Of a stretch of DNA of 36,365 bases, positions 1 through 36,365 are shown in pieces (the stretch's first letter is position 1; every line of letters starts with the position of its first letter). The notes beneath the pieces were generated by a model that was given only the letters and a program-made list of their open reading frames with translations, had not been told where the DNA came from and ran no database searches. Location of the stretch: the NCBI GenBank assembly GCA_015056585.1, contig SVFZ01000046.1, positions 1-36,365 of the forward strand, read 5' to 3'. Position numbers and translations under genes: made by a program. Source of the stretch: Butyrivibrio sp. Its GTDB lineage: Bacteria > Bacillota > Clostridia > Lachnospirales > Lachnospiraceae.

Positions 1-633
1 CAGTGGAACCATGTTGATCTCGGACGCAAATTCAACAACTTTGTTGTAAATTTCCGGATCTGTTCCAGGATGTCCCATTATTTCAGCAGTATTGTTCTTC
101 CATATGGTGTTGGCAAAATGAAGAGAAAGATACTTCTCAGGCCTTCCTGTGTGCTCAGCAAACATGCTTGGAAGAAGTGTTGATGAATTTGTCACAAGTA
201 TAGTGTCAGAGTCCAGTAGATCTTTCATCTGTTCATAGACTGATATCTTGGCTTCAGGATTTTCTGCCATGGATTCAATTACGATATCTGCACCTTTAAC
301 AGCCTTTGCCATATCAAGCTCGATATGAATGTTGTCTGTCATGTTCTTTTCGCCCTGACTTACAAGTTCATCAATAGCCTCTGCAGTAATGCCATCCCAG
401 CTCTTTATAAGTCCCTTTGGATACAGGAGCTTGCCTAATGGATTGCCGATCAGAGCCTTTGCTGCAGCAAGATCATCAAGCATTGACTTCCTGTAACGTT
501 CAATCTTTGGCGTGGTCCTTCCAACAGAAGATTCGCTTCTTAGCCAGAATGTAACATCATGCCCTGTATAAGCGCACATAAGACCGATCTGTGTCCCCAA
601 TACACCACCGCCCGCAACAACTACTTTGTTCAT
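1..633 (-). CDS. 3-hydroxyacyl-CoA dehydrogenase family protein (C-terminus outside window)
   Basis: The frame opens at ATG 633 behind a strong AAAGGAGG site and runs without a stop for 211 codons to base 1, so only the N-terminal part is present. Residues 2-15 form a Rossmann dinucleotide-binding start (VVVAGGGVLGTQIG). Further in are an NSST motif and an HFAN motif; in 3-hydroxyacyl-CoA dehydrogenases the corresponding Ser, His and Asn line the active site. Family knowledge: NAD-dependent oxidation of 3-hydroxyacyl-CoA, or the reverse reduction in butyrate synthesis. The HFANTIWKNN stretch differs from the HFFNPV of classical Hbd/FadB enzymes, so the substrate may be another 3-hydroxy acid. 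It has its own ribosome binding site and is separated from the next gene by 171 bp, so it is probably transcribed separately. Confidence 0.8.
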   Translation of the reverse strand, partial: MNKVVVAGGGVLGTQIGLMCAYTGHDVTFWLRSESSVGRTTPKIERYRKSMLDDLAAAKALIGNPLGKLLYPKGLIKSWDGITAEAIDELVSQGEKNMTDNIHIELDMAKAVKGADIVIESMAENPEAKISVYEQMKDLLDSDTILVTNSSTLLPSMFAEHTGRPEKYLSLHFANTIWKNNTAEIMGHPGTDPEIYNKVVEFASEINMVPL

Positions 634-804
634 CGATACATACCTCCTTTAGAATCATCTGTTTTCTTCGCAGATACGAAGTGTGACTACAAATATGCTA
701 ACATACACGGAATAATTTGAAAATCGATAAAAACACCTTGACGTTTCCATGAAATGTCACCCGTGATCACGGAAAAGATGCCAAAAGCAATCCCATTATT
801 TTCA

Positions 805-1101
805 TTACTTAGCCTGCTTTTTGCTGATCGCATGCAGAATAAAACTGAGAATCACAGCCAGGATTGAAATAATAAGACAGGTGTAAAATACAGGGCGAAA
901 CCGTGTTGCAAATTCAGCAGGATCAAAAATACCTGCGTTATGCAATTTTACTGAGTAGTAGATCCAATACACCGTTGAAACAAGCGCAGTTATCCATAAG
1001 CAAACCCTCGCTGCAAATAAAACTTTTATTTTCTTATTTATGCCCATATCTTCTGTATTTCCTAACATCAATATCTTTTGTATTATTTCAGAACAGTTCA
1101 T
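805..1101 (-). CDS. Small two-TM membrane protein, unknown function
   Basis: A 98-residue protein with two hydrophobic helices (about residues 27-50 and 71-93), a short loop between them and a lysine-rich C-terminus. I do not recognise a family. It starts 6 bp after the stop of the membrane GGDEF gene, so the two are almost certainly one transcript; an accessory role to that protein is only an inference from position. The composition reads as genuine coding sequence, and the antisense frame at 903-1145 is a shadow of it. Confidence 0.6.
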   Translation of the reverse strand: MNCSEIIQKILMLGNTEDMGINKKIKVLFAARVCLWITALVSTVYWIYYSVKLHNAGIFDPAEFATRFRPVFYTCLIISILAVILSFILHAISKKQAK

Positions 1102-1107
1102 TACAGA

Positions 1108-2202
1108 TCAAACCGTCACAACCTTATTTTTGCCTGTATTTTTAGCCTTATAAAGGGCTTCATCCACATCCTGAAGGGTCTTGGAATAATCTCCTGCATA
1201 TGAAGATACGCCTATCGAAACCGTAAATGAAATCGGAGAATCTTTTGCATTCTCAATATCTTTTCGGAGCTGCTCCATTCGGGCACAGGCGTCTTCAAGC
1301 TTGCAGTTTCTTAAGATTATTACGAATTCTTCACCGCCGTAACGGATAACATAGTCGTCTTCATGGATTTCTTTTACCAGCTTGCCGCCCATATACATAA
1401 GCACAAGATCCCCGGTGTAATGACCGTTTTCATCGTTGATCTTTTTGAAGTCATCAATATCCAGCATTGCCACTGATATACATTCATCAGGAGAGATGTT
1501 TTTTATCATATCATCTGAAATGATCTGCTCCAAAAGATGTCTGTTATAGACCTGAGTGAGTGGATCGGTAACCATAGCACGCTCAAGCTTCTTATTGACT
1601 GTGTAATGATCGAAATAGAAAGCGCTCATAACATAATTAACAAACATTATACCAAGGATGCAAGGTATTTCAAGCGCCAGGATCTGTTCGTAATTGGTGT
1701 AATGGTTAAAGAGATTTGTGATAAAGATTTCGATAATAAATACAATTCCATTTATAACTGTATCCTTGGTAGTTGACACAAATCCGATCATAAGCCACAG
1801 GATGTTGACTATAACTATTCCCGTAATGGAATTGCTGTTATCAAGCAGATTATAGGCAGTCCAGGACGCTGCAATGCACATTCCATGCCCGAGGAAATAA
1901 TCCATAACGATCATCGTGCGCGTAGAACTATTGAAATGCGTCACAATAAAGAAGACCGCGATAAAGAAAAGGACTGACAATCTGGGAATGAGCGTCGGAA
2001 AAACGGATCCGTTTATCATGTAGTCCGAATAGATAAAACATATGGAAACAAGACAAGCCACAACAAGACTCAGCTCAACAATACCCTGATAATACTCGAC
2101 CTTAGATTTGTTAAAGTCCACCTTATCATCAGGACTCATTGCTCTTAAGTCTCTAAGCAGCGATAATATCGTTTTTATGCCATTAATTATTCTCATATTC
2201 AA
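1108..2202 (-). CDS. Membrane-anchored GGDEF diguanylate cyclase
   Basis: 364 residues. The N-terminal half (about 40-195) holds five or six hydrophobic segments forming an unrecognised membrane sensor region. The C-terminal GGDEF domain starts near residue 211 (TDPLTQVYNR), with the metal-binding DIDDFKKIND around 248-257 and the signature GGEEF at 289-293. Family role: condensation of two GTP to cyclic di-GMP at the membrane. The signature is intact, so activity is likely. The inhibitory I-site, usually RxxD five residues before the signature, reads HEDD here (280-283), so product inhibition through that site is probably lost. It is followed after 6 bp by a small membrane protein. Confidence 0.9.
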   Translation of the reverse strand: MNMRIINGIKTILSLLRDLRAMSPDDKVDFNKSKVEYYQGIVELSLVVACLVSICFIYSDYMINGSVFPTLIPRLSVLFFIAVFFIVTHFNSSTRTMIVMDYFLGHGMCIAASWTAYNLLDNSNSITGIVIVNILWLMIGFVSTTKDTVINGIVFIIEIFITNLFNHYTNYEQILALEIPCILGIMFVNYVMSAFYFDHYTVNKKLERAMVTDPLTQVYNRHLLEQIISDDMIKNISPDECISVAMLDIDDFKKINDENGHYTGDLVLMYMGGKLVKEIHEDDYVIRYGGEEFVIILRNCKLEDACARMEQLRKDIENAKDSPISFTVSIGVSSYAGDYSKTLQDVDEALYKAKNTGKNKVVTV

Positions 2203-2310
2203 CCTATGAAAATACTTGTATGATCAAACCAGTATCTAACAATTAGTATTTTATCAAATTTTCGTCAATTATCAAAGAACCATTCCGGCCCCTAACTATT
2301 AAACAATTCT

Positions 2311-2341
2311 AAAAAACACCCATGCCACTGCAGCATGGGTG
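2311..2341 (-). terminator. Intrinsic terminator of the amino-acid ABC operon
   Basis: Read on the minus strand, a perfect 9-bp stem (CACCCATGC at 2317-2325 with GCATGGGTG at 2333-2341, 7-nt loop) is followed by six T. It begins 15 bp after the stop of the ATPase gene. Confidence 0.85.
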
Positions 2342-2355
2342 CATATAATATCGTA

Positions 2356-3093
2356 TTAAAGAACCTTTGAAAGGAAATCCTTAAGTCTCTTACTCTGAGG
2401 ATGTTCAAAGAACTCCTTGGGAGTGTTCTCCTCGATGATATTGCCTTCGTCAATGAAAAGAACCTTTGTAGCAACTTCTCTTGCAAATCCCATCTCGTGA
2501 GTAACAACAACCATGGTCATTCCATCGTCGGCAAGCTTTTTCATAACATCCAAAACTTCGCCTACCATCTCAGGATCAAGAGCGGAAGTCGGCTCATCAA
2601 AGAGCATCATCTCCGGGTTCATGCATAGCGAGCGCACAATGGCGATACGCTGCTTCTGTCCGCCGGAAAGAGATGCCGGATAGACATCAGCCTTGTCCAA
2701 AAGATTTACTCTTTTCAAAAGCTCTGTTGCCTTCTCCTTTGCCTCTTTTTCACTCATCTTGCCCAGCTTTACAGGAGCAAGTGTCAGATTCTCCATGACT
2801 GTGAGGTTATTGAACAGGTTAAAATTCTGGAAAACCATTCCCATTCTCTCGCGAATCTTATTGATGTTCACGTTTTTAGCAGTAATGTCCTCGCCGTCAA
2901 AAATGATCTGGCCTGAAGTAGGCTTTTCCAAAAGATTGAGGCATCTGAGGAATGTACTCTTCCCGGATCCGGAAGGGCCTACCACAACTATTTTTTCACC
3001 TTTATTTACTTCATAATTGATGCCGGTAAGAACCTTATTTACAGTTCCGTCCGTACCCTTAAATTCTTTGCACAAATTCTTAACGGTTATCAC
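2356..3093 (-). CDS. Amino-acid ABC transporter ATPase (GlnQ/HisP type)
   Basis: Nucleotide-binding subunit of a polar amino-acid importer; hydrolyses ATP in the cytoplasm to drive the permease encoded just upstream. It has Walker [11 protein letters not shown]-loop (VFQNFNLF), signature LSGGQKQR, Walker [13 protein letters not shown] and the H-loop THE. The frame is open to a TTG at 3114, but AAAGGAGG (3103-3110) lies inside that extension. The likely start is therefore the GTG at 3091-3093, giving MITVKNL, typical of GlnQ proteins, and 245 residues. That start overlaps the permease stop by 14 bp, implying translational coupling. Closed downstream by a clear terminator. Confidence 0.93.
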
Positions 3094-3766
3094 TTCTGCG
3101 CATCCTCCTTTCAAGTCTTGTAAGGAGCAGCGTAAAGATCTTGATCACAACAAAATAGATAATAGCTGCACCGATAAGCGGCATGAATGCATCGTATGTC
3201 CTTGATGCCACCTGATTGGCTACGCGGGTAAGATCAGCGAGGCTAACATATCCCACAATAGCTGTCTCCTTGATAAGAGTAATAAATTCATTACCCAGTG
3301 GAGGAATCACATTTTTGATAGCCTGAGGCAAAATAATGTACCTCATTGTAGCTGCCTTTGAAAGGCCAAGACTCCTTCCGGCTTCCATCTGTCCCTTGTC
3401 CACAGCCAGGATTCCGCCGCGGACTATCTCAGAAACATAGGCTCCTGAATTGATGCCAAAAGAAAGAGATGCCACCAGAATTCCGTTGTTGGATGAAGCC
3501 ATCACTATGAACCACATGATAAGAAGCTGCAGGACGCTGGGCGTTCCTCTTATGATATCCACATAGATCGTGGCGATCACAGAAAGAACTGTCGGCCTGC
3601 CATCATCATCTGTCGTAAGCTTCATCAGGGCAACAATTGTACCGATGATAATACCCAAAATCCCGGCAAACAACGCAATCTCAATGGTTATCCCGAGACC
3701 TGAAATATAAAGTTTCCATCTTTCGCCTGTTATAAAGGCTGCTACAAATCTTTCGTACAAAGTCAT
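3080..3766 (-). CDS. Amino-acid ABC transporter permease (HisM/GlnP type)
   Basis: 228-residue inner-membrane permease with about five hydrophobic helices. The EAA-type cytoplasmic loop is visible ([22 protein letters not shown]), the contact site for the ATPase. Family knowledge: homodimeric or heterodimeric channel for polar or basic amino acids. It starts 10 bp after the binding-protein stop and overlaps the ATPase start by 14 bp, so the three genes form one tight operon. A single permease gene suggests a homodimer. Confidence 0.93.
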
Positions 3767-3776
3767 AATTTATCTG

Positions 3777-4565
3777 TTATTCTCCAATGTATTTGCTAAC
3801 AAGTTCATCATATGTGCCATCGCTCTTAAGCTCTTTAAGCGCATTGTTGATCTTATCTGCAAGCTCTGTGTTTCCCTTAGGAAGAGCGATAGCATAGTTT
3901 TCCTGCTCAAATCCGAACTGACTGCCCTCAAGGACATCGACCTTATCTGAGAACTGAGCACCAAATACAGATGCAGGATTCTTATCAACGATAACACAAT
4001 CAACACGGCCGTTGTTAAGATCGTTAACAGCGTCTACAGCCTTATTGTAAGCTGAAACGTCAGCGCCTTCAATCTCATCTGCAATAAACTCACCTGTAGT
4101 TCCGAGCTGTACACCGATCTTGGCATTCTTGAGATCATCTGCTGTAGCAATTGATGAGCCCTTTGGAACGATAACTGCCTGTACAGCTGAATAGTATGAA
4201 TCAGAAAAATCCACGGTATTCTTTCTCTCCTCTGTAACTGTCATGCCTGCGATAGCTACATCGATCTTGTTTCCGATAGAAGATACAAGAGAATCGAACT
4301 CCATATCCTGAACCTGAACTTCCATTCCGATCTTCTCTCCGATTGCCTTTATAAGTGCGATATCAAAACCATCAGGATTTCCGTCATCACCAACATATTC
4401 AAAAGGTGGAAATGCAGCGTTTGTGCCAACTACAAGTGTCTCTTTTGCAGCGCTTCCCGCATTGTCTGCACCTGCTGTCTCTGAAGTAGCTGCGCTTCCG
4501 CATCCTGCCAGTGTGCCGATCATCATCATTGTTGCTACTACTGTAGCTACGAGTTTCTTCTTCAT
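3777..4565 (-). CDS. Amino-acid-binding lipoprotein of ABC importer
   Basis: Extracellular substrate-binding protein, SBP family 3. I place the start at ATG 4565, preceded by AGGAGG, giving 262 residues; an upstream in-frame ATG at 4610 lacks a site and would put 15 residues before the signal peptide. The signal peptide is KKK followed by a hydrophobic stretch, with lipobox LAGC (Cys22), so the mature protein is membrane-anchored. The body has features typical of family 3: NAAFPPFEY near the start, GFDIALI, and TEERKNTVDFSDSYY. Substrate cannot be fixed by eye; arginine or another basic amino acid is suggested only by the ARG-box-like promoter sites. Confidence 0.92.
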   Translation of the reverse strand: MKKKLVATVVATMMMIGTLAGCGSAATSETAGADNAGSAAKETLVVGTNAAFPPFEYVGDDGNPDGFDIALIKAIGEKIGMEVQVQDMEFDSLVSSIGNKIDVAIAGMTVTEERKNTVDFSDSYYSAVQAVIVPKGSSIATADDLKNAKIGVQLGTTGEFIADEIEGADVSAYNKAVDAVNDLNNGRVDCVIVDKNPASVFGAQFSDKVDVLEGSQFGFEQENYAIALPKGNTELADKINNALKELKSDGTYDELVSKYIGE

Positions 4566-4593
4566 AATATTCCCTCCTGATAAATGCATAAAA

Positions 4594-4628
4594 CTTGTAT
4601 AAATATTCATCTTTTGTATAAATATATC
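4594..4628 (-). promoter_or_regulatory. Putative tandem ARG boxes (ArgR/AhrC operator)
   Basis: Plus strand TGTATAAATATTCA at 4596-4609 is one base from a perfect ARG-box palindrome (TGAATAAATATTCA). A second copy of TGTATAAATAT starts at 4615, 19 bp away, and overlaps the proposed -10 box. Placement over the promoter fits repression by an arginine-responsive ArgR/AhrC regulator. AT-rich sequence makes a chance match possible. Confidence 0.4.
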
Positions 4629-4649
4629 AGTGTTACAAAATTAATTCAA
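4621..4649 (-). promoter_or_regulatory. Sigma-A-type promoter of the amino-acid ABC operon
   Basis: On the minus strand TTGAAT (4644-4649) and TATATT (4621-4626) are separated by exactly 17 bp and lie about 56 bp upstream of the binding-protein start. The -35 keeps TTGA and the -10 differs from TATAAT at one position. Confidence 0.55.
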
Positions 4650-4770
4650 GCAGAAATTAATAAAAATCAACTTTTGACTTTCAATATACGTTAAGAAGCT
4701 TGCTCAGAAAGTATTAAAAGGTGTTTAGCAGACGAAATGTGCAGTTCTTGGACGAGCAGTATGATTCATA

Positions 4771-4830
4771 AAACAAAAAAACAAGAATTTGCTGACTGTT
4801 CTAAATAACATGAAAGGAAGCAAATTCTTG
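4771..4830 (-). terminator. Intrinsic terminator of ptb-buk
   Basis: CAAGAATTTGCT (4782-4793) pairs perfectly with AGCAAATTCTTG (4819-4830), a 12-bp stem with a 25-nt loop, followed on the minus strand by a T-rich run (4771-4781). It lies 59 bp beyond the butyrate kinase stop, in the otherwise empty stretch 4650-4888. Confidence 0.7.
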
Positions 4831-4888
4831 TCTTTAAATTTAGATTAATAAGCGAGCAGTCAAGCTCAAATTTTTAGCCCACCGGATA

Positions 4889-5953
4889 TTAGTACTGCTG
4901 AGCCTTCTCTTCGCCGTTCATAACACGGATAGCACCCTGTGCAAGAGCAAGAAGCTCATCCTCTCCGGGATATACAGTAACCGGTGCGATCCAGTCAACT
5001 CTCTCTTTGATCTTGTCTGTGATAACCTGTCCGTATGCAATACCGCCTGTAAGAATGATCTGGTCAACCTTGCCCTTAAGAACTGTAGCGCATGCGCCGA
5101 TGTTCTTGCAGATCTGATAGATGAAAGCGTCACGAACAAGATTAGCTTTTTCGTTGCCCTCTTCGCACATCTTGTTGACTTCTCTCATATCGTTTGTTCC
5201 AAGATATGCATTAAGTCCACCGTAACCTACGATCTTCTTCTTCATCTCTTCGTATGTATACTTGCCAGAGAAGCACATATCTACAAGAGCCTTAGCAGGA
5301 ATGCCGTTTGCTCTCTCAGGTGAGAAAGCTCCATCACCGTTAAGAGCTGCATAAACATCGATCATCTTGCCGTTCTTGTGAACGCCTGTTGATGTACCGC
5401 CGCCCATGTGAACAACGATAACGCTGATCTCGTCATATTTTTTGCCGATCTCTTTGGCATATCTTCTGGCAACAGCCTTCTGGTTAAGAGGATGGTCTAT
5501 AGATACACGCTCAATCTCAGGTACACCTGAAATACGTGCAACAGGCTCCATCTCGTCAACTACAACAGGGTCAACGATGTATGAAGGAACACCGATCTCG
5601 TCACCGATCTCTCTTGCAAGGATACCGCCGAGGTTAGATGCATGCTGTCCCTGAACGCCCTTTCTAAGATCCTCCAAAAGAGCATCTGTACACTCATAAG
5701 TACCGCCGGGAATAGGACGAAGAAGTCCGCCTCTTCCTACGATTACGTTAAAGCTCTTAATATCAATGTTTTCCTTCTTAAGGAAATCTAAAATAATATT
5801 CTTACGGAAGTCCTTCTGGTCGATGATTGAAGCATAGGACTCAATCTCTTCTGTGCTGTGACGAAGTGTCTCCTCTTTTACAAGAGTCTCGTCCTCAAAA
5901 ATACCAACCTTAGTAGATGTAGAACCCGGATTAATGATTAAGCTCTTTATCAT
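4889..5953 (-). CDS. buk: Butyrate kinase
   Basis: 354 residues, the normal length for Buk. Converts butyryl phosphate plus ADP to butyrate plus ATP in the cytoplasm, the last, energy-yielding step of butyrate fermentation. An acetate/propionate/butyrate kinase fold is indicated by the N-terminal [13 protein letters not shown] phosphate-binding strand, the VGRGG loop near residue 73, [11 protein letters not shown] in the middle and ILTGGIAYG near the end. It starts 2 bp after the ptb stop, with its GGAGA site inside the ptb 3' end. The pair ptb-buk is a classical operon and works as one pathway; branched-chain acyl phosphates are possible alternative substrates. Confidence 0.95.
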
Positions 5954-5955
5954 GA

Positions 5956-6876
5956 TTATTCTCCTTTATTGTTAGCTGCTACAACAGCTGCAAGTGCGAT
6001 AGAATTAACCTTAACTTCTACAGAGTCAGATCTTGATGTAAGGATAACAGGAGCCTTTGTTCCTGTAAGGATGTTGCCGTTCTTAACTTTTGCAAGACGA
6101 ACGATTGTCTTGTATGTAAGGTTACCTGCATGAATATCAGGGAAAAGAAGAATGTCGGCATCGCCAACAATCTTTCTGTTAAGCGCGCCTGCCTTGTGCT
6201 GGGCAGCCTCAGGATCAATAGCAAGATCCATTGAAAGAGGTCCGTCAACGATACAGTTCTTGATCTCACCCTCTTCGTTGAGTCTTGTGAGTTCAGCAGC
6301 CTCTACTGTTACAGGCATCTTGGGGTTAACAACTTCTACAGCTGCAAGAGGCGCAACCTTAGGACACTCAACACCGCATGCTCTTGCAACGTCTACTGTA
6401 TATTCAATGATGACTTTTTTATCTTCAAGCGTTGGATATGGCATGAATGCAACGTCTGTAAGGAATAAAAGACGATCAATGCCCGGAATTTCAAACACAC
6501 AAACGTGTGAAAGAGGACGGCCTGTGCGAAGACCAACTTCCTTGTCAAGAACGCTCTTAAGGAAATCCTTGGATTCAAGAGATCCCTTCATATAAATATC
6601 AGCCTTGCCATCATGTACAAGAGATACAGCTGTACGAGCTGCCTCGATTGTATCCTTGACATCAATGATCTCGTAATCAGCAGGATTCATGGAAAGTTCT
6701 GCCATGATCTCCTCGATCTTTTCCTTGTCGCCAACAAGAATAGAGTCTACAATTCCTCTCTCCTTGGCTATCTTGACAGCCTCAAGTACGTGTGAGTCCT
6801 GCGCAACAGCAACTGACATTTTCTTTTTGGTGGCATTCTTAAGTTTTGCCAGAATATCATCAAAGTTCTTACTCAT
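5956..6876 (-). CDS. ptb: Phosphate butyryltransferase
   Basis: About 306 residues. Transfers the butyryl group from CoA to phosphate, feeding butyrate kinase. The phosphate acetyl/butyryl transferase family is shown by the N-terminal [14 protein letters not shown] strand-helix, the [15 protein letters not shown] segment, LSMDLAID and the C-terminal [15 protein letters not shown] and [18 protein letters not shown]. Two adjacent ATGs (6879 and 6876) follow GGAGG; spacing of 6 bases favours the second (MSKNFDD). A promoter lies just upstream inside the end of the preceding gene, so ptb-buk is its own transcription unit. Confidence 0.95.
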
Positions 6877-6915
6877 CATAAACCTCCATTATATAAAAAC
6901 TCGCCATATGACAAA

Positions 6916-6944
6916 ATTTTAACACTTGCTCATTAAAAATGCAA
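6916..6944 (-). promoter_or_regulatory. Promoter of ptb-buk
   Basis: Minus strand TTGCAT (6939-6944), 17-bp spacer, TAAAAT (6916-6921). It gives a leader of about 30 nt before the ptb ATG. The -35 box overlaps the last codons of the yhfC-like gene. Confidence 0.5.
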
Positions 6945-7724
6945 TTTTTTATATACTACAAATGTGAAAACAACTGCAAATATGGCAATAAATATTTCTG
7001 TCGCATAGAGGTTAAGAACTCCGAACTGGTATAAAGCTGCCGGCACATCAAATAATGCATGCATGGCTATTGCAAGAAAATAGAGGCTGATCCTGGATTT
7101 TTTTACCGCTGAAAATACAAGGATTGATAAGCCCACGTGAAGAATCATGGAAAATATGCGCTCTGTTATGCTTAAAAGAATGGTTCCCAAAGTGATCGCG
7201 GCCAAAGCCTCGGGAATTGCCTCCAGGGCTGAAGCATCTGCTGTGGAAATCGCTCCCCGGTTAGTCATTACTCCAAAAGTTCCGTTATTCACCATTGATG
7301 CATATATAAGATACTGAATGCCTCCGACAAGGAGCAGATACATTGCTTCAAAGCCGCCATGTCCTATTCCGTGTGAGATGCCGGTCTCTTTATTGGTCCT
7401 GTTTTTCAGTACTGTCTTAAAGGCAACAAGTCTTCCTGTCTCCTCAAATATCCCGGCAAGAAGTGCACCAAAAACTGTGAATAAAAAGACATTTCCCAAA
7501 ACTGCTTTTCCAATAGGAGAAGCCTGATTAAACAAAAATGCCTTTGGAATCGATTCAAGGATTATCGCAAAAACAAACCAGGTCGCTGCTCCCACAAGGA
7601 CGGTTGTAAATTTCTCATGCCTGGTTTTAACCCACCAGATTGCGGTTCCAAGAGGCAGGATAATTCCTGCTGCAATCATCAGTCCAATGCAAACAAACGT
7701 ATATGTTCCGATCATTTTTGTCAC
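6933..7724 (-). CDS. YhfC family intramembrane protease homologue
   Basis: 263-residue polytopic membrane protein with seven or eight hydrophobic helices. FEETGR around residue 95 and the HGIGHGGFEA segment around 125-135 are the conserved elements I associate with the YhfC family, proposed to be glutamic-type intramembrane proteases related to the CAAX-protease/ABI group (established as a prediction only). These residues are all present, so it is probably intact. The gene follows the remains of an ABC exporter, and YhfC homologues are often encoded beside such exporters, so it may be what is left of a three-gene unit. Substrate unknown. Confidence 0.75.
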   Translation of the reverse strand: MTKMIGTYTFVCIGLMIAAGIILPLGTAIWWVKTRHEKFTTVLVGAATWFVFAIILESIPKAFLFNQASPIGKAVLGNVFLFTVFGALLAGIFEETGRLVAFKTVLKNRTNKETGISHGIGHGGFEAMYLLLVGGIQYLIYASMVNNGTFGVMTNRGAISTADASALEAIPEALAAITLGTILLSITERIFSMILHVGLSILVFSAVKKSRISLYFLAIAMHALFDVPAALYQFGVLNLYATEIFIAIFAVVFTFVVYKKLHF

Positions 7725-7841
7725 TCCCTTTCGCTATTAAAGGCTGTTATCTGTCAGCCTTTCAACCAGCATCAAAGCTCAATGCTCCTTATAGTCGTGG
7801 CCGGTGGCAGACCCGGTTTTCATGATGCTGTTCATTTTTTT

Positions 7842-8660
7842 TTAGGATAAAGAAATAATGTTAAAAACCAGCTCATAAAGGAAAACCGTAAGTCCAATCA
7901 GCAAAATTCCGTATATTATGCTTCCTTCGGAAACGGCTTTTCCAAACCAGCCGATGGGAAGGTAATATTTTCCGATCCTCGTGGCTGTTGTGGAAAAGTT
8001 CTCCAAAGCATCCTGAACCTCATTGTTCCTGAAAAGACTCTCAATTATGAATCTTGCGGAAAAGGCAAGCATCACAAACGCAAAGGTAAGTATTGTCTGA
8101 ACCGCCCTCCAGTGCTTAAACAATGTACCGATCCTTGCAATCAAAAAGCTTAAGAAACTTGCCACAAGCATCGGAATTACCGGAAGAAACAAAGACAATA
8201 TGATCCAAAGAGGAACCACAAAAATCGGCGGCTGTACCAAAAAGAAGTAGCCTGCCAGCATCACTATCGAGATTGTCAGATTCCACGGCAGATTCTTTAT
8301 GTACATATACATGAATTTACTTGCCACAATTGTTTTTTCCCCGAAAGGCAGCGCCATAAGCATTTCGTATTCACTATAGCCAAACAGATAGCTTCCTGCC
8401 TTTAACAGCGTAAACACAAATGACAATGTGCATATTACGATTGCGGTAAGCTGCGGCATCTGCTCCTGGAGGCTAAAGAAAGCATAGCCCACAACCATAA
8501 GAAGACAGTAAGCAATCAGCATAAGGTAAAGGATCGCCATTCCGATATAGGAACCGATAATCTTCCCCTTTTTCTTCCTGTCATTTGTAGTTTTTAAGAT
8601 ATTCATATAGCTTGTTGATTTAAGCAAAGTTCTAAGAAGAATCAATGATTTTGCATTCAT
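7842..8660 (-). pseudogene. ABC exporter permease, truncated after about half its length
   Basis: 272 codons with about six hydrophobic helices. It resembles the N-terminal half of two-component ABC exporter permeases, which from family experience are usually about 500-600 residues. The frame stops at TAA (7842-7844) next to a nine-A run. Continuing past that stop in the same frame gives 20 more protein-like residues (MNSIMKTGSATGHDYKEH segment) to a TGA at 7779, after which no permease sequence is recognisable. The partner ATPase just upstream survives only as its last 38 codons. Together these say the exporter is non-functional, although a half-length membrane protein could still be made. 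Confidence 0.65.
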
Positions 8661-8706
8661 TTGTAATTAACCTTTACCCAGAGGCCCAACTAATTTCGAT
8701 AATACC

Positions 8707-8823
8707 TCAATAAGTGCTCTGCTCCATGAAAACTTCTTCCAGGGATTTGTCACCTACAAGAGCCTCCATTGTGCCCTCTCTAATGATCTTGCCCCCTTTT
8801 ATTATTGCGACTTTCTGCTTCAT
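8707..8823 (-). pseudogene. C-terminal remnant of ABC exporter ATPase
   Basis: 39 codons including the stop. The translation (key parts VAIIKGGKIIREGTMEAL and SLEEVFMEQ) matches the typical tail of BcrA/YtrB-like ABC ATPases, which ends with a cluster of this kind. An in-frame TAA lies two codons before the first ATG, and no Walker A, signature or Walker B sequence is present upstream. Its position directly before a permease gene is the normal ATPase-permease order, so this is the scar of an internal deletion. Confidence 0.65.
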
Positions 8824-8855
8824 TCCATTTTACTTAGTCTTCGGAAGAAACATCG

Positions 8856-9053
8856 TCACTTGATATCAAACTCCGGCGGCTCATCCATTGTTTCCGAAAC
8901 GTATTTGCCGTCCTTTTTTCTCTGTTTTACACATTCTGTAAGTAAATATTCTATCTGACCGTTCACAGAGCGAAAGTCGTCCTCTGCCCAGGCAGCAATA
9001 GCATCATACAACTTTGCGCTAAGTCGAAGCGGTACCTGCTTTTTTTCTGCCAT
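8856..9053 (-). CDS. Arc-like ribbon-helix-helix DNA-binding protein
   Basis: 65 residues. The N-terminal stretch QVPLRLSAKLYDAIAAWA, then a turn and SVNGQIEYLL, matches the beta-strand/helix/helix of Arc-type ribbon-helix-helix proteins, with Gln, Pro, Arg and Leu on the DNA-contacting strand. An acidic, disordered-looking tail follows. Its ATG overlaps the TGA of the SPFH gene by one base (TGATG), so the two are translationally coupled. A small RHH partner encoded behind an SPFH protein is a recurring Firmicute arrangement. Likely role (inference): autorepressor of this operon through the tandem sites upstream. Confidence 0.8.
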   Translation of the reverse strand: MAEKKQVPLRLSAKLYDAIAAWAEDDFRSVNGQIEYLLTECVKQRKKDGKYVSETMDEPPEFDIK

Positions 9054-10105
9054 CAGTATAGACTTCCTGAATTAACGACCGGCTGTGCGTCGTGATTTCC
9101 GCAAAGAACTACGAGAAGATTTGATACCATTGCTGCCTTTCTCTCCTCATCCAGTTCCACAAGTTCTTTTTCATTAAGGCGCTCAAGTGCAAGCTCAACC
9201 ATTCCTACTGCGCCATCAACAATGAGCTTTCTGGCATCTACTACTGCTGCCGCCTGCTGCCTCTGAAGCATTGCTGCTGCAATTTCAGGAGCATAAGCAA
9301 GATATGTGATCCTTGCATCTACTATCTCAATTCCAGCCTCTGATACTTTTTCCTGTATTTCTTCCATGATCCTGTTTGCAACAAGTTCTGTTGAACCGCG
9401 AAGGCTTCCGTCATCAGCCTGTCCATCGCCTGTTGTATCAACATTTTCTGTCACATCATATGGATAAAGCTTAACTACGTTTCTGACTGCTGTATCGCAC
9501 TGAAGTGAAAGATATTCCTTGTAATTGTCTACTGCAAAAACAGCCTTGGCTGTATCTGTAACTCTCCACATAACTGCAACAGCGATTTCTACAGGGTTAC
9601 CTAAGATATCGTTTACCTTCTGGCGAGAGTTTGAAAGTGTCATAACCTTAAGAGAAATCTTCTTATTCTTGACGGAAGCATCAAGATTAACATTTGCTCC
9701 GTTTGTAAGAACAGTTGCAATCTTGCCCTTACTGCCGTCAGTGATGTCTCCGCTCTGGCCAAGCTTGGTATCTGCTGCAGGATTTACTGCTGTGCAGAAG
9801 GGATTAACAAAGTAGAAACCGTCATCTCTGATCGTTCCGACGTATTTACCGAAAAGTGTGAGTACCAGCGCCTCTCCCGGCTTTAATATCTTAAGACCAA
9901 GATATGGAATCCAGCCCACACAAAGGTAGATCAGGCTGACAACAAATACTGTTACGCTAAGTGCTGTGTGAGCATCTCCGTCAATTCCGATCGCTCCCCA
10001 TATCATAAGCGCTATTGCAGCCAGATATGCAACGCTTGCAATTATCAGTGCTGCAAAGCCATTTTTGTGTCCGTTCAATTCTTTTTCTGTAATGTTTGTA
10101 TTCAT
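9053..10105 (-). CDS. SPFH/Band 7 (prohibitin-like) membrane protein
   Basis: 350 residues. Two hydrophobic helices near the N-terminus (about 17-42 and 48-70) are followed by the SPFH domain: PGEALVLTLFGKYVGTIRDDGFYFVNPF at roughly 77-105, then the long beta/alpha core to about 290. It contains IVDARITYLAYAPEIAAAMLQRQQA, the conserved stretch leading into the C-terminal helix. Family role: oligomeric scaffold in detergent-resistant membrane regions; the specific client is unknown. An unusual polar insert (TTGDGQADDGS) sits around 225-235. First gene of a two-gene operon with the RHH protein; its promoter and probable operator are about 115-150 bp upstream. Confidence 0.88.
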   Translation of the reverse strand: MNTNITEKELNGHKNGFAALIIASVAYLAAIALMIWGAIGIDGDAHTALSVTVFVVSLIYLCVGWIPYLGLKILKPGEALVLTLFGKYVGTIRDDGFYFVNPFCTAVNPAADTKLGQSGDITDGSKGKIATVLTNGANVNLDASVKNKKISLKVMTLSNSRQKVNDILGNPVEIAVAVMWRVTDTAKAVFAVDNYKEYLSLQCDTAVRNVVKLYPYDVTENVDTTGDGQADDGSLRGSTELVANRIMEEIQEKVSEAGIEIVDARITYLAYAPEIAAAMLQRQQAAAVVDARKLIVDGAVGMVELALERLNEKELVELDEERKAAMVSNLLVVLCGNHDAQPVVNSGSLY

Positions 10106-10206
10106 AACTTATCCACCCTTTCTGAAATATGATGTTGTTCGTTATTGAGCTGTTTTGCTTTCTCAATTGAATTATGTTGGTTGATTTTTTCGTTGCCAAA
10201 TCACTC

Positions 10207-10239
10207 ATGTATCTTGTTGATATCATTATGATATCATTA
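10207..10239 (-). promoter_or_regulatory. Tandem 11-bp operator (TGATATCATTA) for the SPFH-RHH operon
   Basis: Two identical 11-bp units at 10218-10228 and 10229-10239, each containing the 8-bp palindrome TGATATCA; a weaker TATC core sits 11 bp further (10210-10213). One helical turn spacing places all sites on the same face of DNA, as expected for cooperative RHH dimers. The units overlap the -10 box, so binding would block transcription. Confidence 0.6.
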
Positions 10240-10255
10240 ATAATCTTTTTGTCAA
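10228..10255 (-). promoter_or_regulatory. Promoter of the SPFH-RHH operon
   Basis: Minus strand consensus TTGACA (10250-10255), 16-bp spacer, then TATCAT (10228-10233, five of six matches to TATAAT). The -10 is made from the junction of the two operator repeats. Confidence 0.65.
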
Positions 10256-10290
10256 TATACCCTAAAGTGAATTTTTTAAATCGCCCCAAC

Positions 10291-10326
10291 AAAAAAATAC
10301 CCATAGATTGTCTCAATCCATGGGTA
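10291..10326 (-). terminator. Intrinsic terminator after the thioesterase gene
   Basis: 13-bp stem with one mismatch (10298-10310 with 10314-10326, loop TCT), followed on the minus strand by seven T (10291-10297). It starts 13 bp past the thioesterase stop and separates that gene from the SPFH promoter. Confidence 0.85.
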
Positions 10327-10338
10327 CTTTTATAATTC

Positions 10339-10845
10339 CTAGAAGCCTTCCATTCTGCGCTGGCGGCGGAGTTCTCTTCTCTTCTCGGCGCCCTGCCATT
10401 CAGCTTTCTCGTTTTCTGTTCTGACATTAAGTCCGTAAGGAACTACAACCGGTGTGCCGTCGTTATCAACACATACCTCCGTGAGATAAGCTCTGTTAAG
10501 CACATGTCTCATACCGGTTCTGACATCTTCAACGTAAGTATCTACTCGAACTTCCATAGAAGTTCTGCCTACATATGTAATCTTGCCGATGATAACAAGA
10601 ATATCTCCAAGCTGAGCCCCCTGCTTGAACTGCATATTATCAACAGCAGCAGTTGCAATAGGGTTTCCTGAATGGCGAAGCGCTACAGTTCCTGCAACTT
10701 CATCTATCCATGCCATCAGCTGTCCGCCAAAAAGCTTGTTCTGGGCGTTGATCTCGTCATACTTAACGACCTTGGTCCATTCGGTAATGGAGTCCTCAAC
10801 GTTCTTGTTGGCAATCTGCTTGTCTACGTGAAAAACCTTCATCAT
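10339..10845 (-). CDS. Hotdog-fold acyl-CoA thioesterase (YciA/BFIT type)
   Basis: 168 residues. The N-terminal half contains the classical acyl-CoA hydrolase pattern: NKLFGGQLMAWIDEVAGTVALRHSG, where the Asn and Asp/Glu region forms the active site at the hotdog dimer interface, then VDNMQFKQGAQLGD and a beta strand with VRVDTY. Reaction: hydrolysis of acyl-CoA to free acid and CoA in the cytoplasm. The C-terminus is an unusual basic, glutamine/arginine-rich tail (RRELRRQRRMEGF), possibly a flexible RNA- or membrane-contacting extension. ATG follows GGAGG by 7 bases. Monocistronic, with its own terminator. Confidence 0.88.
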   Translation of the reverse strand: MMKVFHVDKQIANKNVEDSITEWTKVVKYDEINAQNKLFGGQLMAWIDEVAGTVALRHSGNPIATAAVDNMQFKQGAQLGDILVIIGKITYVGRTSMEVRVDTYVEDVRTGMRHVLNRAYLTEVCVDNDGTPVVVPYGLNVRTENEKAEWQGAEKRRELRRQRRMEGF

Positions 10846-10895
10846 ACCCGCACCTCCTAAGAGTTTTCGTATAATAGATATACGACTTATATCAT

Positions 10896-11927
10896 TTATT
10901 TTACCTTATTTGTGCGCGCATCGAAAGCCCAAAGTACCGCCTTTGTAAAAGTGATCACAAAAGCGTTTGGATGTCTCATGCAAAAATAGATCAGTTTATT
11001 TGACTTTGAGGACACGTCTACATTTGTCCTGATGATTTTTTCCCTGATATCTTTTCGCAAAAAGAGATTTCGAACTCTCGAAACGGTATTGCCATCCCTG
11101 CATCTGAGCTCACTTTTCATAACAACAAAAAGAATTCTCACATACTCTTTATCCAGCTGCTCATCTGCATTTGAAATGCTCTTTTCCTTTAAAATCCTGC
11201 GAAATGTAACATCAGTAAGTTCCAGATTGTCCATTATCTTAGGATCGTAGCCATGAGCCATGGAATCTGAAACAAGGCGATAATGATAAAAGTAAGCACC
11301 CTCCATGATAACAAGTATTTTGCAGTCGCACAGGCAGGGCAAAGTGATGTTCACATCCTCACTCATTTTTATTCTGGAATCGCAATATTGCAGATTATCG
11401 AGAATAAGCTTTTTTGAAATAAGCTTCATACATCTGGACATAGTCACAGGGCGAACCTCGCATCCAAGAAGCTTTCCCCTGACTGCCTCAAGGTTTTTTC
11501 CCAAATACACTCCCGGCTTAAGTCCCTGGGTTTCTTTGCGTCTCTCTCCCGCCTTTTCGATTATGTAATTGCCGGAGATTATCTCGCAATCGGCAAAAGA
11601 GCTGTCTACATGGGCATAAAGCTTCTCACACATATCTGTGTCAACCCAGTCGTCACTGTCGATAAAGCACACATAATCTGCCTTGGCATTATTTACTCCG
11701 CAGGTCCAGGCTGACTGAAGTCCGCCGTTTTCCTTGTGAATAACCTTTACCCTTTCATCCTTCCCGGCATATTCATCGCAAATACCCGGGCTCACGCCGT
11801 CAGTTGAGCCGTCGTCCACAAGGATGATCTCTATATCAGTCATGGTCTGCGAAATCACAGAATCCACGCATTGTCTTAAATAATCGCCCGTATTGTAAAC
11901 AGGTATTATCATCGATATCTTAGGCAT
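10896..11927 (-). CDS. GT2-family glycosyltransferase
   Basis: 343 residues. An N-terminal GT-A domain starts at once (KISMIIPVYNTGDYLRQCVDSVISQT), with LVDDGSTDG around 36-44, NGGLQSAWTCGV around 67-80 and the metal/nucleotide-sugar-binding DSDDW near residue 90. The C-terminal 130 residues are helical and basic and look like the acceptor region of polysaccharide glycosyltransferases; no clear transmembrane helix is visible. Likely role: transfer of a sugar from a nucleotide sugar during surface polysaccharide or teichoic-acid-like assembly. It lies 124 bp downstream of the response regulator and may be co-transcribed, but a functional link to pectin use is not implied. Confidence 0.85.
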   Translation of the reverse strand: MPKISMIIPVYNTGDYLRQCVDSVISQTMTDIEIILVDDGSTDGVSPGICDEYAGKDERVKVIHKENGGLQSAWTCGVNNAKADYVCFIDSDDWVDTDMCEKLYAHVDSSFADCEIISGNYIIEKAGERRKETQGLKPGVYLGKNLEAVRGKLLGCEVRPVTMSRCMKLISKKLILDNLQYCDSRIKMSEDVNITLPCLCDCKILVIMEGAYFYHYRLVSDSMAHGYDPKIMDNLELTDVTFRRILKEKSISNADEQLDKEYVRILFVVMKSELRCRDGNTVSRVRNLFLRKDIREKIIRTNVDVSSKSNKLIYFCMRHPNAFVITFTKAVLWAFDARTNKVK

Positions 11928-12051
11928 GTAACTACTCCCTTTTTCTCAGGATATACTTCAAATGAAGCTACGAATTGCCTTTTGAAAAAAACTCGTACCT
12001 CTTCATCATAAAAGTCACTGTCTATTCTATCACATATCCGGCGCAGTTTCT

Positions 12052-13518
12052 CTATGCCATGATGTTTCTGCGATATTCGCCGGGCGAAACACCAACAGCG
12101 TGCTTGAAGTTTTTGAGGAAATGCTTGTCGTTTTCATAGCCAACCATGGCGCCTATTTCGTTTATCCTAAGTTCGGTTTCGGCCAGGAGCTTTTTGGCTT
12201 CCTCTATTCTAAGGTCCCGGACATAGGATACAAAATTGGTTCCGGTATAATCCTTAAATTCCTTGGAGAAAAGCGAATAATTCATGGAAACATAGTTGGA
12301 AACCATAGCCATATTGATATCAGACCTGTAGTTTTCCCTTATATAGGAGAGTGCTTTAGCAATCTTCTTGTCATTTATGCCCTCCGCTTCATCCCCGGAT
12401 AGTTTGCTGTTTTCCTGAAATACAGCCTCAAGAAACGCCTCTTTATACTCATAGATGCTCTCATACAAAAAGGGGCTGCTCAGACCCTCAGGAAATGAGT
12501 GCTTATATATGGTTCCAAACTCGTTTATGAAAAGAGCTATTGCCTGAGCAAAGTCATCAGCCCTTATCTGTCCCCGCTCCGCTGCGGTAAAAAAGCCGTT
12601 CCACTCCTTTTCAATCTGGCTTATCTTATCAGTTCCCATCAGATGCACTCTGATATCAAGCGCTGACTTGTCGCAAAGCTTTTTGCCGTTTTCCATAAGT
12701 TTCTCCGGGACAACAGGATTTTTTTCGGAATCCATAACAATATTTCCGGCAAAAAAGGCTCTTTCTCTCCTTTCTTTTGCCTGAAGATAAGCCTTTTTAA
12801 GGTTACCTGTATCTGTGCACACATCACTGATGCCTGCTGTAGAAGAAAAGCCTTCATCACAGTCCTGTATCTGCCTCAAAATGCGCTCATGAATATTTCC
12901 TCCGATGATATAGACTTCTCCTCCGTCAATCTCCGCAATGGGCGAAAGGCTCTCCAGCTCTTTTTGTACATCATCATCCCTGCAGGATACAAGGACGTAA
13001 AACTCATCCCCTACCTCAGTTTTAATGTTCTTTCCCAGTGCGGCAAGGTTCTCTTCGTTGGTGCCGTTCTCATCACTGTCGGTCAAAATGTATTTTAGGA
13101 ACTGCTTCCCCAGCTTTTGTGTGATCTTCTCGCGGCTGATCTTCTCAGAGATTTCAGCCTCAAGCTTCTCCATCACTTCTTTTAACTTATCTCTCTCAAC
13201 AGGCTTTAAGATGTACTCTCTTGCGCCGCCTCTCATCATCTCCACGGCATAGGAAAAATCGTCATATCCGCTGACCGCGATCACTATCGGTGGATTCTCA
13301 AGCTCCTGCATGGCTTCAACCAGCTCAATGCCGTTCATCTTGGGCATCCTTATATCCGTAAAAAGAACGTCCACTTCTTTTTCCCGAAGAACCTCCATAG
13401 CCTTTAGGCCATTCGGGCATTCTATGACTTCACCTACAGGGACTCCACATCTTTTTATCATGGTTGATAATCCCTGTCTTATAAGTTTTTCATCCTCTAC
13501 TACCAGTACTGTCTGCAT
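12052..13518 (-). CDS. YesN-type response regulator with AraC DNA-binding domain
   Basis: 488 residues. The receiver domain (1-125) has acidic pocket E8-D9, phospho-acceptor D55 in LFTDIRMPKMNG and Lys in YILKPV. A long middle region with a helical segment (about 110-135) and an unassigned domain follows. The C-terminal AraC/XylS double helix-turn-helix (about 385-488) contains YSLFSKEFKDYTGTNFVSYVRDLRIEEAKKLL and IGAMVGYENDKHFLKNFKHAVGVSPGEYR. Family role: transcription activator of neighbouring carbohydrate-uptake genes upon phosphorylation by the partner kinase. Its start overlaps the kinase 3' end by 29 bp. Probable targets are the importer and the giant rhamnogalacturonan enzyme gene (inference). 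Confidence 0.92.
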   Translation of the reverse strand: MQTVLVVEDEKLIRQGLSTMIKRCGVPVGEVIECPNGLKAMEVLREKEVDVLFTDIRMPKMNGIELVEAMQELENPPIVIAVSGYDDFSYAVEMMRGGAREYILKPVERDKLKEVMEKLEAEISEKISREKITQKLGKQFLKYILTDSDENGTNEENLAALGKNIKTEVGDEFYVLVSCRDDDVQKELESLSPIAEIDGGEVYIIGGNIHERILRQIQDCDEGFSSTAGISDVCTDTGNLKKAYLQAKERRERAFFAGNIVMDSEKNPVVPEKLMENGKKLCDKSALDIRVHLMGTDKISQIEKEWNGFFTAAERGQIRADDFAQAIALFINEFGTIYKHSFPEGLSSPFLYESIYEYKEAFLEAVFQENSKLSGDEAEGINDKKIAKALSYIRENYRSDINMAMVSNYVSMNYSLFSKEFKDYTGTNFVSYVRDLRIEEAKKLLAETELRINEIGAMVGYENDKHFLKNFKHAVGVSPGEYRRNIMA

Positions 13519-15325
13519 CTTGGCCTCTCTTCATGGGTATTCTTACATATACCTTTGTATAGCATCCTTCCATGGCTGCCACTTCTATTCCGTAGCCATC
13601 GCCGTAAGCCATCCGTATTCTGTCCTGAACATTCTTAAGGCCTATACCGTTTCCGGAGCCACCTTCGGTTTTTATCTCGCCTGAAATCTTTTTCCTTAAG
13701 GTTTGCAGCTGCTCTTCATCCATTCCACGACCGTTATCCGTAATCTCGATGCTGCAGCTGTCCCCCTCTGCTATTCCCTTGACGTAAATGGTGGTATCGT
13801 CAGCCAGCTCTTCGATTCCGTGGATAATGGCATTTTCGATTATGGGCTGCAGAGACATCTTGGGAATCCTCTGCTGCATTATCTCATCCGGAATATTCAG
13901 TGAAAGATATATCTCATAGTCAAATCTTAAGTTGATAAGCGCCATGTAGTTTTTTATGTACTCTATTTCCTCCGATACCATGACCGTTTCAGAAGTCCAT
14001 TTCATGCTGTACCGAAGGAGCTTTCCAAGGCTGGTGATGGCATCCGAGATATCGTAGTCCTCTTTTATCTCAGCCATCATCTTAATGGATTCCAGCACGT
14101 TGTAGATAAAATGTGCGTTGATCTGATTCTGAAGCGCCTTGATCTGAGAATCTTTTACCAGCACCTCTCTGCTGATATTTTCTTTCATAAGATCCTGGAT
14201 GTTATCAAGCATCCTATTGACCTGATGGGCAAGTTCTCCCATTTCGTCGCTTCTTCCATCTTCCTTTGTCCTGACGAACATATCTCCGCCGCGGACTTTC
14301 CTGATTGTGGAAAGAACTTCATAAAACTTCTTTAAAACGTGCCCAACCACCACATCAATGACAAATGCCATACCTGCCAGGATTATCAACATTCCGATGA
14401 TATAGTTGGTGCGCAGTTTGTACACTTCATTCAAGCTGTCAGTAATATCGGTGGCGGAAACCAAAGTGCCGTGAAGCTCCGGAATATACATACCGGAAAT
14501 CACGCTTTTCTTTTCCTTTTTATAGCTGGTGGCAATCCTTGAAAGATCTCCGCTTTCGGATTGCTTTTTCATGCTCTCTGCCAGCTGTGTTGCAACCTCT
14601 GCAAGGCTTTTGTCCTGATTGCTGCCGTAAATTATCCTGCCCTCATCTGTAACAAAGCAGCTGCTCTCGCCTTCTATATTCTCATACATAGAGGGGAACA
14701 TGGTCTTCATGGCCATATTTGCCTCAATTACGCCTATTTTGCCGTGAACTCTGTCCGCCATAGGAGTTATAAGTCCGATCAGCGGAACATCCTCAGAGCC
14801 GGGAAAAAGCTTGTCAGTATAGTCAAATATCCAGCCACCGTCAGAGGACAAAAGAGCCCAGGACTGCCTGTTCATTCTTTCTCTGGTAAAAAGAACCGGC
14901 ATCATCTCCTGAACATTGTCGTTTACCGCGTAGTACCTGACTCCCCTTAAAACCGGGTTGTTGTTTATAAGCCTTTCCAGCGCTGCCACATCGTTTCTGT
15001 AGATATCAATCCACTGTCTGGTGCTGTAGTGTCCATTCTGGGCAGCGCATATAAGGACATTGTTCATGGTGTCATTGGTCAGAAAGAACTGCGTAGTCAT
15101 GTTTATGGAATCGATGTTATTGGCTATACTGTCCCTTCGCCTCTCCATGGTGGCCTGCATGAAGTTCACATTCTCTTTTATGGAAGACTGCTCCATGTTG
15201 TAAAAGACAATTCCGCCCAGGACTGCAATCGGCAGCATAACAAAGATAAGCACTACGCCGGTAAGTCTGGTATTCAGTTTAAGGCCGTTAATCAAGGCCA
15301 AGCTTTTCCTTTGCGCTTTCGACAT
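13490..15325 (-). CDS. YesM-type sensor histidine kinase
   Basis: 611 residues from ATG 15325. An open extension to 15448 lies inside the upstream binding-protein gene and has no initiation site. TM1 is about 22-43, the extracellular sensing domain about 44-305, TM2 308-328, a HAMP linker about 329-382 ends in a coiled coil, and a His_kinase domain has phospho-acceptor H405 in QINAHFIYN. The HATPase_c domain has N498 (IENAIIHG), DNGRGM at 530-535 and GIGLKNV. This is the family of B. subtilis YesM/LytS-type kinases that sense sugars outside the cell. The gene overlaps the preceding binding protein by 38 bp and the following regulator by 29 bp, so the three are coupled. The ribosome binding site is weak (AGGAAAAGAG), as often seen for coupled genes. 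Confidence 0.92.
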   Translation of the reverse strand: MSKAQRKSLALINGLKLNTRLTGVVLIFVMLPIAVLGGIVFYNMEQSSIKENVNFMQATMERRRDSIANNIDSINMTTQFFLTNDTMNNVLICAAQNGHYSTRQWIDIYRNDVAALERLINNNPVLRGVRYYAVNDNVQEMMPVLFTRERMNRQSWALLSSDGGWIFDYTDKLFPGSEDVPLIGLITPMADRVHGKIGVIEANMAMKTMFPSMYENIEGESSCFVTDEGRIIYGSNQDKSLAEVATQLAESMKKQSESGDLSRIATSYKKEKKSVISGMYIPELHGTLVSATDITDSLNEVYKLRTNYIIGMLIILAGMAFVIDVVVGHVLKKFYEVLSTIRKVRGGDMFVRTKEDGRSDEMGELAHQVNRMLDNIQDLMKENISREVLVKDSQIKALQNQINAHFIYNVLESIKMMAEIKEDYDISDAITSLGKLLRYSMKWTSETVMVSEEIEYIKNYMALINLRFDYEIYLSLNIPDEIMQQRIPKMSLQPIIENAIIHGIEELADDTTIYVKGIAEGDSCSIEITDNGRGMDEEQLQTLRKKISGEIKTEGGSGNGIGLKNVQDRIRMAYGDGYGIEVAAMEGCYTKVYVRIPMKRGQDADSTGSRG

Positions 15326-16898
15326 ATTGGTATCTCTTTTCCTGAAGAAGATTAAAGCCCAGGGCATTTCTGTCTGCAATGAATTTCTCCAAAACAGAGT
15401 CGAACTCTTCGTCGCTCTTTGCAAGAAGAAGGTTCTGCAGGGTTTCACTCCAGAGTTTCTCTATTCTGGCATATGAGTAGGAATCCTCTGTATCCGCCGG
15501 GAGAATGACATCATAAACTCCCGTATATGTAGCATAGGGGTAAGTCCATTTTTCCAGCTGCGCTGTGGGACCTTTCTTTTCCTGCGCCCACTTAAGCTGC
15601 ATTACATTGTCCTGAAACATCCAGTAGGCATCATCCGCTCCGTAAAGAGCATCATAGGCAGCCCTGTCAGTATCAAGAAGATGCTGAACCTCGGGCTTTA
15701 CCACCTCTTTTCCATCCACATAGTCATAGGTTACACCCTCAACTCCAAGATAAACCATCTTCTGGCCCTCCTCGGAGAGCATGTAATCTATGAATTTGAT
15801 GGCCCTGTCCGGATTTTTGCAATTCTTGCTGACCATAGTTATGGTCCATCCGCTTACAGTATTTGTGGGAAGCACATGAGCATCCCTGTTCTTATTCCTT
15901 GGTCCATCAACTGCGATGTATATGCTGTCAGGATTTTTTGCATAAAGAGCTTTCTGCTGGGAAGACATGTCGGTATACTGATACATCATGCAGAAATACC
16001 TGCCCTCTTCGATCTTTTCCTCCATCTGGACTCTCTGATCTATGAAAAGATCTGTGGAAAGAAGCCCCTGCTGCCCAAGGCGTCTGAACATTTTAAGCCA
16101 CTCGATGTACTCAGGATCCGTATCCCTGTCATAAAGTTTTCCGTCCTTTTCATAAGGAATGGCCAGAAAGTTCTGCAGATATGCATCAAAAGAAACATTT
16201 CCCGTATCATCAAAGATATGCGCACCGATAGGTATAAGCGGTTTTCCGTCAACCTCCGGAAACATCTCATAGGCTTTTTTTACTGCTGCCTCAAAGCCCT
16301 CTATGGTGGTCATATCAGGGCTTCCTATGGCTTCATAAATATCCTTTCTCACAAGGAAAGTCTGATTGGAGCCAATATTGTCATGATTTTTTACATCGTC
16401 CGGAGTTACCGAGGAGCAGGGATACCCATAGATATTTCCGTCTGCCTGGGTGTACCAGGATACGGCCTGCGGATCTGCCACCTGGTAAAAATAGGGGTCA
16501 TATTCATCCGCCAGCTCATTCAGCGCATAGACCATTTTCCCCTGGATCATCTCATTGACTTGAGGCTCCCACCAGCCTAAAGTGATTAAGTCCGGGAGGG
16601 AGCCTGAAGCTATCAGTGAATTCAGTTTTTCTTCTTCATTACCAAGAGGTGTAATGAAGTTTATATCCACGCCGGTTTTGTCGGTGATTGCCTTTGATAC
16701 TGCATTATCGCCCCACCTGGTATTAAACCAGGAGTAGTTGATATACCAGTCAAAAGACACCTTATCCTCATCGGAAATGTATGCAGCACTTCCTTCATCT
16801 TCAAAACCGTTTTGTGTTTTTGTGTTAAGTGTACAGCCTGTCAGCAAAAGCGCAGGTAAAAGCGCGATCACAAGGCTCTTTGCAGACACTCTTTTCAA
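15288..16898 (-). CDS. LplA-like extracellular solute-binding lipoprotein, second in locus
   Basis: 536 residues. Lipoprotein signal: KR, a hydrophobic core and lipobox LTGC with Cys22. The start is a TTG at 16898 about 11 bases after AAAGGG, an unusual choice forced by the absence of an in-frame ATG upstream of the signal peptide. The body looks like family 1/LplA binding proteins (GVDINFITP, ASGSLPDLITLGWWE, SGWTITMVSKNCKNPDRAIKFIDYMLSEEGQ). It is wedged between the permeases and the histidine kinase, overlapping the kinase start. It may supply the same importer with a second ligand class, or present ligand to the sensor kinase; which is true cannot be read from sequence. Confidence 0.88.
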   Translation of the reverse strand: MKRVSAKSLVIALLPALLLTGCTLNTKTQNGFEDEGSAAYISDEDKVSFDWYINYSWFNTRWGDNAVSKAITDKTGVDINFITPLGNEEEKLNSLIASGSLPDLITLGWWEPQVNEMIQGKMVYALNELADEYDPYFYQVADPQAVSWYTQADGNIYGYPCSSVTPDDVKNHDNIGSNQTFLVRKDIYEAIGSPDMTTIEGFEAAVKKAYEMFPEVDGKPLIPIGAHIFDDTGNVSFDAYLQNFLAIPYEKDGKLYDRDTDPEYIEWLKMFRRLGQQGLLSTDLFIDQRVQMEEKIEEGRYFCMMYQYTDMSSQQKALYAKNPDSIYIAVDGPRNKNRDAHVLPTNTVSGWTITMVSKNCKNPDRAIKFIDYMLSEEGQKMVYLGVEGVTYDYVDGKEVVKPEVQHLLDTDRAAYDALYGADDAYWMFQDNVMQLKWAQEKKGPTAQLEKWTYPYATYTGVYDVILPADTEDSYSYARIEKLWSETLQNLLLAKSDEEFDSVLEKFIADRNALGFNLLQEKRYQYVESAKEKLGLD

Positions 16899-16978
16899 CA
16901 GTGTTACGCCCTTTCTTTCATATGGGTAATATAATCCTTACATAATACCATTTAAAAGTCAGAATACCAATAGGTTTA

Positions 16979-17806
16979 TTACTCTTTTACGCTACCAGCA
17001 GAAATACTGTTGATGATGTATTTTGAACAGAAGCAGAAAACAATAATGATAGGCACAACTGAGATTGCGACGCCAAGGTAGATCGCTCCCTGGTTCTTTT
17101 GCAGATCAGTTGCTGCATTTAAAGTAGATATCATAACAGGAAGTGTCATTTTCTTGGGTGTGTTAAGGAGAATGAGCGGAACCAGATAGGAGTTCCAGTT
17201 GCCGATGAATGCTCCGATTGACATGGTTGCAATTCCCGGTGCCATAATAGGCAGTACTATCCTGTGGAAAATATGTATCTCAGATGCGCCATCAATTCTT
17301 GCCGCTTCCAAAAGCGCTTTGGAAAGTGTGGCCTGAACGTACTGCCTGAGGAAAAATACAATTCCCGGAGCAGCAATTGCAGGAATGATAAGGGGTATAT
17401 ATGAATCAATAAGGTGCAGCTTCTGGCACAGATTGTAAAAACCAATGAGGGAGAGCTGACCGGGTATCATCATGAATATAACAATTATCTTGAACAAAAG
17501 GTTATTCCCCTTCCACTCATACATTGCCATTCCAAAGGCTGTGATAGCTGAGAAATAGGCTGTGAGGAGAGTTGCCGGGACAGCGACTTTAACGCTGTTG
17601 AAGAACCCAAGGAAAAGATTGACATAGTCAAATAGTACTTTCCAGTTATCCCTAAGGCTCTTTCCCGGCAGAAAGGAAAATGAGTGAGTTATCTCAACTC
17701 CGGAACGTGTGGCATTTACGATCATAAGCCAGAAGGGAAGAAGACACATAAGAGCCAGCACAATAAGTGCAATATATAAAACAACTTTTTTTACCTTATT
17801 AAGCAT
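16979..17806 (-). CDS. CUT1 sugar ABC permease (MalG/LplC type)
   Basis: 275 residues with six hydrophobic helices. The permease loop EAARIDGASEIHIFHRIVLPIMAPG (about 180-204) is the characteristic EAA motif of the second permease of carbohydrate importers. Family role: with its partner it forms the transmembrane channel for an oligosaccharide. It starts 5 bp after the partner permease stop. The energising ATPase is not in the window; CUT1 systems in Firmicutes commonly share a genome-encoded MsmX-type ATPase. Confidence 0.92.
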   Translation of the reverse strand: MLNKVKKVVLYIALIVLALMCLLPFWLMIVNATRSGVEITHSFSFLPGKSLRDNWKVLFDYVNLFLGFFNSVKVAVPATLLTAYFSAITAFGMAMYEWKGNNLLFKIIVIFMMIPGQLSLIGFYNLCQKLHLIDSYIPLIIPAIAAPGIVFFLRQYVQATLSKALLEAARIDGASEIHIFHRIVLPIMAPGIATMSIGAFIGNWNSYLVPLILLNTPKKMTLPVMISTLNAATDLQKNQGAIYLGVAISVVPIIIVFCFCSKYIINSISAGSVKE

Positions 17807-17811
17807 GATCT

Positions 17812-18729
17812 TTAGTCCTCCTTTCCACCTATGAACTTAAATTCCATCACAGATACAAACAAAATTATAAAGAACAGGACGTAGGCAATTGCTGATGCAA
17901 AGCCGACCTGACGAGTTTCAAATCCAAATTTGTAAAGATACATTACTACGGTCTGCAGTGTTCCTCCGGGTTCGCCTGCAGTTGATGGTCCGCCTGCTCC
18001 GTTCATAAGAAACGGCAGGTCAAAGAGCTGAAGGCCACCGATAAGTGATGTTACAGCCACATACAGAAGGATCGGGCGCAAAAGAGGAAGTGTTATGCTT
18101 CCGAATACTTTCCATCTTCCGGCACCGTCTATAGCCGCTGCTTCAAAGTAATCGCCGGGTATTCCCTGAACACCGGCCATTAAAATGATAAAAGAGTTAC
18201 CAAACCACATCCAGGCCTGGATTACAGAGATTACTCCCCAGGCTGTGGATCTTTGTCCAAGCCAGTTTACCTGCTCCGAGACAATTCCTGATGCAAGCAG
18301 GATCTGGTTAAAGGTTCCGTATTTCCAGTCAAGAAGTGTCTTAAACAGGAAAGCTACGGAAGTTGCTGCTATTAAGTTGGGCAGATAATAAACAGCCCTG
18401 AAAATTGCCAGTCCTCTTATCTTGTACTTGATATCACTAAATACAATAGTTAAAAGAAATGCCAGTCCAAGCTGAAGAACTATGTTAAGGGACCACATTC
18501 TAACGGTGTTAAGCAATGAACGCCAGAAAAATTTGTCTTTTACCACCCTTATATAATTGGCAAGCCCCGTAAACTCAGGTTCTCCATATCCCTTATAGGT
18601 CGTAAAGCTAAGGTAAAGCGTCCTAAAAACGGGATAAACACTAAAGATGAGGAATACTATCACAAAGGGCAGGACAAACAGATAAGCTGCATTGTTCCTG
18701 TTCTTCTTTTTCTTACCTACTGCTCTCAT
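17812..18729 (-). CDS. CUT1 sugar ABC permease (MalF/UgpA type)
   Basis: 305 residues from ATG 18729; the frame opens with a TTG at 18741 that overlaps the GGGAGGG ribosome site, so the ATG is preferred. A lysine-rich cytoplasmic N-terminus is followed by six hydrophobic helices. The EAA loop EAAAIDGAGRWKVFGSITLPLLRPI lies around residues 197-221. Family role: first permease subunit of an oligosaccharide importer. It follows the binding-protein gene after about 100 bp that hold a strong hairpin, and is coupled to the second permease. Confidence 0.92.
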   Translation of the reverse strand: MRAVGKKKKNRNNAAYLFVLPFVIVFLIFSVYPVFRTLYLSFTTYKGYGEPEFTGLANYIRVVKDKFFWRSLLNTVRMWSLNIVLQLGLAFLLTIVFSDIKYKIRGLAIFRAVYYLPNLIAATSVAFLFKTLLDWKYGTFNQILLASGIVSEQVNWLGQRSTAWGVISVIQAWMWFGNSFIILMAGVQGIPGDYFEAAAIDGAGRWKVFGSITLPLLRPILLYVAVTSLIGGLQLFDLPFLMNGAGGPSTAGEPGGTLQTVVMYLYKFGFETRQVGFASAIAYVLFFIILFVSVMEFKFIGGKED

Positions 18730-18746
18730 TTTCCCTCCCAATTATT

Positions 18747-18780
18747 ACAGGGCGCTGCTTTAGTTGTGGCAGCGCCCTGT
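18747..18780 (-). promoter_or_regulatory. Intercistronic stem-loop between binding-protein and permease genes
   Basis: A perfect, GC-rich 12-bp stem (ACAGGGCGCTGC at 18747-18758 with GCAGCGCCCTGT at 18769-18780, 10-nt loop) with no T-run after it. It sits 49 bp after the binding-protein stop and just before the permease ribosome site. Such elements commonly protect the upstream message or damp downstream translation, giving more binding protein than permease. Confidence 0.6.
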
Positions 18781-18829
18781 ACCAACTCGTAATTATATTT
18801 ATAAAATGTTTTTTGCCATCAGCGCCCGA

Positions 18830-20254
18830 TTATCTCTCGATAGTGATCTCAGGATAGGTTGACTCAACTACATCATAGAACTCACTGATTGCTGTTTCCT
18901 TGTCTGCTTCGCCGGTCTTTACTGCTGTGCAGGCTGCTCCCCATGCATCGTTGATGATCTTGTCATAGCGAGTTACCTTTGAATAGTCAATGCCTGCTGC
19001 CTGCTCCTGCCAGAAGGAATACAGATGCTGTCCACCGTATACAGCGTTCTCATCATCCTTGTGCTTCTCAAGAACAGATACCAGTGAAACTGTGTCGCCT
19101 TCGGACTTTTCAATCCACCATTCAGCTGTGTTCTCATCAAGGGTTACCCACTTAAGGAAATCCCATGCCAGATCCTTGTGCTCAGACATTGCTGAAATGC
19201 CTATGAAAGTTCCCCCTCCGAAACCGTAGGCAGGGCCTGAGCAAACGCCCCACTTGCCTGATGTTTCACCAACATTATCTCTAAGTGTAAGTACTCCCCA
19301 GCTTGGAAGACCAAAAGCAAATACTTCTGTTTTATCAAGATCCTTGGTAGCCTCTGCAAAGCCTTCTGCATCCCATACGTTGATTGAATCGTCAGCATAG
19401 CTCTGAACTTCTGCTGTAAGGATTGGAACTGAACCTGCCATAGCCTGATACCACGGTGTAGACCACTGGTTAGCATATGCTGTAAGGTCGTTCTGATAAA
19501 GGTTAACCACAAGGTCCATGTAATCAAGACGAGCCTTGTCGAGGTTGAGCTTGTTATCTACAACCCATGCACTGTCTCCTGAGAAGTATCCCATCTCAGC
19601 GTCTGATGCAAAGATACGATAGCCGTTTGCTTTAAGCTTCTCAGCTGTATCAAGAATTGTTGGGTAGTCTTTAAAGAGTTTTCCGATCTCGTCAGGATCA
19701 TCTGTGCCGAATACTGTCTCTGCAATGTCTCTTCTGTAGTAGATTCCTGCAGGAGTGATCTGATAAGAGATTGCTCTCTGGATTCCCTCTGCGTCCTGTC
19801 CTACTTCCCAAACATAATCAACAATCTGGTCCTTGTAGTCCTGTGCATTGTATGGCGCCTGGTTAAGGTCCTCAAAATATCCTGCATCATAGAAGTCCTC
19901 AAGCATCTGAGGCTCACCTACGATGATATCCGGTGTTGTCTGTCCGCCGTTAAGTGCTGTCTGAACCTTTGTAACATAGTCTGCAGGTTCGATAACTACA
20001 GTCTCAATCTGAACATCGTGATCTTCTACATACTTCTCTGCGAAGGTCTGCAGGTCTTTTGCCAGTGTCCAGATAACCAGCTTTTCGCCGCTGGTACCAA
20101 CGGATTCTGTATTTGTGTTTTCAGCACTCTCAGCAGTATCTGCAGTCTCGGTGGATGTAGATGCTGTAGCACTGCTGCCATCGCTTCCGCATGCTGCAAG
20201 TGAAAGTGTCATAGCACCTGCAAGTATGCTTGCCATTGCCTTTTTAAATCTCAT
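18830..20254 (-). CDS. Sugar-binding lipoprotein of CUT1 importer
   Basis: 474 residues from ATG 20254; an in-frame TTG at 20272 overlaps the GGAGGGAGGA site and is rejected. Signal peptide MRFKKAMAS... with lipobox LAAC (Cys22), then a Ser/Thr/Ala/Glu-rich linker of about 40 residues. The mature domain is SBP family 1 (TALNGGQTTPDIIVGEP, YRRDIAETVFG, GFGGGTFIGISAMSEHKDLAWDFLKWVT). Family role: extracellular capture of an oligosaccharide for the permeases that follow. First gene of the importer transcript; no convincing -35 box is visible upstream, which fits an activator-dependent promoter. Substrate rhamnogalacturonan fragments is an inference from the neighbouring giant enzyme. Confidence 0.92.
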   Translation of the reverse strand: MRFKKAMASILAGAMTLSLAACGSDGSSATASTSTETADTAESAENTNTESVGTSGEKLVIWTLAKDLQTFAEKYVEDHDVQIETVVIEPADYVTKVQTALNGGQTTPDIIVGEPQMLEDFYDAGYFEDLNQAPYNAQDYKDQIVDYVWEVGQDAEGIQRAISYQITPAGIYYRRDIAETVFGTDDPDEIGKLFKDYPTILDTAEKLKANGYRIFASDAEMGYFSGDSAWVVDNKLNLDKARLDYMDLVVNLYQNDLTAYANQWSTPWYQAMAGSVPILTAEVQSYADDSINVWDAEGFAEATKDLDKTEVFAFGLPSWGVLTLRDNVGETSGKWGVCSGPAYGFGGGTFIGISAMSEHKDLAWDFLKWVTLDENTAEWWIEKSEGDTVSLVSVLEKHKDDENAVYGGQHLYSFWQEQAAGIDYSKVTRYDKIINDAWGAACTAVKTGEADKETAISEFYDVVESTYPEITIER

Positions 20255-20322
20255 AACTTGTCCTCCCTCCAATTACATATTGGTTACTTGTTATGAGCTT
20301 ATTTTAGGTTTGCGCAGAAAAT

Positions 20323-20361
20323 AAAAAAATGACACCTTTTTTGTTTTGGTGTCATTTTTTT
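20323..20361 (-). terminator. Intrinsic terminator after the ABC-F gene
   Basis: ATGACACC (20329-20336) pairs with GGTGTCAT (20348-20355), extended by seven A-T pairs on the outside (14 bp in all, 11-nt loop). It ends the ABC-F transcript 86 bp after its stop and would also work for plus-strand transcription. Confidence 0.8.
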
Positions 20362-20446
20362 ATAAGTTGCATGAAACCTCCGTCCATAGATATGAACTAG
20401 GATTCTTTTATGAATTGGTCCAGTATTTCTGCCGCAACTCCTATTA

Positions 20447-21985
20447 TTATCCTTGCAGTCCCTTATCTGTAAGGGTATAGGTCTTGGTGCATACTTCATC
20501 AATATATTTCCTGTCATGCGAAATACTGATCACTGCACCGGGAAAGGAGGCTATCATCTTCCTGATAACAGGTCCTGAAAGAGGCGAAAAATTTCTTGTA
20601 GGTTCGTCCAATATAAGGACATTTGCGTCTGAGAGACTCATCTTCAGCAGTAACACCTTCGCCTTCTGTCCGCCCGATAACTCTCTTATAGGATGGTCCA
20701 TTTCCTCCGCAGTGTATTTCAATGACCCGAGATACGTCCTGATGCGGGTACGTACACTCTTGTCCCCTGTGTCATCCAAAAATTCCACAGGAGTTACGTC
20801 AAGATTAAGAAGTTCCTCGTAGTTCTGCGGCATGTACTGAGCTTTTATATCTTTTCTGGAAAGCAGTTCCTCTGCCATCCGCTTAAGAAGTGTTGTCTTT
20901 CCGGCTCCGTTTGTACCTACAATGCAGATTTTCTCAGGTCCCCTGACTCTTAAAAAAATATCTTTTGCAAGTACCCTTGTTCCGTCAGGAGTCTTAAGCT
21001 CATCAAGTTTGTACTCAATAACCGTCTTACCAGCCGGCATTTGGGCGCTGTCATTTCCCAATTTGAAAAAGATTGCTTCCTCTTGCTCGGGCATTTTAGT
21101 CATGTTCTCATCTTCTTTTTCAAACCGCTTACCCATGGCCTTTACAGTGTGCATCTTATCTTTGAGGTTTTTTGCCACTGAATCTCGCGCTCCTTTGGAT
21201 ATATTGGTAAGTGCATGATCTACGCTGTTGTAAACTCTTGCGTATTTTTCATCACGACGCTTTTTCTCTTTCCTGTCGTTAATAGCCTGCTGCTCCTGCC
21301 TTTCGAAGTTCTCCGCTCTTCTTTCGATATAGTTTCTGTAATTATCCTTTACAACTGTGTATCTGCTCTTGGTCTTCCGCATGATCTGTTCGATGTGGAT
21401 TATCACGTTGGCCGTGTTCTCAATAAGAGTTTCATCATGGGATATAAAAAGAACTATGTGCTTCCATCCGTTAATGAGTTTCTCCAGGAGTTCTAAGGTG
21501 CTTATATCAATATCATTTGATGGTTCGTCCAAAAGCAGTACCGTAGGTTTATCCATCAAAAGCCGCATCAGCTGTGCTTTAACCTTCTCCCCGCCTGAAA
21601 GGCTTCCCATGTTCTGATCACTGTAAAAGAAATCTGCCGGCACCTGAAATTCCGCAGCCATTTCAGATAACTCTTTGGGATTCTTATCGTAAAAGAGCTG
21701 TGCCTGTGAGAAATATTCGTAAAGTGTTTTTGTTCTATCAGTTTCAGGTAGTTCCTGAGGAAGATATCCCAGCACCTCTTTGGCAGTTACTCTTTCCCCT
21801 TCACATTCCGTATACTCTGCAGCAAGTTCCGGATCATAGATCCATTTCATCAGAGTAGACTTACCATTCCCCTCTTCTCCGATGATTACCGCTTTATCTC
21901 CATCATTTAGTACCACGCTGAACTTTTCCAATATAATTCGCAGGTCGCCCCGATGTGTTATAGTTAAATCTTTAATCTGAAGCAT
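20447..21985 (-). CDS. ABC-F family ATPase (ribosome-protection / translation factor type)
   Basis: 512 residues from ATG 21985, preceded by AGGAGG; the frame is open 24 codons further but that part runs through the attenuator. There are two ABC domains and no membrane segment. Domain 1 has Walker A GEEGNGKST, signature LSGGEKVKA and LLLDEPSNDID. The basic linker of about residues 215-320 is the P-site tRNA-interaction region of ABC-F proteins. Domain 2 has Walker A GTNGAGKTT, signature LSGGQKAKV and an unusual LILDEPTRNFSPLS in place of the standard DEPTNHLD. Family role: binds the ribosome E site to relieve antibiotic or peptide stalling. The attenuator in front favours a resistance-type ABC-F. 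Its position inside the pectin locus appears coincidental. Confidence 0.85.
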   Translation of the reverse strand: MLQIKDLTITHRGDLRIILEKFSVVLNDGDKAVIIGEEGNGKSTLMKWIYDPELAAEYTECEGERVTAKEVLGYLPQELPETDRTKTLYEYFSQAQLFYDKNPKELSEMAAEFQVPADFFYSDQNMGSLSGGEKVKAQLMRLLMDKPTVLLLDEPSNDIDISTLELLEKLINGWKHIVLFISHDETLIENTANVIIHIEQIMRKTKSRYTVVKDNYRNYIERRAENFERQEQQAINDRKEKKRRDEKYARVYNSVDHALTNISKGARDSVAKNLKDKMHTVKAMGKRFEKEDENMTKMPEQEEAIFFKLGNDSAQMPAGKTVIEYKLDELKTPDGTRVLAKDIFLRVRGPEKICIVGTNGAGKTTLLKRMAEELLSRKDIKAQYMPQNYEELLNLDVTPVEFLDDTGDKSVRTRIRTYLGSLKYTAEEMDHPIRELSGGQKAKVLLLKMSLSDANVLILDEPTRNFSPLSGPVIRKMIASFPGAVISISHDRKYIDEVCTKTYTLTDKGLQG

Positions 21986-22017
21986 ATATCGCCCTCCTGT
22001 TCTGCTGCAATAATAGC

Positions 22018-22050
22018 AAAAAAGCCTATTCTGCATACGCAAAATAGACT
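22018..22050 (-). promoter_or_regulatory. Transcription attenuator in the ABC-F leader
   Basis: On the minus strand a 12-bp stem with two G-U pairs (22039-22050 with 22023-22034, loop of 4) is followed by six T (22018-22023 overlap). It ends 20 nt before the AGGAGG of the ABC-F gene. The upstream giant gene already has its own terminator at 22283-22311, so this one belongs to the ABC-F 5' leader. A second copy of GTCTATTT (about 22058-22065) upstream could pair with the 3' arm as an antiterminator. Confidence 0.7.
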
Positions 22051-22081
22051 CACACAAATAGACCTACTATGAACAGTCAGG

Positions 22082-22129
22082 CTAAAAATGCATGATAATC
22101 CAGTTTAAGCGTACACAAAACAGCCGCAT
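22082..22129 (-). CDS. Possible 15-codon leader peptide of ABC-F gene
   Basis: ATG at 22129 gives MRLFCVRLNWIIMHF and a TAG at 22082, about 30 nt before the attenuator stem. There is no good ribosome site. Even shorter is ATG at 22184 (MIIR, stop at 22170) behind AGGTGAAGGA. Either could serve as the stalling sensor of an attenuation device; neither is proven. The rest of 22130-22282 holds an AT-rich promoter-like area (TTGCAA then TAGTAT, 17 bp apart) and nothing else I recognise. Confidence 0.25.
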   Translation of the reverse strand: MRLFCVRLNWIIMHF

Positions 22130-22282
22130 AAGCAGCTAACAAATCTAAGTCGTGTTCACTCAAGCCAAATTATCTAATAATCATTCCTTCACCTAAACGC
22201 CAAGCGCTCTTTCTTTATATTTTTAAAATCGTAATAATACTAACATTCTTACTAACCGGTTGCAACCTTTTTCTCGCAAACT

Positions 22283-22311
22283 TAAAAAGCCCCCACCCAA
22301 AACAGGTGGGG
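22283..22311 (-). terminator. Intrinsic terminator of the giant RG-lyase gene
   Basis: Minus strand CCCCACC (22305-22311) pairs with GGTGGGG (22291-22297), followed by GCTTTTT. It starts 10 bp beyond the stop codon. Confidence 0.85.
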
Positions 22312-22320
22312 ACTCATATT

Positions 22321-25300
22321 TTACCATCTTCCGAAGATGGATCGCTTTGCTATAAATGCGCCGGTGGTTTCATCGAAGTGGTAGACATTAAAGAGTATCC
22401 ATACGATACCTCTCTGAACTACTCCACCGATTGCAAAGTACTGTACACCGTCAACAGTGAACCAGCCTGTGGTTGCTTTGCCGCTCTTCTCATTGAAGTG
22501 ATACAAAAGCTCTACGCCTCCAATGTTGATGTTAGTAAAGCCTTTCACCATGGCATGGGTCTGAGGATTGAAGTAATAGGTTCCAAACAGTGTGATAAGG
22601 AATCCATCGTGGATTATGTGGTTGAAGTCCGCATAATACTGCGCACCGTCTACACTAAAGGATCCTCTTACTGCCTTACCGTTTGAGCCAAAGTAGTAGG
22701 TCTTGCCTTTTACTGTGACAAAGCCTGTCTGCATTACACCAAGATCGTCTGCATCCTCGCTAAAGTAGTACAGGTTAGAGCGACTACTCATAAGTCCTGT
22801 CTGCGCCACACCATTCTTAGCATAATAGGTTCCCTCAGCCTCAGTTACAAAGCCATTTGCCAGCTTGTCTCCGTTTTTGTAAAAGACCTTGTTGCCTTCG
22901 GAATCTACTTCATAGTATGCATTGACATGCACGTTGATAAGCATTACTGCTTCGTTACAGGTCTCAGTCTCTTTTGCTGTTACTGTGATGATGGCATCAC
23001 CTGTTGAAACAAGGTTCAGTGTTCCATCCTCTGAAACTGTTACAACCTCCTCATTTGATGATGCATATGTAAGTGCGCCATCGCCTGAAGTTACGGCATT
23101 AAGCACATAGTTATTTCTTGCAAGGCTTAAGTTGTAGCTTGCTGTTCCGGTGATCTGCTGATCTACCTTAGGTACAACCACCTCTTTTGCCCTGATAATG
23201 ATAGCTCCCATACGGCTTGTGGTTGAGCCATCAAAGGTAAATGTAAGCTGTCCGTCTGTAACCTCTACATCTGAAAGAACTGCCCAGCTGTAGGTTCCTG
23301 CTGCATTGGAAACATTGTAGCTTATACCCTCTACTGCTCCCTTAACATTGCTCTTGTATACTGAGTTTGAAAGAACTTCTACCTGATATGTACCGTTCTT
23401 TACGTCAACCCAGAACTCCTGTCCTGCAGGAAGTGCAAAGTCTGTGTAAACATTTGCATCCAGTGCTCCCTCATAGGTAAATCCTTCGGATCTTCCCTGA
23501 GTGAACTGCTCATCATCGCTAAAGCCCCAGCCTTTTTCTGCTGTGTAGAAGCTGCCGAGCTCTGAAAGCTTTGTGGTTCCGTTCTTGGGATTAACTGTTA
23601 CTTCTGTCCAGCCTTCAGCGCTTGCGCCGGCCTTGATACCAAAATCAAACTTGTAAAGTGCCTGATAATCAACTGTGACTGTGAGGTTTGCGACTATCGT
23701 GCTGTTCTCGATGGCACCTGTTGTCTTGTAGGTTCCTACAGTATTTACATCTATTCCTGCAACGTCCCATACTACCGGAATGTCTTTTACGCTGCCACTC
23801 TTGAATGTAGCGCTTACAGTCTGTGGAAGCTTGCCGGAAGCATCGCCATCGCCAAGAACAATCTCTGCGAAGCTGTCTGCAACTGCTACCACATAGTCCT
23901 CAACAACATTAACTGTAAGTGTAATCTCAGCTTCTGCGTCATTTTCAACAGTTCCCGGAATCTCATAAACACCGACAACCGTTGTATCAAGTGCAGTTGT
24001 ATCCCATGTTACTTTCACATCATTACTTGTTCCGTTGAGGAATGTTGCCTTAACTGTTTCAGGCAGCTTAGCCTCCTGACCCTGAATTACTTCTACCGCA
24101 TCGAGCTGTGCATAGCCTGTAGCCTTGTTAGCCACAACGGTTACTGTAACTTCTACAGGGTTTGAATCATAGCCTCTTACATTTGCGTAAGCCTTGTATG
24201 TTCCAACGTTCTCAATATCAACTTCGTCAGCCTCGTAGCTTACTGAAACGGTCTGTGTCTTGCCATCAGCGTCTTTTACCTTAACAGTTCCTATGTTGGC
24301 CTTAAGAAGATCTGCTACTGTCTGTCCCTCTGCAAGAGGTGTGTCCTCAACCAGCTGCTGGTTCTGTAGTGCCTGTAACTGGTCAGCATCAATTGATGCG
24401 ATTGCAACAGTTGTAAGAACTGAGAGAGGGAGTGACTTATAACTTGTCTTACCATCTACAATTGCTGCTACCTTGTAAAGGTATGTTGTGTTTCCATCAA
24501 CAGTATCATCTACGTATGAGAATACTGTGTCAGCCGAAACTCCGGCTCCGTCCAAAGCACCACCTTGAGCTCCACTCTGTGCAGCCTCATACTCAGCAAG
24601 AGCCTCATCATAGTTTGCCGTCTTAATCTCAAAGCCTGTGAAGTACATTGCTGCATAGCCGTTCTTGGTAACTGTGTTAACAAGATTAAGCTTGCCGTCC
24701 GTAACTTCTACAGTCTGTGTTTCAGAGTAAGTGATCTTATCTGAATTACCATGTCTGAAGTCCGCAAACTCCACGCCCTCAGCTGTAAGCTTCTGGTAGG
24801 AAGCACCTGATCCGTTGTAGATATACTGTGTTACTTCATAGCTTCCGTTTGGAACATCAACAACAAATTCCGCAGTTCCGTTTGAAATCCATGCAAGAGC
24901 TGAATCATAGTAAAGATCGCTCTCTTCGCTATCAAGTGCTCCATAGGTCTTGTTTGAAATTGAAGAAACATCGCTAAATCCATAGCCCAGTTCTTCGCTG
25001 TACTCTGTAGATGCTGATACTGCTGTCCATCCGTCCTGAGTATTGCCTGCGCCGAAGTCAAACTTGTAATCAACAGGCTTTGTAACTGCCCCTTCACCGT
25101 CTGAACCGGTAGCTGTTCCTGCACCGGACTCACTCTTTGCCACCTGATCAAACTCTGCTACATCCTTGGAAGCAATAACCTCATACTCGCCTGCATTTCC
25201 TGTTTCATCAGCTATAGATCTGTAAATCACATATCCTGTGATCTCATGTCCAAAAAGTGCACCGTCATTAGCTGGTGTGAACTGAAGCTCAACAGATGAA

Positions 25301-28300
25301 GAGCTGACTTCTCCGGCTGAAAGAGCTGCAGTGATAAGTCCGTTAGATATAAGGTAACTTGTGTGTGCCGGCTGGTTGTAGCCAACGTTCTGCCATGCAA
25401 CACCCTCTCTGTACGCAAGATCTGTCAAAAGACAAGGAATCACATAGTCTGTCTGAATAGTAGTTGAATATACTCTGATCCTGCTATTGTCTCCTGCACA
25501 TCTTGCAATAATCTCCTCTCTCCAGTCGCCCAGGATATCAGCCACAAGTCCGAGATTTCCTTTAGTTCCGTTGCTGGTAAGAACCTGGCTTGACTCAAAG
25601 AGATTTACATTCTGTCCCTTCTCGTAATCCCATTTCTCAATGGTTGTTGTAAGCGGCGCATAAGCACCTGAATCAAAGGTATGATCCTGCATCTCTGCAA
25701 GGAGATCTCCATCCCAGTAAATTGAGAAGTTACTTGGAGGTGTTGCACCTTCATTTACTGTGATCATCGAGCTTCCTGAAGCATCGTTTGAATCATAGAT
25801 TCCTGAAAGAGATGAGAATACGTTTGCTGTTCTGGTATCCCATGAAGGCTCATCGGAACCGGTGTATGCAGGGTTTGCGATTGACCAGTACTCTGCTCCC
25901 TCGTATCTTGGGTCGATATCTGATGCAACGCCACGTCCTGTGTCTTTTCCCGTGTAGTAACCTGTGAGGATCTGACCTGTCTCAGCATCGTGGATTTCTA
26001 CATGGTATGCTGCATCGTCGTGCTCGTGGACATCCATTATTTCCAGTCCGTCTCGGCTTGGAACCCAGTCGCCAACGTGCTCTGCATCGCCGTGTCCGAG
26101 ACCTGTGCTGTAGAGAACCGAACCGTCGTTATCTACTGTAAGTGAACCGTAGATGATCTCGTCGCAGCCATCGCCGTCAACATCGTTAACAGCCAGTGCG
26201 TGGTTACCCTGCCCCTCATACTGAGCGCCTGCATTTAATGTATCAAACTGCCAGTAAACACCGATTGACTGTGTGCCGTCATCAGCAGTTGAAAGGTAAT
26301 ATGCTGTAAGGCATGTTCTTGTGTAGTAACCTCTTGCGAATACTGCAAAAGGAGTTGTTCCATTAAGGTATGCTGTGCCTGAGAGGAATCTGTCCACTCT
26401 GTTTCCGTAGGCATCGCCCCATGCAGATACAGAACCTCTTCCCGGAAGGTACTCAACAGTGTCGATTATGCTGCCGTCTTCACCGTTAAACATTGAGAAG
26501 TACTCAGGTCCATCAAGGACATATCCTGAGGAATTTCTATAGTCATTTTCAGATGCTATGGAAGCGGTATCGAGAGCTGCCATACTGCATGCACCAACAA
26601 ATCCCGTCTCATTCAGGTTGGCATCATAGGTTGTTGTTCCGTCTGCAGTCTTAACTGCGATCTCAGCCTTTCCGTCCGCATCGTAGTCCCATACCTGGAA
26701 CTGTGTGTAGTGCGCACCGGATCTGATGTTGATACCAAGATCGATTCTCCACATCAGTACAGCGCTTCCTGTTGCAAAATTGATGTCATAAGCATCAAGG
26801 AAGGTTGTTCCTGTGTAGCCTGAACCCGAGTTGTCTTTTGCATTACTTGGGTACCACTTAACAATGAGCTCAAGGTCTCCATCTCCGTTGAGGTCGCCCA
26901 CTGACATATCGTTAGCAGTGTAAGAAGCTGAGCTTCCATCAGGCATTGTCTGGTCTGAAGGCCTGTTCAACTTAAACTCCTGATACTGGTTGCTCCAAAC
27001 AGCTGTTGAAACAGAAGAAAGTCCAAGTGCTCCGTCATTAGAGCCTACGACTGTGTAGGTGTCAGATGCGCTTCCGCCCTCATCCACGCAGTTGGTAACC
27101 TTAAGGCCTTCTGCAATGGCTGCGCCATTTCTGTATACGGTAAAAGAGCTTGTGACATTTCCATTACTGTCGAGATCTTCGTCAAATGCTCTCCAGCTGA
27201 GATATACACCACTTGTAATCTCTTTTCCCTCAGCATCGGTTGCGCTGACTTTAGTCTCCGCACCTGCTCCGCCTGCCAGGTTGATTGCTACAAGTGCTCT
27301 TGATGAATAGTGCTCAAGTCCGCCTGCAACCAAGTTTCCTACAACCGGTGTGATGCATACATCTGACATCTCACCAAGTCCGCCTGCGTTCAGGGCTGCA
27401 ACCTTGTAGTAATAATGAATGTTTGTGTAAACTGTATCATCTGTATATGCTGTTGTCTTGGACTCACCGATCTTCTCATAGCCCTTGAATGCCTTGTCGC
27501 TCTCGGGCTTCTGTGAACGATAGATGATGTACTTAATAACATTCTCTGATGTAGGGTTTGCATCCCACTTAAGTTCTACATAATGCTGAAGCTCTGTCTG
27601 TCCTGCCTCAGGGCTTACACATACAAGATTAAGAGGGGCTGCCGGAACTTGTACACTCTCATCCAGCATTGACTGTGTTACCACGTTACTTGCAGGAGAC
27701 TCAACTCCCTCGGAGTTTGTGCAGGTCATGTAGTAGCTGTATGTTTCGCCCAGGTCAGCTACCATCGCACGACAGTCAAGCTCACTGTCAAGAAGCTCCT
27801 GTGCTGTAAATGTCTTAACAACGCTAAACTCAGCATCGCTCTCGGACTTCCTGTAAACTGTGTAGCTTGCCGCATCATCAACTGTTCCGAATGAAAGCAG
27901 GAAGTTTGCTGTTGATGCTGTAAAGCTAAGCTCAGTAATTGCAAGGTTAGAAGGTGCTGTAAGAAGGCTTGTAATTGTAAGACCGTTTATGTAGTTGTTT
28001 GATCCGCCAACGGTAATATTGAGCTGACCATCTGTTACAGCCACTGTTCCCGTGCAGCTTGCAAGTGCCTGCTTGGTTGCTATTGAACCAAATGTCACTC
28101 CTTCCGCATTGTAAGAAACCTTAATAGTGCTGGTTCCCGGAAGAAGGTCACATGCATAAACAGTAACTTCGTAAGAGCCGTTTGGAAGATCCACTGCAAA
28201 TTCGCCTGCTCCCAGGTTGAAGTCATCAGCCATGTCTGAAGCATCTTTATTGCCGTTTCCACTTCTGTATCTTCCATTTCCCGGAGCTGTTATCCAGCCA

Positions 28301-30627
28301 TAGCCCTTTTCTGCGTCGTAGGCCTGATTCTGGTTAACACCTGTCCACCCCTCCATAGTAGGAGAGTCATTGTAGTTAAAATCGAACTTAAGGCCTGCTT
28401 CCTTGGTTGATACAACAATAGCGTCGGAAAGCTCACCTGTTCCAAAGCTGTTCCAGGCTGCTACTGCATAAACATAAGTAACACCTGAGTTACAACCCGG
28501 ATCTGTGTACTTTGTCTTTGTGGAAACAGAATACTTTGTTGCATTGCCAAAATCTACATCTTCTGCATTCTGTCCATCCTCAAGCTCTGCGCGGTAGATA
28601 TAGTACATCTCTGCGCCTTTAGCCTCTGACCATGAAAGTGAAACGCTTGTTGAACCTACCGCTGTGCTCTCGAGATTTGTAACTTTCTCAGGAGCCTCTG
28701 TCGATGCGTTTATCTCAACAAGTCCTGCAAGTAAATCCAGCTGGTCGTTAAAGCCAAGTGCATACTCGTTATCTGCCTCGTCTGCAAAATCAAGAATTCC
28801 CTGCGCAACTGCCTGAGAGAACTTATATGCACCGTACCACTGAAGGTGAGTTGCATCAGAAGATCCGCCTGTATATGCGCCTTCTGAGTAATCTCCCGCT
28901 TCCACTCCGCACAGGAAAAGAGCCTTCGCTCCCTCTGCGCCGAAGTCCTCACAGATATCGCCTGAACGTGCTGTAAGATCAATGAGTGGTATGTCATGCT
29001 CTGAAGCAAGTGAAAGCATAACCTGACGATAAGCCTCAAAATTGCTTGCCCATGTAACAGTTCCATCGCCATTATCTGTATAGCTGTATCTTGCAACAGG
29101 TGTTACAAGTACCGGTGTAGCACCTCTCTGATAAGCTCCGTCAACATACTGCATTATGTAGCTGCCAAAATCGCTGCTTGATACATAACGATTAGGTCTT
29201 GAGGAAGTAGCATCGTTGTGTCCCCACTGGATAAAGAGGTAGTCACCCTTTTTTATGTCCTCAAGGATATCCTCCAGCTTTCCTTCCTGAATATAACTGC
29301 TTGATGAACGTCCGCCAATGGCTCTGTTCTCAACGATCACGTTAGCAGTCTCATAAACCTGAGACTGTGAAAAGTCAGCATTATCTGCCTCCCTCTCTTC
29401 AACAAACTCGCCGAACCAGTCGCTGAATGTCTGGCCCCAGCCTGTCTGAGGGTAGTAGTATGTATCATAAGTCTGGACGGTTGAATCGGATGCTATGTAA
29501 ATAGTCGGCTTTGATTCTGCCTCCTGAGTCTTAAGTCTTGTGATCTTAACCTCAGATACATAAACATTGTTTGTTCCCGCATCACCTATAGCAGTCGCAG
29601 AACTTGCTACAAGGAATTTAAGATTGAGCTGTCCGTCAACAAGGTTTGTCTCAAAGGTCACTGTCTGGGAAGATCCGCCGCCAACGTTTATCTCGGTCTT
29701 CTGAGTGATATCCTCAGCTTCAAGATAAGCCGTGTATGCCGAATCATCAGGGTTGGTCAAAACCACCTCAACCTGATAGTCCGCATTGTAAAGATCCACA
29801 TTAAAGGTTGATGTGTTCTCGTATGTATAAACACCATAACCGGTGCTCTCAGTCTCAGTCCATACCTTGCTTGCGATGCCAGCATATGAGCCTTCATCGG
29901 TCACATAGCTTGCGCTATCTGAAGTCACATTGGCAACCCTTGGGTAGTAAACCGATCCCGACCAGCCCACCGGATCTGTGTTATAATCTACGTCACTAAA
30001 TCCATAGCCTTTGTCCTCTGAGTAGACATTTGCAGAGGAAATACCATTTTCTGTTCCAAAGAAAAAGTCTGCTACTACTGTATCTTCTGTAAAGTTCTCG
30101 TACCCATCTTCTCCCTGATCGATTGATGGTACCGGAGCAGAAGCTGCTCTGAGCAGGCTTGCCGAAGACTTAGTCTTTTCCTTTAGAATGTCTTCTGAAG
30201 CTTCTGTAGTGGCTGAATCTGCAGCGTCTGCCTCTTCGTCGATTTCATTTTCCGCGTCTTCTTCTGCCTTTTCCTCGCTGTCTTTTTCCTCGGAAGCATC
30301 TTCAGAGCTGTTTCCTGCCCCTGCGCCGGACTCGTCTGATGGTAACTCTGATGAAGCTTCGCTTGCTGCTGAACTTTCTTTCTCAGTGCTGTCTTCTGCT
30401 GCAGATGAAGATTCAGATGATACACTTGCTTCTGCAGATGCCTCTACTGAAGCTTCTGCTAAAGGCACTTCTGCCGGCACATCTTCTGCCGCATAGGACT
30501 TAACAGACGAATATGCAAATATGCTGGAAACTGTCAGCGATATACTTGTTGCAAAGGCAATTGCCCTTACAAGGCTGTTCTTTCGTCCGAAAGAGCCATG
30601 CATATTCTTGGTTCTTTTGTTCCCCAT
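22321..30627 (-). CDS. Giant secreted rhamnogalacturonan acetylesterase / PL11 rhamnogalacturonan lyase
   Basis: 2768 residues; ATG follows AGGAGG. Order of parts: signal peptide (1 to about 47); acidic Ser/Ala/Glu linker (50-180); beta-sandwich module M1 (183-365); SGNH rhamnogalacturonan acetylesterase (373-615); FN3 (645-741); module M2 (745-890); two FN3 (891-985, 995-1095); PL11 lyase (1098-1762); FN3 interrupted by module M3 (1763-2072, insert 1851-2004); three Big_4-like Ig domains (2075-2165, 2174-2243, 2245-2319); module M4 (2323-2480); Big_2-like domain (2487-2568); cell-wall-binding repeats (2570-2768). Modules M2-M4 share a KFDFG/KFDFN opening, a GYGF/GWGF turn, DVPNGSYEV and VTDGKLN motifs and look like galactose-binding-fold carbohydrate modules. 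Role: removes acetyl groups from and then cleaves the RG-I pectin backbone at the cell surface. No sortase signal; attachment is through the repeats. Expression is probably controlled by the YesMN-like pair in the same locus. Confidence 0.92.
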   Translation of the reverse strand: MGNKRTKNMHGSFGRKNSLVRAIAFATSISLTVSSIFAYSSVKSYAAEDVPAEVPLAEASVEASAEASVSSESSSAAEDSTEKESSAASEASSELPSDESGAGAGNSSEDASEEKDSEEKAEEDAENEIDEEADAADSATTEASEDILKEKTKSSASLLRAASAPVPSIDQGEDGYENFTEDTVVADFFFGTENGISSANVYSEDKGYGFSDVDYNTDPVGWSGSVYYPRVANVTSDSASYVTDEGSYAGIASKVWTETESTGYGVYTYENTSTFNVDLYNADYQVEVVLTNPDDSAYTAYLEAEDITQKTEINVGGGSSQTVTFETNLVDGQLNLKFLVASSATAIGDAGTNNVYVSEVKITRLKTQEAESKPTIYIASDSTVQTYDTYYYPQTGWGQTFSDWFGEFVEEREADNADFSQSQVYETANVIVENRAIGGRSSSSYIQEGKLEDILEDIKKGDYLFIQWGHNDATSSRPNRYVSSSDFGSYIMQYVDGAYQRGATPVLVTPVARYSYTDNGDGTVTWASNFEAYRQVMLSLASEHDIPLIDLTARSGDICEDFGAEGAKALFLCGVEAGDYSEGAYTGGSSDATHLQWYGAYKFSQAVAQGILDFADEADNEYALGFNDQLDLLAGLVEINASTEAPEKVTNLESTAVGSTSVSLSWSEAKGAEMYYIYRAELEDGQNAEDVDFGNATKYSVSTKTKYTDPGCNSGVTYVYAVAAWNSFGTGELSDAIVVSTKEAGLKFDFNYNDSPTMEGWTGVNQNQAYDAEKGYGWITAPGNGRYRSGNGNKDASDMADDFNLGAGEFAVDLPNGSYEVTVYACDLLPGTSTIKVSYNAEGVTFGSIATKQALASCTGTVAVTDGQLNITVGGSNNYINGLTITSLLTAPSNLAITELSFTASTANFLLSFGTVDDAASYTVYRKSESDAEFSVVKTFTAQELLDSELDCRAMVADLGETYSYYMTCTNSEGVESPASNVVTQSMLDESVQVPAAPLNLVCVSPEAGQTELQHYVELKWDANPTSENVIKYIIYRSQKPESDKAFKGYEKIGESKTTAYTDDTVYTNIHYYYKVAALNAGGLGEMSDVCITPVVGNLVAGGLEHYSSRALVAINLAGGAGAETKVSATDAEGKEITSGVYLSWRAFDEDLDSNGNVTSSFTVYRNGAAIAEGLKVTNCVDEGGSASDTYTVVGSNDGALGLSSVSTAVWSNQYQEFKLNRPSDQTMPDGSSASYTANDMSVGDLNGDGDLELIVKWYPSNAKDNSGSGYTGTTFLDAYDINFATGSAVLMWRIDLGINIRSGAHYTQFQVWDYDADGKAEIAVKTADGTTTYDANLNETGFVGACSMAALDTASIASENDYRNSSGYVLDGPEYFSMFNGEDGSIIDTVEYLPGRGSVSAWGDAYGNRVDRFLSGTAYLNGTTPFAVFARGYYTRTCLTAYYLSTADDGTQSIGVYWQFDTLNAGAQYEGQGNHALAVNDVDGDGCDEIIYGSLTVDNDGSVLYSTGLGHGDAEHVGDWVPSRDGLEIMDVHEHDDAAYHVEIHDAETGQILTGYYTGKDTGRGVASDIDPRYEGAEYWSIANPAYTGSDEPSWDTRTANVFSSLSGIYDSNDASGSSMITVNEGATPPSNFSIYWDGDLLAEMQDHTFDSGAYAPLTTTIEKWDYEKGQNVNLFESSQVLTSNGTKGNLGLVADILGDWREEIIARCAGDNSRIRVYSTTIQTDYVIPCLLTDLAYREGVAWQNVGYNQPAHTSYLISNGLITAALSAGEVSSSSVELQFTPANDGALFGHEITGYVIYRSIADETGNAGEYEVIASKDVAEFDQVAKSESGAGTATGSDGEGAVTKPVDYKFDFGAGNTQDGWTAVSASTEYSEELGYGFSDVSSISNKTYGALDSEESDLYYDSALAWISNGTAEFVVDVPNGSYEVTQYIYNGSGASYQKLTAEGVEFADFRHGNSDKITYSETQTVEVTDGKLNLVNTVTKNGYAAMYFTGFEIKTANYDEALAEYEAAQSGAQGGALDGAGVSADTVFSYVDDTVDGNTTYLYKVAAIVDGKTSYKSLPLSVLTTVAIASIDADQLQALQNQQLVEDTPLAEGQTVADLLKANIGTVKVKDADGKTQTVSVSYEADEVDIENVGTYKAYANVRGYDSNPVEVTVTVVANKATGYAQLDAVEVIQGQEAKLPETVKATFLNGTSNDVKVTWDTTALDTTVVGVYEIPGTVENDAEAEITLTVNVVEDYVVAVADSFAEIVLGDGDASGKLPQTVSATFKSGSVKDIPVVWDVAGIDVNTVGTYKTTGAIENSTIVANLTVTVDYQALYKFDFGIKAGASAEGWTEVTVNPKNGTTKLSELGSFYTAEKGWGFSDDEQFTQGRSEGFTYEGALDANVYTDFALPAGQEFWVDVKNGTYQVEVLSNSVYKSNVKGAVEGISYNVSNAAGTYSWAVLSDVEVTDGQLTFTFDGSTTSRMGAIIIRAKEVVVPKVDQQITGTASYNLSLARNNYVLNAVTSGDGALTYASSNEEVVTVSEDGTLNLVSTGDAIITVTAKETETCNEAVMLINVHVNAYYEVDSEGNKVFYKNGDKLANGFVTEAEGTYYAKNGVAQTGLMSSRSNLYYFSEDADDLGVMQTGFVTVKGKTYYFGSNGKAVRGSFSVDGAQYYADFNHIIHDGFLITLFGTYYFNPQTHAMVKGFTNINIGGVELLYHFNEKSGKATTGWFTVDGVQYFAIGGVVQRGIVWILFNVYHFDETTGAFIAKRSIFGRW
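22324..22920 (-). other. Domain: C-terminal cell-wall-binding repeats (residues 2570-2768)
   Basis: About eight to ten aromatic repeats of roughly 20 residues (patterns such as GKTYYFGSNGKAVRG, VDGAQYYADFNH, LFGTYYFNPQTHAMVKGF) typical of choline-/glucan-type cell-wall-binding repeats. They would keep the enzyme on the producer's surface. The last repeats are degenerate (IVWILFNVYHFD) and the protein ends in RSIFGRW. Confidence 0.8.
25342..27336 (-). other. Domain: PL11 rhamnogalacturonan lyase (residues 1098-1762)
   Basis: About 665 residues covering a whole PL11 enzyme. Repeated calcium-binding loops of the beta-propeller are visible (VGDLNGDGDLELIVKW, VWDYDADGKAEIAVK, VNDVDGDGCDEIIYG, ADILGDWREEIIAR), plus GQGNHALAV, GLGHGDAEHVGDW and QPAHTSYLI near the end. 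Family role: eliminative cleavage of the alpha-1,4 bond between rhamnose and galacturonate of RG-I; calcium is required in B. subtilis YesW/YesX. Confidence 0.93.
28783..29511 (-). other. Domain: SGNH rhamnogalacturonan acetylesterase (residues 373-615)
   Basis: All SGNH blocks are present: nucleophile S382 in IASDSTV (block I, GDS written as SDS), oxyanion Gly in RAIGGRSS (436-442), Asn471 in WGHND, and D591/H594 in SDATHLQ. The TYYPQTGWGQ after block I is typical of the RGAE/YesT group. It hydrolyses acetyl esters on galacturonate of RG-I. The first block has Ser instead of Gly before the catalytic DS, as in several bacterial RGAEs. Confidence 0.88.
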
Positions 30628-30820
30628 TTCGTTTACCCTCCTCCTTTATGTCACTCCCCCTCATAGCATCTTACTGCACTATTACGAAATTCACCCTTTT
30701 CGTATCGGAGAAAACCGCTATTTGTGACAAATTTTATTATATTTTGTTAAAGATTTTATAAATTTTTCATATAGTCAGCAATTCATTTAGAAGATAACAC
30801 TGTGCAAATTCAACCCATTA

Positions 30821-30852
30821 AAAAAAGAATGCCACTGATGACATTCTTTTTT
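30821..30852 (-). terminator. Bidirectional terminator upstream of the giant gene
   Basis: AAAAAAGAATG (30821-30831) pairs with CATTCTTTTTT (30842-30852) around a 10-nt loop. On the minus strand it ends the transcript of the HAD/MGMT genes. The rest of 30628-30914 is AT-rich leader and promoter DNA for the giant gene; a TATAAT is present on the minus strand near 30742, without a convincing -35 box. Confidence 0.75.
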
Positions 30853-30914
30853 AGTGCAGACAAGCAAGCAAAATGATTGATGAACATATGCTCACTCTAT
30901 ACCTTACACACAGA

Positions 30915-31016
30915 TTACACCACACTTACTTTACCGTTTGTGCCGTCCACTATCACACTGTCTCCGTCCTTCAGTCTGCCTGTGGCATTTCCGGTAGCTT
31001 TTCCGGCGCTGATAAC
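30915..31016 (-). pseudogene. C-terminal remnant resembling a PEP-utilising enzyme mobile domain
   Basis: 33 codons plus TAA. The translation contains AGKATGNATGRLKDGDSVIVDGTNGKV, with the spacing of the swivelling phosphohistidine domain end found in PEP synthase or PPDK-like proteins (ATxxLKDGDxVxVDGxxGxV). The frame loses all similarity where the HAD gene ends (31018), so a larger gene was probably removed and only its tail remains. No start codon or ribosome site. Family assignment is tentative. Confidence 0.45.
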
Positions 31017-31017
31017 C

Positions 31018-31683
31018 TTAAAACCGGTATGATACCAATTTTAAAATATCCGATGGTTTTTCAACTATAAAGGTAGCTCCGGCTCCTTCAAGTTCTTTTC
31101 TGTCGCCATACCCCCAGAGAACGCCAACGGAATCAATGCCTGTTTCATTGGCAGCATTTATATCCTGGTTTCTGTCCCCAATCATGAGGACCATATTTTT
31201 ATCTGTTATTTTCAGGCTATCTATGGCAAATCTGATGACATCAGTTTTAGTCCTTCTATCCGTATCATTTGAGGTAGCCACTACATCAAAAAACTTAGTT
31301 AATCCAAAGTGTTCAAGAACTATATTTGTCCCCTTTTCGCTCTTTGAAGTTGCAACAGCAAGTTTTTTCCCGGATTCCTTCAGATTTCTAAGCAGTTCTT
31401 CAATGCCGGGATACACCTCATTTTCCATCACTCCGCCTCTGTTAAAATAGTACTCTCTGTACAACGTGATAGCTTTCTTTGTATCCGCATCAGAATATCC
31501 AAGAATGGTGCCAAAAGAATACTCAAGCGGCGGTCCAATAAATCTGCGAAGAGTAGCCTTATCCTCTACTGTATTTCCCATTTCTTTTATAGCGTATTCA
31601 AAGCCATGCATGATTCCGGGGCCTGAATCTGTAAGTGTCCCGTCAAGATCAAAAAGAATTACCGAATATTTATTTCCTTCCAT
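31018..31683 (-). CDS. HAD-superfamily phosphatase (phosphoglycolate phosphatase-like)
   Basis: 221 residues. Motif I is FDLDGTLTDS with nucleophile D12 and acid/base D14; a cap domain of subclass IA follows (about 20-90); motif II VATSKS; a motif III lysine; motif IV MIGDRNQDINAA with the metal-binding Asp pair; then GVLWGYGDRKELEGAGA. Reaction: hydrolysis of a small phosphate ester (phosphoglycolate or a nucleotide monophosphate), cytoplasmic; the substrate cannot be fixed. It starts 21 bp after the YjbR-MGMT gene and shares its transcript. Its end abuts a gene remnant, so its last few residues (LVSYRF) may have been set by the deletion. Confidence 0.9.
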   Translation of the reverse strand: MEGNKYSVILFDLDGTLTDSGPGIMHGFEYAIKEMGNTVEDKATLRRFIGPPLEYSFGTILGYSDADTKKAITLYREYYFNRGGVMENEVYPGIEELLRNLKESGKKLAVATSKSEKGTNIVLEHFGLTKFFDVVATSNDTDRRTKTDVIRFAIDSLKITDKNMVLMIGDRNQDINAANETGIDSVGVLWGYGDRKELEGAGATFIVEKPSDILKLVSYRF

Positions 31684-31704
31684 ACCAATGCTCCGTCTTA
31701 TTTT

Positions 31705-32349
31705 TCAAATTTTCGCTTTACCGTCAAACACTTCTATACCGTACTTTAAAAGGTCTACTTTTCCGTCCATAACTTCTACTCCCTCTTTTCTAAGGAGTTT
31801 TTCCTGAACGCCTTCACCAAATGCGAAGTTCCCGGATAGCTCTCCTTTCGAATTTACCACACGGAAGCATGGAATATTATCCGGATCAGGGTTTTTATGA
31901 AGAGCATTTCCAACAGCCCTGGACATCCTTGCATTTCCTGCCATCTCAGCGATCTGACCATATGTGGCCACATGTCCTTTCGGAATTCTTTTAACCGCTT
32001 CATAAATTCTCTTTGTTGGCGAGTCGGTAATAAGGTCGTAGCTAATTGCGATCATTTTTTTGACTTCTTCATCCGGTATTGAGCCGTCCAAAATGATAGT
32101 GTTCCAGTGCTCTTTGTTCTGATGATATGCCGGAACCACTGAATCATAAGCTCTTCTCCACAGATCTCTCCAATCGGGATCCACTTTCACATTCAGATTA
32201 ATAAATCCGTCTTTTTCATAAGTCCACAAAAAGGCTTTCTTACAGCCTTTTACTCTTACCAGTTGCCAGTTCTGCTCTCTAAACGGCGCTTCCAGGTATG
32301 TGTCCGGAAAAGACAAACCATAGTCCAGTGCTTCCTGTCTCGTCTTCAT
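31705..32349 (-). CDS. YjbR/MmcQ domain fused to an MGMT-like alkyltransferase domain
   Basis: 214 residues from ATG 32349 (AGAGGA five bases before); a GTG at 32385 is an alternative. Residues 1 to about 107 are a YjbR/MmcQ domain (CyaY-like fold; FREQNWQLVRVK, NLNVKVDPDWRDLWR, HWNTIILDGSIPDEEV). Residues about 112-195 are the C-terminal DNA-binding domain of O6-alkylguanine-DNA alkyltransferase: IPKGHVATYGQIAEMAG, arginine finger R143 (SRAVGNAL), active-site motif IPCFRVV with acceptor C161, and E189 in LLRKEGV. The usual PCHRV histidine is Phe162. So the acceptor Cys and Glu persist but the base that activates Cys is lost. Either weak alkyl transfer or an alkyl-sensing role as in ATL proteins. 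I use no symbol because function is unsettled. Confidence 0.85.
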   Translation of the reverse strand: MKTRQEALDYGLSFPDTYLEAPFREQNWQLVRVKGCKKAFLWTYEKDGFINLNVKVDPDWRDLWRRAYDSVVPAYHQNKEHWNTIILDGSIPDEEVKKMIAISYDLITDSPTKRIYEAVKRIPKGHVATYGQIAEMAGNARMSRAVGNALHKNPDPDNIPCFRVVNSKGELSGNFAFGEGVQEKLLRKEGVEVMDGKVDLLKYGIEVFDGKAKI

Positions 32350-32475
32350 GTATTCCTCTTTTGCTTTTTCCGCCAACAATTGCACACTTATTCTGGAACC
32401 CTCAGGTGCATTTTTTATTCATGATATAGATGTCAAAAGTCGTAGATACATACATGCCTGCATGTTAACATCCGC

Positions 32476-34209
32476 TTAAATCCCGCCAAGCTGCATGGTA
32501 TAGTACTTTTCGTAAAGGCCGCCTTTTTTGATAAGTTCCTTGTGATTGCCTCTCTCACGGATACCGTCCTCGTCGAGTACTATGATCTCATCTGCCCCTA
32601 GGATCGTCGAAAGTCTATGGGCTATTGTTATGGTCGTTCTTCCGTGGGAAAGCTTGTCAAGGCTCTCCTGGATGTATCGTTCGCTCTCATTATCAAGGGC
32701 GCTGGTTGCCTCATCAAGTATAAGAATAGGCGGATTTTTCAGGAAGACTCTGGCAATAGCTATTCTCTGCTTCTGTCCTCCGGAAAGTCTTGCACCTCTC
32801 TCTCCCACCCATGTGTCAAAGCCATTTGGAAGGCTCTCTATGAATTCCGTAAGGTCCGCGTCATCTGCTGCCTTCCGGATTTCCTCCATGGTGGCGTCAG
32901 GTTTGCCGTAAGCAATATTCTCTCTGACAGTTCCGTTAAAAAGGTATACGTCCTGCTGAACTATTCCAATAAAGGAGCGAAGTGATTTCTGAGTCACATC
33001 TCTTATGTCGGTTCCGTCTATTTTTACAGCACCTTCCGTAACATCGTAGAATCTTGGAAGCAGTGAACAAAGTGTAGTCTTTCCTCCGCCCGAAGGTCCA
33101 ACGATAGCCACAGATTTACCCGCATCAACGTGAAGATCGATGTGGCTAAGTACCGACTCATTGTTTTCATAGGAAAAAGAGACATCCTCATAGTCAATGA
33201 CGCCACGGACGTCCTTGAGCTCTTTTGCCTCAGCCTTGTCTACTATGGCAGGCTTTGTGTCAATTACTTCAATAAATCTCTCAAAGCCTGCAAGGCCCTT
33301 CTGAAGCTGCTCGGTAAATTCAACAAGGACATTTACGGGGCCGATAAAGATGTTGATATAAAGAGCATAAATTGCCAGTTCCTCTCCTGAGAGCTTCCCC
33401 TTTGCTATAAAAAAGCCTCCTGCCACTAAGACTGTTATGAACATGAGGCCTTCAAAGAAGCTGTTTCCCGAATTGAATATGCCCATCCGCCTGTAGTTAG
33501 CTCTTTTGGAATCAAGAAAGGCTATGTTGCTTCCGGTAAATTTCTCCTGTTCTATCTCTTCACCGGTAAAAGATTTAACGACTCTGATACCGCCAAGTGT
33601 ATCCTGAAGTGAAGAATTGATGCCCGCAATCTTTTTCCTGTTGTCACTGAAAGTCGCTCTCATCTTTTTGTTCTGAACAACAGCAAAGCAGGCCATCAGA
33701 ATTACTACCACCACAAGGCACAGTGTCATCGGAACATTGATACGAAGCAGGAGAATCAAAGATCCCACTATCTTGATCACGGAAATGAAGATGTTCTCCG
33801 GACCATGGTGAGCCAGCTCTGATATGTCGAAGAGATCAGAGACGAGCTTGCTCATCATTTCGCCTGTATTATGGGTGTCATAATAGGAAAAAGAAAATTC
33901 TTCGAACTTATCAAACAGTTCTTTTCTCATGCCCGATTCCATGCGGGCTCCCATCATATGTCCCTGATATGTCACATACCATCTGCAAAAAGATCTGACT
34001 GCATACAGAAGAAAAAGTATTAAGGCGATGATTCCCAGTCTCTTCAGGATAACCTCAGGCGCTTCAAGAAATAATGAACTGCGAAGGATCCTCAGAAACT
34101 GTGGAAACGCAAGATCGATCACCGACAAAATTGTCGCGAATAACAAATCCAGGAAAAACACTCCCAGATATGGTTTGTAATATGGTATAAATCTTTTTAT
34201 AAGTTGCAT
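32476..34209 (-). CDS. ABC exporter half-transporter (MsbA/LmrA type)
   Basis: 577 residues from ATG 34209 (AAGAGG seven bases before); the upstream open frame to 34254 lies inside the MATE gene. Six-helix transmembrane domain (about 1-315), then the ATPase domain: Walker A GPSGGGKTT, Q-loop IVQQDVYLFNGTV, signature LSGGQKQR, Walker B ILILDEATSALD, H-loop IAHRLST. Family role: dimeric exporter of lipids, drugs or peptides. It overlaps the MATE gene stop by 13 bp, so two efflux proteins are translationally coupled. A homodimer is expected because no second half-transporter is nearby. Confidence 0.93.
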   Translation of the reverse strand: MQLIKRFIPYYKPYLGVFFLDLLFATILSVIDLAFPQFLRILRSSLFLEAPEVILKRLGIIALILFLLYAVRSFCRWYVTYQGHMMGARMESGMRKELFDKFEEFSFSYYDTHNTGEMMSKLVSDLFDISELAHHGPENIFISVIKIVGSLILLLRINVPMTLCLVVVVILMACFAVVQNKKMRATFSDNRKKIAGINSSLQDTLGGIRVVKSFTGEEIEQEKFTGSNIAFLDSKRANYRRMGIFNSGNSFFEGLMFITVLVAGGFFIAKGKLSGEELAIYALYINIFIGPVNVLVEFTEQLQKGLAGFERFIEVIDTKPAIVDKAEAKELKDVRGVIDYEDVSFSYENNESVLSHIDLHVDAGKSVAIVGPSGGGKTTLCSLLPRFYDVTEGAVKIDGTDIRDVTQKSLRSFIGIVQQDVYLFNGTVRENIAYGKPDATMEEIRKAADDADLTEFIESLPNGFDTWVGERGARLSGGQKQRIAIARVFLKNPPILILDEATSALDNESERYIQESLDKLSHGRTTITIAHRLSTILGADEIIVLDEDGIRERGNHKELIKKGGLYEKYYTMQLGGI

Positions 34210-35555
34210 GGAATACCTCTTGTTGTAATAAAATATGTAATTATCAAAATGCAATCAGCAAGTGCCCAGGCACAGATTTCCCCAAAATAGATACCATAAT
34301 ATCCTATGATACGAGTTAAGAAAATCGCGCAGGCCACCCTCATTATCAGCTGTGCAAAGCTTGAAAGCATAGGAATTATGCTGTTTCCCATACCCTGCAA
34401 GGTTGATCTGACAATATACAAAATGTAGAGAAGCGGGAAAAATGCAGCCAGTACCTGCAGATAATTGTATCCATATGAAAATACCTTGGCGTTTGCAGTC
34501 CCTGTATCTATGAATAGTTTCATCAAAGGCTGCCCAAAAATGATCATCACCACAGAACATGAAAGAGCCGTTATAATACCAAGCAGTACGCTTACTTTTA
34601 CTCCGCTGCGTACACGTTCATAATCTTTTGCCCCCATATTCTGTGAAACATATGCAACTACAGCTAATCCATAAGAAGATGCTGCAATCTCAAGAAGTGC
34701 ATATATTTTTCCTGCTATGGTATATCCGGTGAGAAAAGAGAGCTCATACTGATTGATCCTATTGATGACGATAAGACCACCTATTGCAGTGATCACACTC
34801 TGAAGCGCCATTGGAAGGCCAATTGTCATCAGCTCTTTTACCACGGTAAATCCGCTCTTTAATCCGGAGCTCTTTGCGGAAGTCGCATCAGAAATGCCCT
34901 GCCTGTTTTTATATACGTTATAACCACAGATAAGCATAACTAGGCATTCCGAAAGGATTGTACCGAGAGCCGCTCCTCCTATCCCCATATTCAGGGCGCT
35001 TACAAACAATATGTCCAAAACAATGTTGCACAGTGAGGAAACAGTCATAGCCATAAGATGAATTTTGCTATTCCCTCTGCTCCTCAAAACCGCAGCAAAA
35101 AGCTGATAAAAAATAAGAAAAGGAAGCCCTGCAAATATGACATCAACGTAGGTTTTAGCAAAAGAGAACACCTCATCTTTTGTATCAAGCACTCTTAGTA
35201 CAAATCCGGAAGTGCCAAGTAAAAGCGCCACCAGAGATATTGCTAACCCGAAACAGATTGCCTTAGCCTTTTTATAGTACTGAGAGAAAGCAGCTTCGTC
35301 TTTTTCCCCATACTTATTACCCAATAAAACTGAAAATCCCTGGATTAAGCCTATGACAAATCCATTCACCAGGAATATATACCAATCAGTTCCGCCTATG
35401 GCTGAGAGCCCTTTGGCGCCAACTTTTTGGCCTATAATGATGCTGTCTACAATAATGTAGAGCTGCTGAAAAACATTACCAACTATCAACGAAAAAGCAA
35501 AACTTAAAATCAGTGATAACGGTTTCCCCTTAGTCAGATCCCGATCTTCATTCAT
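34197..35555 (-). CDS. MATE family efflux transporter
   Basis: 452 residues from ATG 35555, nine bases after GGAGGA; the open frame to 35585 has no site. Twelve hydrophobic helices in two similar halves are visible, with the N-terminal TKGKPLSLILSFAFSLIVGNVFQQLYIIVDSIIIGQKVG typical of the DinF/NorM-like MATE group. Family role: cation-coupled export of drugs or small metabolites. Coupled to the ABC exporter gene that follows. Substrate not deducible. Confidence 0.93.
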   Translation of the reverse strand: MNEDRDLTKGKPLSLILSFAFSLIVGNVFQQLYIIVDSIIIGQKVGAKGLSAIGGTDWYIFLVNGFVIGLIQGFSVLLGNKYGEKDEAAFSQYYKKAKAICFGLAISLVALLLGTSGFVLRVLDTKDEVFSFAKTYVDVIFAGLPFLIFYQLFAAVLRSRGNSKIHLMAMTVSSLCNIVLDILFVSALNMGIGGAALGTILSECLVMLICGYNVYKNRQGISDATSAKSSGLKSGFTVVKELMTIGLPMALQSVITAIGGLIVINRINQYELSFLTGYTIAGKIYALLEIAASSYGLAVVAYVSQNMGAKDYERVRSGVKVSVLLGIITALSCSVVMIIFGQPLMKLFIDTGTANAKVFSYGYNYLQVLAAFFPLLYILYIVRSTLQGMGNSIIPMLSSFAQLIMRVACAIFLTRIIGYYGIYFGEICAWALADCILIITYFITTRGIPCNL

Positions 35556-35588
35556 ACGTCTGTTCCTCCAAAAAAATAGCTGCATAAT

Positions 35589-35711
35589 TCATCTGATGTC
35601 ACTAAGTAGTATGGCTGTTGCATTTTCAACGTCTTTTGTAGTAAGACCAACTTCAGCATCTGTCTTTACCTGATGTTTTGTAATCTCACTATTATGAAGT
35701 TCAAGATCATC
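35589..35711 (-). pseudogene. Unidentified coding remnant following the MazG-like fragment
   Basis: In the frame shifted relative to the MazG-like gene, about 40 codons read as plausible protein (HQVKTDAEVGLTTKDV, ending ATAILLSDIR) to a TGA at 35589. It has no start of its own and meets the MazG fragment near 35711. I do not recognise the family; it looks like the tail of a different gene joined by a deletion. Confidence 0.3.
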
Positions 35712-35914
35712 AAGTGCTCACGCTCAGGGTTATCTGCATCAGAAGCTTCTGGGCCATGCTTTTTAACTATATCAATTACTTCCCCAACTTCACCAATCAT
35801 CCACAGCAGCTTATTCTTCCCGACTTCCGGAGAAATACCTTCCCACTTATCTTTGTATCTCTCCTGTAATGTTCTTTGCATATCAAGCATTTCATTTATA
35901 CCAAAATCCGCCAT
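35666..35914 (-). pseudogene. MazG-like nucleotide pyrophosphohydrolase, C-terminally truncated
   Basis: 82 codons. Residues 1 to about 66 look like an ordinary all-alpha NTP pyrophosphohydrolase: INEMLDMQRTLQERYKDKWEGISPEVGKNKLLWMIGEVGEVIDIVKKHG, with the first metal-binding Glu pair (GEVGEVID). After EREHL the family continues with a second EExxD helix and about 40 more residues; here the frame instead ends as ILNFIIVRLQNIR. The second metal site is absent, so the enzyme should be inactive. The ATG overlaps the end of the truncated histidine-phosphatase frame. Confidence 0.65.
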
Positions 35915-36054
35915 TGTTCACCCCTTAACACTTTCTTGTAAGTAAAATAACTTCTCCATTCCTGTAAAGCACTCTGCTCATCAAACTCAGCAGATGTGCA
36001 CCACTTTTTCCAATCATGAAGTACTTTGCCATGCCGAATTATCATTACTCTCAT
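35896..36054 (-). pseudogene. N-terminal fragment of histidine phosphatase (phosphoglycerate mutase family)
   Basis: 52 codons. It begins MRVMIIRHGKVLHDW then KKWCTSAEFDE, the start of a branch of the histidine phosphatase superfamily (IRHG catalytic motif). After about residue 26 similarity stops, and the frame ends at TAA 35896 after a basic stretch (SYFTYKKVLRGEQWRILV). The full family is around 180-200 residues, so more than two thirds is gone. Its ATG overlaps the NUDIX stop (ATGA), showing that it was once translationally coupled. Confidence 0.6.
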
Positions 36055-36365
36055 TTAACAGATACCATCCAGTTATCACCCTCAACAAGATATTGGAGCT
36101 CAGTAAGTTCCGGATTATTTATAACTTCTAGTAGTTCTTCCAAGTCATCAACTGTTTCAAGCTCTGATAGTTTACTTATTTCAACCCACTCCATCTTTCC
36201 TTCATCTGAGGAAATGATATCTCCAGTAAATTCGTTTGTTTTAAAAAGAAATACTATATATCTTCCATTTTCGTATTTACCGTCCCTGACTGGAAACTGC
36301 TTAACTCCAGCAAGTCGTGGGTTCTTTATATCCAGGCCGGTTTCTTCTTTCATCTCACGAATTAC
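36051..36365 (-). CDS. NUDIX hydrolase (N-terminus outside window)
   Basis: The frame is open from the right window edge; the first residues visible are VIREMKEETGL, the core of a Nudix box (REx2EExG), so the true start is beyond base 36365. The remaining 100 or so residues contain YIVFLFKTNEF, GDIISSDEGKMEWVEISKL and a C-terminal helix. Family role: hydrolysis of a nucleoside diphosphate linked to another group, often oxidised dNTPs. Ends in an ATGA overlap with the histidine-phosphatase fragment. Confidence 0.85.
   Translation of the reverse strand, partial: VIREMKEETGLDIKNPRLAGVKQFPVRDGKYENGRYIVFLFKTNEFTGDIISSDEGKMEWVEISKLSELETVDDLEELLEVINNPELTELQYLVEGDNWMVSVK

Follow-up and report, generated by a model that had tools for sequence, protein, structure and literature searches.

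Does a single secreted polypeptide of a gut bacterium, Butyrivibrio, combine the deacetylase and the lyase for the RG-I backbone of pectin, and how would its parts work together? The question is raised by positions 22321-30627 on the minus strand of the window (the whole stretch of DNA that was analysed, 36,365 nucleotides), which form one unbroken reading frame of 2768 residues. A preliminary description had read this frame as one large protein carrying RG acetylesterase-type and PL11 domains together with four binding modules, FN3 and Ig spacers and wall-binding repeats. In this single ORF, Pfam detects the two enzymes as well as modules of the spacer, binding and wall types, with the SGNH (GDSL) and PL11 families matched above cut-off, and this reading therefore stands. 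The order from the N- to the C-terminus is signal peptide, acidic linker, module 1, CE12-type SGNH esterase, fn3, module 2, two FN3-like spacers, PL11 lyase, a split FN3 holding module 3, Big_4 array, module 4, Big_2 and wall repeats, some limits being set by inspection. The features are listed below; the motif ahead of the ORF is a good candidate for its ribosome-binding site.

30636..30647, minus strand: putative ribosome-binding site AAAGGAGGAGGG, read from sequence
22321..30627, minus strand: whole ORF, CE12-PL11 fusion protein of 2768 aa (translation and Pfam)
30487..30627, minus strand: signal peptide, residues 1-47, with basic start, hydrophobic core and SYA/AE end (predicted by inspection)
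30118..30486, minus strand: acidic linker rich in Ser/Glu/Ala, residues 48-170 (by inspection)
29524..30084, minus strand: binding module 1 (AGA-YXIM_GBD, YxiM N-terminal type), residues 182-368 (Pfam, own profile, fold)
28786..29514, minus strand: SGNH/CE12-type esterase, residues 372-614, with S382, G438/G439, N471, D591 and H594 (Pfam, own profile, alignment, fold)
28414..28686, minus strand: fn3 domain, residues 648-738 (Pfam)
27961..28386, minus strand: binding module 2, residues 748-889 (Pfam, own profile)
27673..27954, minus strand: FN3-like spacer, residues 892-985 (GH85_C match; limits by inspection)
27373..27660, minus strand: fn3 domain, about residues 990-1085 (by inspection and from homologue P0103)
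26995..27216, minus strand: RGI_lyase N-terminal beta-sheet domain of PL11, residues 1138-1211 (Pfam)
25330..26985, minus strand: PL11 beta-propeller (RGL11_C), residues 1215-1766 (Pfam, own profile, sequence matches)
25138..25332, minus strand: split FN3, first half, residues 1766-1830
24622..25080, minus strand: binding module 3, residues 1850-2002, inserted in the split FN3 (Pfam and own profile among the bases)
24403..24522, minus strand: split FN3, second half, residues 2036-2075
23740..24360, minus strand: Big_4 Ig-like array, about residues 2090-2296 (Pfam, three stretches, best 2178-2228; outer limits by inspection)
23308..23736, minus strand: binding module 4, residues 2298-2440 (Pfam, own profile)
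22966..23088, minus strand: Big_2 Ig-like domain, best stretch residues 2514-2554 (Pfam)
22324..22902, minus strand: choline-binding/wall-binding repeats, about residues 2576-2768 (Pfam, sequence matches; limits by inspection)
22287..22315, minus strand: intrinsic terminator-like stem, directly 3' of the gene

The description had also held that both catalytic sites are kept, and the alignment of 121 proteins (the query itself and 120 relatives among the matches listed) bears this out for the catalytic as well as the metal-site residues. The esterase displays the SGNH blocks Ser, Gly, Asn and Asp-x-x-His, each of the corresponding residues listed above being identical in 121/121, and its block I reads ASDS, not GDS. 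The CE12-type assignment is supported by profile, fold and these invariant residues. In the lyase, Pfam scores are 596.4 bits for RGL11_C (curated cut-off 27) and 39.6 bits for RGI_lyase (cut-off 27.8). Calcium ligands of PL11 (His/His/Asp/Glu) and substrate residues (Arg/Lys) are named in the part of PMC8787155 available; H1476, H1512, D1514, E1529/E1535, R1565 and K1689 lie in the matching motifs and are identical in 121/121, the mapping having been made by motif and not by superposition, with E1529 or E1535 as the counterpart Glu. Profile, fold and invariant residues likewise support the assignment of this domain to PL11. The lyase scores 522 bits against the exo-acting YesX and 512 bits against the endo-acting YesW, and may be of either mode.

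The binding modules belong to AGA-YXIM_GBD, found by Pfam in four stretches of the protein, and their YxiM/malectin-type identity is indicated by a profile score above cut-off and by fold. Pfam reports fn3 in two stretches. The match of GH85_C to the spacer at residues 892-985 falls below the cut-off of 27 (22.5 bits), whereas that of homologue P0121 is above it (37.4 bits).

The FN3 behind the lyase, which had escaped the preliminary description, is divided: its two halves jointly form one FN3 around module 3, which sits between the C' and E strands (strand names by analogy), the whole region spanning 24403-25332 on the minus strand. By cut-offs that we set, the insert is sized for none, one, two or three modules in 7, 58, 32 and 24 of the 121 proteins, respectively. 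The module profiles recognise one module in 55, two in 16, three in 22 and none in 28; as seven of these 28 are insert-free, 21/121 hold insert content that the profiles do not match. Two of the seven insert-free proteins lack the second FN3 half, leaving five with a truly uninterrupted FN3. In a larger set of 173 fused sequences (the 121 proteins plus 52 ORFs from loci, some genes being present twice), the FN3 is split in 128, uninterrupted in 16 and absent from 19, while 10, several of them truncated at contig ends, are unclear. Split and unsplit states alternate on a lyase tree of 65 of the 173 sequences, whose bootstrap is not quite settled; five gains or losses are needed, three of them forced by well supported branches. 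We regard it as somewhat favoured by this pattern that the FN3 is a natural socket, its C'-E loop serving as a recurrent CBM insertion site, so that relatives would differ by zero to three modules slotted into one domain rather than added end to end, which would set the binding face relative to the lyase cleft. A loop that takes one to three modules points to a possible design principle for the engineering of pectinases. In the available parts of the open-licence literature searched, we found no description of such a split FN3.

Taken as a whole, the protein is probably a secreted, surface-held deacetylase/lyase for the RG-I backbone of pectin, a reading that draws on sequence and on two structure models, both of middling confidence (pLDDT 79.4 and 78.6). 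After export, the C-terminal choline-binding-type repeats would retain the enzyme on the cell's own wall, and the four YxiM/malectin-type modules would bind pectic sugars and hold the chain. The SGNH/CE12-type domain, which has the appropriate fold and catalytic residues, would strip acetyl esters from galacturonate; the Ca-dependent PL11 propeller, placed by family and site residues, would then cut the freed Rha-GalA backbone by beta-elimination, while the FN3 would act as a socket, one loop of which takes up between zero and three binding modules across the family. The unsaturated oligosaccharides might be taken up and finished by GH88/GH105-type enzymes and by a separate PL26-like/CE12/PL11 set, probably intracellular, the genes for which are present in the genome. 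The protein is a compact system in which two consecutive reactions on one polymer, carried out by one probably surface-held chain, can be tested.

Three other explanations were weighed against this reading. The draft genome consists of 128 contigs, one of which is the window, and a sequencing or assembly error, or a frameshift, could have fused two genes. The chance of this is negligible, and we consider such an artefact ruled out: P0002, a protein of the same length and 98% identity, lies on another contig, and cultured Butyrivibrio sp. NC2007 has a counterpart of 2747 residues with 90% identity. Furthermore, all 120 relatives among the matches listed align across both active sites, and proteins with both domains proved common. 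When species genomes were scanned with the esterase domain, 88 relatives were found and 79 loci returned, in which CE12 and PL11 lie in one ORF in 55 and in separate ORFs in four, CE12 is without PL11 in the fetched stretch in 19, and one is cut by a contig end. It is also conceivable, but quite improbable, that the SGNH domain deacetylates another target (homogalacturonan, xylan, mannan or a side chain of RG-I) and that its union with PL11 serves only a general clean-up of pectin. The Pfam GDSL score is just above cut-off, and the substrate of the esterase thus rests on fold ranking and on the fusion to PL11. Both speak against another target. In fold, the domain resembles RGAE/YxiM more closely than other SGNH enzymes, YxiM and a fungal RGAE being the top two matches at more than 3 Z units above the next; the PL11 partner recurs in the 55/79 loci, across Bacillota and Actinomycetota. 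In addition, the best NCBIfam match is the pectin acetylesterase model PaeY, though at 53.2 bits it is far below the cut-off of 1000.

The strongest competing explanation concerns location: the enzyme may be secreted and substrate-bound, its C-terminal repeats binding plant wall or glucan and the protein being free in the lumen. The tail scores 33.5 bits with Choline_bind_3 (cut-off 27), one stretch passing on its own, with tandem repeats at the C-terminus; a simple pattern gives four repeat-like units. Its weak match to the glucan-binding repeats of TIGR04035 (21.8 bits versus a cut-off of 147.7) and its matches to repeats of clostridial toxins favour binding to substrate. So does PmeC5 of Butyrivibrio fibrisolvens: in the accessible part of PMC12109409, its repeats are labelled 'glucan-binding domain', and the authors propose that domains of this wall-binding kind, or CBMs, attach the enzyme to the plant wall, not the cell. 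Against this, the same repeat type occurs on two GH25 lysozymes of the genome, enzymes that act on the bacterial cell wall. By profile, it is present on four further ORFs; those above cut-off are the two lysozymes and a GH10-CBM9 xylanase, and the fourth, below cut-off, is an SLH protein. Three LicD matches in the genome also argue for attachment to the cell. Among the C-termini of the 121 proteins, wall repeats are found in 27 by Pfam (a regular expression finds only 13), and simple patterns, which are not predictors, assign a membrane helix with basic tail to 69 (23 of them with a sortase-like TG motif), LysM to two and SLH to one, while no surface-retention element is seen in 22, which speaks for the free enzyme. 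Surface retention is thus usual in the family and its means vary. We therefore consider a substrate-bound enzyme free in the lumen unlikely, and we infer from the repeats shared with the lysozymes and the xylanase, the LicD matches and the ends of most relatives that the fusion protein is tethered to the cell through its wall repeats.

The fusion is real and conserved, and the family is already common in databases. The 55 fused loci include Lachnospiraceae, Enterococcus lemanii, Paenibacillus and Glycomyces. With 19/79 loci showing CE12 without PL11 and 4/79 separate ORFs, joining is not obligatory. The closest named relatives are from Butyrivibrio, and the long fusion is found in 5/37 same-genus genomes, this one included, several of the genomes being incomplete. 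Proteins annotated as 'rhamnogalacturonan lyase family protein' in Butyrivibrio sp. NC2007, VCB2006, Konateibacter and Robinsoniella share the fused core (55-90% identity) but differ in the number of modules in the split FN3 and in the surface end. In a PL11 tree made by a quick method from 104 rows (35 fused, 69 unfused), fused lyases fall into two groups, one of Lachnospiraceae type and one of Paenibacillus/Glycomyces, both of which also contain unfused rows; the fused/unfused labels require 10 changes, eight of them forced, the unfused rows being a sample of 120 listed of 7919 matches, plus loci, and some possibly fragments of fused genes. Separately, P0150, a compact CE12-PL11 protein of 1007 residues, stands apart on a long branch of this tree and is possibly an independent fusion. 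In the lyase tree of 65 sequences, locus L049, titled Gastranaerophilales, groups with Lachnospiraceae and may reflect a binning error. Konateibacter massiliensis carries two tandem CE12-PL11 fusion genes (L041:9497-21304), the second cut by the stretch end, and in Streptomyces harbinensis (L085:9776-13522) a CE12-module and a PL11 occupy two abutting stop-to-stop frames, neighbours and not one ORF.

Ruminococcus proteins with CE12 and PL11 had been listed in 2010 and again in 2014 (PMC2930009, PMC4081043). The portions of these papers available give ORF03451 of Ruminococcus flavefaciens FD-1 as PL11-Doc-CBM35-CE12 (PMC2930009) and a protein of R. albus as PL11-CE12-CBM13-CBM13-CBM37 (PMC4081043). 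As here, PL11 and CE12 share one polypeptide with binding modules, and the pairing therefore belongs to a known kind; however, the lyase comes first, and a dockerin or CBM37 takes the place of wall repeats. Since the printed examples have the opposite order, nature may have joined the two activities more than once. The plan with four modules and a split FN3 does not appear in those portions of PMC2930009 or PMC4081043, nor did we find the CE12-before-PL11 order described in the available parts of the open-licence literature searched. According to the accessible sections of the respective papers, CE12 and PL11 are separate in A. clariflavus (PMC12037645), and a PL11 gene of B. hungatei is up-regulated on pectin (PMC6344614). 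The available text of PMC12109409 describes PmeC5 as a 2089-aa protein with a CE8 esterase and a PL9 lyase; like the fusion, it joins esterase, lyase and YG/glucan-binding repeats in one large secreted protein of the same genus, but it acts on homogalacturonan and uses other catalytic families. The fusion thus parallels the CE8-PL9 protein used by Butyrivibrio on homogalacturonan. The catalytic families are those of B. subtilis YesT/YxiM (CE12-type) and YesW/YesX (PL11), which are separate proteins, not known to be fused or to carry wall repeats. The YxiM fold has the same binding module ahead of its esterase, as seen in the fold comparison and in the available part of PMC9487903.

The genome as a whole qualifies a further claim. 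In B. subtilis, YesT, YesW and YesX are separate proteins, and the preliminary description had contrasted them with the joined domains of Butyrivibrio. The domains are joined here, but separate CE12 and PL11 genes exist in the same genome as well, which leaves the contrast incomplete. A PL26-like (PcRGLX) gene adjoins a short CE12 gene, after which the first part of a PL11 runs up to the end of contig C71 (L103:531-3974), and the rest of a PL11 is found where contig C27 ends (L102:1-1863); the two PL11 pieces appear to be one gene. By inspection, the CE12 on C71 has no signal peptide, and the set is probably intracellular. PF07470 (GH88/GH105 family) has six matches above cut-off in the genome.

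In the window, we found no pectin operon around the fusion gene, recognised no further polysaccharide-degrading enzyme and obtained no Rfam match for RNA elements. The nearest genes encode, among others, an ABC-F protein, a sugar ABC importer with histidine kinase and AraC-type regulator, and a HAD phosphatase:

12052-20272, minus strand: sugar ABC importer with two binding proteins and two permeases, plus histidine kinase and AraC-type regulator
20447-22057: ABC-F protein

The importer/kinase/regulator set, one binding protein of which distantly resembles AlgQ1/AlgQ2, is similar in make-up to B. subtilis yesMNOPQ; in the relatives compared, it does not accompany the fusion gene. The 23 other genes of the window were compared with 18 stretches flanking fusion genes from ten relatives; no match reached both E<=1e-20 and 38% identity, the sole matches at this E-value being to an ABC ATPase at 28-30% identity. 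Within these stretches, the gene neighbourhood is not conserved; as they are short (mostly <=10 kb per side, and as much as 20 kb in four genomes), a shared neighbour farther away would be missed. Elsewhere in the window, on the minus strand, 31705-32385 encodes a protein in which a YjbR domain is joined to an O6-methylguanine-DNA methyltransferase domain bearing the motif PCFRVV. Finally, 1-6879 and 32476-35585, also on the minus strand, hold genes for 3HCDH, an acetate/butyrate kinase-type protein, a phosphate acetyl/butyryl transferase, an MsbA-like ABC exporter and a MATE exporter, of which the 3HCDH, kinase and transferase genes would fit a butyrate producer.
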